A stretch of DNA of 64,000 nt. Origin: Pseudomonas sp. MYb118. GTDB taxonomy: Bacteria; Pseudomonadota; Gammaproteobacteria; Pseudomonadales; Pseudomonadaceae. Positions 1-64,000 of the stretch are shown one piece after another; the stretch's first letter is position 1; each line of letters starts with the position of its first letter. Location: contig NZ_JBFRXN010000002.1 in assembly GCF_040947875.1 (NCBI RefSeq), positions 1,674,001 through 1,738,000 on the forward strand, in the 5' to 3' direction. The notes below the pieces were generated by a model. The model had not been told where the DNA came from. It worked only from the letters and a program-made list of their open reading frames with translations, and searched no databases. Made by a program: the position numbers and the translations under genes.

Positions 1-94
1 GCAATGCCTGATAGAGCTGGCGACTCAGGCCCTGGCGGCGATCCAGTTCGATGCCGGCCGGGTTGAACGACAAGGAAAGCGGCACATTCGTCAT
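1..94 (-). CDS. MocR/PdxR-type transcriptional regulator, amino-terminal fragment
   Basis: Only the first 31 codons are present, read leftwards from an ATG at 94. The peptide begins MTNVPLSLSFNPAG and continues with an ELDRRQGLSRQLYQAL-like stretch. That is the usual opening of GntR-family regulators carrying a fused aminotransferase domain (MocR family), where a winged helix is followed by a PLP-binding fold-I domain. It is divergent from the PaiB-like gene at 185 across about 90 bases, so it probably regulates that gene and the acetyltransferases behind it; this is inference from position. Most of the gene lies outside the window, so the assignment rests on the amino-terminal pattern only. 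Confidence 0.6.
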   Translation of the reverse strand, partial: MTNVPLSLSFNPAGIELDRRQGLSRQLYQAL

Positions 95-184
95 GGCAAT
101 GGACCTATGAAATTGGCCATTAATGGCTCTTACAACAGACCAATAGCCTGCCTAGGATGCAGGCAATCGCCAAGGAAAATTTCC

Positions 185-808
185 ATGTACACGCCACGCA
201 GTTTTGCCATCGACGACTTGCAAGAGATGCAGCAGCAGATGCGGGACACCCGCCTGGCCGTGCTCGTGACCCACGGCGCGCAGGGCTTGCAGGCCAGTCA
301 CCTGCCGCTGTTGCTGCGCCCGGACGAAGGTCCGAATGGCACCGTCTACGGTCACTTTGCCCGCGCCAATCCACAGTGGAAAGACCTGCAGGACGGCGCC
401 GAGGCGCTGGTGATCTTCGCCGGCGCCGACGCCTACGTGAGCCCCGGCTTCTATCCGAGCAAGGCCGAACACGGCAAGGCAGTTCCGACCTGGAACTACA
501 TCGCCGTACACGCCTACGGCACCGCCGAGGTATTCACCGACGCCGGGCGCCTGCATGAGCTGGTCAGCGCCTTGACCGATCGCCACGAAGCCGGCCGCGC
601 GCAGCCGTGGAAGGTCACCGATGCCCCCGCCGACTACATCGACGGCATGCTCAAGGCCATCGTCGGTTTTGCCCTGCCGATCCAGCGCCTGGAAGGCAAA
701 CGCAAGCTCGGCCAGAACCGCAGCAGCGCCGACGTTGCCGGCGTCCGCGAAGGGCTGGCCGCCAGCCCGGATGCCCAGGACCGTGCCCTCGCCCACTTGA
801 TGCCATAA
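185..808 (+). CDS. PaiB-like FMN-binding protein (FMN-binding negative transcriptional regulator family)
   Basis: The 207-residue product starts MYTPRSFAIDD and carries the family pattern: a segment ending in SHLPLLLRP, then GHFARANPQW, then a VSPGFYPSK..VPTWNYIAVHAYG region that forms the split-barrel flavin fold. Bacillus PaiB was described as a negative regulator of sporulation and protease genes, but in proteobacteria the role is unclear. An in-frame ATG exists at 107, but the ATG at 185 matches the usual start of the family and removes an atypical leader. It begins a run of three same-strand genes with short gaps (9 and 17 bases), two of them acetyltransferases, which recalls the paiA (acetyltransferase)-paiB pairing in Bacillus. 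Confidence 0.85.
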   Translation: MYTPRSFAIDDLQEMQQQMRDTRLAVLVTHGAQGLQASHLPLLLRPDEGPNGTVYGHFARANPQWKDLQDGAEALVIFAGADAYVSPGFYPSKAEHGKAVPTWNYIAVHAYGTAEVFTDAGRLHELVSALTDRHEAGRAQPWKVTDAPADYIDGMLKAIVGFALPIQRLEGKRKLGQNRSSADVAGVREGLAASPDAQDRALAHLMP

Positions 809-817
809 GGAACACAC

Positions 818-1264
818 ATGAGCCAGCTTGAAATCCGCCAGGTCAGCGCCGACGATCACGCCGCATGGCTGCCGTTATGGCAGGCTTACCTGCGCTTCTA
901 CAACACGGAACTGGCCGACAGCGTCAGCCAGAGCACCTGGCAACGCTTCCTCGACCCCAACGAGCCGACCCACGCGGCGCTCGCCTGGGCCGATGGCAAA
1001 GCAGTGGGCATGGTGCATTTCATCTACCATCGCTCCAACTGGGCCATCGAGAACTCCTGCTACCTGCAAGACCTGCTGGTGGCGCCCGAGACCCGTGGTA
1101 CCGGCGTTGGCCGCAAACTGATCGAGTTCGTCTACACCACGGCCAAGGCCGATGGTTGCAGTAAAGTCCACTGGTTGACCCACGAAACCAATGCCACGGC
1201 GATCCAGCTCTACGAGCGCATCGCCGAACGTCCGGGGTTCATCCAGTTTCGCAAAGCCATTTAA
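818..1264 (+). CDS. GNAT-family N-acetyltransferase
   Basis: The 148-residue protein is a single GNAT fold. Motif A is visible near residues 87-101 (LQDLLVAPETRGTGVG), which contains the R-G-x-G-x-G acetyl-CoA pyrophosphate loop. Motif B follows as HWLTHETNATAIQLYERI. The substrate cannot be read from sequence; proteins of this size acetylate polyamines, antibiotics or amino-acid analogues. It starts 9 bases after the PaiB-like gene and 17 bases before a second acetyltransferase, so the three are probably cotranscribed. The start ATG is preceded by an AAGGA ribosome-binding site. Confidence 0.85.
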   Translation: MSQLEIRQVSADDHAAWLPLWQAYLRFYNTELADSVSQSTWQRFLDPNEPTHAALAWADGKAVGMVHFIYHRSNWAIENSCYLQDLLVAPETRGTGVGRKLIEFVYTTAKADGCSKVHWLTHETNATAIQLYERIAERPGFIQFRKAI

Positions 1265-1281
1265 GGTTCAAGGAGAACAGC

Positions 1282-1953
1282 ATGTCGACTTCACTCGCCG
1301 ACTGGAAAGGCGTCCCGGCACCCACCGTGCAAACCCTCGAAGGGCGCTTCATTCGCCTGGAAAGACTCGACCCGGCGCGCCACGGCGACGAGTTGTTCGA
1401 CGCCCTGCAGGGCCCCGGCGCCGACCCGAAACTCTGGGACTACCTGCCTTACGGTCCATTCCCGGAGCGCAGCGGCTTCAATGACTGGCTGAACAACCAC
1501 GCCGCCAGCAGCGACCCGTACTTCTTCAGCGTGATCGACCGCGCCACGGGCCAGGTGCAAGGCATCCTCAGCCTGATGTCGATCGTGCCGGCCCAGGGTC
1601 GTATCGAAATCGGCCACGTGACCTTCGGCGCACCGATGCAGCGCTCGCCGAAAAGCACCGAGGCGGTCTACCTGCTGGCCAAGGAATCGTTCGCCCTGGG
1701 CAACCGCCGCCTGGAGTGGAAGTGCAACAACGGCAACGCCCGCTCCAAGTACGCGGCAGAACGCCTGGGCTTCAGTTTCGAAGGCGTGTTCCGCCAGCAC
1801 ATGGTGGTCAAGGGCCAGAACCGCGATACCGCGTGGTACTCGATCCTCGATTCGGAATGGCCGGCAGTCGCGGCGGGTTTCGAGCGCTGGTTGAGCGATG
1901 AAAACCAGGTGGGTGCCGGTCAGGTGAAGACCCTGGCGGAGTGTCGAGGGTAA
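1282..1953 (+). CDS. GNAT-family acetyltransferase, RimJ/RimL type
   Basis: The 223-residue protein has the long RimJ/RimL-like GNAT architecture. An amino-terminal LEGRFIRLERL strand is followed by a central GRIEIGHVTFGAPMQRSPKSTEA motif and the carboxyl-terminal CNNGNARSKYAAERLGFSFEG signature typical of this subgroup. Family members acetylate ribosomal-protein amino termini or small amines; the acceptor here is unknown. An AAGGAG site lies just before the ATG. It is the last gene of the PaiB-GNAT-GNAT run and converges on hipB, with a stem-loop between them. Confidence 0.85.
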   Translation: MSTSLADWKGVPAPTVQTLEGRFIRLERLDPARHGDELFDALQGPGADPKLWDYLPYGPFPERSGFNDWLNNHAASSDPYFFSVIDRATGQVQGILSLMSIVPAQGRIEIGHVTFGAPMQRSPKSTEAVYLLAKESFALGNRRLEWKCNNGNARSKYAAERLGFSFEGVFRQHMVVKGQNRDTAWYSILDSEWPAVAAGFERWLSDENQVGAGQVKTLAECRG

Positions 1954-1974
1954 GTTGCCCGAGTTTGCACAGAG

Positions 1975-2000
1975 GCCTTCGCGCTCAGGCTGGCGAAGGC
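1975..2000. terminator. Stem-loop between convergent GNAT and hipB genes
   Basis: The arms GCCTTCGC (1975-1982) and GCGAAGGC (1993-2000) are perfectly complementary around a 10-base loop. It sits 22 bases after one stop codon and 18 bases after the opposing one, where a shared terminator is expected. There is no clear U-run, so it may terminate weakly or only stabilise transcript ends. Confidence 0.45.
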
Positions 2001-2017
2001 ACTCTGGCACCTGCGGA

Positions 2018-2290
2018 TCAATCCCTTCGAATCCGCACCACCCCCATCTTCATCCCGAAAGGCCGGAACACGGCATTCAGTGATTTGAGTGTCTGGTTGC
2101 CTTCCCCATGCTCGATGTGCACCAGCGTGCGTACCGAAATCCTGCACATCTTCGCGAACTGAACCTGGTGCATCCCTGTGACCTCAACCCGCAACCGGCG
2201 AACGGCTTCGCCGATCTCAAGCGAGCCCTGATTCAGCGCTTCCTGGATGCTGTCCAGGAGAACTGCACGTTCGGCGACGGTCATGCTCAT
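2018..2290 (-). CDS. hipB: HipB-like antitoxin, XRE-family DNA-binding protein
   Basis: The 90-residue protein has a helix-turn-helix near residues 46-66 (VQFAKMCRISVRTLVHIEHG) followed by TLKSLNAVFRPFGMKMGVV, the usual layout of HipB-type antitoxins and cro/CI-like repressors. The ATG at 2290 overlaps the hipA stop codon as ATGA, so the two are translationally coupled; an ATG two codons later is also possible and the GTG at 2302 is unlikely. HipB neutralises HipA and represses the operon. Here it is the second gene of the operon, the reverse of Escherichia coli hipBA. Confidence 0.85.
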   Translation of the reverse strand: MSMTVAERAVLLDSIQEALNQGSLEIGEAVRRLRVEVTGMHQVQFAKMCRISVRTLVHIEHGEGNQTLKSLNAVFRPFGMKMGVVRIRRD

Positions 2291-3618
2291 TTCAGATGCC
2301 ACTCTTTCAAACGTTGCTCCAGGTTTTTCAGTGCGATGCGCGGATGGTTCATCGTGACATCGGGCAATCCGCTTTCAGCCAGAATGTCGGGGAGCGCCAG
2401 CAGTCCCTTGGCATCCTCACGCAGGCGCTCAAACGAATCCTGCCACTCGCTCAGACCCGTAAGACCTGCCAGGGACTGGCAGACGCCGCGCCAATCGACA
2501 TCACCGGCCCTTTCCAGTTCTTTGGGCCATTTGGTGGTTCTGGTGACGCCTTCGTCGTCCATGACCATTGGCGCCAGATCATAGATGGGAGCCAGGCGAA
2601 ATGAGCTTGTGCCACGAATGATTGCGGTGTTGCGCCCGTGGTTGTCGGAGTTGCCAAGGATTTTATTCAGCAGATCCCGACGCAGGTAGTCAGCAACAAG
2701 ATCCGCAATCTGAGCCTCCTGTCCCGCGTCACGCCAAAGCCCAGCCAGCATGCGAATGACGTCGAGGTGGTTCATGGCGCTGCCGGGCGTAGTGATTTGT
2801 GCCAGCGAATAAATCGACTCCACGGCAAGACGCTCAACGCCCTGGTTAGTCACTTGGCGATCAAAGCGATGCATCCATAGACTGGGTTTGCTGGCTTCTT
2901 CCAATGTCAGCCCCTGCGCCGCCACGGTTTCTATGCCTAATGCTTGCAGGGCCCTGTAGTAGTGAAATTCGCTTCGGAGGATGTCTTGATCATTTTGGCT
3001 GCCCTTGTTCCGCGAGAACTTCACGAACCAGTGCTGGGTAACGCCTGCATCATCCAGCACGGCATCCGGGTACAGGTCGTTGTCCTTGCCTTGGGCCAGC
3101 AATAGTTTGGGTGCCTCTCCGCCCGCCCCCGTTGCCCCTCCAATGGCAGCCCCCTGCTCGTAGGCGTATTCCAGAAAACGGTTATCGCGGCTGACCACAT
3201 CCTCGCGCTTGAAACCCATTGGCGTACGCTGATCCAAGGCTTCGGCCGACTCTTTTATGCGCATATTGCCAATGGGGGCTGGGGTGCATCTGGCCAGCAG
3301 ATAAAGATCGGCGCTGATGTCGGCGGGCTTATCACCACCTGTGTGTGCCAGGAGGAATTTTCGAGCTGCGCCGGCAGGTGCAATGTCATACACGAACGCC
3401 GGTGTGTCGGATCTCCTGCTCTCCCAATCGAGGGGGAATCTGGCGCTGACCGCCGCAGCAAAGGGACTTCCAATATTCTCGTAATTGTCCACGAGATAAT
3501 GGGCCTCATATCCGAAGCTGCATCGGCTCTCGAAGCCCTTTTCCGGGTTATCGAAGCTCAGCCTCATGGCGTCCCGCCATTCGCCGCTGGCATGAACCTG
3601 GAGAGTCAGGTCGTACAT
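2287..3618 (-). CDS. hipA: HipA-like serine/threonine kinase toxin
   Basis: From the ATG at 3618 the protein has 443 residues, close to the family norm. HipA kinases phosphorylate translation factors such as glutamyl-tRNA synthetase and cause growth arrest. Visible kinase features are a glycine-rich loop (about 157-171), a lysine in HWFVKFSRN (about 200), the catalytic loop GNSDNHGRN (322-330) with its Asp and Asn, and the metal-binding Asp in YDLAPM (about 347). The glycine-rich loop lacks the Ser that E. coli HipA autophosphorylates (Ser150). The upstream ATG at 3645 is inside a palindrome and has no ribosome-binding site, whereas AGGTGGTGAAG precedes 3618. The gene's codon use and base composition look less GC-biased than its neighbours, suggesting horizontal acquisition. 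Confidence 0.85.
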   Translation of the reverse strand: MYDLTLQVHASGEWRDAMRLSFDNPEKGFESRCSFGYEAHYLVDNYENIGSPFAAAVSARFPLDWESRRSDTPAFVYDIAPAGAARKFLLAHTGGDKPADISADLYLLARCTPAPIGNMRIKESAEALDQRTPMGFKREDVVSRDNRFLEYAYEQGAAIGGATGAGGEAPKLLLAQGKDNDLYPDAVLDDAGVTQHWFVKFSRNKGSQNDQDILRSEFHYYRALQALGIETVAAQGLTLEEASKPSLWMHRFDRQVTNQGVERLAVESIYSLAQITTPGSAMNHLDVIRMLAGLWRDAGQEAQIADLVADYLRRDLLNKILGNSDNHGRNTAIIRGTSSFRLAPIYDLAPMVMDDEGVTRTTKWPKELERAGDVDWRGVCQSLAGLTGLSEWQDSFERLREDAKGLLALPDILAESGLPDVTMNHPRIALKNLEQRLKEWHLK

Positions 3619-3630
3619 ATCTTCACCACC

Positions 3631-3769
3631 TGCATTTAAATGCATTTATTCCAGCAAACCAGCGCTACACACGCAATATAGTGCATATCCACGGACGTGA
3701 CAGTAGTCATAAACGCAATAGAATGCAGATTTTAAAGGTATGGACCCCGCAAATCTGCAAAATAATGCA
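3631..3769. promoter_or_regulatory. Array of four 14-base palindromes upstream of hipA-hipB, probable HipB operators
   Basis: Four copies of the pattern YGCA-N6-TGCA occur at 3631-3644, 3672-3685, 3714-3727 and 3756-3769: TGCATTTAAATGCA, CGCAATATAGTGCA, CGCAATAGAATGCA and TGCAAAATAATGCA. Start-to-start distances are 41, 42 and 42 bases, about four helical turns, so all sites face the same side of the DNA. The first ends 13 bases before the hipA start. The E. coli hipBA promoter also has four HipB operators, which makes HipB the obvious ligand, but the sequence differs from the E. coli operator. The region is AT-rich and should hold the hip promoter on the minus strand. Confidence 0.75.
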
Positions 3770-3922
3770 TATGCGCCCCTGGATCGGGACACATTGATGG
3801 TCGATGCCGGCCTGGACCTGAAACTCTCGGCACACAATACGCTGGGCGTGGGTTTGAACGGCGAAAGGGGCAGCGACAGTCGCGGTCATGGCGTGATGTG
3901 GCAGTGGCGCATGAGCTTTTGA
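3770..3922 (+). pseudogene. Remnant of an autotransporter beta-barrel, last ~48 codons
   Basis: The reading frame ending at 3922 encodes PLDRDTLMVDAGLDLKLS, then a strand containing LGVGLNGERGSDSRGHG, and ends in MWQWRMSF. Alternating hydrophobic strands and a terminal Phe are typical of the last beta-hairpin of an outer-membrane autotransporter barrel. Nothing upstream in this frame resembles a passenger or the rest of a barrel; instead the AT-rich hip operator array begins at once. I read it as the 3' stump of a gene whose remainder was deleted or replaced when the hip module arrived. An unexpressed fragment is likely. The exact left boundary is uncertain. Confidence 0.6.
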
Positions 3923-3941
3923 GCGGCTACGAAATTCGGGC

Positions 3942-3967
3942 AAAAAAAAGGGGAGCACCTGCTCCCC
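3942..3967 (-). terminator. Rho-independent terminator of the pyruvate carboxylase operon
   Basis: The arms GGGGAGCA (3950-3957) and TGCTCCCC (3960-3967) form an eight-pair stem with a two-base loop as drawn. On the minus strand the stem is followed by eight U residues (A-run at 3942-3949). It lies 34 bases beyond the pycB stop at 4002, the expected position. Confidence 0.85.
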
Positions 3968-4001
3968 CGAGGTTTAAAGCGTTGTCATCGTGGCTGTTAA
4001 C

Positions 4002-5810
4002 TCAGCCTTCGATCTCGATCAGGATTTCGCCCGGATTCACCCGATCGCCCTTGGCCACGTGAATGGCGGTGACCTTGCCGGCGATGGCCGCCTGCACTTC
4101 GGTTTCCATCTTCATGGCTTCGGTGATCAGAACGGCCTGGCCAGCCTTGACGGTGTCGCCTTCCTTGACCAGCACATCGACGATGTTGCCCGGCATGGTG
4201 GTGCTGACGTGGCCCGGTGCAGTGGCTTGCTTGCGCTTGCTGCTGCCACCGCCGACGAATTCATTCAGCGGCTCGAACACCACTTCTTCCGGCATGCCGT
4301 CGATGGACAGGTAGAAGTGACGCTTGCCTTCGGCCTTGACGCCGACACCGGTGATGTCGACGCGGTAGGTTTCGCCGTGGACGTCGATGACGAACTCGGT
4401 CGGTACGCCTTCGCCACCAGCGGCAGCGACCTTGCCGGCTTCCGGAATCGGCAACAGCACTTCCGGGGTCAGGGTGCCGGCAGCACGCTCTTCGAGGAAC
4501 TTGCGCCCGATGTCCGGGAACATGGCGAAGGTCAGCACGTCTTCTTCGGACTTGGCCAATGCGCCAATGTCTTCACGCAGCTTGGCCATTTCCGGCTTGA
4601 GCAGGTCGGCGGGACGCACGTCGATGACGTCTTCGCTGCCGATGGCCTGGCGACGCAGCTTCTCGTTCACGGTGCCTGGCGCCTTGCCGTAGCCACCTTG
4701 CAGGTAGAGCTTCACTTCGTTGGTGATGGTCTTGTAGCGCTCGCCGGCCAGCACGTTGAAGAACGCCTGGGTGCCGACGATCTGCGACGTCGGGGTCACC
4801 AGCGGCGGGAAGCCGAGGTCTTCACGAACCCGCGGGATTTCCGCCAGCACTTCGCCCATGCGATTCAGGGCGCCCTGCTCCTTGAGCTGGTTGGCCAGGT
4901 TGGAAATCATCCCGCCTGGAACCTGGTTGACCTGTACGCGGGTATCGACCGCAGTGAATTCGCTTTCGAACTGGTGGTACTTCTTGCGCACGGCGTAGAA
5001 GTACAGGCCGATCTCCTGCAGCAATTCCAGGTTCAGGCCGGTGTCGAACTCACTGCCCTTGAGGGCGGCGACCATCGACTCGGTCCCTGGGTGGCTGGTG
5101 CCCCAGGCGAAGCTGGAGATCGCGGTGTCAATGTGGTCGGCACCGTTTTCGATGGCCTTGAGCTGGCACATCGCGGCCAGGCCGGCGGTGTCGTGGGAGT
5201 GGACGAACACCGGCAACGACTGCTCGGCTTTCAGCGCCTTGACCAGCTCGCCGGTGGCGAATGGGGTCAGCAGGCCAGCCATGTCCTTGATCGCCACCGA
5301 GTCGCAACCCATGGCTTCCATTTGCTTGGCCTGGTTAACGAAGGCCTCGATGGTGTGCACCGGGCTGGTGGTGTAGGCGATGGTGCCCTGGGCGTGTTTG
5401 CCCGCCGCTTTCACCGCTTCGATGGCCACGCGAAGGTTACGCACGTCGTTCATCGCGTCGAAGATGCGGAACACGTCGATGCCGTTGACCGCCGCCTTGG
5501 CAACGAAGGCCTTGACCACGTCGTCGCTGTAATGGCGGTAGCCCAGCAGGTTCTGGCCGCGCAGGAGCATTTGCAGGCGGGTGTTGGGCAGCGCGGCGCG
5601 CAGCTGGCGCAGGCGCTCCCATGGGTCTTCCTTGAGGAAGCGTACGCAGGCGTCGAACGTGGCGCCGCCCCAGCATTCCAGCGACCAGTAGCCGACCTTG
5701 TCGAGCTTGTCGCAGATCGGCAGCATGTCTTCGGTGCGCATGCGGGTCGCGAGCAGCGATTGGTGGGCGTCGCGCAGGATGGTGTCGGTTACGTGAATCT
5801 TCTTGGACAT
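4002..5810 (-). CDS. pycB: Pyruvate carboxylase subunit B (carboxyltransferase and biotin carrier; oxaloacetate decarboxylase alpha-like)
   Basis: The 602-residue subunit transfers CO2 from carboxybiotin to pyruvate, giving oxaloacetate for anaplerosis. The HMGL-like TIM barrel opens with KIHVTDTILRDAHQSLLATR and contains the metal-site pattern HSHDTAGL (about 205-212). The conserved carboxylase domain follows, and the biotinyl domain at the end carries the biotin-accepting lysine in EAMKMETE, close to the carboxyl terminus. Start 5810 was chosen because GAGGAA lies 7-9 bases upstream; a GTG at 5825 would overlap the pycA stop without a good site. It follows pycA by 11 bases, and a strong terminator lies downstream. 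Confidence 0.95.
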   Translation of the reverse strand: MSKKIHVTDTILRDAHQSLLATRMRTEDMLPICDKLDKVGYWSLECWGGATFDACVRFLKEDPWERLRQLRAALPNTRLQMLLRGQNLLGYRHYSDDVVKAFVAKAAVNGIDVFRIFDAMNDVRNLRVAIEAVKAAGKHAQGTIAYTTSPVHTIEAFVNQAKQMEAMGCDSVAIKDMAGLLTPFATGELVKALKAEQSLPVFVHSHDTAGLAAMCQLKAIENGADHIDTAISSFAWGTSHPGTESMVAALKGSEFDTGLNLELLQEIGLYFYAVRKKYHQFESEFTAVDTRVQVNQVPGGMISNLANQLKEQGALNRMGEVLAEIPRVREDLGFPPLVTPTSQIVGTQAFFNVLAGERYKTITNEVKLYLQGGYGKAPGTVNEKLRRQAIGSEDVIDVRPADLLKPEMAKLREDIGALAKSEEDVLTFAMFPDIGRKFLEERAAGTLTPEVLLPIPEAGKVAAAGGEGVPTEFVIDVHGETYRVDITGVGVKAEGKRHFYLSIDGMPEEVVFEPLNEFVGGGSSKRKQATAPGHVSTTMPGNIVDVLVKEGDTVKAGQAVLITEAMKMETEVQAAIAGKVTAIHVAKGDRVNPGEILIEIEG

Positions 5811-5821
5811 TGTTTTATTCC

Positions 5822-7237
5822 TCACAGGCCTGCGTGGGCGGCGATGGCGGCGGCGATGGCCAGGGCCAGCTCTTCGGGTTTGCGCTTGATCGAGTAGTTG
5901 GTCAGTTCAGGGTGGCTTTCCACGAAGCTGGTATTGAACTGGCCGCTACGGAATTCCGGGTTGCGCAGGATTTCCTGGTAATACGCGGCGGTGGTCTTGA
6001 CCCCTTGCAGACGCATGTCGTCGAGGGCGCGCAAGCCACGGTCCATGGCTTCTTCCCAGGTCAGCGCCCAGACCACCAGTTTCAGGCACATGGAGTCGTA
6101 GAACGGCGGAATGGTGTAGCCGGTATAGATCGCCGTGTCGGTCCGCACGCCGGGGCCGCCGGGGGCGTAGTAGCGGGTGATCTTGCCGAAACTGGGCAGG
6201 AAGTTGTTTTTCGGGTCTTCGGCGTTGATCCGGAACTGCAGCGCGAAGCCACGGTGCTGGATGTCTTCCTGTTTCACCGAAAGCGGCAGGCCGGAGGCGA
6301 TGCGAATCTGCTCACGGACGATATCGATGCCGGTGATTTCCTCGGTGATGGTGTGTTCCACCTGCACCCGGGTGTTCATCTCCATGAAGTACACCTCGCC
6401 TTCGGCGAGCAGGAACTCCACGGTACCGGCGTTCTCGTAGCCCACGGCCTTGGCGGCACGCACCGACAGGTCGCCGATGTAGGCGCGCTGTTCCGGGGTC
6501 AGTTGCGGGCTCGGGGCGATTTCGATCAGCTTCTGGTTGCGCCGCTGGATCGAGCAGTCACGCTCGAACAGGTGCACCACGTTGCCGAAGCTGTCGCCCA
6601 GAATCTGCGCTTCGATGTGTTTGGGGTTTACGATGCATTTTTCCAGAAACACTTCCGCCGAACCGAATGCCTTGGTGGCCTCGGAAATGACCCGGGGGAA
6701 GGCCTGTTCGAGTTCTTCGCGGCTGTTGCAGCGACGGATACCACGGCCGCCACCACCGGAGGTGGCCTTGAGCATCACCGGGTAGCCGATGCGGTCACCT
6801 TCGGTCAGGGCTTCTTCGATGCCCGAGACGTTGCCTTCGGTGCCTGGGGTGACGGGCACGCCCGCCTTGATCATGCTGCGGCGCGCTTCGGTCTTGTCGC
6901 CCATGCGGCGGATGACTTCTGCGGCCGGGCCGATGAACTTGATCCCACGTTCGGCGCAAATTTCTGCCAGTTCCGCGTTTTCCGAGAGGAAACCGTAACC
7001 TGGGTGCAAGGCATCGCAGCCGGTTTCCACTGCCAGGTTCACCAGCTTGCGCGGGTTCAGGTAACCGGCCAGTGGCTCGGCACCAATGCTGTGGGCCTCG
7101 TCCGCACGCTTCACATGCAGGGCGTGGCGATCGGCATCGGAAAAAATCGCCACCGAGCGGATGCCCATTTCGGCGCAGGCTCGTACGATTCGTACGGCAA
7201 TCTCACCACGGTTGGCGATCAGGATCTTTGTTATCAC
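5822..7237 (-). CDS. pycA: Pyruvate carboxylase subunit A (biotin carboxylase)
   Basis: The 471-residue subunit carboxylates biotin with ATP and bicarbonate, then hands the group to PycB. The amino-terminal domain starts with ITKILIANRGEIAVRIVRA. The ATP-grasp domain has the glycine-rich loop KATSGGGGRGI (about 158-168) and the catalytic region MEMNTRVQVEHTITEE. A long upstream in-frame extension to 7372 is not coding-like; the GTG at 7237 gives the usual family length and start. The gene is divergent from a LysR regulator at 7428, as in other pseudomonads, where a LysR-type protein controls pycAB. The 190-base intergenic region holds two stem-loops and a LysR-type palindrome. Confidence 0.95.
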   Translation of the reverse strand: MITKILIANRGEIAVRIVRACAEMGIRSVAIFSDADRHALHVKRADEAHSIGAEPLAGYLNPRKLVNLAVETGCDALHPGYGFLSENAELAEICAERGIKFIGPAAEVIRRMGDKTEARRSMIKAGVPVTPGTEGNVSGIEEALTEGDRIGYPVMLKATSGGGGRGIRRCNSREELEQAFPRVISEATKAFGSAEVFLEKCIVNPKHIEAQILGDSFGNVVHLFERDCSIQRRNQKLIEIAPSPQLTPEQRAYIGDLSVRAAKAVGYENAGTVEFLLAEGEVYFMEMNTRVQVEHTITEEITGIDIVREQIRIASGLPLSVKQEDIQHRGFALQFRINAEDPKNNFLPSFGKITRYYAPGGPGVRTDTAIYTGYTIPPFYDSMCLKLVVWALTWEEAMDRGLRALDDMRLQGVKTTAAYYQEILRNPEFRSGQFNTSFVESHPELTNYSIKRKPEELALAIAAAIAAHAGL

Positions 7238-7267
7238 TTGGAGTTTCCCTTGAGCCGCTGGTACCCA

Positions 7268-7315
7268 CGACCTGCTAGACCAGGTCGACGCGTGACCAAA
7301 TGTTTCAATTTGGTC
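7268..7315 (-). promoter_or_regulatory. Two tandem stem-loops in the pycA leader
   Basis: CGACCTG (7268-7274) pairs with CAGGTCG (7281-7287) and GACCAAAT (7294-7301) pairs with ATTTGGTC (7308-7315), each with a six-base loop. Both lie between the pycA GTG (7237) and the probable promoter region, so they would sit in the 5' leader of the pycAB transcript. They could be protein operators on DNA or RNA structures affecting expression; the sequence alone does not decide. Confidence 0.45.
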
Positions 7316-7372
7316 GCAGCTCCACACTAGCCCGCGCAATGGATTAACAAAAATGATTAATAATTGGGTCAT

Positions 7373-7398
7373 GCATAAGTAAAGACTTATAGTTATGC
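7373..7398. promoter_or_regulatory. LysR-type operator in the pycA / LysR intergenic region
   Basis: ATAAGT (7375-7380) and ACTTAT (7385-7390) form a perfect interrupted palindrome with the T-N11-A spacing expected for LysR-type binding. A second outer match, GCATAA at 7373 and TTATGC near 7398, surrounds it. It lies about 38-53 bases before the regulator's start and is the natural site for autoregulation and for control of pycA. Confidence 0.55.
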
Positions 7399-7427
7399 CA
7401 TGAGCCTGCGGCGGGAGCGTTCGAATA

Positions 7428-8390
7428 ATGCGTAAGTCATTGATGCGTATGACATTGCGTCAATTGCAGATTTTCAATGAAGTCTGTGATCTGCGCTCCT
7501 ACAGCCGCGCTGCCGACGAAATGTCGCTGACGCAACCCGCCGTCAGCCTGCAGATTCGCCAGCTCGAAGAGCTGATTGGTCAACCTTTGTTCGATTATGT
7601 CGGCAAAAAGCTCTATATGACCGAAGCCGCTGAAGCGCTTCAGCGGGCGAGCCGGGACATTTTCGGCCGCCTGGAAAACCTCGATATGCAGCTGTCGGAC
7701 ATGCAGGGTTCGTTGCAGGGCCAACTGAAACTGGCCATCGAATCCAGCGCCAAGTATTTCGTGCCGCACCTGTTTGCCGCGTTCAAGCGCCAGCACCCGG
7801 AGGTCAACCTGCAACTGACGGTGGTCAACCGCGGCCAGGTGATCCGTCGCCTCTCCGACAACCGCGATGACCTGGTGATCATGTCCATGGTGCCGCAGGA
7901 CATGGGCCTGGAGTTCCTGCCCTTCCTCAACAACCCGATCGTGGCCGTCGCGCCGCCCGATCATCCCTTGTGCCACATGGGCCCGCTGCGCTTGCAGGAC
8001 CTTGAACCCTACACCCTGCTGCTGCGCGAGCCTGGCTCGGGTACGCGCATGGCGTGCGAGGAGTATTTCAAGGAGAAGCGCGTGCACTTCAACCAGACCC
8101 AGGAAGTCTCGTCGGCCGAAGCCCAGCGTGAATGTGTACTGGCGGGTCTGGGCGTCGCGCTGATGACGCGCCACGCCCTGAACCTGGAATTGGCGACCGG
8201 CGGCCTGGTCGAGCTACCGGTCGAGGAGCTGCCGCTGTTTCGCAGTTGGTGCCTGGTCCAGGCCAAGGCCAAGCGGCTGTCGCCGGTGGCCCACGCATTC
8301 CTTGCGTTCATCCGCAGCGAACGGGTGCAGATCAGTGGCCTGGTTGAGCGTTTCGACGGGAAGCTGCGGGCGATGCCTGCCAGAAATTGA
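7428..8390 (+). CDS. LysR-family transcriptional regulator of the pyruvate carboxylase genes
   Basis: The 320-residue protein has the standard LysR layout. The winged helix lies near residues 8-67 (MTLRQLQIFNEVCDLRSYSRAADEM.. with the recognition region LTQPAVSLQIRQLEELIG). A linker and two periplasmic-binding-protein-like effector subdomains follow. ATGs at 7428, 7443 and 7449 are all possible starts; the first is followed by two Met residues before the conserved helix. It is divergent from pycA, and the equivalent P. aeruginosa gene beside pycA is a known regulator (PycR), so control of anaplerosis is the best guess. Its 3' end overlaps a small convergent gene by 59 bases. Confidence 0.9.
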   Translation: MRKSLMRMTLRQLQIFNEVCDLRSYSRAADEMSLTQPAVSLQIRQLEELIGQPLFDYVGKKLYMTEAAEALQRASRDIFGRLENLDMQLSDMQGSLQGQLKLAIESSAKYFVPHLFAAFKRQHPEVNLQLTVVNRGQVIRRLSDNRDDLVIMSMVPQDMGLEFLPFLNNPIVAVAPPDHPLCHMGPLRLQDLEPYTLLLREPGSGTRMACEEYFKEKRVHFNQTQEVSSAEAQRECVLAGLGVALMTRHALNLELATGGLVELPVEELPLFRSWCLVQAKAKRLSPVAHAFLAFIRSERVQISGLVERFDGKLRAMPARN

Positions 8391-8541
8391 GTTCCAGCTC
8401 CGGGAAGTCACCGATCTCGGCCATCAACTGGCGGCGCTCGCAGCGATCTTCGATGGCGCGGCGAAACTCCATGCGGCGCTGGTCTTCCTGTTGACGACGG
8501 GTTCTGACAGCGCTGTTGCGTTCTTCGTAGGGCTGGGCCAT
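8332..8541 (-). CDS. Small conserved, highly charged protein (possibly the PA3496 family)
   Basis: The 69-residue protein starts MAQPYEERNSAVRTRRQQED and is rich in Arg, Glu and Gln up to residue ~48, with a looser tail. I think it belongs to a small Pseudomonas family (PA3496-like, called envelope integrity protein in some annotations), but I recall this only loosely. A TTGGGAG ribosome-binding site lies seven bases before the ATG, which supports translation. The last 59 bases overlap the LysR gene on the other strand. No signal peptide or membrane segment is visible. Confidence 0.55.
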   Translation of the reverse strand: MAQPYEERNSAVRTRRQQEDQRRMEFRRAIEDRCERRQLMAEIGDFPELELNFWQASPAASRRNAQPGH

Positions 8542-8649
8542 TTCGAGTCTCCCAAGGCGAGTACGGGAGTTACAGGATGGGCGCGGGGGATGACGGTTTG
8601 GCGGCGGGTGGGTTACAGGCTCGTGAAAGTTGTTGATCCGGAGGGCCTT

Positions 8650-8722
8650 ATCGCGAGCAGGCTCGCTCCCACAGCTTGCCTTGTGAACACCGATCCATTG
8701 TGGGAGCGAGCCTGCTCGCGAT
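8650..8722. repeat. REPIN: two inverted REP elements
   Basis: ATCGCGAGCAGGCTCGCTCC (from 8650) and its inverted partner GGAGCGAGCCTGCTCGCGAT (ending 8722) flank a spacer of about 27 bases. This is the paired-REP form that is mobilised in pseudomonads by RAYT transposases; no RAYT gene is in the window. It lies between the convergent ends of the small ORF/LysR pair and the RpiR gene. Confidence 0.9.
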
Positions 8723-8756
8723 CAAGGTCGATACGACCTTGCGATGACGCCAGTCA

Positions 8757-9623
8757 TCAATCATCCAGCGCTTTCACCGCCTTGGGCGACAAGCGCAAGC
8801 TGCGCAGGCTGCGCTTGACGCTCTTGAGGTGGTTGACCAGGCTCGGCCCGCGCGCCATGGCCACGCCCATCGCCAGCACGTCGATCACCACCAGGTGGGC
8901 AATGCGCGAGGTCAAAGGCGTATAAATCTCGGTGTCTTCGTGCACGTCGATGGCCAGGTTGACGGTCGACAGCTCGGCGAGCGGCGTCTGGCTCGGGCAC
9001 AGGGTGATCAGCGAGGCGCCGCTTTCGCGCACCAGGTTCGCCGTGATCAACAGGTCCTTGGAGCGCCCCGACTGGGAAATGCAGATCGCCACGTCGCTGG
9101 GCTTGAGCGTCACCGCCGACATCGCCTGCATGTGCGGGTCGGAGTAGGCAGCCGCCGTCAGCAGCAGGCGGAAGAACTTGTGCTGGGCATCCGCCGCCAC
9201 CGCGCCCGAGGCCCCGAAGCCGTAGAACTCGACGCGCTGGGCCTGGGACATCAGCGACACCGCCCGCTGCAATTCCACCGGATCGAGCTTCTCACGAACC
9301 TCCATCAGGGTGTGCAGGGTGGTGTCGAAAATTTTCAGGCTGTAGTCAGCGACCGAGTCGTCTTCATGGATGGCGAACTGGCCAAAACTCGCCCCCGCCG
9401 CCAGGCTCTGCGCCAGCTTGAGCTTGAGGTCCTGGAACCCGGAACAGCCGATGGCCCGGCAGAAACGCACGATGGTCGGCTCGCTGATGCCCACGCTGTG
9501 GGCCAGATCGGCCATGGAACTGTGCATCACCGCCGCGGGGTCAAGCAGCACGTGGTCGGCGACCTTGAGCTCCGACTTGCGTAACAGGTGACGTGACTGG
9601 GCGATGTGTTGCAGCAGATTCAA
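8757..9623 (-). CDS. RpiR/HexR-like transcriptional regulator with SIS sugar-phosphate domain
   Basis: The 288-residue protein has an amino-terminal HTH_6 domain (about 1-77, with ADLAHSVGISEPTIVRFCRA as the recognition part) and a SIS domain (about 125-260, FYGFGASGAVAADAQHKFFR and ISQSGRSKDLL) that binds phosphosugars. HexR of this family represses glucose catabolic genes and senses keto-deoxy-phosphogluconate. This copy is not next to zwf-edd-eda but next to pycAB and its LysR gene, as is the P. aeruginosa PA5438-type regulator, so it may link sugar-phosphate level to anaplerosis. A perfect HexR-like palindrome lies 48 bases upstream. Confidence 0.9.
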   Translation of the reverse strand: MNLLQHIAQSRHLLRKSELKVADHVLLDPAAVMHSSMADLAHSVGISEPTIVRFCRAIGCSGFQDLKLKLAQSLAAGASFGQFAIHEDDSVADYSLKIFDTTLHTLMEVREKLDPVELQRAVSLMSQAQRVEFYGFGASGAVAADAQHKFFRLLLTAAAYSDPHMQAMSAVTLKPSDVAICISQSGRSKDLLITANLVRESGASLITLCPSQTPLAELSTVNLAIDVHEDTEIYTPLTSRIAHLVVIDVLAMGVAMARGPSLVNHLKSVKRSLRSLRLSPKAVKALDD

Positions 9624-9670
9624 GGGCCTGGACTCTTTGTTATGGGCAGGTGCCGGAGATGTAGCAAGCT

Positions 9671-9685
9671 TGTAGTTATACTACA
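9671..9685. promoter_or_regulatory. HexR-like operator upstream of the RpiR-family gene
   Basis: TGTAGTTATACTACA is a perfect palindrome with six-base arms and a three-base centre. It closely resembles the HexR box of gammaproteobacteria (TGTAATTnnATTACA type). It is 48 bases upstream of the regulator's start and no other gene starts nearby, which argues for autoregulation. Confidence 0.7.
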
Positions 9686-9779
9686 TGAATCGGCTTTCTG
9701 CCTGCTCAAATGCGTAACCAAATAGCGCCTGACGGCTTGGTTTTGGCAAGGAAGGCCAGATGTAGCGGTTATGGCGGGA

Positions 9780-12644
9780 CTATTCGCCCTGCGCTCGCAA
9801 CAGCACGGCCAACGCCTGCGCCTCGATAGGCCGGCTGATCAGGTAGCCCTGCACCTCATCACAACGCTCGCCCTGCAAAAATTCGAGCTGCTCAGCCAGT
9901 TCCACCCCTTCGGCCACCACCTTCAGCGACAAGCCGTGGGCCATAGCGATGATCGCCCGCGTGATCGCCGCATCCACCGTGCCCTCCCCCAGGCCCCGAA
10001 TGAACGCCTGATCAATCTTCACGTAGTCCACCGGAATGCGCTTGAGGTAGCTCAGCGACGAATAGCCGGTACCGAAGTCGTCGATGGCCAGCTTGACCCC
10101 CAGATCACGCAGTTGCTGGAAGGTCGCGATGATGTGTTCGACGCTGTCCAGCAGGTGGCTTTCAGTGAGTTCCAGTTCCAGGTAGTGCGGCGCCAGGCCG
10201 GTTTCTTCCAGCACCTGACGCACCAGGCTGACCAACTTGCCCTGGCGCAGCTGGTGCACCGACAGGTTGACCGACACCCGGATCGGCTCCAGGCCCTGGC
10301 GTTGCCATTCGCACGCCTGCCAGCAGGCCTGACGCAGCACGAATTCGCCGATGGGGCCGATCAGCCCGGTTTCTTCGGCCAGGCCGATGAAGTCTCCCGG
10401 CGGGACATTGCCCAATATCGGATGGTCCCACCGCACCAGCGCTTCAGCAGCATTCAGCCGGCCAGTAGCGAGGCACAACTTGGGTTGGTAGAACACGCTC
10501 AGCTGTTTTTCTTCGATGGCCTTGCGCAAGCGGTTTTCCAGTTGCAGGCGCTCAAGGGTGCTGGCTTGCAGGCTGTCGGTGTAGAACTGGAAATTGTTAC
10601 CGCCCAAGTGCTTGGCGTGCTGCATGGCCATGTTCGACTGGCTCACCAGCGCGGAAATTTCCCGCGCGTTGTCCGGCAGCATGCTGATGCCCATGGACGC
10701 GCTGACCACCAGCTCGTGCCCATCGACCGTCACCGGCACGCGCAGTTTGGTCGACAGTCGCGTCGCGACCCGCGCCAGGCTCGACAGCGTGCCGTAGGCG
10801 TCGAACAGCACCGCGAATTCATCACCGGACAGCCGCGCGATGGTGTCCGCCTCCGGCAACGCATTGACCAGGCGCCGGGCCATTTTCTGCAACAGCTGGT
10901 CGGCAACTTCATGGCCCAGGCTGTCATTGAGCAGCTTGAAACGGTCCAGGTTGATGTGCAAAAGCGCCAGGCTGCGACCACCCTGGCGCACCCGCTGATG
11001 GGCCTCGCGCAAGCGTTCGCGGAACAGCGAGCGGTTGGCCAGCCCGGTCAGTTCGTCGTAGTGGGTCAGGTAGCGCATGCGCTCTTCGGATTCGCGGCGC
11101 GCCGACAGATCGGCGAAGAAGCCTACGATATGACTGATGTTTCCCCGTGTATCGCGCACGGTGTTCAATTGCAGCCATTGTGGGTAGAGCTCGCCGTTCT
11201 TGCGCGTTTCCACCAGCTCGCCCTGCCAGCTGCCGTGTTGCTCCAGCGCCTGATGGATCGCCCCGTAGTGACGGCGGGCGTCCCGACTGCAGGGCAGTTC
11301 GACGACGTTACGCCCGATCATGTCGTCCAGGTCATAGCCCGTTAATTGGCTGAAAGCCTGGTTGACGGCAATGAGGGCGTAGTTCGGGTCGAAAATCATG
11401 ATGCCTTCACTGGCGGCTTCAAACACCGTAGCCGCCAATTGCTGTTGCGCCTCCAGCCCTTTGCTGGCGGTGATGTCGCGGCGGGTACCGACCATGCGGA
11501 TCACCCGGCCGCTCTCCGTACGCTCGACCGCGCGGCCACGGTCCTCGATCCAGACCCAGTGGCCAGCGCCGTGACGCACGCGGTATTCGATCTGGTAGTC
11601 CTCGCTGCGCCCCTTCAAGTGCTCGATCAATGCGCGCTTGAGCGCCGGCAGATCGTCGGGATGCAAACGTGGAGTGAGATGGCCGAGCATCGCCGTGACG
11701 AACTCCGGATCGAGCCCGAACAACTCCTGGACGTGAGTGTGGTGGACTTCGTCGGTTTGCAGGTTCCAGTCCCACAACCCTAACTCACTGGCTTTCAACG
11801 CCAGGGCCAGCCGTGCTTCGCTTTTGCGCAGGGCCTGGTTGGCGGCGTCCAGTTCGAGACTGCGCTCGACGACGCGGGACTCCAGCCCGGACTGGATTTC
11901 ACGCAGCTCGTCTTCGGCACGGCGGCGCTGCTCGATCTCTTTGGCCAGCTCATGGTTCAACTGATCGCTGCGGGTTTGCGCCTGCTGCAAATGTTCGATC
12001 AGGGCCTGATTCTGGAAACGCCGCAGCAAGCCGCCGTCGATCAGCCGATTGACCTGCCAGGCCACCACGCTCAGCGCACCCAGCAGGATCAGCCCGAACC
12101 AGCCCCAGCCCTGCCCCTGCTCGTCCCCGCCCCAGAACAGGTAGCCGATCGCAGGCAACAGGCAGGGCAAGGTAAAGGACAGGAACGCCGGCAGGCTGAC
12201 GGCATAGGCCACGCTGGCCGAGAGCGCCGCCGCGCCGATCAGACCGAATACCCAGGCCTGCTGGATGAAGTTATCGGCGGGCACCAGGGCGATGCCGGCA
12301 CCGGCCAGGGTCAGGCCGGTCATGGCCGAACCGAGCAGGAACATGCGACGCCAGACGGGATGGGCCTGGCGGTTGGGAATCGCCGAATCGAAGGCCGCGA
12401 CCTGGATCACCCGCAGCGCCACCAGCGACAGCAGCCACACCAGCCAGACGGTGATCACGAAGTAGCGCTGCGGACTCCAGAGCAGTCCGGCGCAGACCAG
12501 GCCATTGATCAACATGAACAGGGTCGGCAACAGCGAGCCCTGGTACAGCAGGCGCGTACGCTCGACCGCCATTTGCATGGCGTACTGTTTGCGGATAACC
12601 CGGGGCTCCACAGTAGGGCCCGACAGGTCGGAGCTGAGGGTCAT
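9780..12644 (-). CDS. Membrane-anchored PAS-PAS-GGDEF-EAL cyclic-di-GMP protein
   Basis: From the ATG at 12644 the protein has 954 residues. There is a hydrophobic amino-terminal region (about 35-200, five or six membrane segments), a coiled coil (about 210-275) and two PAS domains (about 280-520). The GGDEF domain (about 525-690) has SGDEF at its active site, and the EAL domain (about 700-945) carries EALVRW, DDFGTGYSSLSYL and VVAEGVE. The Ser-for-Gly change still fits cyclase activity in some enzymes, but a regulatory role cannot be excluded; the EAL residues look intact, so phosphodiesterase activity is likely. The open frame continues far upstream to 14957, but that part is antisense to uvrD. 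It is divergent from uvrD, as is the P. aeruginosa PA5442 gene. Confidence 0.9.
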   Translation of the reverse strand: MTLSSDLSGPTVEPRVIRKQYAMQMAVERTRLLYQGSLLPTLFMLINGLVCAGLLWSPQRYFVITVWLVWLLSLVALRVIQVAAFDSAIPNRQAHPVWRRMFLLGSAMTGLTLAGAGIALVPADNFIQQAWVFGLIGAAALSASVAYAVSLPAFLSFTLPCLLPAIGYLFWGGDEQGQGWGWFGLILLGALSVVAWQVNRLIDGGLLRRFQNQALIEHLQQAQTRSDQLNHELAKEIEQRRRAEDELREIQSGLESRVVERSLELDAANQALRKSEARLALALKASELGLWDWNLQTDEVHHTHVQELFGLDPEFVTAMLGHLTPRLHPDDLPALKRALIEHLKGRSEDYQIEYRVRHGAGHWVWIEDRGRAVERTESGRVIRMVGTRRDITASKGLEAQQQLAATVFEAASEGIMIFDPNYALIAVNQAFSQLTGYDLDDMIGRNVVELPCSRDARRHYGAIHQALEQHGSWQGELVETRKNGELYPQWLQLNTVRDTRGNISHIVGFFADLSARRESEERMRYLTHYDELTGLANRSLFRERLREAHQRVRQGGRSLALLHINLDRFKLLNDSLGHEVADQLLQKMARRLVNALPEADTIARLSGDEFAVLFDAYGTLSSLARVATRLSTKLRVPVTVDGHELVVSASMGISMLPDNAREISALVSQSNMAMQHAKHLGGNNFQFYTDSLQASTLERLQLENRLRKAIEEKQLSVFYQPKLCLATGRLNAAEALVRWDHPILGNVPPGDFIGLAEETGLIGPIGEFVLRQACWQACEWQRQGLEPIRVSVNLSVHQLRQGKLVSLVRQVLEETGLAPHYLELELTESHLLDSVEHIIATFQQLRDLGVKLAIDDFGTGYSSLSYLKRIPVDYVKIDQAFIRGLGEGTVDAAITRAIIAMAHGLSLKVVAEGVELAEQLEFLQGERCDEVQGYLISRPIEAQALAVLLRAQGE

Positions 12645-12899
12645 AGACAATGTTCTTGTTCTTATAATGATGAGCTGAGCCCGAACGTGGACGGAGCATA
12701 CACAAGCCAATGACCTTACCAAACTGCTCCAGATCATAAATTCGACAAAAGTCCTCAGCCCTTCGACCCCCGTGAACCCTGCAAGCGAGCCCCGCCAACG
12801 ACTGCAGCGGATGACCGACCGGTCGTCCTGCGCGCCTCTTTCATCGGCTAAAGCAAAGCGATGTTTGCCCGGTGTGACGCGGCCCCCTAGAATGCCCCG

Positions 12900-15083
12900 A
12901 TGCGCGATGATCTCTCCCTTCTGCTGAACTCCCTCAACGATGCCCAACGGCAGGCCGTAGCCGCCCCCGTGGGTCGTCAGTTGGTCCTGGCCGGTGCTGG
13001 CTCCGGTAAAACCCGAGTGCTGGTGCACCGTATCGCCTGGTTGATCCAGGTCGAAAACGCCTCGCCCCACTCGATCCTGTCGGTGACCTTCACCAACAAG
13101 GCCGCTGCCGAGATGCGTCACCGCATCGAGCAGTTGATGGGTATCAACCCGGCCGGCATGTGGGTCGGCACCTTCCACGGCCTGGCGCACCGCCTGCTGC
13201 GGGCGCACTGGCAGGAAGCCGGCCTGAGCCAGACCTTCCAGATTCTCGACAGCGACGACCAGCAGCGCCTGGTCAAGCGGGTGATCCGCGAGCTGGGCCT
13301 GGACGAACAACGCTGGCCGGCCCGTCAGGCCCAGTGGTTCATCAACGGGCAGAAAGACGAAGGTCTGCGCCCGCAACACATTCAAGCCAGTGGCGATCTG
13401 TTCCTGGCGACCATGCGCAGCATCTACGAAGCCTACGAGGCCGCGTGCCTGCGCGCGGGCGTCATCGACTTCTCCGAGCTGCTGCTGCGCGCCCTGGACC
13501 TGTGGCGCGATCACCCAGGCCTGCTGGCGCATTACCAGAAGCGCTTCCGCCACATCCTGGTGGACGAGTTCCAGGACACCAACGCCGTGCAGTACGCCTG
13601 GTTGCGTCTGCTGGCCAAGGGTGGCGACAGCCTGATGGTGGTCGGCGACGACGATCAGTCGATCTACGGCTGGCGTGGCGCGAAAATCGAGAACATCTAC
13701 CAGTACTCCGATGATTTCCCGGACGCCGAGATCATCCGCCTGGAGCAGAACTACCGCTCCACCGCCGGTATCCTCAAGGCCGCCAACGCCCTGATCGCCA
13801 ACAATACCGGGCGCATGGGCAAGGAGCTGTGGACCGACGGCGGCGATGGCGAAGCGATCAACCTGTACGCGGCCTTCAACGAGCACGACGAAGCACGCTA
13901 CGTGGTGGAAACCATCGAAAGCGCGCTGAAAACCGGCCTGGCTCGCAGCGATATCGCGATTCTGTACCGCTCCAACGCCCAATCGCGCGTTTTGGAAGAA
14001 GCTTTGCTGCGTGAGCGCATTCCATATCGCATCTACGGCGGCCAGCGCTTCTTCGAACGAGCTGAAATCAAGAACGCCATGGCTTACCTGCGCTTGCTGG
14101 AAGGCCGGGGCAACGATGCCGCGCTGGAACGGGTGATCAACGTACCGACCCGCGGCATCGGCGAAAAAACCGTCGAGGCCATTCGCGAACACGCACGCCA
14201 CAGCGATGTATCCATGTGGGAAGCGATGCGCCAGCTGATCGCCAACAAAGGCGTGACGGGCCGTGCTGCCGGCGCCCTGGGCGCGTTCATGGAACTGATC
14301 GAAAACCTCGCTGCCAAGTGCATCGAGATGCCGCTGCACCTGATGACCCAGACGGTCATCGAGCAGTCCGGGCTGATCGCCTACCACGAAGCGGAAAAAG
14401 GCGAGAAAGGCCAGGCTCGGGTGGAAAACCTTGAGGAACTGGTCAGCGCCGCGCGCAACTTCGAGAACACCGAAGAGGACGAGGACCTGACGCCATTGGC
14501 GGCGTTCCTCGGCCATGCATCGCTGGAGGCCGGGGACACCCAGGCCGACGAGCACGAAGACAGCATCCAGTTGATGACCTTGCACAGCGCCAAGGGCCTG
14601 GAGTTCCCGTACGTGTTCCTGGTGGGCATGGAAGAAGGCCTGTTCCCGCACAAGATGAGCCTGGAAGAACCCGGCCGCCTGGAAGAAGAGCGGCGCCTGG
14701 CCTACGTCGGCATCACCCGCGCCATGCAGAACCTGGTGATGACCTACGCGGAGACCCGCCGCCTGTACGGCAGCGAGACCTACAACAAGGTCTCGCGCTT
14801 CGTACGCGAGGTTCCGAAAGGGCTGGTCCAGGAAGTGCGGCTGTCCAACAGTGTCAGCCGTCCATTCGGTGGCGGCCAGCAGCAAAGTACATCCAGCCTG
14901 TTCAGCGGTAGCGAAATCCCGCAGACCGGCTTCACCCTGGGCCAGGCCGTGCGCCACTCGGTGTTCGGCGACGGCGTGATCCTCAACTTCGAAGGCGCTG
15001 GCGCGCAGGCGCGGGTGCAGGTGAACTTCAGCGAAGGCAGCAAGTGGCTGATGCTGGGGTATGCGAAGCTGGAAGCGATCTGA
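12900..15083 (+). CDS. uvrD: DNA helicase II, UvrD
   Basis: The 727-residue SF1A helicase unwinds DNA 3'-5' in nucleotide excision repair and mismatch repair. Walker A is AGAGSGKTRVL (about 30-40). Motif Ia follows as SVTFTNKAAAEM, Walker B as LVDEFQDTN, motif III as VVGDDDQSIYGWRGA and motif IV as LEQNYRS. Motif V is TLHSAKGLEF and motif VI is RRLAYVGITRAM. The carboxyl-terminal Tudor-like domain (GQAVRHSVFGDGVILNFEG) that contacts RNA polymerase is present. Length and motifs are normal. A REPIN follows the stop. I saw no obvious LexA box in the upstream region. Confidence 0.97.
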   Translation: MRDDLSLLLNSLNDAQRQAVAAPVGRQLVLAGAGSGKTRVLVHRIAWLIQVENASPHSILSVTFTNKAAAEMRHRIEQLMGINPAGMWVGTFHGLAHRLLRAHWQEAGLSQTFQILDSDDQQRLVKRVIRELGLDEQRWPARQAQWFINGQKDEGLRPQHIQASGDLFLATMRSIYEAYEAACLRAGVIDFSELLLRALDLWRDHPGLLAHYQKRFRHILVDEFQDTNAVQYAWLRLLAKGGDSLMVVGDDDQSIYGWRGAKIENIYQYSDDFPDAEIIRLEQNYRSTAGILKAANALIANNTGRMGKELWTDGGDGEAINLYAAFNEHDEARYVVETIESALKTGLARSDIAILYRSNAQSRVLEEALLRERIPYRIYGGQRFFERAEIKNAMAYLRLLEGRGNDAALERVINVPTRGIGEKTVEAIREHARHSDVSMWEAMRQLIANKGVTGRAAGALGAFMELIENLAAKCIEMPLHLMTQTVIEQSGLIAYHEAEKGEKGQARVENLEELVSAARNFENTEEDEDLTPLAAFLGHASLEAGDTQADEHEDSIQLMTLHSAKGLEFPYVFLVGMEEGLFPHKMSLEEPGRLEEERRLAYVGITRAMQNLVMTYAETRRLYGSETYNKVSRFVREVPKGLVQEVRLSNSVSRPFGGGQQQSTSSLFSGSEIPQTGFTLGQAVRHSVFGDGVILNFEGAGAQARVQVNFSEGSKWLMLGYAKLEAI

Positions 15084-15103
15084 CGATACCGTTGGCGCTT
15101 CCT

Positions 15104-15193
15104 TGTGGGAGCGAGCCTGCTCGCGATAGCCGTGGATCAGTCAATACTGATGTGGCTGGTACACCGCAATCGCGAGCAAGCTCGCTCCTACAG
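15104..15193. repeat. REPIN downstream of uvrD
   Basis: TGTGGGAGCGAGCCTGCTCG from 15104 and the inverted GCGAGCAAGCTCGCTCCTAC ending at 15192 flank a spacer of about 42 bases. The two arms differ slightly (CAGGC against CAAGC). Confidence 0.85.
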
Positions 15194-15226
15194 TGGCGCA
15201 GCGGGCGGTCATGACAAGGAGCAAGC

Positions 15227-15667
15227 ATGGGCTCGGGTTTCTTTTCTTCCTGGACGTTCTGGGCGCTGTTGTCTGCTGCTTTCGCGGCGTTGACCGCCAT
15301 TTTCGCGAAAATAGGCGTGGAAAACGTCAACTCGGACTTCGCCACGCTGCTGCGTACTGTGGTGGTGCTGGTCAGCCTGGCCTTGATTTTGTACGCCACG
15401 GGCCAATATCAGTCTTTGGGCTCGATCTCGCCGAGAAGTTATCTGTTCCTGCTGCTGTCCGGGCTTGCGACCGGCGCCTCGTGGATCTGCTACTTCCGTG
15501 CGCTGAAAGTCGGTCCGGCCTCGCTGGTCGCACCGGTGGACAAGCTCAGCGTGGTCCTCGTGGCCGTGCTCGGCGTGATGCTGCTGGACGAGAAACTCGA
15601 CCTGCGCCAATGGGGCGGTATCGGTCTGATCACCGCGGGTGTGGTGATGCTGGCGTTACGACGCTGA
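15227..15667 (+). CDS. Single-domain EamA/DMT-superfamily membrane protein
   Basis: The 146-residue protein has four to five hydrophobic helices and one EamA domain: SAAFAALTAIFAKIGVENVN at the start and LVAPVDKLSVVLVAVLGVMLLDEKL near the end. Such half-length drug/metabolite transporters work as dimers. The substrate is unknown. An AAGGAG site lies just before the ATG (15227), and the gene stands alone between a REPIN and the Tim44-like gene. Confidence 0.85.
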   Translation: MGSGFFSSWTFWALLSAAFAALTAIFAKIGVENVNSDFATLLRTVVVLVSLALILYATGQYQSLGSISPRSYLFLLLSGLATGASWICYFRALKVGPASLVAPVDKLSVVLVAVLGVMLLDEKLDLRQWGGIGLITAGVVMLALRR

Positions 15668-15847
15668 GGCATCTTCCTACAGAACTTATCTACCTATCCT
15701 ACTGACCAAAGTTAACAGGCCTTATTGCGCTGACTGGAGCTGAACCCAACCTGTCAGGCAAAAGCCCGAAACAATCTGCCGCTAGCCAGTCACCCTTCAG
15801 CTGTGCAACATGGCGACGCGTGCCATCCACAAATGGGAATTCCCTTT

Positions 15848-16717
15848 ATGAAACGTTTTCTTAGCATCGCCATGGCGTTGTGCATCGGCCTGACGATGAG
15901 CCTCGACGCCAACGCCAAGCGCTTTGGTGGCGGCAAGAGCTCCGGCGCCGCGCCGACTCACCAGACCAGCCAAATGGCTCCTTCTTCTGCTGCAGGTGGC
16001 GCTGCTGCCACTGCGGGCGCGGCCGGTGCCGCTGGCGCTGCCGCCAAGGCTGGCGGTGCCTCTCGCTGGCTCGGCCCTCTGGCCGGTATCGCCGCCGGTG
16101 GCCTGTTGGCGTCCATGTTCATGGGCGACGGCTTCCAGGGCATGCAGTTCTTCGACATCCTGATCATGGCGGTCATTGCCTTCCTGGCCTTCCGCTTCTT
16201 CGCCGCCCGTCGTCGCAAGCAGCAGGAGCAACTGGCTCCAGCCGGCGCGCCGATGCAGCGTGAAGTGTTCGAGCAGAAGCCATCCATGGGCTCGATCTTC
16301 GGTGGTTCGGCCGCGCCAGTTGCCGCTCGCCCGGTGATCAATGCGCCAGCCTGGTTCAACGAGCACAGCTTCATCGAGGCCGCCCGTACCCACTTCCAGT
16401 CCCTGCAACAACACTGGGACGCCAACGAAATGGACAAGATTGCCGAGTTCGTGACTCCGCAACTGCTCGAGTTCCTCAAGCGCGAGCGTGCCGACCTGGG
16501 TGATGGCTTCCAGTCCACCTACATCGACAACCTCAATGTACAACTGGAAGGCGTTGATGACCGCGCCGACAAGACTATCGCCACCCTGACCTTCAGCGGC
16601 GTGTCGAAGACCTCGCGTTTCGACCAGGGCGAAGTGTTCAGCGAAAGCTGGAACATGGAACGCGCCCAGGGTGAAAACCAGCCTTGGCTGGTGGCCGGTA
16701 TCCGCCAGAACGGCTGA
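15848..16717 (+). CDS. Tim44-like domain exported protein
   Basis: The 289-residue protein begins with a signal peptide (KRFLSIAMALCIGLTMSLDA, cleavage near residue 23). A KRFGGGKSSG Gly/Ser/Ala-rich linker and a membrane segment (about 88-120) follow, and then a Tim44-like domain from about residue 165 (FIEAARTHFQSLQQHWDANEMDKIAEFVTPQLLEF). Bacterial Tim44-like proteins are membrane associated and poorly understood. An open frame begins at 15803, but the ATG at 15848 gives a clean signal peptide. A strong terminator follows. Confidence 0.9.
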   Translation: MKRFLSIAMALCIGLTMSLDANAKRFGGGKSSGAAPTHQTSQMAPSSAAGGAAATAGAAGAAGAAAKAGGASRWLGPLAGIAAGGLLASMFMGDGFQGMQFFDILIMAVIAFLAFRFFAARRRKQQEQLAPAGAPMQREVFEQKPSMGSIFGGSAAPVAARPVINAPAWFNEHSFIEAARTHFQSLQQHWDANEMDKIAEFVTPQLLEFLKRERADLGDGFQSTYIDNLNVQLEGVDDRADKTIATLTFSGVSKTSRFDQGEVFSESWNMERAQGENQPWLVAGIRQNG

Positions 16718-16754
16718 TCCGCCCTGCGTTCGATGTGACGCAACGCTGTCTAAT

Positions 16755-16781
16755 AAAAAACCCGGCCTCGGCCGGGTTTTT
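16755..16781 (+). terminator. Rho-independent terminator after the Tim44-like gene
   Basis: The arms CCCGGCC (16761-16767) and GGCCGGG (16770-16776) pair, extended by flanking A and U runs (A6 before, U5 after), giving a strong and probably bidirectional terminator. Confidence 0.9.
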
Positions 16782-16864
16782 CTATTTCGCGGTTACATCC
16801 ATAGCAAGCTACTGTATAAACCGCCCCATACAAACCGCGCCATACAAGCAAGAGGATCCCGGAC

Positions 16865-17272
16865 GTGGAAGAAATCATCGAACAACTGCGTGAAGCCAAC
16901 GAACCGGTTCCGGTCCCCTTGGAGTTGCCCGACGAAGATCTGTTGGTGGAAATCGAGGAACAGCTGTTCATCGACATCCCGTTTGTCTTCCGCGAGTTCT
17001 TGCTCACCGTCAGTGACGTGGTCTACGGCAGCCTGGAGCCGGTGACCGTCACCGACCCGCAATCGCACACTTACCTGCCTGACGTGGCGGCCAATGCCTG
17101 GGACGCCGGCGTCGATCGCAGCATGATCCCGATCTGCCAGGACGGCGACGACTACTACTGCGTTGAAGAAGACGGCACCGTGGTGCTGTGGTCCGCCGAA
17201 GAAGAACTGGTCACCGAAGAGACCTGGGAATCGGTGTGGCACTGGGCGCGGGACGTCTGGCTGGAAAGCTGA
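16865..17272 (+). CDS. SMI1/KNR4 (SUKH) family protein
   Basis: The 135-residue acidic protein has the SUKH pattern: EEIIEQLREA, LPDEDLLVEIEEQLFIDIPFVFREFLL, then IPICQDGDDYYCVEEDGTVVLW and a Trp-rich end. Proteins of this fold often act as immunity factors against contact-dependent or polymorphic toxins, but many lone chromosomal copies have no partner. No toxin gene is adjacent here. The start is GTG at 16865; there is only a weak GAGGA site (16851-16855) before it. Confidence 0.85.
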   Translation: MEEIIEQLREANEPVPVPLELPDEDLLVEIEEQLFIDIPFVFREFLLTVSDVVYGSLEPVTVTDPQSHTYLPDVAANAWDAGVDRSMIPICQDGDDYYCVEEDGTVVLWSAEEELVTEETWESVWHWARDVWLES

Positions 17273-17293
17273 GACACCCCGCTACCCGCAGGC

Positions 17294-19057
17294 TCAATGC
17301 CCGGATGAGTCCTTGTGGTTGTCCAGGGTATCGAGCAACGCCACCTGCATCCGCGTGTGCACGCGGATGAACCAGCGCCACAGCAGTGCGGCCACACCAG
17401 CGGCCACCACGGCAATCAGCACCAGCAGCTTGTTGGTCGGCAGGATACTGGCCGACAAGGCCGACAACAGCAGGAAGATCACCAACAGCGAGAGAATCGG
17501 GATCACCTCGGAGATCACCCGACGCACTCGCTGCGTGTGGCGCCCGGCCATTTCCGGCTTCACCCCCATCTCCGCCAGCAGCATCGACAGCGCCTTGAGC
17601 TTGCGATAGGCGGCAATCAGGAACGGCAGCGACAGCAGCAACGCCCCGCCCCAGATCAACGCCTTCTGCCAGCTCGGGTCATTGATCCAGTCTTGCAGGT
17701 AAGTGGAGATGCGCGTGGCGAAGTAGGCACCCGAGAAGAAGATCGCCACCACCAGCGCCAGGTTGACCCCCACCTGCAACAGAATCCGCCGGATCATCGA
17801 CGCCAGCAGCGCTCCCTCGCCTTGCGGCTGGATGTTGCGCAGCCATTCGCCATACATTCCCAGCACGCGACTCATGCGCTGCGGCATCACCGCCGCCAGC
17901 TTGATCGACAGCGGGTCTGCCGCGCGGATCAGGTAAGGCGTCAGCAGCGTGGTGATGACCGACACCGCGACGGCCACCGGGTAGAGGAAGTTGCTGGTGA
18001 CCTGCAAGGTCATGCCCAGCGCCGCGATGATGAAGGAGAATTCGCCGATCTGCGAAAGGCCCATCCCTACCCGCAGCGAGGTGCGTCCGTCATTGCCGGC
18101 GATAAAGGAGCCCAGGCCGCAGGACAGCATCTTGCCGAGCACCACGGCCACGGTGATGACCGCAATCGGCCACGCATATTGCAGCAGGATCATCGGGTCG
18201 AGCATCAAGCCGATGGCCACGAAGAAGATTGCGCTGAACAGGTCGCGGACCGGTTCGACCAGACGTTCGATCTTCAGCAATTGCCGCGACTCGGCCATGA
18301 TCGCGCCAATCAGGAACGCGCCCAGCACCATGCTGTACTCGAGTTTGACCACCAGCAGGCAGAAGCCGAAGCACAGGCCCAACACGGTGATCAGCAGCAT
18401 CTCGTTGCTTTCGAACTTCGCCACGTAGGCCAGCAGTCGCGGCACCAGCAGGATGCCGATCACCAGGGCGACGATCATGAACAGCGACAACTTGCCGACC
18501 GTGGAGAACACCTCGCCGGAGCTGACCGTACCGCTGACCGCAATGCTCGACAACAGGGCGATGATGCCGATACCGAGGATGTCCTCGACGATCAGCACGC
18601 CGAAGATCAACTGCGCAAAGCGCTCGTTCTTCATCTTCAGGTCGTTGAGCGCCTTGACGATGATGGTGGTCGAGGAAATCGCCAGGATGGCGCCGAGGAA
18701 CAGCGAATCCATGGTGTTCCATTCGAACCAGCTGCCGATTTCGTAGCCGATCCAGATCATCAGCACGATTTCCAGGAACGCCGCGATGAACGCCGTGGCG
18801 CCCACTTTGAACAGCTTGCGCAGGCTGAACTCCAGGCCCAGGCAGAACATCAGGAAGATCACCCCGAGCTCGGCGAGGGTCTTGATGGTTTCTTCGTCGT
18901 GGATCAGGCCGAACGGTGGCGTATGCGGGCCGATGATGAAACCCGCGACGATGTAGCCCAATACCACCGGCTGCTTGAGCCGATGGAACAACACGGTCAC
19001 CACGCCCGCGACCAGCATGATCACTGCCAGATCCTGAATAAAACTGATGGCATGCAT
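17294..19057 (-). CDS. Cation/proton antiporter, CPA2 (Kef-like) family
   Basis: The 587-residue inner-membrane protein has about 11-12 helices in the first 380 residues, with the CPA2 patterns VVLGYIVAGFIIGPHTPP, GVIFLMFCLGLEFSLRKL and GMGLSQIGEFSFIIAALGM. It lacks the cytoplasmic TrkA-N/RCK domain of KefB and KefC; instead the last 200 residues hold more membrane segments (ILPTNKLLVLIAVVAAGVAA at the end). It probably exports K+ or Na+ in exchange for H+. It is divergent from the thioesterase gene across about 280 bases. Confidence 0.9.
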   Translation of the reverse strand: MHAISFIQDLAVIMLVAGVVTVLFHRLKQPVVLGYIVAGFIIGPHTPPFGLIHDEETIKTLAELGVIFLMFCLGLEFSLRKLFKVGATAFIAAFLEIVLMIWIGYEIGSWFEWNTMDSLFLGAILAISSTTIIVKALNDLKMKNERFAQLIFGVLIVEDILGIGIIALLSSIAVSGTVSSGEVFSTVGKLSLFMIVALVIGILLVPRLLAYVAKFESNEMLLITVLGLCFGFCLLVVKLEYSMVLGAFLIGAIMAESRQLLKIERLVEPVRDLFSAIFFVAIGLMLDPMILLQYAWPIAVITVAVVLGKMLSCGLGSFIAGNDGRTSLRVGMGLSQIGEFSFIIAALGMTLQVTSNFLYPVAVAVSVITTLLTPYLIRAADPLSIKLAAVMPQRMSRVLGMYGEWLRNIQPQGEGALLASMIRRILLQVGVNLALVVAIFFSGAYFATRISTYLQDWINDPSWQKALIWGGALLLSLPFLIAAYRKLKALSMLLAEMGVKPEMAGRHTQRVRRVISEVIPILSLLVIFLLLSALSASILPTNKLLVLIAVVAAGVAALLWRWFIRVHTRMQVALLDTLDNHKDSSGH

Positions 19058-19340
19058 GGCGTGGGGCTCCTTGGGTGACGTTGCTCAACCACCAGACGCG
19101 CGAAAGGTCTGGCCGAGCAGGAAAATAATCCGCATTTTGCGTAGGAATTGCCCTTGGACCGGGCTTTTGCAGGGTAACACCGCGACTTCCGGCAGAATGG
19201 CGGTGCAATATATGGAAACAGATAGATTCGGCGTGACGGCGAACACCCGCCCGGCGTCCCGATAACGGTGGTTTGAAAAACCGCTCAGGCACCCGTAGAG
19301 GTGCACCCTTCCGAAACCAGCCTTGACCCGTGAGAATGCT

Positions 19341-19823
19341 ATGGAACCCGGAAACGCCCAGCTGTCGATGACGGTACTGATGACCCCTGACATGGCCAAC
19401 TTCTCTGGCAATGTCCACGGTGGCACCTTGCTCAAGTACCTCGACGAAGTGGCCTACGCCTGCGCCAGCCGTTACGCCGGCCGCTACGTGGTGACCTTGT
19501 CGGTGGACCAGGTGATTTTCCGCGAGCCGGTGCATGTCGGCGAGCTCGTGACCTTCCTGGCCTCGGTCAACTACACCGGCAACACGTCGATGGAAGTTGG
19601 CATCAAGGTGGTGACCGAGAACATCCGCGAGCGCTCGGTGCGCCACACCAACAGTTGCTTCTTCACCATGGTGGCGGTGGACGACAACCGCAAACCGGCC
19701 CCCGTGCCGCCACTGCAACCCAAGGACAGCGAAGGCAAGCGCCGCTTCATGCAGGCCCAGCAGCGCCGGCAGATTCGCCAGGAGCTGGAGAAGCGGTATC
19801 AGGAAATCAAGGGTGATGCCTGA
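19341..19823 (+). CDS. Acyl-CoA thioesterase, hotdog fold (YciA/BACH type)
   Basis: The 160-residue protein begins MEPGNAQLSMTVLMTPDMAN. It has the hotdog helix and catalytic loop FSGNVHGGTLLKYLDEVAYACA (about 22-43), then VTLSVDQVIFREPVHVGELV, as in broad-specificity acyl-CoA hydrolases that form hexamers. A TTG at 19323 would add six residues, but the ATG at 19341 fits the family start. The basic, Gln-rich carboxyl tail (QAQQRRQIRQELEKRYQE) is a common variation. It ends before a REPIN. Confidence 0.9.
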   Translation: MEPGNAQLSMTVLMTPDMANFSGNVHGGTLLKYLDEVAYACASRYAGRYVVTLSVDQVIFREPVHVGELVTFLASVNYTGNTSMEVGIKVVTENIRERSVRHTNSCFFTMVAVDDNRKPAPVPPLQPKDSEGKRRFMQAQQRRQIRQELEKRYQEIKGDA

Positions 19824-19848
19824 GGCCTGTGCCTGGCATTAGATAGCT

Positions 19849-19920
19849 ATCGCGAGCAGGCTCGCTCCCACAGGGTTTTGTGGTGTTCACCAAACCTGTG
19901 GGAGCGGGCTTGCCCGCGAT
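19849..19920. repeat. REPIN with mixed arm types
   Basis: The left arm is ATCGCGAGCAGGCTCGCTCC and the right arm is GGAGCGGGCTTGCCCGCGAT. The two arms therefore belong to different REP sequence groups (GAGC-CAGGC against GGGC-AAGCCC), unlike the other, matched REPINs of this window. Confidence 0.85.
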
Positions 19921-19936
19921 GGGTTACCCCCCAATC

Positions 19937-20809
19937 TCAGAGGCTGATCGCCGTAGCCTCGAACCGCACCCGCGGATGCGCAATCCGGTCCTGGGCACGC
20001 ACCAGCTCCAGCTCGTAGCTGGCGCAGGCCTGGGTCTCGAGCAACACCTCATGCACCGCCGAAGCGGCAAACTCGAATGCGGCCACCAGGCTGTCACCCA
20101 GCAACACCCGCGCCAGGAACAACCCGGACGTCAGGTCACCCACGCCCACCGGCTGACGCGGAAACGCCAGCAGCGGACGACGCAGGTGCCAGCTCGCTTC
20201 GGCCGTCACCAGCAGCATCTCGAACACGTCCGACGGTTTGCCGGGATACGCCAGATGCTTGACCAGCACGGCTTTCGGACCGCGTGCCAGCAGCGCGCGC
20301 GCCATGGCCAGGCAGTCGAACAGCGACTGCGGCTTGCGCCCGGAGAAGCTGTCGAGCTCCAGTTGATTGGGGCACATGAAGTCCGCCACGGCGGCCGCTT
20401 CTTCCAGCAGGAAATCGCTGACTTCCGCCGGCACGCTGCAGCCCTTCTCCGGATGCCCCATCACCGGGTCGCACAAATACAGTGCCTTGGGGTTCATCGC
20501 CTTGATTTGCTCGACCCCCTTGAGGATCGCCCGGCCCTGCGCCGCGCTGCCCAGGTAGCCGGACAGCACGGCATCGCAATTGCCCAGCTCGCCAATCGCG
20601 GCAATGCCTTCCACCAGCTCGGGAATCTGATGCGGCGACAGCACTTCACCGGTCCACTGCCCGTACTGGGTGTGATTGGAGAACTGCACAGTGTTGAGCG
20701 GCCAGACATTCACCCCGACCCGCTGCATCGGGAAAACCGCCGCACTGTTGCCGGCGTGGCCAAACACGACGTGGGACTGGATGGCGAGCAGATGGGGCGT
20801 ACGTTTCAT
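19937..20809 (-). CDS. pdxY: Pyridoxal kinase
   Basis: The 290-residue ribokinase-fold enzyme phosphorylates pyridoxal in the B6 salvage pathway. It opens with [27 protein letters not shown], has the [15 protein letters not shown] segment, and has the anion-hole/catalytic motif [19 protein letters not shown] (about 220-238) with the catalytic Asp. Length is normal. It is transcribed leftwards into a REPIN and is divergent from a DUF3301 gene. Confidence 0.95.
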
Positions 20810-20926
20810 GCCGTGAGTTCCGTCAAACGATTGAAATTCGAGCCGCGCAGTATGCGACTAAACGCAGCCTGTACGACAGACCGGCGACGCAGTTAAGCTG
20901 ACATCCTCTTGTTGGAGCACCCGTTG

Positions 20927-21340
20927 ATGCTGACCCTTGGAAACATTTTCGTGCTGATGCTGCTCGCCACCGCCGGCGCGTGGCTATGGCACAACCATGG
21001 CTTGCGCGAACGCGCGCTGGAGCGGGTCAAGCAGCATTGCGCCAAGCTCGGGATCGAGCTGCTGGATGGCAACGTGGCGCTGAAAAAAATCGCGTTCATC
21101 AAGGATGCCAGCGGTCGGCGGCGCCTGGCCCGTGTGTATAACTTCGAGTTCACGGTCACCGGCGAAACCCGCCACAACGGCACCATCACTCAGTTCGGCG
21201 CCCACAGCGCACAGATCGAGCTGGCGCCCTACCCGATGCCATTCGATGACACCCCGCCAGTGGCCGACGTGGCCAAGCCCCGTGCAGAAGTGATTGAGCT
21301 TAGCCAATGGCGGCAGGAGCACACCAAATGGCGCCCTTAG
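20927..21340 (+). CDS. DUF3301 small membrane-anchored protein
   Basis: The 137-residue protein starts with a single hydrophobic segment (LTLGNIFVLMLLATAGAWLW) followed by HNHGLRERALERVKQHCAKL and a basic KDASGRRRLARVYNFEFTVTGETRHNG core typical of DUF3301. The function is unknown. A TTGGAG site lies about ten bases before the ATG at 20927, which is why I prefer it over the TTG at 20909. It overlaps the end of the convergent CobW gene by four bases. Confidence 0.85.
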   Translation: MLTLGNIFVLMLLATAGAWLWHNHGLRERALERVKQHCAKLGIELLDGNVALKKIAFIKDASGRRRLARVYNFEFTVTGETRHNGTITQFGAHSAQIELAPYPMPFDDTPPVADVAKPRAEVIELSQWRQEHTKWRP

Positions 21341-22302
21341 CGGGATCGACAATCGTCCAGCGCTGATTGCAATGAATCCACCGGCTGCGGCTCGCTGAAA
21401 ATCAGTTCGAGCCGCGAGTCCTGACGCCATTCGCTGGGCTGCCACTGCAACGTCGAGTTATCCAGGGCGTTAGCCGAGACCCAGCCCTCGTGGCTGTGGA
21501 TAACCAGCTTCGCCCGCCGCCAGGCAAGGCCCGCAAGCCAATGGTCAATGCGCTCGGCATCGAACGTCTGGCTCGGATGCCAGCGCCAGCCGATACTCCA
21601 GCCATCGTCCTGTTGCTGACTCAGGCAAATCGCCTGCGATGGGTCCACCCAGACCGCCGGCATCTGCGCCATGCTTCTGGGAGCGACGAAGTTATCCACA
21701 CCCGCCACCGCTCGCGCCTCGAGCCCCGGCAATTCACTCAACGGCAATCCGGCCTGCTGCGTCCAGTACAACGATTGCGCCGGTAATTGCGCGGCGACGC
21801 GTCGGCGCGCCTGCTCGTCGAGGTGTTCGGATTTGTTCAACAGCAGCAAACCGGCATGACTCAAGGCTTCCTGCTGCGTAGGCGGTAGCGGTTTACCGTC
21901 GGCGAGGGCCTGGGCATCGAGCACCAGCACGCTGGGCTGGACCGCCAGCACGCCGACCCAGGGAGCTTGCCCCAACTGCTTGAGCAACTGTGCCGGATGA
22001 CCGAGCCCGGAAGGCTCGATGAACAAGCGGTCCGGCCGCGCCTTGCGCAGCAACCGACCGAGCCCGATCTGGAACGGCGCGCCATTGACGCAACACAAAC
22101 AGCCCCCGGCCACTTCCCCCAGTGCGATACCATCGACGTCACGGGTCAGCAGCGCGGCGTCGATGCCGATCTGCCCGAACTCGTTGATCAGCACCGCCCA
22201 GCGCTCGTGCGCCGGCCGCTGGGCCAGCAGGTGGCGGATCAGGCTGGTCTTGCCCGCCCCCAATGGGCCGGCGATGACATGCGTGGGAATGTTCTGCAAC
22301 AT
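21337..22302 (-). CDS. COG0523 (CobW/P47K) family GTPase, short form
   Basis: The 321-residue protein is a G3E-family GTPase, a presumed metal chaperone. Walker A is GPLGAGKTSLIRHLL (about 12-26), the metal-binding motif is GGCLCC (about 64-69, the CxCC signature), and the G4 motif is NKSE. The carboxyl half (CobW_C) is short and divergent. Members near folE2, amidase and gamma-carbonic anhydrase genes belong to the zinc-starvation set, which suits this location. Only 26 bases separate its start from the divergent gene at 22329 and no Zur box is visible there. It may be served by readthrough of the minus-strand transcript from 23897. Confidence 0.85.
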   Translation of the reverse strand: MLQNIPTHVIAGPLGAGKTSLIRHLLAQRPAHERWAVLINEFGQIGIDAALLTRDVDGIALGEVAGGCLCCVNGAPFQIGLGRLLRKARPDRLFIEPSGLGHPAQLLKQLGQAPWVGVLAVQPSVLVLDAQALADGKPLPPTQQEALSHAGLLLLNKSEHLDEQARRRVAAQLPAQSLYWTQQAGLPLSELPGLEARAVAGVDNFVAPRSMAQMPAVWVDPSQAICLSQQQDDGWSIGWRWHPSQTFDAERIDHWLAGLAWRRAKLVIHSHEGWVSANALDNSTLQWQPSEWRQDSRLELIFSEPQPVDSLQSALDDCRSR

Positions 22303-22328
22303 GGTGAGGATTTCTGAGGAGGTAGAGG

Positions 22329-22685
22329 ATGCGGTTGATTGGCTGGACGGTACTGCTCACGCTCGTTTGCAGCGAGGCACTGGCCCAGGCTTGCGTGGTT
22401 CATAGCACGGCTGAGCGGCTCGACGTGAAAGTCTGCCAGGAGAATCGCAGCATCCCGGAAAAATTGTTCGCCGACGGCTTTTGTCAGCCGAACCTGGCCG
22501 GGCAGAAAGTCGACGTGCAATACGTCGACCACTGCCCCAGCGGCGCTTTTGGCGTGTGCAGCGACGCGCAAGTTGCCAATATGCCTTACCGGCAGGATAT
22601 TCACTATTACGGCGTGGCCACCGATGCGGCCTACCTGAAGCCGTTCTGCGAGGCCCAGAGCCAGGGCAAGTGGCTCAAACCCTGA
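22329..22685 (+). CDS. Small exported cysteine-containing protein, function unknown
   Basis: The 118-residue protein has a signal peptide (RLIGWTVLLTLVCSEALAQA, cleavage near residue 20) and six Cys residues in the mature part, enough for three disulphides. A GAGGAGG ribosome-binding site precedes the ATG. It sits on the plus strand between two minus-strand COG0523 GTPase genes, with gaps of only 26 and 3 bases, so it must be transcribed against them. I do not recognise a domain. Confidence 0.75.
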   Translation: MRLIGWTVLLTLVCSEALAQACVVHSTAERLDVKVCQENRSIPEKLFADGFCQPNLAGQKVDVQYVDHCPSGAFGVCSDAQVANMPYRQDIHYYGVATDAAYLKPFCEAQSQGKWLKP

Positions 22686-22688
22686 GTC

Positions 22689-23897
22689 TCAGGCCGCCAC
22701 TTCCTCGTACCACGGACCGAACGGGTCGGGCCAGGTTTGCCAGCCCTCGGTCCCAAGCGCCATTTCCTCATCGGTCAGCAGGCAATCGTCCAGTGCGGCA
22801 GTGAGTTGCGCAAAGTCGATGTTCTGCCCGATGAACACCAGCTCCTGCCGGCAGTCACCCACGGCGGCGGTCCAGTTGGCCATGATCGCGGCGGTGCTTT
22901 CTTCGTCCTGCGGCCATTGCTCTTTGGGCACCGAACGCCACCAGCGCCCGGCATAACCATAACGCATCAGGCCGCCCGCCTGGGACCAGCTGCCAGCGTC
23001 CATTGGCTTGCTGGCCAACCAGAAAAAGCCCTTGGAGCGCAGCAATTTGCCGTTGGTCCATTGGCCGTCGATGAAGCTGAAGAAGCGCTCGGGATGAAAC
23101 GGACGGCGGGCCCGATACGCCGTGGAGGCGATGCCGTATTCCTCGGTTTCCGGCACGTGTTCGCCGCGCATCTCCTTCAACCAGCCTGGGGCTTGCGCGG
23201 CTTTTTCGAAGTCGAAGCGCCCGGTGTCGAGGATTTTCGCCAGGGGAATTTCGCCCATGACCATCGGCAGGATCTCGGCCTGCGGGTTGAGCCTTTCGAG
23301 GATTGCCATCAGTTCCTGGCGTTCGCTGCTGCTGATCAGGTCGATCTTGCTGATCAGGATCACGTCGGCGAATTCGACCTGCTCGATCAGCAGCTCGGTG
23401 ATCAGCCGTTCGTCTTCCTCGCCCAGGGTTTCGCCACGGGACGCAAGGGTTTCGGCCGCCTGGTAATCGAGCATGAAGTTCACGCCATCGACCACGGTGA
23501 CCAGGGTGTCCAGCCGCGCCACGTCGGACAGGCTGCGCCCCTGCTCATCGCGGAAAGTGAAGGTTTCGGCCACCGGCAGCGGCTCGGCGATGCCAGTGGA
23601 CTCGATCAGCAGGTAATCGAAACGCCCTTCCCGGGCCAGTTGGCTGACCTCCTGGAGCAGGTCCTCGCGCAACGTGCAGCAGATGCAGCCGTTGCTCATT
23701 TCCACGAGTTTTTCTTCGGCGCGGTTCAGGGTGACATCACGCTGGACTTCGCTGCCATCAATGTTGATTTCGCTCATATCGTTGACGATCACCGCGACTC
23801 GCAGGTCTTCGCGGTTACGCAAGACGTAGTTCAGCAGGGTGCTTTTGCCGGCACCGAGAAAGCCCGACAGGACAGTGACGGGGAGACGATTGGACAT
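22689..23897 (-). CDS. zigA: COG0523 GTPase, ZigA/YciC type zinc chaperone
   Basis: The 402-residue protein has Walker [16 protein letters not shown] (about 12-26), the CxCC metal motif in [13 protein letters not shown] (about 70-82), switch [13 protein letters not shown], the G4 motif SKID, and a full CobW_C domain ([15 protein letters not shown]). ZigA-type members are induced by zinc shortage and are thought to deliver zinc to client proteins. A Zur-like palindrome lies 48-67 bases upstream. The gene is divergent from the small secreted protein gene at 24040. Confidence 0.9.
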
Positions 23898-23944
23898 CAG
23901 GGAATCCTCACAGGAATGCCCGGTCGCAGTGTCGGGCTTATTTT

Positions 23945-23964
23945 TACGTTACAGTATAACAATA
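23945..23964. promoter_or_regulatory. Zur-like box between zigA and the gene at 24040
   Basis: The segment TACGTTACAGTATAACAATA contains GTTAcagTATAAC (23948-23960), an imperfect palindrome close to the gammaproteobacterial Zur consensus core (GTTATAnTATAAC). It is placed to control zigA and possibly the divergent gene. Confidence 0.65.
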
Positions 23965-24039
23965 CAATCAGACCAGCCCCCTCTTGTCGCAGAGGACAAA
24001 GGGCACGATGCTGAGCACGTCCGGACCGCGAGAAATCCC

Positions 24040-24417
24040 ATGCGCACTGTTTTGAAATTCACCCTGATGAGCGTTTCGCTTTCGCTGGCATGGGCTGCGC
24101 AGGCACAGGTCCCGAGCCTGGCCAGCTGCACGCGCAGCGCCAATCTGCTGGCCTGCGTGGATGGCGCGGGCAATGCCTACAGCGTCAACACGGTCGGTAG
24201 CACGATTTACCTGCGCGGCTTCGAGCGCGAGGGCAAACGCTACTGGGCGCAGACCAACAGCCGGTATGGGCAACTGACCTTCTTCACCGGCATCGCTTCC
24301 GACGGTGAAGCCTGGGTCGGCTACAACCGCCGGGTGGGCTGGACCACGATCAATCGCTTTTCCAGCTCGGGTGGCAGCAGCGGCAAATTCACCTGCAGCC
24401 GGATCGCCGGTTGTTAG
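24040..24417 (+). CDS. Small exported protein in the zinc-starvation cluster, function unknown
   Basis: The 125-residue protein has a signal peptide (LKFTLMSVSLSLAWAAQAQV, cleavage near residue 23). A mature domain follows with four Cys residues (ASCTRSANLLACVDG at the start, CSRIAGC at the end) and YSVNTVGSTIYLRGFE, which suggests a small disulphide-bonded beta fold. The ATG at 24040 is 76 bases from the Zur-like box, so it may be controlled from the same site. It overlaps the end of the convergent amidase gene by four bases. In P. aeruginosa a hypothetical gene also lies beside amiA in this cluster. Confidence 0.75.
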   Translation: MRTVLKFTLMSVSLSLAWAAQAQVPSLASCTRSANLLACVDGAGNAYSVNTVGSTIYLRGFEREGKRYWAQTNSRYGQLTFFTGIASDGEAWVGYNRRVGWTTINRFSSSGGSSGKFTCSRIAGC

Positions 24418-25586
24418 GCCTGCGCTTTTTTCTGTGCCTGTTGCCAGGCAACGTAACTATTGAGCGGTGGATTCTTCTGAAAGTAACGCTGTAGGCCATC
24501 GAACAAACCGTCGGCGACCGCCTGCTGGTGCCTGGCGGTGACCAGCCGCTGGCTGTCACGAACATTGGAGATGAAGCCGGTTTCCACCAGGATCGACGGC
24601 ACATCGGGCGATTTGAGCACCGCAAACCCCGCCTGCTCCACGCGCTTCTGATGCAAGGTGGTGATGCCGGCCAGGCTGTCTAGCACCGTGCTGCCCAACT
24701 GCAAACTCGCGGCAAGTGTCGCGTTCATCGACATGTCGAGAATCACCCCGGCCAGCATGGGGTCCTTGTCCTTGAGGTTGAGCAGGCTGGTGGCCCCCAG
24801 CAGGTCCGCGCCATTCTCACGCTGCGCCATGAAACGCGCGGTGGCCGAGGTTGCGCCTCCCTCGGACAGGCAATACACGGAGGCACCAGACGCGGTCAGG
24901 CGCGGCGCCGCATCGGCATGCACCGAGATAAACATGTCGGCATTGTGCTTGCGCGCGATCTCCACCCGCTTGCGCAGCGGCACGAAAAAATCGTCGTTGC
25001 GCACCAGCTTCACGTCATAGCCCTTCTCGCGCTTCAGCCGCTTGGCCAGCAGTTGCGCGATGGACAGCACCACGTCTTTCTCGCGCTCGCCCTTGGCGCC
25101 GACGGCGCCCGGGTCCTTGCCGCCATGACCGGGGTCGACGACCACGATGATGTCGCGCTTGGGGTGTGGCTGGTCGATTGACGCCGGCCTGGCGGTCTTC
25201 AAGTCGAGCACCAGCCGATGACCTTGACCGTCTTGTGGCGGCAACAGAAAGCTATCCAGTTGCACCGGGCTGTTGAGGTCGAGCACTACCCGCGTATTGC
25301 CCTGGCCGAACTGCCCGGAGCGGATCGAGCGAATCACCGTGTTGCCGAGGGCCAACTGATGGAAGTCGCCGCTGAGGCCAGCATCGCTCACATCAATGAT
25401 CAATCGCTCGGGAGCGCTCAATGAAAACGTTTTGTAGTGCACCGGCCCACTCAGGTCGAACACCAGGCGCAACTTGCCCTCGGTTTGCCAGATCCGCGCG
25501 TTTCGAATTTGCGTGGCGCGGGCGCTAAAGGGCAAAGCGAAGGCTGCGCTGGCCAGGATCAGGTTGAGCAGGTGACGTCTGTGCAT
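24414..25586 (-). CDS. amiA: N-acetylmuramoyl-L-alanine amidase, AmiC type
   Basis: The 390-residue periplasmic zinc amidase cleaves the peptide stem from murein at division septa. A twin-arginine-like signal (HRRHLLNLILASAAFALP) is followed by an AMIN domain (about 26-125) that targets the septum. The Amidase_3 domain (about 146-370) has zinc ligands in VDPGHGGKDPG, the Glu of GEREKD and SVHADA, and the catalytic Glu in VETGFISN. There is no carboxyl-terminal LysM domain. It is a second amidase induced by zinc shortage in pseudomonads, and it shares a Zur-box-containing promoter region with folE2. Confidence 0.92.
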   Translation of the reverse strand: MHRRHLLNLILASAAFALPFSARATQIRNARIWQTEGKLRLVFDLSGPVHYKTFSLSAPERLIIDVSDAGLSGDFHQLALGNTVIRSIRSGQFGQGNTRVVLDLNSPVQLDSFLLPPQDGQGHRLVLDLKTARPASIDQPHPKRDIIVVVDPGHGGKDPGAVGAKGEREKDVVLSIAQLLAKRLKREKGYDVKLVRNDDFFVPLRKRVEIARKHNADMFISVHADAAPRLTASGASVYCLSEGGATSATARFMAQRENGADLLGATSLLNLKDKDPMLAGVILDMSMNATLAASLQLGSTVLDSLAGITTLHQKRVEQAGFAVLKSPDVPSILVETGFISNVRDSQRLVTARHQQAVADGLFDGLQRYFQKNPPLNSYVAWQQAQKKAQA

Positions 25587-25624
25587 GGTGAAAAGCGCTC
25601 GTGAAAAAGACGTAGTCGAATTTG

Positions 25625-25642
25625 ATGTAATAACATAACATT
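25625..25642. promoter_or_regulatory. Zur-like box between amiA and folE2
   Basis: ATGTAATAACATAACATT has an ATGT..ACAT palindromic frame with a TAACATAACAT right arm and resembles the Zur consensus. It lies 39 bases from the amiA start and 18 bases from the folE2 start, so it can serve both divergent transcripts. Confidence 0.7.
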
Positions 25643-25659
25643 AGATTTCGATTACCACG

Positions 25660-26568
25660 ATGGACCTGCTGATGAATGCGCTGACTCTGCCGGATATCGC
25701 CGCGCAGGCTTCACGCCAAGCCCTGCCGCTTGAATGGGTGGGCATGTGTGGCATTGCCCTGCCCGTTTTGTTTGACGGTCAACGCCTGAGCGCGAAGGCC
25801 GACGCCGGGGTCAGCCTCGACGATGGCGAGGCGCGCGGCATTCACATGTCGCGGCTGTATCTCGCCCTGGAAATGCTTGAGCAGGACAACCTCACGCCAC
25901 GATTGATCCGGCAAGTCCTGCATCATTTCCTCGATTCTCATGAAGGCCTGTCGAACAACGCCTACCTGAAAATCGACGCGGATTTGCTGCTGAAAAGGCC
26001 GGCACTCATCAGCCCGTTATCGGGTTGGAAGCGTTATCCGGTGAGCATCGAAGCGCAGCTGAAAAACGCAATGTTCCACGTGGAACTAAAAATCGACGTG
26101 TCTTATTCCTCAACCTGTCCTTGTTCCGCCGCGTTGGCCCGGCAATTGATCCAGCAGCAATTCGTCGACGACTTCGCCAACCGCTCGCTGCAACACGCCG
26201 ATGTTCTCGCCTGGCTGGGCTCAACTAAGGGCATCGTGGCCACGCCGCATAGCCAACGCAGTCAGGCGCAATTACGGCTGACGCTGGATGACTTCGTCGA
26301 TGAGCTGCCGTTGCTCGCGGTGATCAACGACGCGGAAGCCGCCCTCGGCACCGCCGTGCAGACAGCGGTAAAGCGCGCCGACGAACAAGCCTTCGCCCTG
26401 GCCAACGGGCAGAACCTGATGTTCTGTGAAGACGCTGCGCGTCGCTTGAGCCTGGCCTTGCAGCGTTGCCCCGGGATCAACGCCTTGCAGGTTCGTGTGG
26501 TTCACGCCGAAAGCCTGCACGCCCACGACGCCGTCGCCGAAAGCCGATGGCGCCGGGAGGCCGAATGA
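25660..26568 (+). CDS. folE2: GTP cyclohydrolase FolE2 (type IB)
   Basis: The 302-residue enzyme makes dihydroneopterin triphosphate for folate and can use metals other than zinc, so it replaces zinc-dependent FolE during zinc limitation. Family marks are EWVGMCGIALPVLFDG near residue 25, SRLYLALEMLEQD, and the active-site region SYSSTCPCSAALARQL (about 148-163) with the catalytic Cys. The ATG at 25660 or that at 25672 (MNALTLPDIAAQAS) could be the start; neither has a strong ribosome-binding site. It is the first gene of a seven-gene operon running to 31798 and contains a parS site. Confidence 0.93.
   Translation: MDLLMNALTLPDIAAQASRQALPLEWVGMCGIALPVLFDGQRLSAKADAGVSLDDGEARGIHMSRLYLALEMLEQDNLTPRLIRQVLHHFLDSHEGLSNNAYLKIDADLLLKRPALISPLSGWKRYPVSIEAQLKNAMFHVELKIDVSYSSTCPCSAALARQLIQQQFVDDFANRSLQHADVLAWLGSTKGIVATPHSQRSQAQLRLTLDDFVDELPLLAVINDAEAALGTAVQTAVKRADEQAFALANGQNLMFCEDAARRLSLALQRCPGINALQVRVVHAESLHAHDAVAESRWRREAE
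26072..26087. other. parS-like ParB binding site inside folE2
   Basis: TGTTCCACGTGGAACT matches the pseudomonad parS palindrome TGTTCCACGTGGAACA at 15 of 16 positions. It lies within coding sequence, as do several parS sites of other pseudomonads. A second such site is at 38243. Confidence 0.8.
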
Positions 26569-27233
26569 TCCGTTGCGACGCATTGCGCTGGGGAGCGCCC
26601 GGGCAACCGCTGACGCCGGCGTTGAGTTTCGAACTGCCCAAGGGCAGCTTCACCGCCGTGATCGGCGCCAACGGCTCAGGCAAAAGCAGCCTGCTGAAAG
26701 TCATCGCCGGCTTGCAAAAACCGCTGGCTGGCAAGGTGGTGGTCGATGTTCCACGCAAAGGCGCACTGTCCTTTCTGGCCCAGCAACAACACCTCGATCG
26801 GCAATTTCCCATCAGTCTGCAAGAGCTGGTCGCCGCCGGTTTCTGGGGCAGCACACAATCGGCTGAGGTCCGACGGCAACGCCTGGCCAGCGCACTGGAA
26901 GCCTGGTGCCTGACCGGGTTGGAACATCGCCCCTTGATGGCGCTCTCCGGCGGAGAACTGCAACGCGCCCTGCTCGCTCGCCTGAGCCTGGCCGATGCAC
27001 CGCTGCTGCTTCTCGATGAGCCCCACGCCGCACTCGATGAGTTGGGGCAAGCGCTGTTGTGGCAACACCTGCATCAGTGGCACGCACAAGGTCGAACCCT
27101 GCTGGTGGTCTGTCATGACCTCGCCGCTGTGCGTCAGCACATCCCGCACACCCTGCTGATCAAAAGCAGCGGCTGCGTCCTGGGCGCCAGCACCGAGCTG
27201 ATTCACCAACAACCGCACACACAGGTGGCTTGA
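26565..27233 (+). CDS. Metal ABC transporter ATP-binding protein (ZnuC-like)
   Basis: The 222-residue ATPase has Walker A IGANGSGKSSLLKVIAGL (about 34-51), the Q-loop near FLAQQQHLDRQFPISLQELV, the signature LSGGELQRALLARL (about 126-139), Walker B LLLLDEP and the H-switch VVCHD. It energises uptake of zinc or manganese with the next two genes. Its ATG overlaps the folE2 stop (ATGA), so it is translationally coupled. This ABC module lies between folE2 and the gamma-carbonic anhydrase gene, where P. aeruginosa has none as far as I recall. Confidence 0.92.
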   Translation: MIRCDALRWGAPGQPLTPALSFELPKGSFTAVIGANGSGKSSLLKVIAGLQKPLAGKVVVDVPRKGALSFLAQQQHLDRQFPISLQELVAAGFWGSTQSAEVRRQRLASALEAWCLTGLEHRPLMALSGGELQRALLARLSLADAPLLLLDEPHAALDELGQALLWQHLHQWHAQGRTLLVVCHDLAAVRQHIPHTLLIKSSGCVLGASTELIHQQPHTQVA

Positions 27234-28099
27234 TGCTCACGGCCGTCCACCTCTGGCAGCCTTTCCAAGAGTTCGTGTTCATGCGCCGTGCGTTGCTCGG
27301 CGGCCTGGTGCTGGCATGCGCCACTGCACCGCTGGGCGTGTTCCTGATCCTGCGGCGCATGAGCCTGATCGGTGACGCCGTCGCCCACGGCATCCTGCCC
27401 GGTGCGGCATTGGGGTTCTGGTACGCGGGCTTGAGCCTGCCGGCATTGACCCTGGGCGGTCTCGGTGCCGGCCTGTGCATGGCTGGACTCGCCGCCTGGG
27501 TCACCCGCCGCACCGGCCTGCGCGAGGACGCCAGCCTGGCGGCGATCTACCCGATTTCCCTGGCCGCCGGTGTGCTGATTCTCGGCATCGCCGGGAAACG
27601 CCTGGACCTGCTGCACCTGCTGTTCGGCTCGGCCCTGGCGGTCGATGGCCCGACCCTGACCGGCATGTTGTGGATCTCGGGCTTGAGCCTGATCACCCTG
27701 GCGCTGATCTACAAGCCGCTGTTGCTGGACACCCTCGACCCGCTGTTCCTGCGAACCGTCAGCCGCCTGGGTCCCCTCGCCCACGGCGTGTTCCTGACCC
27801 TGGTGGTGCTCAATCTGGTGATCGGCTTTCAGGCAATCGGCGCGCTGATGGTCGTCGGCCTGATGATGCTGCCCGCCGCTGCCGCACGCTTCTGGAGCCG
27901 ACGCCTGCCGGTGTTGATGGCCATCGCCGCCCTGCTCGGCTGCCTCTCGGTGTGGCTCGGCCTGTTGCTGTCCTTCCATTTCTCACTGCCAAGCGGCCCG
28001 GCCATCGTGCTGATTGCCGGTGCCGGCTACTTGCTGTCCGTGGTGTTCGGGCCGGTGCACGGCCTGCTGCGCCGCCCGCCTTTGCTCACATCCCAATGA
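27233..28099 (+). CDS. Metal ABC transporter permease (ZnuB-like)
   Basis: The 288-residue inner-membrane protein has about eight to nine hydrophobic helices and family-9 ABC permease marks: PFQEFVFMRRALLGGLVLAC at the start, RRMSLIGDAVAHGILPGAAL (the segment coupling to the ATPase), and the NLVIGFQAIGALMVVGLMMLPAAAARF region. The ATG overlaps the stop of the ATPase gene (TGATG). Confidence 0.92.
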   Translation: MLTAVHLWQPFQEFVFMRRALLGGLVLACATAPLGVFLILRRMSLIGDAVAHGILPGAALGFWYAGLSLPALTLGGLGAGLCMAGLAAWVTRRTGLREDASLAAIYPISLAAGVLILGIAGKRLDLLHLLFGSALAVDGPTLTGMLWISGLSLITLALIYKPLLLDTLDPLFLRTVSRLGPLAHGVFLTLVVLNLVIGFQAIGALMVVGLMMLPAAAARFWSRRLPVLMAIAALLGCLSVWLGLLLSFHFSLPSGPAIVLIAGAGYLLSVVFGPVHGLLRRPPLLTSQ

Positions 28100-28110
28100 G
28101 GTGTTGCCCG

Positions 28111-28986
28111 ATGCGCGCTTTACTCGTGTTGTTCAGTTTGATGCTCTCGATGTCGCTGTCCGCAGCGGAAAAACTCCAGGTGGTGACCAGCTTCAGCATC
28201 CTCGCCGACATGACCCATCAGGTCGGTGGCGAGCATATCCAGATCACCAACATGGTCGGCCCCGATGCTGACGCCCATACCTACGAGCCCACGCCGGACG
28301 ATGCCAAGGCCCTGCTCGGCGCCAAGCTGATCATCAAGAACGGCCTGGGTTTCGAACCCTGGCTGGACCGCCTGGTGACCAGCACCGACACACAGGCAAC
28401 CGTGATCAGCGCCAGTCACGGGGTCATCCCGCGCTCGCTGGATGAAGACGGCGAGACCATTCCCGACCCCCACGCCTGGCACAACCTAGCGAACGCCGAG
28501 CTGTACGTCGGCAACATCACCAAGGCGCTGATCGCCGCCGACCCGGCGAACAAAGCCGACTACGAACGCAACAGCCAGGCGTACCTGAAACAGATCTACG
28601 CACTGCTCGCCAAAGCCAAGGCCAAACTCGGCTCGCTGCCCGCGGGCAACCGCAAGATCGTCACCTCCCATGATGCATTCGGTTACCTCGGCCAGGCCTA
28701 CGGCATCGACTTCATGGCGCCGCAGGGGCTGTCCACCGAACGTGAACCCACCGCCGCGGAAGTCGCCGCGCTGATCACCCAGATCCGCCAGGCCAAGGTC
28801 AAGGCGGTGTTCATGGAGAACATCAAGGACGCACGCCTGCTCAAGCAGATTGCCGATGAAAGCGGCGCACACATCGGCGGCACCCTGTACTCCGACGCAC
28901 TCGCCGCAAGCGGCCCGGCCAGCACCTTCACCGGCCTGTTCGAATACAACCTCAACACCCTGTACAACGCGCTGGGCAAACCATGA
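28111..28986 (+). CDS. Metal ABC transporter substrate-binding protein (cluster A-I)
   Basis: The 291-residue periplasmic protein has a signal peptide (RALLVLFSLMLSMSLSAAE) and the cluster A-I fold. Candidate metal ligands are His56 (DADAHTYEP), His121 (DPHAWH), His187 (TSHDAF) and Asp262 (LYSDAL), the typical three-His/one-Asp set. It lacks the long histidine-rich loop of ZnuA. Operon position with zinc-sparing genes favours zinc, but manganese cannot be ruled out. Confidence 0.9.
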   Translation: MRALLVLFSLMLSMSLSAAEKLQVVTSFSILADMTHQVGGEHIQITNMVGPDADAHTYEPTPDDAKALLGAKLIIKNGLGFEPWLDRLVTSTDTQATVISASHGVIPRSLDEDGETIPDPHAWHNLANAELYVGNITKALIAADPANKADYERNSQAYLKQIYALLAKAKAKLGSLPAGNRKIVTSHDAFGYLGQAYGIDFMAPQGLSTEREPTAAEVAALITQIRQAKVKAVFMENIKDARLLKQIADESGAHIGGTLYSDALAASGPASTFTGLFEYNLNTLYNALGKP

Positions 28987-29543
28987 TCCGCAAGAACCCT
29001 TCAGGTGATCTGCCGGTGATTGCCGAGTCCGCGTACGTGGATAAAACCGCCATCATCTGCGGCAAAGTGGTGATCGGCGAAAACGTCTTCGTCGGCCCGT
29101 ATGCGGTGATTCGCGCCGACGAAGTGAACGCGGCTGCCGAGATGGATGCGATCACCATCGGCGCCAATTCGAACATCCAGGATGGCGTGGTAATCCACTC
29201 CAAATCCGGCGCGGCGGTGACCATCGGCGAGTTCAGTTCGATCGCCCACCGCTCCATCGTGCATGGCCCCTGCGTCGTGGGCGACCGGGTGTTCATCGGC
29301 TTCAACAGTGTGCTGTTCAACTGCGCCGTCGGTGACGGCTGCGTGGTGCGGCACAACTCGGTGGTCGATGGGCGCGATTTGCCCGAGGGTTTCTATGTGC
29401 CCTCCACCACGCGCATCGGGCCGAACACCGACCTGTCGAAATACCCACCGGTGAGCGTCAGCGCCTCGGAGTTTTCCGAGGACGTGGCGCGCACCAACGT
29501 CGATCTGGTACGGGGTTACAAGGCCCTGCAAAACGAGTTCTGA
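28983..29543 (+). CDS. Gamma-class carbonic anhydrase-like protein
   Basis: The 186-residue protein is a left-handed beta-helix built from hexapeptide repeats. The gamma-class active-site set is visible: Arg44 and Asp46 (VIRADE), Gln66 (NIQDG), and the metal-binding histidines His72 (VIHSK), His89 and His94 (SIAHRSIVHGP). Gamma enzymes can use Fe or Co as well as Zn, so under zinc starvation it could replace a zinc-dependent beta-class enzyme. Its ATG overlaps the previous stop (ATGA). The order folE2..gamma-CA-dihydroorotase is conserved in pseudomonads. Confidence 0.9.
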   Translation: MIRKNPSGDLPVIAESAYVDKTAIICGKVVIGENVFVGPYAVIRADEVNAAAEMDAITIGANSNIQDGVVIHSKSGAAVTIGEFSSIAHRSIVHGPCVVGDRVFIGFNSVLFNCAVGDGCVVRHNSVVDGRDLPEGFYVPSTTRIGPNTDLSKYPPVSVSASEFSEDVARTNVDLVRGYKALQNEF

Positions 29544-29546
29544 ACC

Positions 29547-30884
29547 ATGAGCAGCGTGCTGATCCGCAATGCGCGGCTGGTCAATGAAGGCTGTGAGTTC
29601 GATGGTGATCTGTTGGTCAGCCACGGGCGGATCGTCAAGATCGCCCGCAGCATCGAAGGTGAAAATGCCAGCGTGGAAATCGATGCCGACGGGCAGTGGC
29701 TTCTGCCTGGCATGATCGACGACCAAGTGCACTTTCGCGACCCTGGCGCGCCGGACAAAGGCAGCATCTACACCGAATCGCGGGCGGCGGTGGCGGGCGG
29801 CATCACCAGTTTCATGGACATGCCCAACACTCAACCCGCCACCTTGACCCTCGCCGCACTGGCCGACAAGAAACGCCGCGCCGCGATCAACTCCGTGGCC
29901 AACTACGGCTTTCACTTCGGCGTGAGCAACGACAACCTCGACACCATCGCCGCGCTCAATCCCAGCGAAGTGGCCGGGGTGAAAGTGTTCATGGGCGCCT
30001 CCACCGGCAACATGCTGGTGGACGACCCCAAGGTGCTCGAAAGGTTGTTCGCCGAGGTGCCGACAATCCTGTTGGCCCACTGCGAACACACGCCGAGCAT
30101 CGAAGCCAACCTGGCCGAACACCGCGCCCTGTTCGGCGAGGCCATCAGCGCCGCCGACCATCCTTTGATTCGCGATGCCCAGGCCTGCTTTCACTCGTCC
30201 TCCATGGCGGTGAACCTGGCCAGGCGTCACGGCACACGACTGCACGTGCTGCACCTGACCACGGCGCGCGAACTGGCGCTGTTCGAAGATAAACCGCTGG
30301 CGCATAAACGCATTACCGCCGAAGTGTGCCTGCACCATTTGCTGTTCGACGATCGCGATTACGCGGCGCTCGGCAACCAGATCAAGTGCAACCCGGCGAT
30401 CAAGACCCAGGCCGATCGCGACGCACTGCGCCAAGCCTTGTCGAGTCATCGACTGGATGTGATCGGCAGCGATCACGCGCCTCATACATGGGCTGAAAAA
30501 CAACGCGACTACCAACACGCGCCATCTGGCCTACCATTGGTGCAACACGCCCTCCCCGCGTTACTGGAACTGGTGGCGGATAACTTGCTCCCGATCACCA
30601 CGCTCGTGGCCAAGACCAGCCACAGTGTCGCGGACCTGTTTGCGATTCCCGACCGTGGCTACCTGCGTGAGGGGTATTGGGCGGACCTGGTATTGATCAA
30701 GCCCGAACCGGGCGGCGTGGCCGTCGGCCCGGAGCCGATTCTTTCCCAGTGTGGCTGGACGCCATTTGCCCGGCACCGGTTTCGCCACAGCGTCAGCACG
30801 ACGCTGGTGTCCGGCCAGATCGCATGGCACGACAAATGTCTTAATGACAACTGCCAGGGTTTACCACTACGGTTTATGCGCTAG
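29547..30884 (+). CDS. pyrQ: Second dihydroorotase, zinc-starvation paralogue
   Basis: The 445-residue amidohydrolase forms dihydroorotate in pyrimidine synthesis. It contains PGMIDDQVHFRDPG (about 53-66), KVFMGASTGNM, the metal ligands in AHCEH and HVLHLTT, and SDHAPHTWAEK (about 311-321). In the HxH motif the first His is Gln (DQVHF), a variant seen in one class I subgroup, which may alter metal demand. It starts three bases after the gamma-carbonic anhydrase. Zur-controlled paralogues of this kind are known in P. aeruginosa. Confidence 0.9.
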   Translation: MSSVLIRNARLVNEGCEFDGDLLVSHGRIVKIARSIEGENASVEIDADGQWLLPGMIDDQVHFRDPGAPDKGSIYTESRAAVAGGITSFMDMPNTQPATLTLAALADKKRRAAINSVANYGFHFGVSNDNLDTIAALNPSEVAGVKVFMGASTGNMLVDDPKVLERLFAEVPTILLAHCEHTPSIEANLAEHRALFGEAISAADHPLIRDAQACFHSSSMAVNLARRHGTRLHVLHLTTARELALFEDKPLAHKRITAEVCLHHLLFDDRDYAALGNQIKCNPAIKTQADRDALRQALSSHRLDVIGSDHAPHTWAEKQRDYQHAPSGLPLVQHALPALLELVADNLLPITTLVAKTSHSVADLFAIPDRGYLREGYWADLVLIKPEPGGVAVGPEPILSQCGWTPFARHRFRHSVSTTLVSGQIAWHDKCLNDNCQGLPLRFMR

Positions 30885-30901
30885 TACTCGAGAACACCGA
30901 C

Positions 30902-31798
30902 ATGATCCACATCACCCTCAGCGATGGCTCATTGCTTGAATACGATCAGCCGTTGTCGGTGTACGAACTCGCCGCAAGCATCAGTGCCGGCCTGGCCAAG
31001 GCCGCAGTGGCGGGTCGGGTCGACGGGGTGCTGGTGGATTGCGAGTTCATGCTCAAGGCCGACGCGCGCGTCAGCATCGTCACGCCGCGCGAGCCCGATG
31101 GGCTGGAGATCCTGCGACGCTCCTGTGTGCTGATGCTGGCAATGGCCGTTAAACAGCTTTACCCCAAGGCGCAGTTGCTCAATGGATCAGTGCTCGGTGA
31201 CGGCTTCTTCCACGAGTTCGCTTTTGAGCGACCGCTGAACCTGGTCGATCTGGCGGGCATTGAAGCGCGCATGAAAACGCTGGCGGCGACCAACCATTCG
31301 ATTCGTCGGCGTGAGCCGTCAATCCCCATCGGCGAGCTGATGCCCTACGTACTCGGAGATTTCGAGTGTCTGTCGGTGGGCCCACATGTCCCGGCAACAA
31401 GGGTGTTGCAAGCGTTCGCCCTCGACCACATCAGCGGTACCGCGTCACAACGCATCTACGGCAGTTGCTGGTCGAGCCAGGAAGAACTGGAAAACTGGCG
31501 GGCGCCGCCGCACGTGATGATTGTGAGCATGGATGATCGCCAATCCGACTACGCCCAATCGGTCACCGAAGCCCTGCGACGCCACGGCGTACGCGCCCGC
31601 GCCGACCTGCGTAACGAGAAGATTCACCACAAGATCCGCGAGCACAGCCAACTGGTGCCCTACCTGGTAGTAGTCGGCGAGAAGGAAAAGGAAGGTGGAT
31701 TCGTCAGCTTGCGCAGCCAGAACGGCGAGGATTTCGGCACGATGGCGATTGAAGCGGTGTGTGCGTGGTTGCGGCCGGTTGAGCCTGCAGTGGTTTGA
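30902..31798 (+). CDS. Threonyl-tRNA-synthetase-like protein lacking the catalytic domain
   Basis: The 298-residue protein aligns with both ends of ThrRS (normally ~640 residues). It has a TGS domain (1-62), an editing-like N2 domain (63-198; ILRRSCVLMLAMAVKQLYP and RIYGSCWSSQEELENW), and then, directly, the anticodon-binding domain (201-292; ADLRNEKIHHKIREHS). The entire aminoacylation core, with motifs 1-3 and the zinc ligands, is absent. In the editing site the E. coli positions His73, His77 and Cys182 are Arg73, Leu77 and Ser158 here; only the GPH histidine (162) remains. It therefore should neither charge nor edit tRNA-Thr in the usual way, but may bind tRNA or RNA. It is last in the folE2 operon (18-base gap), so zinc starvation should induce it. 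Confidence 0.88.
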   Translation: MIHITLSDGSLLEYDQPLSVYELAASISAGLAKAAVAGRVDGVLVDCEFMLKADARVSIVTPREPDGLEILRRSCVLMLAMAVKQLYPKAQLLNGSVLGDGFFHEFAFERPLNLVDLAGIEARMKTLAATNHSIRRREPSIPIGELMPYVLGDFECLSVGPHVPATRVLQAFALDHISGTASQRIYGSCWSSQEELENWRAPPHVMIVSMDDRQSDYAQSVTEALRRHGVRARADLRNEKIHHKIREHSQLVPYLVVVGEKEKEGGFVSLRSQNGEDFGTMAIEAVCAWLRPVEPAVV

Positions 31799-31809
31799 AG
31801 CTCGCCCCC

Positions 31810-31833
31810 TGTAGGAGCGAGCTTGCTCGCGAT
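31810..31833. repeat. Single REP element
   Basis: TGTAGGAGCGAGCTTGCTCG followed by CGAT forms one REP hairpin between the convergent ThrRS-like and DUF3617 genes. No inverted partner is present. Confidence 0.85.
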
Positions 31834-31838
31834 GCTTT

Positions 31839-32360
31839 TTAAGCCCGGGGCTTCACCGTCCCACAATCCTGCCCCAACCAGACAGCCCGGGTATCCATAC
31901 TCCCCTTCTGCTGAATACCGGTGGCATTGAAGGTGCCATTGACCTTGGTGGTGAACTCACGATCACTGAGGAACGTCGCCACACCTGCACCTTGTGCTTT
32001 CGGGCAGCTGAAACGGAATTTCCACTGGTTGCCGGTACGCTCGGTGATTTCCTGGCGGCAGCCGGACTGCGGATCCGTCAGCGGGATGTTGTCACTCTTG
32101 ACCTGCTCCGGCGTGAGGCAAGCGCGAATGCCTTTGCCGCCCATGGTGATGCCCTGCTTCTCCAATTGCGCGCGCTGTTCAGGGGTCATCTGGCTCTGAA
32201 TCTGCCCGAGGATCAAACTCAGGTCCGGCAGGTTCTGGTCATCCACTTTCATGTTGCTCGAGGTCAGCTCCCACAACCCCGGCTGCAACATCTGCGCCTG
32301 AGCGGCCACGGGAAGCGCCAAACCAAAAGCCACGGCCAAACCCAGCAGACGAACGTTCAT
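31839..32360 (-). CDS. DUF3617 exported protein
   Basis: The 173-residue protein has a signal peptide (LLGLAVAFGLALPVAAQAQM, cleavage near residue 22) and the DUF3617 pattern LQPGLWELTSSNMKVDD..., with MTPEQRAQLEKQGI and four Cys residues in the mature part (GIRACLTPEQV, SGCRQEITERT, FSCPKAQG, LGQDCGTV). The function is unknown; proteins of this family are small periplasmic proteins. Confidence 0.88.
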   Translation of the reverse strand: MNVRLLGLAVAFGLALPVAAQAQMLQPGLWELTSSNMKVDDQNLPDLSLILGQIQSQMTPEQRAQLEKQGITMGGKGIRACLTPEQVKSDNIPLTDPQSGCRQEITERTGNQWKFRFSCPKAQGAGVATFLSDREFTTKVNGTFNATGIQQKGSMDTRAVWLGQDCGTVKPRA

Positions 32361-32490
32361 CGAGTCACTCCTGATAGTAGTGGCCGTTAGACGTCAGCCA
32401 CGGGCTTCGGTTCAGGGGCCAATTAATTAGCGACATTCTGCACGGAACATGGTCTGTTAGGCATTGAATCTTCAGGAGCAAGGTCGCCCC

Positions 32491-33930
32491 ATGGATTACT
32501 TCGGACCGCATGTTTTCGGTTATCTGATTGCGCTGCTGCATTCACTGGGGCTGATTGCCGCCATCCATGCCGTCCTGACCGTCAGGACCGCCCAGGGCTC
32601 GATTGCCTGGGCCCTGTCGTTGCTGTTCATGCCTTACCTCACGCTCATTCCATATCTGGTGTTCGGCCGCAGCACCTTCGATGGCTACATCAAGGCACGG
32701 CGCCAGGCCAACGAAGAAATGCGCAAGGCCATTGCCGAATTGAACTGGCGCCCCTGGGTCGAGGAAGCACTCGCCGCCCGGGCATCCAGCGCCTACGACA
32801 CACTGCGGGCCATGCCCAAACTGGGGCGCATGCCGTGCCTGGCCAACAATGAGGTGCGCCTGTTGATCAATGGGCCCGCCACCTTCGAAGCGATTTTCGA
32901 GGCCATCAGCCAAGCCAGGGAAGCCGTGCTGATCCAGTTTTTCATCATCCACGACGACCGCCTGGGTCAACGCCTGCAAACGCTGTTGCTGAAAAAAGCA
33001 GCGGAAGGCGTCGCCGTGTATCTGCTGTACGACCGCATCGGCAGCCACTCTCTGCCCCACAGTTACGTACAGCCATTGCGCGATGCCGGTGTCGAGGTCA
33101 AAGCCTTTGCGACACGCAGCGGCTGGCTCAACCGCTTTCAGGTCAATTTCCGCAATCACCGCAAGATCGTGGTGGTCGATGGGGAGTTGGGTTTCGTGGG
33201 CGGTCACAACGTCGGCGACGAGTACCTGGGCGAGAAGCCACCCCTGGCCCCGTGGCGCGATACCCACGTCGGTGTTCGTGGCCCTGTGGTGGCCTGCATG
33301 CAGGAGTCCTTCGCCGAAGACTGGTTCTGGGCCGCACGCTCATTGCCGCCGTTGATCCTGCCGGACGTGTACCCCGACGACGGCGTGCTCTGTCAGTTGC
33401 TCGCCAGTGGCCCGGCGGATCCTTATGAAACCTGCTCGCTGTTCTTCGTCGAAGCCATCCATGCGGCAACGGAACGGGTGTGGATCACCAGCCCCTATTT
33501 CATTCCTGACGAAGCTGTTTTCGCGGCGTTACGCCTGGCCGTCCTGCGAGGGGTGGACGTGCGGATTCTGCTGCCGTCGCGCCCCGATCACCGGATCGTC
33601 TACGCCGCCTCCAGCCTGTACGCGTTCGAAGCGGTGCGCGCGGGCGTGCGGGTGTTCCGCTATGAACCCGGTTTTTTGCATCAGAAGGTGGTGTTGATCG
33701 ACCGCGAAATCAGCGCCATCGGCAGCGCCAATCTGGACAACCGCTCGTTCCGGCTGAATTTTGAAGCGATGCTGCTAACCGTCGACAGTGCGTTTGCCGC
33801 AGAGGTGGAACGAATGCTCAACGACGACTTTGCCCAGGCCCACGAAGTCGCCAAAGAAGAAAGCCGGGAGACCCACCGCCTGCAACAGATCGGCATGCGG
33901 ATCGCCCGGCTCATTTCGCCGATCCTTTAA
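32491..33930 (+). CDS. cls: Cardiolipin synthase
   Basis: The 479-residue inner-membrane phospholipase-D-family enzyme condenses two phosphatidylglycerols to cardiolipin. Two amino-terminal membrane helices (about 5-60) precede two HKD motifs: [19 protein letters not shown] (about 224-242) and [23 protein letters not shown] (about 397-419). The ATG at 32491 gives the usual [12 protein letters not shown] start, with AGGAGC upstream. Its end overlaps that of the convergent cfa gene by four bases. Confidence 0.95.
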
Positions 33931-35114
33931 GGCGTGTAGATGTCGTCGCGGGTCCAGGGCAGTTCGTGGCTGCCGTCAGGGTGGGCTTTAACCGCCAGGA
34001 TCTGGTGCAGGTTGATCCAGCCCCGGGCGAACGCATAGGCGCATCCCGCCAGGTACAACCGCCAGATACGCAGCGCCTGTTCCGGCACCAGTTTGCTGGC
34101 GGTTTCCAGATTGTCTTCCAGGCGTTCGCTCCAGTGATCCAGGGTGCGCGCGTAGTGCAGGCGCAGACTCTCGACATCGACGATTTCCAGACCGGCCTCG
34201 CTGATCTCGGCGGAGATCATCGACAGGTGCGGCAGCTCACCGTTGGGGAACACGTACTTCTCGATGAAGTCACCCGCACCACGCCCCACCGGACGACCGT
34301 CGGTGTGCTTGGCGGTGATGCCATGGTTCATCACCAGGCCACCCTCCTTCACCGCGCCGAACAGGGTTTTGCAGTACTCGGCCAGGTTCGCATGGCCGAC
34401 ATGCTCGAACATGCCAACGCTGACGACCTTGTCGAACCGCCCGTCCTGAGGCAGATCGCGGTAGTCGAGCAGTTGCAGTTCAACCTGATCTTCCAGGCCT
34501 TCAGCGACCACCCGCTCACGGGCCAGCGCCAGTTGTTCCTTGCTCAGCGTGATGCCGAACACCTTTACACCGAACTCCCGCGCCGCATACCGTGACAACC
34601 CGCCCCAACCGCAACCGACGTCCAACAGGTACTCGCCTGGCTGCAAACGCAGCTTGCGGCACAGGTGGCGGAATTTGGCTTGCTGGGCTTGTTCCAGGGT
34701 TTCGCTACCGGTCTCGAAGTAGGCGCAGGAATACGCCATGTCGCTGTCGAGCCACAGCTGATAGAACTCGTTGGAAAGGTCGTAGTGATAGGAAATCGCC
34801 TTGGCGTCGGTTTCCTTGTCGTGCGAGGTGCGTACAGGGTTGCTGTCGTCATCCTCGCCGAGCAGCGCCTGGCTCAGGTCATCGCAGACGCGAATCACGT
34901 CGCTCATCGAGCCTTCCAGCTCCAGCTTGCCTTCGACGAAGGCTGCGCCGAGCGCATCCAGGCTGGGGTGAGTGAACTGGGTCACCACTTGCGGATCCTT
35001 GACCACAATCGTGACGCTGGGGGTCGGTCCCAGATTGAACTCGTGGCCGTCCCATAGCCTCAGGCGTAACGGTAACTGCAGATTCTGTAAGGCCGGTGGA
35101 AGTTGCGCGAGCAT
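33927..35114 (-). CDS. cfa: Cyclopropane-fatty-acyl-phospholipid synthase
   Basis: The 395-residue SAM-dependent enzyme adds a methylene across double bonds of membrane lipids, typically in stationary phase. It has [23 protein letters not shown] (about 111-133), the SAM-binding [15 protein letters not shown] (about 163-177), [17 protein letters not shown], and the late [13 protein letters not shown]. Length is in the normal range. Being convergent with cardiolipin synthase, it places two phospholipid-modifying genes together. Confidence 0.93.
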
Positions 35115-35164
35115 GGAATATCCCCCTGGTTTCAGACGTCTGGAGTGAGGTTAGACCATCCATG

Positions 35165-35193
35165 AAAAATAGCAGGCTATCGAATTGATAGCC
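35165..35193 (-). terminator. Probable terminator of the SPFH / P-type ATPase operon
   Basis: The arms GGCTATC (35175-35181) and GATAGCC (35187-35193) enclose a five-base loop. On the minus strand they are followed, after four bases, by a U5 run (A-run at 35165-35169). It is about 108 bases beyond the ATPase stop. Confidence 0.6.
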
Positions 35194-35300
35194 CTTCTCT
35201 ATGGCCGCCAGCGCTGTCCACTGTCGTCGACACAAAGAAGTCATGACCCTTGTTCAGATGACTGCAAATCTGTCGCACAGTTCGCAAAACCTGGCGGCGC

Positions 35301-37211
35301 TCAGGCGTCGTCCTGCACCTTGAGCAGCGGTTCCTGAAACCGCAGCAGACGCCCGGCGTTGCCCAGCACCAGCAAAGTGCTGAGGTTATGCAGCACGGCA
35401 GCGATCATCGCACCCGCCGCGCCGAGCCAGCCGAACGCCGCGAACACGACGATCGCCAGGGTCCAGCCCAGGCCGATGATCACGTTGACCTGCAGGGTAT
35501 GGCGGCATTGGCGACTCAGGCGCACGCAGGTGCCGAGGCGGCGCAAGTCGCTGCCAATCAACACGATGTCGGCCGACGCCAGGGCGATGTCCGCCCCGCC
35601 CGCCCCCATGGCCACCCCCACCACCCCGGCCTTGAGGGCCAGCGAATCGTTGATGCCGTCGCCGACCACCATGGGTCGAAAGCCACTGTCGATTTCCTGG
35701 AGTACCCGATTGAGTTTGTCTTCGGGCAAGGCCTGGGCCTGGACGTCGTGCAAGCCAACGTCGTGGGCCAGGGTCTGCGCCACGCTCTGGCGATCGCCGG
35801 TGAGCAACAACTGGCGGCCCAAACCAAGCTCGCGCAACTCGCCCAGGGCAAAACGCGCCTCGGGTTTGACGCTGTCGGCCAGCAACAACCAGGCGAGAAA
35901 TCTGCCGTCCAGGGCGAGCCCGGCAATCGGACCATCGTGTTCAGGCACGGTGCTGGTGACGATCCCCAATTGGCTGAACAACTCGGGGCGACCCAACGCT
36001 GCTTCGCCCTGCTCGGTCATGGCCACCACACCCAGACCCTGGCGTTCGTGAATGTCCTCAAGCTGCAGGCAATCCTCCTGACTGACCAGGCCGGCGAGTG
36101 CGCGGCTGACCGGGTGGCTGCTGGCCGAGCCGAGGCTGGCCGCGAGCCTCAGCACGTGGCTGCGATCCTCCAGCGGGCTGTCGATCGACTGCAGGCGCAG
36201 CGTGCCGAAGGTCAGGGTCCCGGTCTTGTCGACCACCAGTGAGGTGAGGTCGGCCAGCTCTTCGAGAAACGCCGAGCTGCGAATCAGGATGCCGTGGCGC
36301 GCCGCCACCGCTACGCCGGCAATGGCCGTGGCCGGCGCCGACAACACCAGCGCACACGGGCACGCCGCCACCAACACCGCGAGCATCGCCTGGGCATCGT
36401 TGGTGACAAACCAGGTTACGGCGGCCAGCAGCAACACCAGCACCATGTAGCTGCCGGCGTAGCGTTCAAGCAGCCGGGTAATCGGCGGCTTGGAGCGCTC
36501 GGCACTCTGCATCAGCGCGATGACCTTGCCCAGGGTCGATTCGCTGCCCGTGCGCGTCACTTCAATGCGCAGCAGGCCATCGAGGTTGATCGCCCCGCCA
36601 AACACCGATTGGCCGACGCCCGCCTCCACCGGCACCGACTCACCGGTGATTGATGCCGTATCGAGGCTGGCCTGGCCGGACAGTACTCGGCCATCGGCCG
36701 GCACGCGATCACCGGCGCGAACCTCCACGCAATCACCGGACTTGAGCGTGCCGTTATCCACTTCGACGATTGAGCCATCAGCCTGCACCCGGCGTGCCTG
36801 GCTGCGGGTGAGTTTGCCCAACGCATGGATGGCTTCCTGGGAGCCGATCACGCTGCGCTCTTCCAGCACGTGGCCGAAGATCATGATGATGGGCAACAAC
36901 GCGGCGGTCAGCAGATCACCGGTCGCCCAGGCGCCGAGCATGGCCAGGGCAATCAACTGATCGGTAATGCCATGCAGGCTCGGGTAGCGCAGGCTGAACC
37001 ACGCCGAGCGCATCACCGGCACGGCCACCAGGATCGACGCGACGCCGAGCAGCAATTGACTGACGCCGAGCTGCTGCGGTGAGACCCAGCGCCAGATCAA
37101 TCCGAGCGCCAGCAGCCCCAGGGCGAGCATGGCCAGGGTCAGTTGACGGGCGGCGCTGCATTGCTCGGCTGAAGACAGCAGGCTCGGTGCCGCGGCGGTA
37201 GAAGCAGTCAT
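35301..37211 (-). CDS. P1B-type heavy-metal transporting ATPase without an amino-terminal metal-binding domain
   Basis: The 636-residue protein carries TGES (189-192), the transmembrane metal motif AACPCALVLSAP (CPC at 284-286), the phosphorylation site DKTGT (328-332), the P1B marker SSHPVSRAL, and VGDGINDSLAL. There is no HMA domain or CxxC at the amino terminus. In the last membrane helix, HNLSTLLVLGNAGRLL replaces the Asp-containing motif of ZntA-type zinc exporters, so the metal is uncertain. It is the last gene of a four-gene operon of overlapping reading frames with three SPFH proteins behind a Zur-like box, which favours zinc, and possibly import rather than export. Confidence 0.9.
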   Translation of the reverse strand: MTASTAAAPSLLSSAEQCSAARQLTLAMLALGLLALGLIWRWVSPQQLGVSQLLLGVASILVAVPVMRSAWFSLRYPSLHGITDQLIALAMLGAWATGDLLTAALLPIIMIFGHVLEERSVIGSQEAIHALGKLTRSQARRVQADGSIVEVDNGTLKSGDCVEVRAGDRVPADGRVLSGQASLDTASITGESVPVEAGVGQSVFGGAINLDGLLRIEVTRTGSESTLGKVIALMQSAERSKPPITRLLERYAGSYMVLVLLLAAVTWFVTNDAQAMLAVLVAACPCALVLSAPATAIAGVAVAARHGILIRSSAFLEELADLTSLVVDKTGTLTFGTLRLQSIDSPLEDRSHVLRLAASLGSASSHPVSRALAGLVSQEDCLQLEDIHERQGLGVVAMTEQGEAALGRPELFSQLGIVTSTVPEHDGPIAGLALDGRFLAWLLLADSVKPEARFALGELRELGLGRQLLLTGDRQSVAQTLAHDVGLHDVQAQALPEDKLNRVLQEIDSGFRPMVVGDGINDSLALKAGVVGVAMGAGGADIALASADIVLIGSDLRRLGTCVRLSRQCRHTLQVNVIIGLGWTLAIVVFAAFGWLGAAGAMIAAVLHNLSTLLVLGNAGRLLRFQEPLLKVQDDA

Positions 37212-38266
37212 TGTGCAGCTCCCTGAAGGATCAGGCGGGAATCGTCTTTCGGATTGACCGTTGTCACCGAGCCGGCCTGCCCGAGGATTTTCGGCATGCG
37301 TTCGCGGTAGATGCGCAATAGCATCTGCGGGTCGGTGCCTTGCTGTTGCGCCTTGGTCAGGCCCAGCACCGTGGCGGTGTCGGCGGAGGCCTTGGCCAGT
37401 CGTTCGCTCGCCTGGGCATGGGCGACCTGCAAGGTGCGATCAGCTTGTTCGTTGGCGGTCTGGTTGAGTTTCTCAGCGTCGGTGCGTGCATTGGCCACCG
37501 CTTTGTCAGCCTGCTGGCTGGCCGTCAGGACCGCATTGAAGGCGTTGACCGCCGGATCCGGCAGGCTCGATTGCACATCCACCCGCGCCACTTCGATACC
37601 CAGCCCCTGCCCTGTCGCGGCCAGTTCAGCCAGGCGCTGATTGATGCCTTGCACCAGATCGCCGCGCAGTCGCTCACGGCGTTCAGCGGCCTGACTGTCG
37701 GCCCCGATCAGCTCGGGTCGTGCGACCAGGATGGTGTCCAGGTCCCGCGCTGCCGTCAGGGCAACCGAACTGCGAGTTACCAGGCGATCCAGCGCTGGCA
37801 GCACATGTTCACCTTGAAGTACGAAGGCGTATGGTTCGGTGACCTTGTAGAACACCCGCACATCCAGCTGCACGACGCCGGCATCACCGGTGAGCAAATA
37901 GCCAGAGCCAGCCAACGCATCACTGATCGGCGAGGCGAAGGTCGCAGACCTGTCGGCCTGTAATGCAGCATCACTGCGCAACAGATTGGTGACCCGCCGC
38001 TCGATCACTCGATCCGCCGCCGGCAACAGAATCACCTGCTCGAAGGGCCGAGGCCACGCCAGCAACAGGCCGGCATTCTGAATGCGATCCAGCGCACCGA
38101 AGTGCAACACCACCGCGCGATTCTGCGGATCAATTTGCCGCACATTGGAAAATGCCCAGGCCAATGCCGCCAGCACGGTCACCGCATACAACGCGAGAAA
38201 GGCCAAGCGCCCGGCCTGAATCCACGGGCTACTCAACTCATGTGTTCCACGTGGAACCAAACTCAT
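37208..38266 (-). CDS. HflC-like SPFH protein
   Basis: The 352-residue protein has an amino-terminal membrane helix (about 19-40), an SPFH/Band-7 domain (RQIDPQNRAVVLHFGALDR to LGIEVARVDVQSSLPDPAVN), and an alanine-rich coiled coil (AVANARTDAEKLNQTANEQADRT). It ends with IYRERMPKILGQAGSVTTVNP, like HflC. HflK-HflC normally form a large cage around the FtsH protease in the inner membrane. This set is a paralogue away from hflX, associated instead with a metal ATPase. Its start overlaps the previous stop and its stop overlaps the ATPase start (ATGA at both). It contains a parS site near its 5' end. Confidence 0.88.
   Translation of the reverse strand: MSLVPRGTHELSSPWIQAGRLAFLALYAVTVLAALAWAFSNVRQIDPQNRAVVLHFGALDRIQNAGLLLAWPRPFEQVILLPAADRVIERRVTNLLRSDAALQADRSATFASPISDALAGSGYLLTGDAGVVQLDVRVFYKVTEPYAFVLQGEHVLPALDRLVTRSSVALTAARDLDTILVARPELIGADSQAAERRERLRGDLVQGINQRLAELAATGQGLGIEVARVDVQSSLPDPAVNAFNAVLTASQQADKAVANARTDAEKLNQTANEQADRTLQVAHAQASERLAKASADTATVLGLTKAQQQGTDPQMLLRIYRERMPKILGQAGSVTTVNPKDDSRLILQGAAQ
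38243..38258. other. parS-like ParB binding site near the start of the HflC-like gene
   Basis: TGTTCCACGTGGAACC matches the pseudomonad parS palindrome at 15 of 16 positions, the mismatch being at the last base. It lies 12.2 kb from the folE2 site. Confidence 0.8.
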
Positions 38267-39288
38267 GGCTGCGACCCAGGTTTGTTGTCGAGACTCGTGG
38301 GGCCGTCCACCAACACCCGGAAGGGCGCCGCGTCGGTGCGCAATACCAGCTTCGTTCCCGGGCCGACGATAGTGCCGAGGGTGTCCAGCGAACGCAGCAG
38401 GTTGTACAACTGCGGCGAGCCGGCGTAGGCGCGCCCGTAGATCTGCGCCGCTTCGACCCGGGACTGCGCCTCGATCTCGGCCGCTTTCACGGTGGCATCT
38501 GCCTGGACGATCCGCGCATCCCTTTCGGCAGCAGAACGGATTTGCGCCGCTTCGCGCTTGCCGATGGCCGTGCGTTCGGTGGCGATTGTTTCACGCTCGG
38601 CGCGCATGCGATCGACCGTGGCGGTCAGCGTCACTGACGGCAAGGTCAAACGTTCGATACCCACTTGCAGCACGCGCACCCCATAGGTGGCCAACAATTG
38701 CTGATCAATTTGCTGGCGCAGTTGCGCTTCGAAATCGGCGATGCGCACCTGGCTGGCATCGGTGTTGACCAGGTTAGCCAGATCGAAACTGCTGGCGGTG
38801 GTTTCCAGCGCGGAACCGACAAAGGTACGAATCTGCCGCGCGGCTTCGTCCGGCTGGTTCTGCACCGCGCGCATGAAACGCTGCACATTGTCCGGATCCC
38901 CCTGGACCTGCCACGCCACATAAGCCTGGACGATGATGCGCAAGCCATCGCGTGTACCGACGTCCTGCAACCCGCTGGAGGTGGTGCGCAACCGCAGATC
39001 TACAGGGATCGCCGCCTCGAACGGCGCCGGCCAGCGCCAGCTCAAGCCGGGGGCCAGCAGCACCCGCGACGGATTGCCAAAACGGGTGATCACCGTCGCC
39101 TCGCCGGAACGCACCTGCACCAGGCTCGCCGCCGCGATGGCGAAGGCCACCAGCAGCGCCGCCCAGCCCATGCGTCGCCAGGCAAAGGGGCCAGCCTCTT
39201 GCGGCTCGCCGTGATGGTGATGATGGTGGTGCCCGTGGTGATGCCCGCCATGACCGTGATCATTATCGTGAGTGTGTGAGTGGCTCAA
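38263..39288 (-). CDS. HflK-like SPFH protein with a histidine-rich amino-terminal tail
   Basis: The 341-residue protein starts with a tail holding 15 His within its first 26 residues (a run of seven at 20-26), then a membrane helix (about 42-62). An SPFH domain (RSGEATVITRFGNPSRVL to VLQVGIERLTLPSVTLT) and a coiled coil with ALA/GLU repeats follow. The tail precedes the single helix and should be cytoplasmic by the HflK model, where it could bind zinc or nickel. The start is TTG at 39288, overlapping the previous stop as TTGA, with AGGAGC about seven bases ahead. It resembles the metal-buffering tails of zinc transporters and is not a feature of ordinary HflK. Confidence 0.88.
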   Translation of the reverse strand: MSHSHTHDNDHGHGGHHHGHHHHHHHGEPQEAGPFAWRRMGWAALLVAFAIAAASLVQVRSGEATVITRFGNPSRVLLAPGLSWRWPAPFEAAIPVDLRLRTTSSGLQDVGTRDGLRIIVQAYVAWQVQGDPDNVQRFMRAVQNQPDEAARQIRTFVGSALETTASSFDLANLVNTDASQVRIADFEAQLRQQIDQQLLATYGVRVLQVGIERLTLPSVTLTATVDRMRAERETIATERTAIGKREAAQIRSAAERDARIVQADATVKAAEIEAQSRVEAAQIYGRAYAGSPQLYNLLRSLDTLGTIVGPGTKLVLRTDAAPFRVLVDGPTSLDNKPGSQP

Positions 39289-41243
39289 TTGGCAGCTCCT
39301 GGTTGAGCGGTTTTAGGCGAGGGCGTGGGGTCGGCTGGCGAGGTGAACGTGCGCAGGTCGATGGTCGGCGCGTTGCCGCTACCGCCCAGGCGATGATCGA
39401 TGACCAGCAGCTTCGCGCTGGCCAGGCCTTGGGACAGCTGGCTCAGATACTGCTCCAGCACGAACGCCTGACCGGCGCTGGCATAGGCTTTTTGCTCGGC
39501 GGAGAATTTCAGGTTCGCCGCCTGCGCCGCTGCATGGGTTTCCCTTGCGCTGGCGCTGGCCTGGTCGCTGGCGATGCTGGCCCGCAACTGCGCCTGGTTG
39601 GTCGCTTCCGCCGCCGCTCCGCGCTCGCGTGAAATCAGCGCCTGCGCGGCGATCTGCGCCGCTTGCACACCGTGATAGGCATTGGCCGCACCCGCCGGTG
39701 GGTGAATGGCCTCCACTACCGTGGCGAGAATTTCCACGCCACTGTCGAGCGATGTCAGGTCCGCTTGCACGGCCCGGCCAATGTCTTCGGCGAGCCCTAC
39801 CCTGTCCTCTCCCAGCAAACCGTCGAGGGTGCGCGAGGCAAAATCGTGCACCAGGATCCGGCTCGCGGTGCTGCGGATCAGTGTCGGCACATCGGCACTG
39901 TTGTACGTGGCGGCCAATGCCGCTTGATCGGTCAAACCGATGCGGTAGACGAACCGCACGTCCATGTTGACGATCTGGAAGCTCTGTTTGTCGGCACGAC
40001 TGCTGGCGATGACCTGGGATTTGTCGTTGACGTGACTGGCATCCCACAAGCGGTTGGCCACGTCCGGTGCCGGGCCTTCTGCCGGCTGCGCGGCAACCGG
40101 CGCCGCTACTTCACCGACACTGGTGGCCAGCTCGTGCACCACACCATTCTCGACACTCAGCACGCGGCCCAACGGCCAGGGCAGACCGACATGCAGGCCC
40201 GGGCCGAACACTGCCACCGGCTTGCCGAAACGTTCGTAGATGCCCCGTTCCTGCAAGGCGATTTCATGAACACCGGTCAGCGCCCAACCGACCACGGCCA
40301 CCACCGCCAGCACCGGTAGCAAGGCGCGGCGCATGTAGCTGAATGCCCAGATTTGTCGCAGGTCGATGCCGAAGCGGTTGTGCAATTCGTGCTGCAACGC
40401 CAGCAAGGGTTGCGGCGGCCAGCGCAACAGATCAGCAGCGAAACTTCTGGCCAACAGCGGCGGCTCCAGCTGTTCGCGGCGCGGGGTGAACAAGGACAGC
40501 AAGGCGCGCAGCAACAGTTCGGCGGCGACCAACCCCGGCAGCAGGCCGATCAACACGGCCAGGCGTGCCGGCCACACCGTTTCGCTGCTGGCGAACAACA
40601 GGCACAGCGCGCTTAGCACCAGGCTGACGATAGCGACGCGCGCCAGTTGCGCCAATGCACCGGCCTCAGGCCACTGGGCAGCCGATTGCTGGGCCAATTG
40701 ACGCTCCAGCACCAGCAGGCCGAACGCCAGCAACAGCGACACTGCTGCGCCGACATTCGCTGAAAAGCCCAATGCCGCAGCGGGCAGGGACAGGTTCCAG
40801 ATCTGCTCGATACTCAGCAGTGCCAACAGGGCCCAACCAGCCAGCCACAACGTCGGCGCGCCAATGTTGATCAATAGTTGTTTGCTGCGTTGGCTGATGC
40901 GCTCCAGCAGTCGATCATACCAACCCACTGCGGGCTCAACGGCCTCGACGTCCGCCACTGACTCCAAAGGGTTCATCGCCCTGGCGCGCCACTTCGCCAC
41001 CCACCCCGCCGATTGCAGGCCCGCCATCAGCACCAGTAGGCTGGCGCACTGATTGACCAGCAGCGCCGGCCACAACGATTGCGGCGCAAACAGCGCAGTG
41101 AAAAAAGCCAGCACCAGCCCCACGCCCACCAGCACGCCAAGGCCGATCACCCACCAGCCCAGGCGCCGCCTATGGAAGGCCGCTTGCTGGAAGCGTGGCA
41201 ACCCGGCGATCGCGGCGCCGTCACTCTCAAGATCAACTTGCAT
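39285..41243 (-). CDS. Large HflK-like SPFH protein with multi-helix membrane domain
   Basis: The 652-residue protein has about seven hydrophobic segments in its first 250 residues, then another helix (about 310-330, LLPVLAVVAVVGWALTGVHE). An SPFH domain follows (IALQERGIYERFGKPVAVFGPGLHVGLPWP to VEILATVVEAIHPP), then a long Ala/Gln-rich coiled coil ending in a Pro/Ala tail. Ordinary HflK (~400 residues) has only the single helix; the extra membrane domain is a distinguishing mark of this operon. It is the first gene of the operon and starts 31 bases from a Zur-like palindrome. Confidence 0.88.
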   Translation of the reverse strand: MQVDLESDGAAIAGLPRFQQAAFHRRRLGWWVIGLGVLVGVGLVLAFFTALFAPQSLWPALLVNQCASLLVLMAGLQSAGWVAKWRARAMNPLESVADVEAVEPAVGWYDRLLERISQRSKQLLINIGAPTLWLAGWALLALLSIEQIWNLSLPAAALGFSANVGAAVSLLLAFGLLVLERQLAQQSAAQWPEAGALAQLARVAIVSLVLSALCLLFASSETVWPARLAVLIGLLPGLVAAELLLRALLSLFTPRREQLEPPLLARSFAADLLRWPPQPLLALQHELHNRFGIDLRQIWAFSYMRRALLPVLAVVAVVGWALTGVHEIALQERGIYERFGKPVAVFGPGLHVGLPWPLGRVLSVENGVVHELATSVGEVAAPVAAQPAEGPAPDVANRLWDASHVNDKSQVIASSRADKQSFQIVNMDVRFVYRIGLTDQAALAATYNSADVPTLIRSTASRILVHDFASRTLDGLLGEDRVGLAEDIGRAVQADLTSLDSGVEILATVVEAIHPPAGAANAYHGVQAAQIAAQALISRERGAAAEATNQAQLRASIASDQASASARETHAAAQAANLKFSAEQKAYASAGQAFVLEQYLSQLSQGLASAKLLVIDHRLGGSGNAPTIDLRTFTSPADPTPSPKTAQPGAAN

Positions 41244-41273
41244 AATACCCCGGCATCTTTGCCCGAATCACAT

Positions 41274-41292
41274 TTCGTTACGATATAACGAA
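41274..41292. promoter_or_regulatory. Zur-like box upstream of the SPFH / P-type ATPase operon
   Basis: TTCGTTACGATATAACGAA has perfect seven-base arms (TTCGTTA/TAACGAA) around a five-base centre. Its core GTTAcgaTATAAC matches that of the zigA site at 23948 at 11 of 13 positions. It lies 31-49 bases upstream of the first gene. Confidence 0.65.
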
Positions 41293-41449
41293 TGACGTGA
41301 ATATTTCGTATCTAACCTTCTATCTAAAGGCGCCAAAGCTGTCGCGTTGCTGAAGCCTTGACCGAAAGCCTGGGAAGCGCACATATTACGATCATAATTT
41401 TTCTCCAGTTTACGTTTACCAATCCCTTTACTCATCCAGGAGTACAGCC

Positions 41450-42850
41450 ATGAGCAACTATGACGTCGTGATTCTGGGCGGCGGCCCCGGTGGTTACAAC
41501 GCAGCGATCCGCGCCGGACAGCTCGGCTTGAAAGCCGCCTGCGTCGAAGGACGCGCCACCTTGGGCGGGACCTGCCTGAACGTCGGCTGCATGCCGTCCA
41601 AGGCGCTTTTGCACGCTTCTGAACTGTACGACGCGGCCATGGGGTCGGAATTCGCCAACCTGGGCATCGAGGTCAAACCCACGCTGAATCTTGCGCAGAT
41701 GATGAAGCAGAAAGATGAAAGCGTGACCGGGCTGACTAAAGGCATCGAGTTTCTTTTCCGTAAAAACAAAGTCGACTGGATCAAGGGCTGGGGCCATATC
41801 GACGGCCCAGGCAAGGTGACGGTAACGGACAGCGAGGGAGGTAAAACCGAGCTGACCGCCAAGGACATCATCATCGCCACCGGCTCCGAACCTACGCCCC
41901 TTCCCGGTGTTGAGATCGACAACCAGCGCATCCTCGACTCCACCGGCGCTCTGTCGCTTAGCGAAGTGCCTGGGCACCTGGTGGTGATCGGCGCCGGTGT
42001 GATCGGCCTGGAACTGGGTTCGGTGTGGCGGCGCCTGGGGGCGAAAGTGACCGTCGTCGAATATCTCGACCGCATCTGTCCTGGTGTGGACGCGGAAGCG
42101 GGCAAAGCCTTGCAGCGTTCGTTGAGCAAGCAGGGCATCAGCTTCAAATTGAGCGCCAAGGTCACCCGCGCCGCTTCATCGGCCGAGGGCGTCCAGCTCA
42201 GCGTCGAACCCGCCGCCGGTGGCACCGCCGAATTACTGGAAGCCGACTATGTGCTGGTGGCCATCGGGCGCCGGCCTTATACCCAAGGCCTGGGCCTGGA
42301 GAACGTCGGCCTCGTCACGGAAAAACGCGGGATGCTTGCCAACCGGGGCCATCGCACCGAAGCGCCAGGGGTGTGGGTGATCGGCGATGTCACGTCCGGG
42401 CCGATGCTCGCGCACAAGGCTGAAGATGAGGCCATGGCCTGCGTCGAGCAGATCGTCGGCAAGGCCGGCGAGGTCAATTACGAGCTGATCCCCAATGTCA
42501 TCTACACCCGGCCGGAGCTGGCCAGTGTCGGCAAGACCGAAGAACAGCTCAATGCAGAAGGTCGCGCCTACAAAGTCGGTAAATTCCCGTTCACCGCCAA
42601 CAGCCGGGCGAAGATCAACCACGAGACCGAAGGCTTCGCCAAGGTGCTCGCCGATGAACGCACCGATGAAGTGCTCGGGGTGCATCTGGTGGGCCCGAGC
42701 GTCAGCGAGATGATTGGCGAATATTGCGTGGCGATGGAGTTCAGCGCTTCGGCGGAAGACATCGCGCTGACCTGTCATCCGCACCCGACACGGTCCGAGG
42801 CGTTGCGCCAGGCGGCGATGGATGTCGAGGGAATGGCTACGCAGATGTAG
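41450..42850 (+). CDS. lpd: Dihydrolipoamide dehydrogenase (E3), stand-alone
   Basis: The 466-residue flavoprotein reoxidises lipoamide. It shows the FAD-binding VVILGGGPGGYNAAIRAGQLG (about 6-26), the redox-active pair in GGTCLNVGCMPSK (about 39-51), the NAD-binding VIGAGVIGLELGSVW (about 180-194), the second FAD motif VIGDVTSGPMLAHKAEDEA, and the catalytic HPHPTRSEA at the end. No E1 or E2 genes are nearby. It is an extra E3 copy (P. aeruginosa has lpd3) and may serve the branched-chain, 2-oxoglutarate or glycine systems, or be a backup. Confidence 0.95.
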   Translation: MSNYDVVILGGGPGGYNAAIRAGQLGLKAACVEGRATLGGTCLNVGCMPSKALLHASELYDAAMGSEFANLGIEVKPTLNLAQMMKQKDESVTGLTKGIEFLFRKNKVDWIKGWGHIDGPGKVTVTDSEGGKTELTAKDIIIATGSEPTPLPGVEIDNQRILDSTGALSLSEVPGHLVVIGAGVIGLELGSVWRRLGAKVTVVEYLDRICPGVDAEAGKALQRSLSKQGISFKLSAKVTRAASSAEGVQLSVEPAAGGTAELLEADYVLVAIGRRPYTQGLGLENVGLVTEKRGMLANRGHRTEAPGVWVIGDVTSGPMLAHKAEDEAMACVEQIVGKAGEVNYELIPNVIYTRPELASVGKTEEQLNAEGRAYKVGKFPFTANSRAKINHETEGFAKVLADERTDEVLGVHLVGPSVSEMIGEYCVAMEFSASAEDIALTCHPHPTRSEALRQAAMDVEGMATQM

Positions 42851-42872
42851 GGCTTGGGATTGAGTCGCGCCC

Positions 42873-42947
42873 ATCGCGGGCAAGCCCGCTCCTACAGGGG
42901 ATTTGTTTACACCACAGATCAATTGTAGGAGCGGGCTTGCCCGCGAT
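42873..42947. repeat. REPIN, GGGCAAGCCCGC type
   Basis: ATCGCGGGCAAGCCCGCTCC and the inverted GGAGCGGGCTTGCCCGCGAT flank a spacer of about 34 bases. Both arms belong to the same REP group, unlike the hybrid at 19849. Confidence 0.9.
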
Positions 42948-42961
42948 GGACGCGCCTCGGT

Positions 42962-43435
42962 TCAGGCGGGCAAATGCCCCAGAGGCAAAGCCCCCGGCGT
43001 CTTCACCGTATGGATCGCGAAGTTGCTGCGGATATCGCTCACGCCGGGCAATTTCAGCAGGCGCCCGGTGAGAAAACGATCGTAGGCCCGCAGGTCAGGC
43101 ACCACCACCTGCAACAGGAAATCCGATTCCCCGGACACCAGAAACGCCGATATCACTTCCGGTAGCGCCGTCACGGCCAGGCGAAAGGCTTCGGCCTGTT
43201 CGTCATTGTGGCGCTCGACCTTGACCCCGACAAACACCGTCAACCCCAGCCCGACCTCATCACGATCGAGGTTGGCCTGGTAGCCGCGAATCACCCCGGC
43301 TTCTTCGAGCATCCGCACACGCCGCAGGCACGGAGACGCGGACAGGCCGATTTCATCGGCCAATTGCACATTGCTCAAACGACCATCACGTTGCAGGGCC
43401 GCGAGAATCTTGCGGTCGTAGGCATCCAGTTTCAT
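42962..43435 (-). CDS. Lrp/AsnC-family transcriptional regulator
   Basis: The 157-residue protein has the winged helix KLDAYDRKILAALQRDGRLSNVQLADEIGLSASPCLRRVRMLEEAG (1-45) and a RAM effector domain (SAFLVSGESDFLLQVVVPDL). It is divergent from a LysE-type exporter gene (146 bases apart), the classic arrangement of an amino-acid-sensing regulator and its exporter. The amino acid is unknown. Confidence 0.9.
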   Translation of the reverse strand: MKLDAYDRKILAALQRDGRLSNVQLADEIGLSASPCLRRVRMLEEAGVIRGYQANLDRDEVGLGLTVFVGVKVERHNDEQAEAFRLAVTALPEVISAFLVSGESDFLLQVVVPDLRAYDRFLTGRLLKLPGVSDIRSNFAIHTVKTPGALPLGHLPA

Positions 43436-43580
43436 TTTTGGCAGATCCCGATGGTTGCTGCATTCATATGAAGCAGATTATGCCAATAAGAAAGGTCATA
43501 GAAGCAAACTACGCAACCACCTGCCCTGCCCTTCCGCCCTAGACTGGCCTCACCGAATCGACAACGCATTGGGGTGCAAC

Positions 43581-44210
43581 ATGGTGGGACTGTGGCTGTT
43601 TTTCATGGCATTGGCGGTGGTTTACCTGTTGCCAGGCCCGGACATGATACTGCTGCTGCAAACCGGTGCCCGTCAGGGCAAAGGCGCGGCGCTCGCCACG
43701 GCGCTGGGGCTGGGCATCGCGCGGGGTTGTCATGTGGCGCTGGCGGCACTGGGGCTGGCAGCGTTATTCAAGGCTGCGCCCTGGACCTTCGATGTGGTGC
43801 GCCTGGCAGGAGCCGCTTACCTGTTGTGGATCGGTGTGCAGTGCCTGCGCACCACGATGCTGCCGGATCTGAACCCCGTCGATGCGCCCCGCGCCAACCC
43901 CCGGTGGGGCCAGGCAATCCGGCGCGGTTTGCTGACCAACCTGCTCAACCCCAAGGCCCTGCTGTTCTGCTCGGTGCTGCTACCGCAGTTCATCAACCCG
44001 CACGCCGGCCCGGTGCTTTTGCAGTTCGCGACCCTGGGCGTGGTGCTGGTGAGTGTCGGTCTGCTGTTCGATTGCGCCTATGCCTTGACCGGAGCCGCCC
44101 TGGGCCGCTGGCTGCAACGCAGCCCTTCGGCCCAACGCTTCCAGCAATGGCTGTTCGGCAGTTTGCTGATCGGTTTTGCGGTGCGCCTGACCTTCGTCCA
44201 ACAGGCCTGA
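43581..44210 (+). CDS. LysE-family amino-acid exporter
   Basis: The 209-residue inner-membrane protein has about six helices and the LysE/RhtB marks VYLLPGPDMILLLQTGARQG (about 14-33), GCHVALAALGLAAL, and a central RGLLTNLLNPKALLFCSVLLPQF. The ATG at 43581 is used because an upstream frame open from 43455 is not coding-like. It probably exports an amino acid and is probably governed by the divergent Lrp gene. It ends one base before the stop of the convergent TPR-like gene. Confidence 0.9.
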   Translation: MVGLWLFFMALAVVYLLPGPDMILLLQTGARQGKGAALATALGLGIARGCHVALAALGLAALFKAAPWTFDVVRLAGAAYLLWIGVQCLRTTMLPDLNPVDAPRANPRWGQAIRRGLLTNLLNPKALLFCSVLLPQFINPHAGPVLLQFATLGVVLVSVGLLFDCAYALTGAALGRWLQRSPSAQRFQQWLFGSLLIGFAVRLTFVQQA

Positions 44211-46331
44211 TTACTGGCGCACCCGACGTCTATGACGGTTGACCAGCAGCAGTACAACTGCGGCGAGCACCACCCCGGCGCCGATTTCCAGCCAGCGTTT
44301 ATACGGGCGCAACGTCTCCCGCAGCGGGCTCAGGGCCTGGGTGACATAACGCTTGTCGGCGTTCTGGAAGTCCGGCTCAGGACAATGCTCACCAAATGAG
44401 ACGGCCCACTGCACGTAGGGCCCTTCTTTTACATAGCGTTTATAGAGGGCCGTTTTTTCAGGCTGATCGGGGCTCCAGCCCGTCGCCGCACACAGCACTG
44501 CCGCGAAGGCCTGGCTGGTCTGTGGCAAATGATCGGCAGCCTGGCTGGCCAGAGCGTTGGCGACATAGCGGTAGTGATAGCGCTGATCGGGTTGCGCAGC
44601 GCTGGCTTGCTGGCGCTTGACCTCTTCGTCCGCCACCAGCGGGCCGACCTTGAGCTCGGTACTTTCCAGGCTGTAATTACCACCGAAGGTGGCGTAGTCC
44701 GGCGCCATCTCGTACCCCAGCAACTCCATGCCATCGAAGCGGGCCAGGTTCGCCGCGTGAAAATACGCAAAGGCGCGCTTGCTCGGCCACCATTTCGACT
44801 CGGCGTCGTGGCGCAACTCACCGTACCACTTGGCCTTCTTTTGCAGCGTGTCGCTGTCGAAGTACGCCACGGCTTCGTCATAACGTTCCTCGCGCAGCAG
44901 GCGACGGCCAAGCAAGTTGCGTAATTGCGCAGCCACCGGCAGCGGCACATAGTTGTCGCGGTCCTGCTGGGTCAGCGCCGGTGGCGCCGGCACCTGGGTA
45001 TCGACGTACTGTTTGAGCTCATCGACGGTCAATACGCGTTCGGCAACGGTCGCGGCGTCGAACCAATAGATGTCCTTGCTGCGATACAACTGGTCGAAGG
45101 CTTGCAGGTAATCGCCCCGTTGCAGGGCCAGGATCGCACTTTCGCCCTCGACCCGGCATTTGGGTTCGACGGTTTCGAAAGCCCAGTCCGGTGTGCGCCG
45201 CTCCCCCCAGGACTCATCCTGCGGGAACGCCTGCGCAGCCTTGGCATACGCCGCGACGGCTGCGGCCTTGTCGCCGTCGCGCAATGCCAGCTTGGCTCGC
45301 AACCACCACGCCAGGCCGCCATCGCCGGCATGTTCGAGGAAGGTTTTGGCAGTGGCGTAGTCGCCCTGTTGATAATTCATCGCCGCCAGCCGATCGGCGT
45401 TATCCAGGCTGCCACGCGTGCTGGCCTGCAACAGCTTGATCATTTTTCGTTCAACTTCAGGCTGTTCACCGAATGACCAGTTCAACCGACTGATCAAAGA
45501 CGCCGTGATCAGTTGCTGCACCGCCTTGCCCTCAAGCAGCGGCTTCAGCTGCGCCTCAGGCATCGCCACCAGATCGGCCACCAGCAGCTTCAGCGAGGTG
45601 TAGCCGACGCCCGAACCGTGGCGATTCTGCGCGGCGTAGAGTTCGATGGCGCTGTTCCAGTCACCCGCCGTGCGCGCCACACGCGCCTCTTCGCCGAGGC
45701 TGGCGACGCCCAGTTCCAGCGGATCGCTGAAACCGTCGATGGTCAATTGCCGAGCCTGTTCAAAAGCCTTGCGCGCTTGCGCCAGCAGGTCCGGGCTGGC
45801 ATCGGCTTCAGCGCTCAGGGCAAACAGCGCCCGGCCCAGCGAGTAGGCGGCCCAGGTGCTGCGCAAGCCACGCTGATCGGCCGGCAGCGCCAGCACCTGG
45901 CGAAAGTAATCGGCGGCCAATCCATGCTCACCCGCGTTGAACGCAACAGCGCCGGCCAGGTACAACGAGAGCTCCTTCGGCAGGCCAGCCCCCTCGGCTT
46001 CGACCTGACGGGCATCGGTCAAACCGCGCAGGCGTTTGACCAGTTCCTGCTGCGGGGCGGTCAGATCGGCCTGCTCGGCATATTCGCGCTGTTCGGCATA
46101 TTCGGCCGGGTCACCGCTGTGCAGGGCGTCATTGACGCTCTTCAGGCCCGCGATTGCCTGCCCCAGGCGGCTGACCTCGAAGCGGAAACTGCCTTCCGGC
46201 AATTCCGCCAGTGACTGGCTCCGGTTATCGAGCAGGCGCATGGGAAAGTCCGGCCCGCAGGCCAGTGCCGAACCCAGCGGCAAGCTCAGGCTCAGGCAGA
46301 GCAGATGACGCGGCCAGTTACGGGTGAACAT
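44211..46331 (-). CDS. Exported helical-repeat (TPR-like) protein, function unknown
   Basis: From the ATG at 46331 the protein has 706 residues. It has a signal peptide (HLLCLSLSLPLGSALAC, cleavage near residue 24), then repeated 30-40-residue helical units (for example FNAGEHGLAADYFRQVLALP and YAKAAQAFPQDESWGER) that look like degenerate TPRs. A carboxyl-terminal membrane helix (WLEIGAGVVLAAVVLLLVN) and a basic tail finish it. It is therefore a periplasmic repeat protein tethered to the inner membrane. I do not recognise the family. It overlaps the preceding DUF3142 lipoprotein gene by 14 bases and is almost certainly coexpressed. Confidence 0.82.
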   Translation of the reverse strand: MFTRNWPRHLLCLSLSLPLGSALACGPDFPMRLLDNRSQSLAELPEGSFRFEVSRLGQAIAGLKSVNDALHSGDPAEYAEQREYAEQADLTAPQQELVKRLRGLTDARQVEAEGAGLPKELSLYLAGAVAFNAGEHGLAADYFRQVLALPADQRGLRSTWAAYSLGRALFALSAEADASPDLLAQARKAFEQARQLTIDGFSDPLELGVASLGEEARVARTAGDWNSAIELYAAQNRHGSGVGYTSLKLLVADLVAMPEAQLKPLLEGKAVQQLITASLISRLNWSFGEQPEVERKMIKLLQASTRGSLDNADRLAAMNYQQGDYATAKTFLEHAGDGGLAWWLRAKLALRDGDKAAAVAAYAKAAQAFPQDESWGERRTPDWAFETVEPKCRVEGESAILALQRGDYLQAFDQLYRSKDIYWFDAATVAERVLTVDELKQYVDTQVPAPPALTQQDRDNYVPLPVAAQLRNLLGRRLLREERYDEAVAYFDSDTLQKKAKWYGELRHDAESKWWPSKRAFAYFHAANLARFDGMELLGYEMAPDYATFGGNYSLESTELKVGPLVADEEVKRQQASAAQPDQRYHYRYVANALASQAADHLPQTSQAFAAVLCAATGWSPDQPEKTALYKRYVKEGPYVQWAVSFGEHCPEPDFQNADKRYVTQALSPLRETLRPYKRWLEIGAGVVLAAVVLLLVNRHRRRVRQ

Positions 46332-47514
46332 TCGAACCTCCTTGATCAATGTGGGTGCAGCGCGCCCAGCCGATGGCCCGCTGCCCGCCAGCCGGCAGGC
46401 GCCCATCGCGCAGGCGGGTGAAGGTAAGCAGATCCGGGCTTTGTTGCAACGCATAACCGGCCAGGGCATCGGCGCCATCGCAGCCCTGCCCCGCCAGCGT
46501 CAGGCGCTCGGGCCAGGCACTGTCGAGATTGCCCTGGTTGCTGATGCTGACGTCATAGAGGCCGTTTTGCGCCGAGAGTTGCAGCGTCAGCCGACTGTCG
46601 AGGCGATCGCCACGGGCGACAGCACCCAGGGTCGTCAGGCTCCACGCCCGGCGGTCATTGGCCAGCGGCAGGCGAAACCAGATCAGCCCCGCCAGATGGG
46701 CCGGAGGGTCGTCGCGCAGTTCAAGCGCCAGGGTACGCAATTGTTGTGGGTCAGCGAGCAATTCGCGACGCTCACCGTTGCCTTCAACGGGTACTTCGCT
46801 TTCCACCACCGGCACGCCGCCTGTCTGGGGCAACAGGGCGACGCCGTAGGCCGGCAACGCCAGATAGAAGTCCCGAGTGGTGATTCGGCCCCAGGCACTG
46901 GCCCATTTTTTCGCCTGGTCCGGATCGAACAGCCCCCGACGTGGATCACTCACCGCATGCACCTGCAGGACGCTGCTGTCGACTGTGGATAACAACGCTG
47001 GCAGTTCAGGGCTGTCGAGCCAGGCAGGTAACGCGGTAATGCTTAAAGAAAGGGACGCCGGCAGAGTCGCCCGCAAATCCGTGAGAAATTTCCGATAGGC
47101 CGGTAGCCGGGCGATACCCGCATCGTGATCGACTTCCACCCCCGCCAGCACCAGCCCCTGCCCTTGCCAATCGCCGAGCAGTTGCAGGATGTGCGCAGTG
47201 ATCTGCTCCTGGTCCAGCGACGCCAGCTGACCATCCAGGCGCACCACCGCAATCAGCGGTCGACCATCATGCTTGAGCAGCGCCGCATCAATGCGCGCCC
47301 GACTCCACCCGGCACGGGGAAACGCCTGCAAGGCCAGCACCCGCAAGGTGGAAAAATCTGCCCGACTGGCGTCGAGGGCGGCCTGATGGGACGGCGTCCA
47401 TTGCCGCTGCCAGACATAAAGCTGCTGATCGAGCGGCGGCGCCTCCTGCCGTTCACAACCCGTGAGCAGCGCCAGCAACGTCAGCAGGACCGTCAGCCGT
47501 GCGATAAAAACCAT
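46318..47514 (-). CDS. DUF3142 lipoprotein
   Basis: The 398-residue protein starts with a lipoprotein signal (RLTVLLTLLALLTGC, lipobox Cys20) with Glu at +2, which suggests outer-membrane sorting. The rest (YVWQRQWTPSHQAAL, GVEVDHDAGIARLPAYRKFL, FYLALPAYGVALLP) fits DUF3142, predicted to be a TIM-barrel like glycoside hydrolases. No catalytic activity is established. Its 3' end overlaps the TPR-like gene by 14 bases. A strong hairpin upstream (47573) separates it from the GST gene. Confidence 0.85.
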   Translation of the reverse strand: MVFIARLTVLLTLLALLTGCERQEAPPLDQQLYVWQRQWTPSHQAALDASRADFSTLRVLALQAFPRAGWSRARIDAALLKHDGRPLIAVVRLDGQLASLDQEQITAHILQLLGDWQGQGLVLAGVEVDHDAGIARLPAYRKFLTDLRATLPASLSLSITALPAWLDSPELPALLSTVDSSVLQVHAVSDPRRGLFDPDQAKKWASAWGRITTRDFYLALPAYGVALLPQTGGVPVVESEVPVEGNGERRELLADPQQLRTLALELRDDPPAHLAGLIWFRLPLANDRRAWSLTTLGAVARGDRLDSRLTLQLSAQNGLYDVSISNQGNLDSAWPERLTLAGQGCDGADALAGYALQQSPDLLTFTRLRDGRLPAGGQRAIGWARCTHIDQGGSNVHP

Positions 47515-47572
47515 AAAGCATCCTTTGGAGCGGCTGAAGTCAGCGTCCGGCAGATGCTACAGGTCAAGCACC

Positions 47573-47609
47573 AAAGGCCGCGAGCCCGGGTGGGGGCTCG
47601 CGGCCTTAT
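47573..47609 (-). terminator. Terminator between GST and the DUF3142 gene
   Basis: AAGGCCGCGAGCCC (47574-47587) pairs with GGGCTCGCGGCCTT (47594-47607), a 14-base stem with a six-base loop. It is followed on the minus strand by a short U-poor stretch. It lies 20 bases beyond the GST stop (47627) on that strand. The stem is very strong. Confidence 0.75.
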
Positions 47610-47626
47610 TTCGACGATTACCGCGA

Positions 47627-48253
47627 TCAGGCGGTCTTTTGCAGACCGGCAACAGTGCGGGGCATGCCGACGAAACCAGGCAGGGCTTCGACCCGCGCCA
47701 GCCAGGCACGCACGTTGGCGTAGTCATCCAGCGAAACATTGCCTTCCGGTGCATGGGCGATGTAGCTGTAGGCAGCCACGTCGGCGATGGTAGGTTCGTC
47801 GCCAACCAGATAAGCCGAATTATCCAGTTCGTCGTTGATCAGCTTGAGCCAGAGGTGGGCGTAAGCGATGGTTTCTTCAGCGTCGTAAGGCGCGCCGAAT
47901 ACGGTAATCAGACGAGCACGGCCCGGACCGAAGGCGATCGGCCCTGCAGCGACCGACAACCAGCGCTGAACGTTGGCGGCACCAACCGGATCGGCAGGCA
48001 GCCAGCGGCCCTTGCCGTATTTCTGGGCGAGGTACACCAGAATGGCGTTGGAGTCGGCGAGTACCACACCCTGATCATCAATGGCCGGCACCTGCCCGAA
48101 CGGGTTGACCGCGAGGAATTGCGGCTGCTTGTGTTCGCCTTTGGCCAGATCGACGAAGATCAGCTCGGTCGGCAGTTGCAGCAGGGACAACATCAGTTCC
48201 ACGCGGTGTGCATGGCCGGACTTGGGGAAGTTGTAGAGTTTGATCGCTTGCAT
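47627..48253 (-). CDS. Glutathione S-transferase family protein
   Basis: The 208-residue protein has an amino-terminal thioredoxin fold ([20 protein letters not shown] with Ser in the active-site position; [27 protein letters not shown] for glutathione contact) and an all-helical carboxyl domain. The ATG at 48253 is chosen over 48298 because the extra 15 residues are not conserved-looking. The substrate is unknown. A LysR gene lies upstream in the same direction, 130 bases away. Confidence 0.9.
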
Positions 48254-48383
48254 GGTCGACTCCGCTAGTGAGTGGCGCCGCTCAGGAGTGATCAGCACCG
48301 ATGGACGCTATCTTCCCCCCACAGCCAAAACAACAGAATAACCAGCAAACGCAATCAATTATTTCAGCTCCCGCAATAAACCG

Positions 48384-49286
48384 TCAGTGTTGCAGGGCCG
48401 GGTGTTCGCGCAGCGCCTTGACCGTGAAGTCGACGAAGCTGCGAATCCGTGCCGGCGCATTGCGCCCTCCCTGGTAGACGACATGGATAGGCAACGGCGG
48501 TAGTTCGAAGTCAGCCAGGACAATCTCCAACTCCCCCGAAGCGATCTGGTTGGCGATCTGATACGACAGCACGCGGGTGAAACCAAAGCCAAGGCTGGCG
48601 GCGCGGATTGCAGCCTGATTAGAGGTCACGACCAGGCGCGGTTCCGTACGCACGCTGAGCACTTCGCCGGCTTCATGAAACGGCCAATGGCGCTGCTGGC
48701 CAATGGAGGACGTACCAATCACCGGCGCACGGACCAGATCCTGAGGATGCATGGGCCGCCCCTGCGTTTGCAGAAAGTGCGGCGATGCACAGATCACCCG
48801 CCGCACTTCACCGACACGCAGCGCGTGCTGGCTGCTATCCGGCAACTCACCGATGCGCACAGCCACGTCCACGCCCTCCTCGACCATGCTCACCACACGA
48901 TCGACAATCAGGCCATTGATGATCACTTCGGGAAACTGCGCCAGATAACTCACGACCACCGGCGTGACGAACAGCTCGCCGAACAACACCGGCGCGGTGA
49001 TCGTCAGCTGTCCACGGGGCTCTGCGTGGCTACCCGCCGCCGAGTCCTCGGCCTCCTGCACCTCGGCCAGAATCCGCCGGCAATCATCCAGGTAACGCTG
49101 GCCGGCTTCGCTCAGGTGCACGCTGCGGGTGGTGCGCGTCAGCAACGAGGTGCCGATGCGTTTTTCCAGCGCCGCCACCGCGCGGGTCACGCTGGCCGCC
49201 GACATTCCCAGACGTCGCGATGCGGCCGAAAACCCTTGCTCTTGGGCAACCACGGAAAAAACCTGCATTTCCTGGAATCGGTCCAA
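48384..49286 (-). CDS. LysR-family transcriptional regulator
   Basis: The 300-residue protein begins, from a TTG at 49286, with [22 protein letters not shown] and has the recognition helix [18 protein letters not shown]. This is the CrgA/AaeR-like subgroup whose effector domain opens [22 protein letters not shown]. The TTG start agrees with the subgroup; the reading frame extends to 49322 but those residues look non-native. It is divergent from the chemoreceptor gene (208 bases) and may control itself, the GST gene or that receptor. Confidence 0.88.
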
Positions 49287-49493
49287 TGGGCGTTCCTTGA
49301 TCAGATTGAAAAAAGCCGCCACAGGGCAGCGGATGAAAAACGGGCTTTAACCGATTATTTCCCCCAAAGAGATCGTACAACCGCTCTGGAATGCACTTTA
49401 GCTTCAGCCTTGGCTGCCGATCCAACGGAGGTTGGGTCCGAAAATTCGAGGCTCCAGCGACAAGCGGTTCATACACACACGGCTGGAGAACTC

Positions 49494-51413
49494 ATGAATA
49501 GTTGGTTCGCAAATCTTAAAGTGAATGTGAAACTCGGCCTGGGTTTCGGCGTAGTGCTGGTGCTCACGGGCGTTCTCGCGCTGACCGGCTGGACCAGTTT
49601 GGGCGGTGTCATCGACCGCAGCAACCGGATGGGTGAGATTACCCAACTCAACAACGACCTGACCGCCCTACGCGCCGCACGCCTGGAATACATGCTCAGC
49701 AGCGGCAACGACGCCAGCGCCAGCCTCGTCCAGAACAAACTCGACACTTTCATCGAGCAGCAGAAAGCGCTGATCAAGGTCTCCACCGCGCCGGAGAACG
49801 TCAAGCTGCTCCAGGAGCAGAGCGAGGCGACCCATGCGTTTCAAGCGTCACTGAACAAGATGCGCGAAAGCTATCGCATCATACTCGCCGCGCGCGACGC
49901 CATGACTGTGGCAGCCGATCGCGCCATCGAGCTGGTCGACACCATCAACCGCGACGCGCAGGCCGCATCCGGTGACGATGCTTCGCGCCTGGAACAGTTC
50001 AAGGCCGCCACCGGCACCAAGGACCAGTTGATGCTGATCCGCCTGAAAGTCCGAGGCTACCTGGCCAACTTCACGCCGGAAACCGAGCGCGACGCCTTGC
50101 AGCAGTTCGAAACGGCCCTGGCCGACATCGCCACTCTCGCCCAGCGCTTGCCGAGCGCAGCGGCTCAGGCCGAGCCACTGGACAAGGCTGTGCGCGCCTA
50201 CCGCGACGCCCTGCGCCAACTCATCGGCGCCACCGCACAGGTCAATGCAGCCGGTGATGCGATGAAAGCGCAAGCCGCCGACATCGAAAAAACCAGCGAC
50301 CGCCTCTATCAGGTGCAGATCGAATTTCGCGACAAGGAAAGCAGCGTCGCTCGCACCCAGCAAGTCATCAGTGCGCTGCTGGCGCTGATCTTTGGCGCAT
50401 TGGCCGCCGTGATCATCACCCGCCAGATCACCCATCCGCTGCGCGAGACCCTGGCGGTGGTAGAAAAAATCGCCTCCGGTGACCTGACCCTGAACGCGCC
50501 AGTGACTCGCCGCGATGAGCTGGGCGAAGTGCAGCAAGGCATCCAGCGAATGGGCGCCACCCTGCGGGACCTGATCAGCAGCATCCGCGACGGCGTCACC
50601 CAGATCGCCAGCTCGGCTGAGGAATTGTCTGCCGTGACCGAGCAAACCAGCGCCGGTGTGAACAGCCAGAAAGTCGAGACCGATCAGGTGGCCACCGCCA
50701 TGCATGAAATGACCGCCACCGTGCAGGAAGTTGCGCACAACGCCGAGGAAGCGTCCCAGGCTGCGGCCTCCGCCGATGGCGATGCCCGCGAGGGTGACAA
50801 GGTGGTGGGCGAAGCCATTGCCCAGATCGAAAGGCTGGCCCTGGAAGTGGAACGTTCCACCCAAGCCATGGCCGTACTGCAGCAGGAAAGCGACAAGATC
50901 GGCAGCGTCATGGACGTGATCAAGGCCGTAGCCGAACAGACCAACCTGCTGGCGCTCAACGCCGCCATCGAAGCAGCGCGCGCCGGCGAGGCCGGCCGTG
51001 GTTTTGCCGTGGTCGCCGACGAGGTTCGCGGGCTGGCACAGCGCACACAGAAATCCACCGAAGAAATCGAAGGTCTGGTGGCGGCCTTGCAGAACGGCAC
51101 GCAACAAGTGGCGGTCGTGATGAACAACAGCCGCACCCTGACCGACAGCAGCGTCGAACTGACCCGCAAGGCCGGTGCCTCCCTGGACAAGATCACCCGC
51201 ACGGTGTCGAACATCCAGTCGATGAACCAACAGATCGCCGCCGCTGCCGAGCAGCAAAGCTCAGTGGCCGAAGAGATCAGCCGCAGCGTGATCAACGTGC
51301 GCGACATTTCCGAACAGACGGCAGCGGCCAGTGAAGAAACGGCAGCGAGCAGCGTCGAGCTGGCGCGCCTGGGCAATCAGTTGCAGATGATGGTCAGTCA
51401 TTTCCGCATTTGA
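49494..51413 (+). CDS. Methyl-accepting chemotaxis protein with a large helical ligand-binding domain
   Basis: The 639-residue receptor has TM1 (about 12-33), a periplasmic domain of about 250 residues (34-285) consistent with the helical bimodular (HBM) type, and TM2 (about 287-307). A HAMP domain (about 307-360) and a signalling domain with the tip [21 protein letters not shown] follow. It lacks a carboxyl-terminal CheR/CheB pentapeptide (ends VSHFRI). HBM receptors in P. putida sense organic acids such as TCA intermediates; that is inference here. The ATG at 49494 has a GGAGAA site. Confidence 0.92.
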
Positions 51414-51438
51414 CCCCCAGGTGTCGCTCAAACAACAA

Positions 51439-51456
51439 CCCCCGCGAATGCGGGGG
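51439..51456 (+). terminator. Stem-loop after the chemoreceptor gene
   Basis: CCCCCGC (51439-51445) and GCGGGGG (51450-51456) form a seven-pair GC stem with a GAAT loop, followed by a weak U-rich stretch (TCTCTGCTCC). It is probably an intrinsic terminator. Confidence 0.6.
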
Positions 51457-51516
51457 TCTCTGCTCCTTGCCAGTCGCTTGCACCTGATCGCCCCACCCGT
51501 CGATTGTGCGGCACGG

Positions 51517-51559
51517 TGATATCAACGTATTATCGAGAATAATTCACATTTGATATCAA
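51517..51559. promoter_or_regulatory. Candidate Fur region with flanking TGATATCAA repeats upstream of the sigma factor gene
   Basis: GAGAATAATTCACATTTGA (51535-51553) matches a 19-base Fur consensus at 11 positions by my count. On either side lie TGATATCAA (51517-51525) and TTGATATCAA (51550-51559), each palindromic, 33 bases apart. A Fur-repressed promoter is expected before a FecI-type gene; the flanking repeats are a separate observation. Confidence 0.4.
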
Positions 51560-51574
51560 AGTGCATTTCCCTCC

Positions 51575-52099
51575 ATGCCTCGATCTCCTTCGCCCTCCGA
51601 TGTCGGCTGGCTCTACCAGGAACACCACGGCTGGGTCCGTTCCCTGCTCAAGCGTAAGCTGGGCAATGCCAGCGATGCCGCGGAACTGGCCCATGATGTG
51701 TTCGTCCGCCTGCTCGCCCAACCCCGTGAATTTCCCAGCGAGGCTCACGCCCGGGCCTGGCTGGGCGCGGTATCGCGCAATGTCTGCGTGGATTTCTGGC
51801 GCCGCCGGCGGGTGGAGCAGGCCTGGCTGGAGACCCTGGCCTGTCGTCCCGAAGCCTGCATGCCCAGCGAAGAACACCAGGCCATCGTCCTCGAGGCGCT
51901 GGGCCAGGTGCAGGCCATGCTGGAACAACTGCCAGCGCCGGTGGCCGAAGCCTTTCTCCTCGCCCAATTGCACGGCCTGGGCTATCGCGCGATCGCCGAG
52001 CGCATGGGCGTCAGCGAACGCACGGTGACCAGCTACATGGCCAAGGCGATGTTTCAGTGCATGCTGCTGGAAGCCGAACTGGACGCGGCCCTGACATGA
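51575..52099 (+). CDS. FecI-type ECF sigma factor
   Basis: The 174-residue sigma-70 ECF protein contains region 2 (LYQEHHGWVRSLLKRKLGNASDAAELAHDVFVRLLAQ..) and region 4 with a helix-turn-helix (LGYRAIAERMGVSERTVTSYMAKA). It is paired with a FecR gene that starts at the overlapping ATGA and a TonB receptor gene, the classic cell-surface-signalling unit: iron-siderophore binding to the receptor signals through FecR to the sigma factor. The ATG at 51575 is preceded by a possible Fur site. Confidence 0.93.
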   Translation: MPRSPSPSDVGWLYQEHHGWVRSLLKRKLGNASDAAELAHDVFVRLLAQPREFPSEAHARAWLGAVSRNVCVDFWRRRRVEQAWLETLACRPEACMPSEEHQAIVLEALGQVQAMLEQLPAPVAEAFLLAQLHGLGYRAIAERMGVSERTVTSYMAKAMFQCMLLEAELDAALT

Positions 52100-53085
52100 A
52101 CACCTCCACTCCCGACCACGCCATCCTGCAACAGGCCGCCGACTGGTATGCGCGTCTGGCCGGCCAACCCGATGACCACGAGCTGCGCCAGGGCTGGCAA
52201 CAATGGCATGCGCAACACGAACAGCATCGCCAGGCCTGGCAGTTCGTCGAGCGCGTCAGCCAGCGCTTCGCACCGCTGCACGACGATGCCCAGAACGCCG
52301 CACGGACCCTCGACCAACTGCGCCGCCAAGGCATCGAGCGACGGCGCCTGATGCGCGGTATTGCAACCATCGCCGGGGTCGGTTTTCTAGGCGCCTTCGC
52401 CTGGCGGCCGTTGCTGCGCGAGCCCTTGCTGGCCTGGCAGGCCGATCTGCGCAGCGCCACTGGCGAGATCATCGAACACCATCTGGCCGACGGTACCCGC
52501 CTGTGGCTGGCCAGCGACACGGCACTGGACGTGCGTTTCGACGCGCACCAGCGCGCCCTGCACCTGTATCGCGGCGAAGTGCTGATCAGCACCGCCAGCG
52601 ACCCTCGCCCGCTATTGCTGCACACCGCCCAGGGTAGCCTGCAACCGCTGGGCACCCGCTTCAACGTGGCGCTGGAAGACGATGCCACACGCCTGGCCGT
52701 GTTCGAGGGCCGGGTGCTGGCACGCTGTGCCGGCTCGACCGTGCAACAGGAAGTGGCGGCAGGCTTTGGCGTGAGCTTCGACCGCCAGTCGTTCGCGCCG
52801 CTGCTGCCCGCCTCCCCCGCCCGCGAAGCCTGGAGCCGTGGCCTGCTGCTGGCCGAGGATATCGAGCTAAGCCGCTTCGTCGTCGAGCTGGGCCGCTATC
52901 GTCGCGGTTACCTGGGCCTCGATCCGGCGCTCAAGCACCTGAAGATCATGGGCACCTTCCCCCTGCACGATACCGATCAGGCCCTGGACATGCTGGAGCG
53001 AACGCTGCCGGTCAAAGTCCATCGCCGCCTGTCCTGGTGGGTCAGCATCGAACCGCTGGAAACTGCCGCCCGGATGACTTCCTGA
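52096..53085 (+). CDS. FecR-type anti-sigma/sigma-regulator protein
   Basis: The 329-residue protein has a DUF4880-type cytoplasmic segment (ILQQAADWYARLAGQPDD, about 10-60) and a membrane helix (about 88-108). A periplasmic FecR domain follows (TGEIIEHHLADGTRLWLASDTALDVRF) and a carboxyl-terminal STN-contact region. It relays the receptor's signal to the ECF sigma factor. Its ATG overlaps the sigma factor stop codon (ATGA). Confidence 0.92.
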   Translation: MNTSTPDHAILQQAADWYARLAGQPDDHELRQGWQQWHAQHEQHRQAWQFVERVSQRFAPLHDDAQNAARTLDQLRRQGIERRRLMRGIATIAGVGFLGAFAWRPLLREPLLAWQADLRSATGEIIEHHLADGTRLWLASDTALDVRFDAHQRALHLYRGEVLISTASDPRPLLLHTAQGSLQPLGTRFNVALEDDATRLAVFEGRVLARCAGSTVQQEVAAGFGVSFDRQSFAPLLPASPAREAWSRGLLLAEDIELSRFVVELGRYRRGYLGLDPALKHLKIMGTFPLHDTDQALDMLERTLPVKVHRRLSWWVSIEPLETAARMTS

Positions 53086-53172
53086 AAAAATTCGCATTTG
53101 GCTTTCCGGTTTTTTCGACTCGCTCGATTCAACCAATAGCCACTGCATCAGGACTTTTTCAAGGAACCCAGC

Positions 53173-55599
53173 ATGTCGTCACTTTCCCGCCTTCGTCTCC
53201 ACCCGCTTGCCCTGGCCACGGCCCTTGTGCTGCCGGCCATGGTGCTGCCCGGTGCGGCCGTGCTGGCCGCCGAGCAGGCCCGCGTACTCGCCTTCGACAT
53301 TCCTGCCGGCCCGCTCAGCGCGCGGCTCAACCAGTTCGCCGAGCAGGCCGGAATCTACCTCAGCGGCGATACCCGCCTGACCGAGGGCAAGCAAGCCAAC
53401 GCCCTGCGCGGCAGCCACAGCCCGCAACAGGCGCTGGCGATCCTGCTGGCCGGCAGCGGCCTGAGCGCGCAACCACTCGGCGACAACCGCTACCTGCTGC
53501 AAGCCATCACTCAAGGCGACTCGGCCCTGCAACTGGGGGCAACCACCATCGGCGCCCTCCTGGACCCTGCCACCACCGAAGGCACCGGCTCCTTCACCTC
53601 ACCGGTGACCTCTATCGGCAAGGGCACCAAGCGGGTCAAGGACATTCCCCAGTCAGTCAGCGTAGTCACCCGTGAGCGCATGGATGAACAGAACCTGCGC
53701 ACGGTCACCGAAGCCCTTGGGCAGACACCAGGTATCACCGTGGTGCCGTCGTTCACCGGCAGCCAGTTCTATTCCCGTGGTTTCTTCATCAACAGCTTCC
53801 AGTACGACGGCGTGCCCCTGGAGCGTCAGCTGTACGCCCGTGGTTCGAGCTTCAGCGGGCAGACCGCGATCTTCGACCGGGTCGAAGTGTTGCGCGGTCC
53901 CCAGGGTTTGCTCGAAGGCGGCGGCGATCCGTCCGGCGCGGTCAATCTGGTGCGCAAGCGCCCAACCGCCGAGGCGCAGACCCACCTCAGCGCCAAGGCC
54001 GGCTCCTGGGACCACTACGGTGCGCAACTGGACACCAGCGGGCCGCTGGACAGCGAAGGGCGTGTACGCGGGCGCTTCGTGGCGGATTACGACACCACCA
54101 ACTCCTTCGTCGATCAAGTCGGCGCCGACAACCAGACGTACTACGCCGCCCTCGACTTCGACCTGAGCGACGCCACCACCCTGGGCCTTGGCTACAGCCA
54201 CGAGCGCACCGACGCCACGCCCTACACCATGGGCCTGCCCAACTACGGCGATGGCAGCATGCCGCGCTTCGGCCGCTCCACCTACCTGGGAACCGATTGG
54301 GATAACTGGGACAAGCGCCAGGACACCTACTACCTGGACCTGACCCACCACCTCGACGACAACTGGAGACTCAAGGGCAGCCTGGTCAACATTCGCGAGT
54401 TCAACGATTTCAAATACCTGCAACGACGCGGTCGCATCGACTCGGCCACCGGCTTCTCCGGCGATGCCTACGCCTTCGACTACTTCTCCGAGCACTGGGG
54501 CGGCGACCTCAATGTCACCGGCGATCTGCAGGTGTTCGACCGGCGTCTGGGGGTGACCGTCGGCGGCAACTATTCGCGGTTGAAGAGCCGCGATATCTGG
54601 GGCGCGCGCTACAACGTGGTACGACCGCTGAATGTATTCAACTTCGATTCGGATGTCGCCGAGCCGAGTGATGCGTCCATCTATGCCGCGAACAAATGGG
54701 ACGACGGCTATACCTCGACCCAGAAAGGCATTTATGCGGTGGGCGACTACCAGTTGACCGATCGCCTGTCGTTCATCCTCGGCAGCCGGCTGTCCACCTA
54801 TCGCACCGTGTTCGACTCGGACGGTCCGTGGGGCGTCACCCGCAGCGAAGCGAACAAGACCGGCAAGCTGACGCCGTACGCCGGCCTGGTCTACGCCCTC
54901 AACGAGGACTGGAACGCCTACGCCAGCTACACCGAGATCTTCAAGCCGCAGACCCAGCGCACCGCCGCCGGGGCGATCCTCGAACCGCGTACCGGTACCA
55001 GCTACGAGATCGGCCTCAAGGGTGAGCTGGCCGATGGACGCCTCAACACCAGCTTCGCCCTGTACCAGATGGAACAGGACAATATCGGCCTGGTGGATTC
55101 TTCAGTGACTGGCGAGACGTGTGGCGGAACCTGCTATGTACCGTCGGGAACCATTCGCAGCCGGGGCTTCGAGGCGGAAATCAGCGGAGAAGTGGCGCAG
55201 GGCCTGGAACTGTATGCGGCCTATACCCTGAACCTGATCAAGTACATGGACGAAGCACCGGCGACCACCGCAGCGAACATCACCGGGACCACGGATACGC
55301 CGAAGCACATCCTGCGCACCTGGGCCAACTACCGCCTGCCGGGCGACTTGAAGGCGCTGTCAGTGGGTGGCGGGGTCAATGCCCAGAGCCGGGCGGCGGG
55401 GTATGGCTACTACGGGCGCGAGCAAGGTGGTTACGCCGTGTGGAACGCGCGGGTGGCCTATGACTTCGACGAGCACCTGACGGCGGCGCTGAACCTCAAC
55501 AACGTGTTCGACCGGCGCTACTACGAGGCGGTGGACTATGACCACAACTTCTATGGCGACCCACGCAATGTGCTGATGAGCCTGGATTACAAATTCTGA
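53173..55599 (+). CDS. TonB-dependent siderophore receptor with signalling (STN) domain
   Basis: The 808-residue outer-membrane receptor has a signal peptide (about 1-33) and an STN signalling domain (about 39-115, FDIPAGPLSARLNQFAEQAGIYLSGD). A plug domain follows (SVVTRERMDEQNLRTVTEALGQTPGI, about 163-260), then a 22-stranded barrel ending DYKF. The STN domain confirms coupling to the FecR/FecI pair upstream. The ligand is probably a hydroxamate or pyoverdine-like siderophore, judged only from similarity to FpvA/FoxA-class receptors; it cannot be fixed from sequence. Confidence 0.93.
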   Translation: MSSLSRLRLHPLALATALVLPAMVLPGAAVLAAEQARVLAFDIPAGPLSARLNQFAEQAGIYLSGDTRLTEGKQANALRGSHSPQQALAILLAGSGLSAQPLGDNRYLLQAITQGDSALQLGATTIGALLDPATTEGTGSFTSPVTSIGKGTKRVKDIPQSVSVVTRERMDEQNLRTVTEALGQTPGITVVPSFTGSQFYSRGFFINSFQYDGVPLERQLYARGSSFSGQTAIFDRVEVLRGPQGLLEGGGDPSGAVNLVRKRPTAEAQTHLSAKAGSWDHYGAQLDTSGPLDSEGRVRGRFVADYDTTNSFVDQVGADNQTYYAALDFDLSDATTLGLGYSHERTDATPYTMGLPNYGDGSMPRFGRSTYLGTDWDNWDKRQDTYYLDLTHHLDDNWRLKGSLVNIREFNDFKYLQRRGRIDSATGFSGDAYAFDYFSEHWGGDLNVTGDLQVFDRRLGVTVGGNYSRLKSRDIWGARYNVVRPLNVFNFDSDVAEPSDASIYAANKWDDGYTSTQKGIYAVGDYQLTDRLSFILGSRLSTYRTVFDSDGPWGVTRSEANKTGKLTPYAGLVYALNEDWNAYASYTEIFKPQTQRTAAGAILEPRTGTSYEIGLKGELADGRLNTSFALYQMEQDNIGLVDSSVTGETCGGTCYVPSGTIRSRGFEAEISGEVAQGLELYAAYTLNLIKYMDEAPATTAANITGTTDTPKHILRTWANYRLPGDLKALSVGGGVNAQSRAAGYGYYGREQGGYAVWNARVAYDFDEHLTAALNLNNVFDRRYYEAVDYDHNFYGDPRNVLMSLDYKF

Positions 55600-55622
55600 T
55601 TGTGAGTTGACCGTTCGGGCCC

Positions 55623-55680
55623 TATCGCTGGCAGGCCAGCTCCCACAGTGACTGCGTGTACCGCAAGACCTGTGGGAGAT
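55623..55680. repeat. Degenerate REP pair
   Basis: CTATCGCTGGCAGGCCAGCT and the truncated inverted TGTGGGAGAT around a spacer resemble a decayed REPIN. It lies between the receptor gene and glmS, just beyond the attTn7 position. Confidence 0.6.
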
Positions 55681-55681
55681 T

Positions 55682-55713
55682 GGATGGTTTCAGGCAAGCC
55701 TGTGGATAACTTA
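55682..55713 (-). other. Expected attTn7 insertion point downstream of glmS, unoccupied
   Basis: Tn7 inserts about 25 bases beyond the glmS stop, directed by TnsD binding to the conserved end of the coding sequence. The glmS stop is the TAA at 55713-55711, so the target is near 55686. No Tn7 end or transposition gene is seen; the next features are a degenerate REP and the receptor gene. This is knowledge-based, not a visible motif. Confidence 0.6.
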
Positions 55714-57543
55714 TTCCACAGTCACCGACTTCGCCAGATTGCGCGGCTGGTCGACGTCGGTGCCCTTGAGCACGGCGACGTAGTACGACAGCAGTTGCAG
55801 CGGAATGGTGTAGAGGATTGGCGACAGGATGTCGTGGATGTGCGGCATGTGCACAACATGGGTGCCTTCGCCGTTGGTCATGCCGGCCTTCTCGTCGGCG
55901 AACACGATCAACTGGCCGCCACGGGCGCGGACTTCCTGCAGGTTGGACTTGAGCTTTTCCAGCAATTCGTTGTTCGGCGCAACGGTGACCACCGGCATGT
56001 CGTTATCCACAAGGGCCAGCGGACCGTGTTTGAGTTCACCGGCCGGGTAGGCTTCCGCGTGGATGTAGGAGATTTCCTTGAGCTTGAGCGCCCCTTCCAT
56101 GGCCACCGGGAATTGCGCGCCACGGCCGAGGAACAGCGTGTGGTTCTTCTCGGCGAACAGTTCGGCGATTTTCTCGACGGTGCTGTCCATGGCCAGGGCT
56201 TCGCCCAGGCGGGTTGGCAGGCGACGCAGTTCTTCGACCAGCGTGGCTTCCACGCCTTTGGCCAGCGTCCCGCGCACCTGACCCAGGGACAGGGTCAGCA
56301 ACAGCAGGCCTACCAGTTGGGTGGTGAACGCCTTGGTCGAGGCGACGCCGATTTCGCGGCCGGCCTGGGTCAACAGGGTCAGGTTGGATTCACGCACCAG
56401 CGAGCTGATGCCGACGTTGCAGATGGCCAGGCTGGCGAGGAAACCCAGCTCCTTGGCGTTGCGCAGCGCGGCCAGGGTGTCGGCGGTTTCGCCGGACTGG
56501 GAGATGGTCACGAACAGCGTGTCAGGTTGCACCACCACCTTGCGGTAGCGGAATTCGCTGGCGACTTCGACCTGGCACGGAATGCCGGCCAGCTCTTCCA
56601 GCCAGTAACGGGCAACCATGCCGGCGTGGTAGCTGGTGCCGCACGCGACGATCTGCACGTTGCGCACTTTGGCGAACAGCTCGGCGGCCTGTGGGCCGAA
56701 CGCCTGCACCAGCACGCCCGTCGGGCTCAGGCGACCTTCGAGGGTGCGCTGCACGACGGCCGGTTGTTCGTGGATTTCCTTGAGCATGAAGTGGCGGAAT
56801 TCGCCCTTGTCGGCGGCTTCGGCACCGTCGCGATACTGCACGGTTTCACGCTCGACGGCTTTGCCGCTGATGTCCCAGATTTGCACGCTGTCACGGCGGA
56901 TTTCGGCGATATCGCCCTCCTCCAGGTACATGAAGCGGTCAGTGACCTGGCGCAGCGCCAACTGGTCGGAAGCCAGGAAGTTTTCCCCCAGGCCCAGACC
57001 GATCACCAGCGGGCTGCCGCTGCGGGCGGCAACCAGGCGATCCGGTTGCGCAGCGCTGATCACGGCCAGGCCGTAGGCGCCATGCAGCTCTTTGACGGTG
57101 GCTTTGAGGGCCACGGTCAGGTCACCCAGGTCCTTGAGTTTGTGGTTCAGCAGGTGCGCGATCACTTCGGTGTCAGTGTCGGAGGTGAACACGTAACCCA
57201 GGCCTTTGAGCTGTTCGCGCAGGACTTCGTGGTTCTCGATAATGCCGTTGTGCACCACCGCCAGGTCGCCGGAAAAATGCGGGTGGGCGTTGCGTTCGCA
57301 CGGCGCACCGTGGGTCGCCCAACGGGTGTGGGCAATGCCGAGGCGGCCGACCAGAGGCTCGGCTTCGAGAGCGGCTTCCAGCTCACTGACCTTGCCCGGG
57401 CGACGCATGCGTTCGAGCTTGGCGTCGTTGGTCAGCACCGCGACACCGGCACTGTCGTAACCGCGGTATTCAAGGCGCTTGAGGCCTTCGAGCAGGATGG
57501 CGGTGATGCTACGTTCTGCAACTGCGCCGACAATTCCACACAT
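55711..57543 (-). CDS. glmS: Glutamine-fructose-6-phosphate aminotransferase
   Basis: The 610-residue enzyme makes glucosamine-6-phosphate for cell-wall precursors. The class II amidotransferase domain starts MCGIVGAV with catalytic Cys2 (1-~240). Two SIS isomerase domains follow ([40 protein letters not shown]), and the end is [11 protein letters not shown]. It is one base from glmR and there is no visible glmS ribozyme. The carboxyl-terminal coding part is the Tn7 target recognition region. Confidence 0.97.
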
Positions 57544-57544
57544 G

Positions 57545-58321
57545 CTATTTCTCCTGACTGACAGCCGCGCAAATCAAGTTGATGCCGCGGGCCTGAATCT
57601 GATCCCGTGCCTCGAGCGGCAGGCGATCATCGGTAATTAGGGTATGGACACTGCTCCAGGGCAGTTCCAGGTTGGGGATCTTGCGGCCGATCTTGTCGGC
57701 TTCGACCATTACGATCACTTCGCGGGCGACATCAGCCATGACCCGGCTGAGCCCCAGCAGTTCATTGAACGTGGTGGTGCCGCGTACCAGGTCGATGCCA
57801 TCGGCACCGATGAACAACTGGTCGAAATCGTAGGAGCGTAGTACCTGTTCGGCGACCTGGCCCTGGAAGGATTCGGAATGCGGGTCCCAGGTGCCACCGG
57901 TCATCAACAGCACCGGTTCGTGCTCGAGCTCGCTCAAGGCGTTGGCGACGTGCAGGGAATTGGTCATCACCACCAGGCCCGGCTGCTGGCCGAGTTCGGG
58001 GATCATCGCCGCCGTGGTACTGCCGCTGTCGATGATGATCCGCGCATGTTCGCGAATGCGCTTGACCGCCGCACGGGCGATGGCCTGTTTATAAGTCGAA
58101 ACGGGCTGGCCGATATCGGCCACCAGCTCTTGAGGCATGGTGATCGCCCCGCCGTAACGGCGTAGCAGCAGGCCATGGCTTTCGAGCGCCGCCAGATCCT
58201 TGCGAATCGTAACTTCCGAAGTTTCGAAACGCTTGGCCAACTCGTCCACGCTGACTTCACCCTGCTCATTGAGCAAGGCAAGGATATTGTGGCGTCGTTG
58301 GGGGGTGTTGCGTTTCGACAT
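57545..58321 (-). CDS. glmR: DeoR-family regulator adjacent to glmS
   Basis: The 258-residue protein has an amino-terminal helix-turn-helix ([43 protein letters not shown], 5-47) and a DeoRC sugar-phosphate-binding domain ([32 protein letters not shown]). In P. aeruginosa the gene between glmU and glmS is called glmR and is implicated in amino-sugar control. It is followed closely by glmS and may regulate it. Confidence 0.9.
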
Positions 58322-58429
58322 GGCTTAGTAAGTTTCGATTCGAAAGATAACGTAAGCAATCAAAACCTATTGGCGAAATTTCGTCAAGCGGGGTGCGATA
58401 AAAAACATCTGTGGATAAAAGGAGATACC

Positions 58430-58519
58430 TGTAGGAGCGAGCTTGCTCGCGATAGGGTGTGTCAGTCACATTGATATCAACTGTCACACCGTCATCGCGA
58501 GCAAGCTCGCTCCTACAGG
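58430..58519. repeat. REPIN with an extended inner stem
   Basis: TGTAGGAGCGAGCTTGCTCG (from 58430) and its inverted partner CGAGCAAGCTCGCTCCTACA (ending 58517) form the arms. Inside, GGTGTGTCAGT and ACTGTCACACC pair with a single mismatch, so the whole ~88-base unit can fold into one long hairpin. It lies between glmU and glmR. Confidence 0.85.
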
Positions 58520-58555
58520 GGGGCGGGAATCACACTTGTTTCAATTGTGGATAAC

Positions 58556-59923
58556 TCAGCCTTTCTTGACCTTCTCCGGCCGTTTCCAGCCGTCGATGTT
58601 CTTCTGACGAGCACGACCGACCGCCAACTGGGCTTTATCCACATTCTGGGTGATGGTCGAGCCCGCTGCAGTGGTTGCACCACTGGAGATATCCACAGGC
58701 GCCACCAGCGAGTTGTTGGAACCGATGAACACGTCTTCGCCCAGCACGGTTTTCCACTTGTTCACACCGTCGTAGTTGCAGGTGATGGTGCCCGCGCCGA
58801 TGTTGGTCCGCGCGCCGATCTCGGCATCGCCGAGGTAAGACAGGTGGCCGGCTTTTGCGCCTTCGCCCAGATGGGCATTCTTCAGTTCAACAAAGTTACC
58901 CACATGCGCGCGAGCCTCCAGCACGGAGCCTGGACGCAGGCGGGCGAATGGCCCGGCATCGCTGCCTTCGCCGAGCACCGCACCTTCGATGTGGCTGTTG
59001 GCCTTGATCACCACGCCTTTGCGCAGGGTACTGTCCTTGATCACGCAATTGGGCCCGATCACCACGTCGTCTTCGATGACCACCTTGCCTTCGAGGATCA
59101 CGTTGATGTCGATCAGCACGTCGCGGCCAACGGTGACTTCACCGCGCACATCGAAACGCGCCGGGTCGCGTAGCGTCACGCCTTGCGCCATCAAACGGCG
59201 GGCGGCGCGCAGCTGATAGTGGCGCTCCAGCTCGGCCAGTTGCTTGCGATCGTTGGCGCCCTGCACTTCCATGGCGTCGTGCGGCTGTTCGGTGGCGACC
59301 ACCAGCCCATCGTTGACGGCCATCGCAATCACGTCGGTGAGGTAGTACTCGCCCTGGGCATTGTTGTTGGAGAGTCGGCTCATCCAGCCGCTCATCTGCG
59401 CGAATGGCAGCGCAAGAATGCCGGTATTGCCTTCAGTGATCGCCCGCTGCGCTTCGTTGGCGTCTTTTTGCTCGACGATGGCGGTGACCTTGCCGGCGGC
59501 ATCACGCACGATACGGCCGTAACCAGTCGGGTCGTCGAGCTCGACGGTGAGCAGGCCCAGCTGCTGCGGCGCGACTTTTTCGAGCAGGCGTTGCAGGGTA
59601 TCCACTTCGATCAACGGCACATCGCCGTAGAGAATCAGTACGGTATCGGCCTTGATGTAGGGCACGGCTTGAGCCACCGCGTGGCCAGTACCGAGTTGTT
59701 TGTCTTGCAGGACGAAATTCAGGTCATCCGCCGCCAGACGCTCGCGCACGGCGTCCGCACCATGACCGATCACCACGTGAATACGTTGTGGATCGAGCTG
59801 TCGCGCGCTGTGGATAACATGGCCGAGCATCGAGTTGCCGGCAATCGGGTGCAGAACCTTTGGCAGCGCCGAGCGCATACGAGTGCCCTGGCCAGCGGCG
59901 AGGATAACAATTTCAAGAGACAT
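58556..59923 (-). CDS. glmU: Bifunctional N-acetylglucosamine-1-phosphate uridyltransferase / glucosamine-1-phosphate acetyltransferase
   Basis: The 455-residue enzyme makes UDP-GlcNAc. The uridyltransferase domain starts [26 protein letters not shown] (4-29). The carboxyl half is a left-handed beta-helix of hexapeptides with the acetyl-CoA site [20 protein letters not shown] and ends near the [12 protein letters not shown] loop. The start gives the usual length. It lies between the ATP synthase operon end and glmR. Confidence 0.97.
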
Positions 59924-59984
59924 GACTGGCTACCAATCCTGGGTGGTCAGCGGCTGCGACCAAAGTGATGAACATCGAAAAAGA

Positions 59985-60012
59985 AAAAAGGGTAGCCGAG
60001 GCTACCCTTTTT
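59985..60012. terminator. Terminator between atpC and glmU
   Basis: GGGTAGCC (59990-59997) and GGCTACCC (60000-60007) form an eight-pair stem. An A-run lies on the left and a U-run on the right (TTTTT from 60008), so it can terminate in both directions. It is the expected end of the atp transcript, 27 bases past the atpC stop. Confidence 0.9.
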
Positions 60013-60038
60013 AATCAATCGCGCAACAAGACGACCTG

Positions 60039-60464
60039 TTAGTGGCCGAACTTCTTGCGGATCTGCTGGACGGTGCGCAGCTGAGCTGCAGCCTCGGCCA
60101 GACGTGCGGAAGCAGAACCGTAATCGAATTCCGCGCCCCGCTCATGCAGGGCTTTCTCGGCAGCCTTGACGGCTTCCTGAGCGGAGGCTTCGTCCAGGTC
60201 GGCAGCACGTTGCACGGTGTCGGCAAGAACCTTGACCATGTTCGGCTGAACCTCGAGGAAACCGCCGGAGATGTAATACACCTCCTCTTCCCCGCCCTGC
60301 TTGACCAGGCGGATCGGACCTGGCTTCAGATTAGTGATCAGCGGCGCGTGACCCAGGGCGATACCAAGATCACCCAGTGCACCGTGCGCAATCACCATCT
60401 CGACCAGACCGGAAAAGATTTCTCCTTCCGCGCTGACGATATCGCAATGGACTGTCATAGCCAT
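60039..60464 (-). CDS. atpC: ATP synthase F1 epsilon subunit
   Basis: The 141-residue subunit links the gamma shaft to the c-ring and can inhibit ATPase activity. It opens [22 protein letters not shown] with the beta-sandwich domain, then the helical hairpin ([39 protein letters not shown]). It is the last gene of the atp operon, ending 27 bases before a terminator. Confidence 0.97.
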
Positions 60465-60509
60465 CTGATTGCCTCAACCTAAATTAGCGCCCGTTGCCGG
60501 GCGCCGGGA

Positions 60510-61913
<1,404 letters not shown>

Positions 61914-62774
61914 TTAAACCGCGGCAGCGCCGCCGACGATTTCCGAGATCTCTTGGGTGATCGCAGCCTGACGCGCCTTGTTGTAGACCAGCTGCAATTC
62001 GCTGATCAAATCACCGGCGTTGTCGGTAGCGTTCTTCATCGCGATCATCCGCGCAGCTTGTTCAGCCGCGTTGTTCTCGACCACCGCCTGGTAGACCTGC
62101 GACTCCACGTAACGCACCATCAAGCCGTCAAGCAGCTCTTTGGCGTCCGGTTCGTACAGATAATCCCAGTGGTGCTTGAGTTCCTGATCCGGGGTTGCCA
62201 CCAGTGGAATCAACTGCTCCACGGTAGGCGATTGCGTCATGGTGTTGACGAACTTGTTGGATACCACGGACAGGCGATCGATACGGCCGTCCAGATAAGC
62301 ATCCAGCATCACCTTGACGCTGCCGATCAGGTCATTGATCGACGGCTCTTCACCCAGATGGCTGATAGCTGCAACGACGTTACCGCCGAAGTTGCGGAAG
62401 AATGCCGCACCCTTGCTACCAACGACACACAGGTCGATCTCGACGCCGTTTTCGCGGTTTACCGCCATGTCCTTGACCAAAGCCTTGAACAGGTTGGTGT
62501 TCAAGCCACCACACAGACCACGGTCACTGCTCACTACGACATAACCGACGCGCTTTACTTCGCGGTCGATCATGAACGGGTGGCGATATTCCGGGTTAGC
62601 GTTGGCCAGATGACCAATAACCTGGCGGATGCGCTCCGCATAAGGACGGCTAGCAGCCATGCGCATTTGTGCCTTGCGCATTTTGCTGACCGCCACTTTT
62701 TCCATGGCGCTGGTAATTTTTTGCGTGCTTTTGATGCTCGCAATCTTACTGCGAATCTCTTTTGCGCCTGCCAT
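61914..62774 (-). CDS. atpG: ATP synthase F1 gamma subunit
   Basis: The 286-residue central shaft subunit begins with the coiled-coil helix [35 protein letters not shown] and ends with the second shaft helix [29 protein letters not shown]. It lies between atpA and atpD as in all F1 operons. Confidence 0.97.
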
Positions 62775-62824
62775 GTAACACCTATCAGGTTAGCAAGCGG
62801 GAGCCTCGCGGCCCCCGCTGCGGC

Positions 62825-64000
62825 TTACCAGGTTTGGGTGGCCTTGAACTTCTCGATACCGGCTTTGAGGCCAGCGTCGATTTCGTCGTTGAAATCACCC
62901 TTCACGTTGATCTTCGCCATCAAGTCGGCGTGATCGCGGTTGAAGTAAGCAATCAGCGCTTGCTCGAAGCTGCCGACCTTGGCGTTTTCAACGTCAGTCA
63001 GGAACCCACGCTCAGCGGCATACAGCGACAGCGACATGTCGGCGATCGACATTGGCGCGTATTGCTTCTGCTTCATCAGCTCGGTTACGCGCTGACCATG
63101 CTCAAGTTGCTTACGGGTCGCTTCGTCCAGGTCAGAAGCGAACTGGGCGAATGCCGCCAGTTCACGGTACTGAGCCAGAGCGGTACGGATACCACCGGAC
63201 AGCTTCTTGATGATCTTGGTCTGAGCGGCACCACCCACACGGGATACCGAAACACCGGCGTTCACTGCAGGGCGGATGCCCGAGTTGAACATGGCCGATT
63301 CCAGGAAGATCTGACCGTCGGTGATGGAAATCACGTTGGTCGGAACGAACGCGGAAACGTCGCCAGCCTGGGTTTCGATGATCGGCAGTGCGGTCAGGGA
63401 ACCGGTTTTGCCAGTCACTGCGCCGTTGGTGAACTTCTCTACGTACTCTTCCGAAACGCGGGATGCGCGCTCCAGCAGACGGGAGTGGAGATAGAACACG
63501 TCGCCTGGGTAAGCTTCACGTCCTGGTGGACGGCGCAGCAGCAGGGAAATCTGGCGGTAAGCCACTGCTTGCTTGGACAGATCGTCATAAACGATCAGCG
63601 CGTCTTCACCGCGGTCGCGGAAGTATTCGCCCATGGTGCAACCGGAGTACGGTGCCAGGTATTGCAGTGCAGGAGATTCCGAAGCACTGGCAGCCACGAT
63701 GATCGTGTTGGCCAGGGCGCCGTTTTCTTCCAGCTTGCGAACCACGTTGGCGATGGTCGATTGCTTCTGACCGATTGCCACGTAGACGCAGAAAATGCCG
63801 CTGTCTTTCTGGTTGATGATCGCGTCGATCGCCAGAGCGGTTTTACCGATCTGACGGTCACCGATGATCAGCTCACGCTGGCCACGGCCGACAGGGATCA
63901 TGGCATCGACAGCCTTGTAGCCAGTCTGTACAGGCTGGTCTACCGACTTACGCCAGATCACGCCTGGAGCAACTTTCTCGACCGCGTCGGTCTCGGTGTT
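62825..64000 (-). CDS. atpA: ATP synthase F1 alpha subunit, carboxyl-terminal part
   Basis: About 390 codons are present; the frame stays open to the window edge, so the amino-terminal beta-barrel and about 120 residues are missing. Visible are [29 protein letters not shown] (P-loop), the [11 protein letters not shown] region with the conserved Arg finger, and [19 protein letters not shown] near the end. It is upstream of atpG in the operon, read leftwards. Confidence 0.97.

What the first reader, a model, noticed from the sequence alone, without database searches (positions are those of the whole stretch)
35301..41292. Zur-box-controlled SPFH cage plus P1B ATPase operon with a histidine-rich tail
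Seen: four minus-strand genes overlap by four bases each (ATGA or TTGA). They encode a 652-residue HflK-like protein with an extra multi-helix domain, an HflK-like protein with 15 His in its first 26 residues, an HflC-like protein and a P1B ATPase lacking amino-terminal metal-binding domains. A near-perfect Zur-like palindrome (TTCGTTACGATATAACGAA) lies just upstream. Known: HflK-HflC form large membrane cages around FtsH. Inference: a dedicated SPFH cage could enclose the ATPase, with the His-rich tail collecting zinc and feeding an importer, or could control its turnover by protease. Similar operons may exist in other pseudomonads, but I know of no mechanistic description.
Basis: partly seen in the sequence, partly recalled or inferred. 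Interest (0 to 1): 0.88.

Follow-up and report, generated by a model that had tools for sequence, protein, structure and literature searches.

The report
Zinc-starvation pump with dedicated scaffold proteins
This looks like the Pseudomonas hmtA operon, a zinc-starvation gene set in which an unusual metal pump was found only together with the same three membrane-scaffold proteins; the operon and its zinc control were already known, but what the scaffold does for the pump has not been explained.

Summary
Four minus-strand genes overlap by 4 bp, 30 bp downstream of a Zur-type box. They match the P. aeruginosa PA2439-PA2435 (hmtA) cluster, whose Zur binding and induction under zinc depletion are published: the operon is not new.

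Added here: (1) the ATPase and the His-rich SPFH protein occur in the same genomes in three samples (28 of 198; 10 of 72,556 plasmids, two conjugative; 11 at phylum scale); all four genes are present at all 116 loci read. (2) His-rich tails on P3 and on the ATPase vary between lineages; each of 40 cassettes read has at least one. (3) The ATPase keeps CPC, WT and HNx[S/G]T in 44 of 44 and lacks the exporter Lys/Asp pair. (4) The large SPFH protein's six-helix domain resembles CDF zinc transporters in a predicted structure, without sequence support.

Best reading: a zinc importer held in its own SPFH shell. Partnership is likely; enclosure is inferred and untested.

The parts
41274..41292 (.). 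Zur-type operator, 7-bp inverted arms TTCGTTA/TAACGAA, core GTTATATCGTAAC on the minus strand, 30 bp upstream of the first start codon
   Evidence: a GTTA...TAAC core 40-89 bp upstream in 78 of 80 Pseudomonas loci; most conserved upstream 13-mer, 0.972
39285..41243 (-). P4: 652-aa SPFH protein with an amino-terminal six-helix membrane domain, a seventh helix and a distant HflK-like SPFH part
   Evidence: hflK 58.3 bits, cut-off 159.4; 7 hydrophobic segments; AF2 model and fold matches
40476..41192 (-). P4 residues 18-256: six-helix domain with a CDF (YiiP/ZnT)-like fold in the predicted model; no sequence support
39468..40274 (-). P4 residues 324-592: SPFH domain and long helix, with an insertion and His residues not shared with the genome's own HflK-like protein (H370, H404, H514, H524); low model confidence
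38263..39288 (-). P3: 341-aa HflC-like SPFH protein, TTG start, one transmembrane helix
   Evidence: (hflC 92.5 bits, cut-off 134.4)
39211..39288 (-). P3 residues 1-26: His-rich tail (15 His), predicted cytosolic
37208..38266 (-). P2: 352-aa HflK-like SPFH protein, one transmembrane helix
   Evidence: (hflK 88.1 bits, cut-off 159.4)
35301..37211 (-). P1: 636-aa P1B-type ATPase without amino-terminal HMA domains (HmtA type)
36354..36362 (-). P1 residues 284-286: CPC motif of the transport site
   Evidence: 44 of 44 cassettes
35376..35390 (-). P1 residues 608-612: HNLST, with His where ZntA (4umv) has its last-helix Asp
   Evidence: HN and T in 44 of 44, S in 42 and G in 2; alignment to 4umv

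Best explanation
The operon is the hmtA-type zinc-starvation operon. Zur with zinc represses it; when zinc is scarce, three SPFH proteins and a P1B ATPase are made together. Most likely P4, P3 and P2 assemble into a hetero-oligomeric SPFH ring or dome in the inner membrane, with SPFH domains in the periplasm and short amino termini in the cytosol, and this shell holds the ATPase as its dedicated client in place of (or beside) FtsH. The ATPase moves Zn (possibly also Cu) from periplasm to cytosol through a site that differs from that of zinc exporters. The His-rich tails around the cytosolic face bind the ion as it leaves, which limits back-flow and free zinc. Shown here: gene content, operator sequence and its conservation, co-occurrence, tails, ATPase motifs, hydrophobic segments. 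Published for P. aeruginosa: Zur binding and induction. Inferred: Zur action in this genome, shell assembly, ATPase inside it, tail side and function, and import direction (the last rests on the HmtA literature).
For: Orthology: same gene types as P. aeruginosa PA2439/2438/2437/2435 (HflK family, HflC, HflC family, HmtA), with P. aeruginosa-named proteins matching P4 at 61% (P0276) and P3 at 84% over 86% of its length (P0072). Zinc control: published EMSA of the PA2439 promoter, 5.6-14.4-fold induction in a znuA mutant, proteins higher under Zn depletion; box conserved here; two Fur-family genes in the genome, the second a possible zur. Context: zinc-starvation-type genes at 21.3-28.1 kb of the window, with another Zur-type site before ZigA. 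Partnership: same 28 of 198 genomes for P3 and ATPase; same 10 of 72,556 plasmids for P3, P1 and P4, adjacent by their coordinates in all ten, with a gap to the next listed rows (ATPase 56.8-74.5% against at most 37.1%; P3 66.6-70.6% against at most 29.5%); same 11 genomes at phylum scale; all four genes at 116 of 116 loci read, not all independent. Protein distances correlate at r 0.93-0.97. Tails. Exporter residues replaced. Precedents: stomatin dome enclosing aquaporin-1 and UT-B (PMC12407830, abstract); PacL scaffolds clustering P-type ATPases (PMC13043812, abstract and section list).
Against: hmtA mRNA stayed low and did not fall on zinc addition in one study (PMC8531726), and a review says Zur does not bind hmtA (PMC10393844), though the cited paper reports a shift of the PA2439 promoter. 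That review says import by HmtA needs confirmation. No interaction was tested. Co-occurrence may reflect linkage of a mobile cassette alone. One plasmid cassette (Klebsiella, L142) lacks the P3 tail. The six plasmid cassettes fetched show no Zur-type box by my score, nor do the Rhizobiaceae locus L151 and L139. Deleting three SPFH genes of PA14, probably this trio, gave slight effects (about 20% less biofilm, attenuation in Galleria); metal limitation was not among the conditions in the passages seen. Both AF2 models are weak (mean pLDDT 64.6 and 64.2). The topology rests on a simple hydropathy and charge script.
Confidence: 0.58

Rival explanations
1. The SPFH trio is a quality-control shell that brings FtsH to, or keeps it from, the ATPase, so that the pump is stable in starvation and destroyed when zinc returns. 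The link to zinc transport is through turnover only.
For: HflK/HflC are FtsH modulators and surround FtsH (chains of 7vhp, 7wi3, 9cz2 among the matches; PMC12048511 abstract). No protease gene lies in the operon or is annotated beside the cassette in four plasmid loci, so it could borrow the housekeeping one. PacL2 is said to stabilise CtpG in M. tuberculosis (PMC13043812 section heading and abstract).
Against: The genome has an adjacent HflK/HflC-like pair and two further Band_7 proteins of its own; the cassette proteins score below the HflK/HflC cut-offs and share 21-27% with that pair. It does not explain the His tails or their presence on the ATPase itself.
Confidence: 0.2
2. The ATPase exports: it loads zinc or copper from the cytosol into a periplasmic chamber under the SPFH dome to metallate periplasmic enzymes during starvation, with the cytosolic His tails as the donor.
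For: P1B ATPases usually export. The tails lie where an exporter would need them. Paraburkholderia has the cassette beside a copper chaperone and a metal ABC transporter; an AmiC-like amidase gene, a zinc-enzyme family by recall, lies in the window.
Against: HmtA overproduction raises cell Zn and Cu according to the review text; Zur control fits uptake; the exporter Lys and Asp are replaced.
Confidence: 0.15
3. The SPFH genes have no direct partnership with the ATPase; they are a general membrane-stress module kept in the operon because the cassette travels as one piece.
For: The cassette is mobile (two conjugative plasmids among ten), which alone favours intact linkage; SPFH mutants of P. aeruginosa had slight phenotypes.
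Against: No P3 without the ATPase, or the reverse, at the thresholds used in 198 family genomes, 72,556 plasmids or the phylum samples, down to 53% pairwise ATPase identity; over such divergence a useless linkage should break.
Confidence: 0.1

Closest known systems
Pseudomonas aeruginosa hmtA cluster PA2434-PA2439 (PMC4542158, PMC8531726, PMC11761036; passages seen)
   Same: Same gene types; Zur-bound promoter; induced under zinc limitation
   Different: In 9 of 13 loci of genus g280 (taken as Pseudomonas sensu stricto, see full report) 658-693 bp lie between the P2 stop and the first matched ATPase codon, with a small open frame (compare PA2436), and all 13 have a His tail on the ATPase; the window has neither
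HflK/HflC-FtsH cage of E. coli
   Same: SPFH fold, one-helix anchor in P2 and P3, different subunits
   Different: Three subunits, one with six extra helices; below family cut-offs; encoded with a P-type ATPase, not a protease
Zn exporter ZntA (4umv; P1B-2 by recall)
   Same: CPC motif, P-type core; P1 passes the TIGR01525 and TIGR01512 cut-offs
   Different: No HMA domain; ZntA last-helix Asp is His, TM5 Lys is Thr
P1B ATPase 7qbz (P1B-4 by recall)
   Same: His at the start of the last-helix motif (HEGST against HNLST)
   Different: CPC instead of the SPC of 7qbz; HNx[S/G]T in all 44
PacL effluxosomes of M. tuberculosis (PMC13043812, abstract)
   Same: Small membrane scaffold with a metal-binding tail that clusters P-type ATPases
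   Different: Resistance to metal excess; PacL proteins are small and, by recall, not SPFH proteins
Stomatin dome around aquaporin-1 and UT-B (PMC12407830, abstract)
   Same: SPFH protein enclosing a transporter
   Different: Eukaryotic; passive channels

Membership tests
hmtA operon (P. aeruginosa type) | HflK-like, HflC-like, SPFH and P1B ATPase genes in one operon | tested here: met
   cluster listed in PMC4542158 Table 2 (passage)
hmtA operon (P. aeruginosa type) | Zur-controlled promoter | tested here: inconclusive
   conserved Zur-type box; core not enriched genome-wide; binding not assayed for this genome
hmtA operon (P. aeruginosa type) | Sequence identity to PAO1 HmtA itself | not tested
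HflK / HflC (NCBIfam equivalogs) | Score over the curated cut-off | tested here: not met
   P2 88.1/159.4, P3 92.5/134.4, P4 58.3/159.4 bits
SPFH / Band_7 | Pfam PF01145 over cut-off | tested here: met
   63.6, 108.2, 70.5 bits against 23.6
P1B-2 zinc exporters (ZntA/CadA) | TM5 Lys and last-helix Asp of the zinc site (roles recalled, not from a call) | tested here: not met
   Thr and His in all 44; the genome's CadA-like L163 keeps Lys and Asp
P1B ATPase | CPx motif, DKTGT, heavy-metal P-type profile | tested here: met
   TIGR01525 521.1 bits over 346.25; CPC 44 of 44; DKTGT in the loci printed
CDF transporters (P4 six-helix domain) | Six-helix CDF fold | tested here: inconclusive
CDF transporters (P4 six-helix domain) | Sequence profile (Pfam scan; HHalign to seven CDF proteins) | tested here: not met
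   No CDF family in 53 members or 4 plasmid P4 proteins; HHalign probability 1.3% against 2.1% for an unrelated control
SPFH cage enclosing a client | Oligomeric dome with the ATPase inside | not testable with these tools
   single-chain prediction only

The most novel reading that the evidence does not exclude
The cassette encodes a zinc 'importosome': an SPFH dome whose largest subunit carries a CDF-like six-helix domain, which encloses a P1B importer of a separate subfamily, with interchangeable cytosolic His tails taking over the zinc. It would be the first SPFH shell that I know of dedicated to a primary metal pump, spread as a mobile unit among alpha-, beta- and gammaproteobacteria.
Probability: 0.15. 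Interest if true: 0.87.

Novelty: new variant of a known kind. Interest (0 to 1): 0.6.

Why it matters
HmtA is an unusual claim of a P-type ATPase that imports a transition metal, and a review calls for its confirmation. If it works only inside its own SPFH assembly, tests of HmtA alone may have missed needed partners. The recent survey of P. aeruginosa SPFH proteins (PMC13086221) deleted what is probably the matching trio (paFlo5-7; I infer this from their being three SPFH genes in one operon, not from sequence); its main text holds no occurrence of hmtA, Zur, P-type or heavy metal. The system also offers a bacterial case in which an SPFH client can be guessed from genetics, so the old question of what SPFH shells enclose becomes directly testable.

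Tried and rejected
P4-P3 gene fusion: automatic ORF ends suggested a shared frame in L118-L124; reading the junction showed a TAA stop and a TTG start after AAGGAG, so it was dropped.

CDF homology of P4 by sequence: Pfam at E up to 10, all 53 members at E up to 5, four plasmid P4 proteins, HHalign: nothing. Kept only as a fold resemblance.

Zur box in distant cassettes: for the six plasmid loci and the Rhizobiaceae locus L151, 47-194 of 200 shuffles reach the observed score; L139 115 of 200. Three Rhizobium-type loci (L145, L146, L151) share a different palindrome, GATACGTAATAACGTAT. I could not match it to a rhizobial Zur box from the passages read. Two of 80 Pseudomonas loci fail the core pattern; L041 has a near miss, L016 none.

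cfa and cls as operon partners (lipid genes near an SPFH set): matches present in 80 of 80 loci; in the family sample cfa in 13 of 27, none in the 13 g280 loci or L139, none in the nine others, within the 2.3-5 kb held downstream. Treated as a neighbourhood effect.

Distribution: P4 (E up to 1e-20) in 1 of 274 and P3 (E up to 1e-40) in 1 of 369 class-level genomes, the window's own each time, although the phylum sample then gave two more genomes of the same class; P3 in 1 of 199 genomes of the family of G653, the query's own. The system is sparse. The phylum ATPase search also gave G865 at 35% identity; I count it as an ordinary P1B ATPase because it falls with the non-cassette group; its motif was not read. 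Seven ATPases in five plasmid loci with the next-nearest relatives show no HNxST in the carboxyl ends printed, and no SPFH gene is annotated in those stretches. SPFH11a/b of the 2009 survey are a pair always adjacent (PMC2636767 passages); I could not tell whether they belong here.

Literature on novelty: searches (open-licence PMC only; nine of ten searches). None of the listings, abstracts or passages I saw describes a mechanism for the SPFH proteins with HmtA; most subscription papers are not in that library, and Lewinson 2009 was not held.
Full report
What is there. One search confirms four minus-strand genes, P4 (39285-41243, 652 aa), P3 (38263-39288, 341 aa, TTG start), P2 (37208-38266, 352 aa) and P1 (35301-37211, 636 aa), each overlapping the next by 4 bp. 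P4, P3 and P2 carry the Band_7/SPFH domain over its cut-off; P1 is a P-type ATPase without a reported HMA domain. By NCBIfam, P3 is nearest HflC and P2 and P4 nearest HflK, all below the curated cut-offs. P3 begins with 15 His in 26 residues. P4 has seven hydrophobic segments, P3 and P2 one each; with an N-in start this puts all three SPFH domains in the periplasm and the P3 tail in the cytosol. This is a simple hydropathy and charge reading, not an experiment.

Operator. The 19-bp site has perfect 7-bp arms. Within 3 mismatches it is unique in the window. The core GTTATANNNTAAC occurs three times in the 6.58-Mb genome, no more than the reversed control, and the stricter GTTATANTATAAC with one mismatch finds only the ZigA place, so the pattern alone proves nothing. 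But that other copy lies 50 bp before a gene that passes the ZigA cut-off (684.2 against 600 bits; 22689-23897). Of 80 Pseudomonas loci, 78 keep a GTTA...TAAC core 40-89 bp upstream, and with the window included it is the most conserved 13-mer of 193 upstream positions, closely followed by another block (0.972 and 0.968). With a 12-position score, 15 of 27 further family loci reach 10 or more and 12 reach 9. Of those 12, 11 belong to genus g280, which I take as Pseudomonas sensu stricto because its member G481 has a contig of the same length (284,396) and the same P3 amino terminus as P0079, named P. nitroreducens. [quoted passage not shown] aeruginosa (PMC4542158 passages). Of nine other loci only L150 and L152 have a good site. 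The genome has two Fur-family genes, one of which may be zur.

Known operon. Gene types match PA2439-PA2435. PMC4542158 (passages) lists PA2437 and PA2438 as HflC types, PA2439 as HflK family and PA2435 as HmtA, up 5.6-14.4-fold in a znuA mutant. PMC8531726 (passages) reports a zinc-dependent Zur shift of the PA2439 promoter but no zinc repression of hmtA mRNA. PMC11761036 (passages) finds the proteins higher under zinc depletion, in its words significantly so for PA2438 and PA2439; PA2436 was not detected. PMC10393844 (section 6 read; other passages) says import by HmtA still needs confirmation and that Zur does not bind hmtA. PMC8456098 was seen in passages. Lewinson 2009 was not held and is cited through these papers. 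So operon, regulation and pump are known; a role for the SPFH proteins is not described in anything I saw.

Linkage. In one family-level sample P3 (E up to 1e-40) was found in 28 of 198 genomes, and the ATPase (E up to 1e-120) in 28 of 198, the same 28 handles, own genome included. Among 72,556 plasmid records, P3, P1 and P4 each find the same 10: Rhizobium 7, Burkholderia 1, Paraburkholderia 1, Klebsiella 1, two of the ten typed conjugative; the coordinates put the three genes side by side in all ten. The next ATPases have at most 37.1% identity among the 20 further rows listed (560 records not listed), the next P3 relatives at most 29.5% among the six further rows listed (52 not listed, all under 60%). 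At phylum scale P3 is in 11 of 398 genomes and the ATPase at 68% or more in 11 of 358, the same 11 (a twelfth match has 35%). The samples overlap. All loci read have all four genes: 80 of 80, 27 of 27, 6 of 6 plasmids (six of the ten were fetched) and 3 of 3. Some of the 80 and the 27 come from the same assembly (L073 and L116, equal contig length), so these are not all independent. Pairwise distances of the four proteins over 44 cassettes (window, 7 of the 80, all 27, all 9) correlate at 0.93-0.97.

Tails. I read amino termini of 40 cassettes (4 of the 80, all 27, all 9). P3 has at least 7 His before its helix in 39 of 40; the exception is the Klebsiella plasmid (1 His). The ATPase has at least 4 His in 20 of 40 (13 of 13 g280 loci, L139, Klebsiella, Paraburkholderia and the four Rhizobium-type loci L143, L145, L146, L151) and 0-2 in the others; the window has none (start codons chosen by rule, nine ATPase starts read only). 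Each of the 40 has one or both tails. Sequence and length vary while the composition stays, which fits selection for metal binding on the cytosolic face. Of 82 listed P3 relatives printed, 14 show no His in the stretch examined; 13 of these are 266-303 aa, mostly starting at a downstream ATG, and one (P0096, 397 aa) has none in its first 40 residues.

Pump. In 44 of 44 cassettes P1 has CPC, W583-T584 in TM5 and HN at 608-609 followed by x, S (42) or G (2), and T. Aligned to ZntA (4umv), T584 faces the TM5 Lys and H608 the last-helix Asp; the importance of these two residues is recalled. The genome's CadA-like ATPase keeps Lys and Asp (L163; label mine) and its two other P1B-like ATPases lack the HN motif (L162, L165). 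None of 7 ATPases in five plasmid loci with the next-nearest relatives has HNxST. P1 thus looks like a subfamily apart from P1B-2, sharing the His with 7qbz.

Mechanism. The strict pairing, shared operator and tails argue for a pump with its own SPFH assembly. That SPFH assemblies surround membrane proteins is reported for FtsH and, in a preprint, for aquaporin-1 and UT-B (abstracts); that a metal-binding scaffold can organise P-type ATPases is reported for PacL (abstract). I therefore prefer enclosure with cytosolic zinc capture (0.58 for the partnership and direction as a whole; enclosure itself nearer 0.4), over protease control, export, or passive linkage.

Verdict. Ordinary in that it is a known Zur-regulated operon; unusual in that the strict SPFH partnership, the alternating tails and the separate ATPase motifs have no explanation in the papers seen, and can be tested in laboratory strains.

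Noticed in passing
window 21337-28099: Cluster of zinc-starvation-type genes: CobW-like, ZigA (over cut-off), AmiC-like amidase (below cut-off), FolE2 (over cut-off), AztA/AztB-like zinc ABC transporter (below cut-offs).
   Followed up: partly
window 23948-23960: Another Zur-type site (GTTATACTGTAAC on the minus strand) between ZigA and a divergent small protein with a signal-peptide-like start and no Pfam match at E up to 1e-5.
   Followed up: partly
window 28983-30884: Hexapeptide-repeat protein related to gamma carbonic anhydrase and an amidohydrolase, possibly spare copies of zinc enzymes.
   Followed up: no
window 30902-31798: 298-aa protein with the TGS and anticodon-binding parts of threonyl-tRNA synthetase but no match to the catalytic core.
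   Followed up: no
window 32464-35114: Phospholipase-D-type (cardiolipin synthase-like) and cyclopropane fatty acid synthase-like genes just downstream; matches to both in 80 of 80 loci.
   Followed up: partly
L126-L134, between P2 and ATPase: 658-693 bp between the P2 stop and the first matched ATPase codon, with a small open frame that starts like a signal peptide in those printed; compare PA2436 of P. aeruginosa.
   Followed up: no
L145, L146, L151 upstream of P4: Shared palindrome GATACGTAATAACGTAT, unlike the Zur box, perhaps another regulator's site.
   Followed up: no
L144 1-5232: Paraburkholderia cassette near a metal ABC transporter, a DUF2946 protein and a PCu(A)C copper chaperone, hinting at copper as well as zinc.
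   Followed up: no
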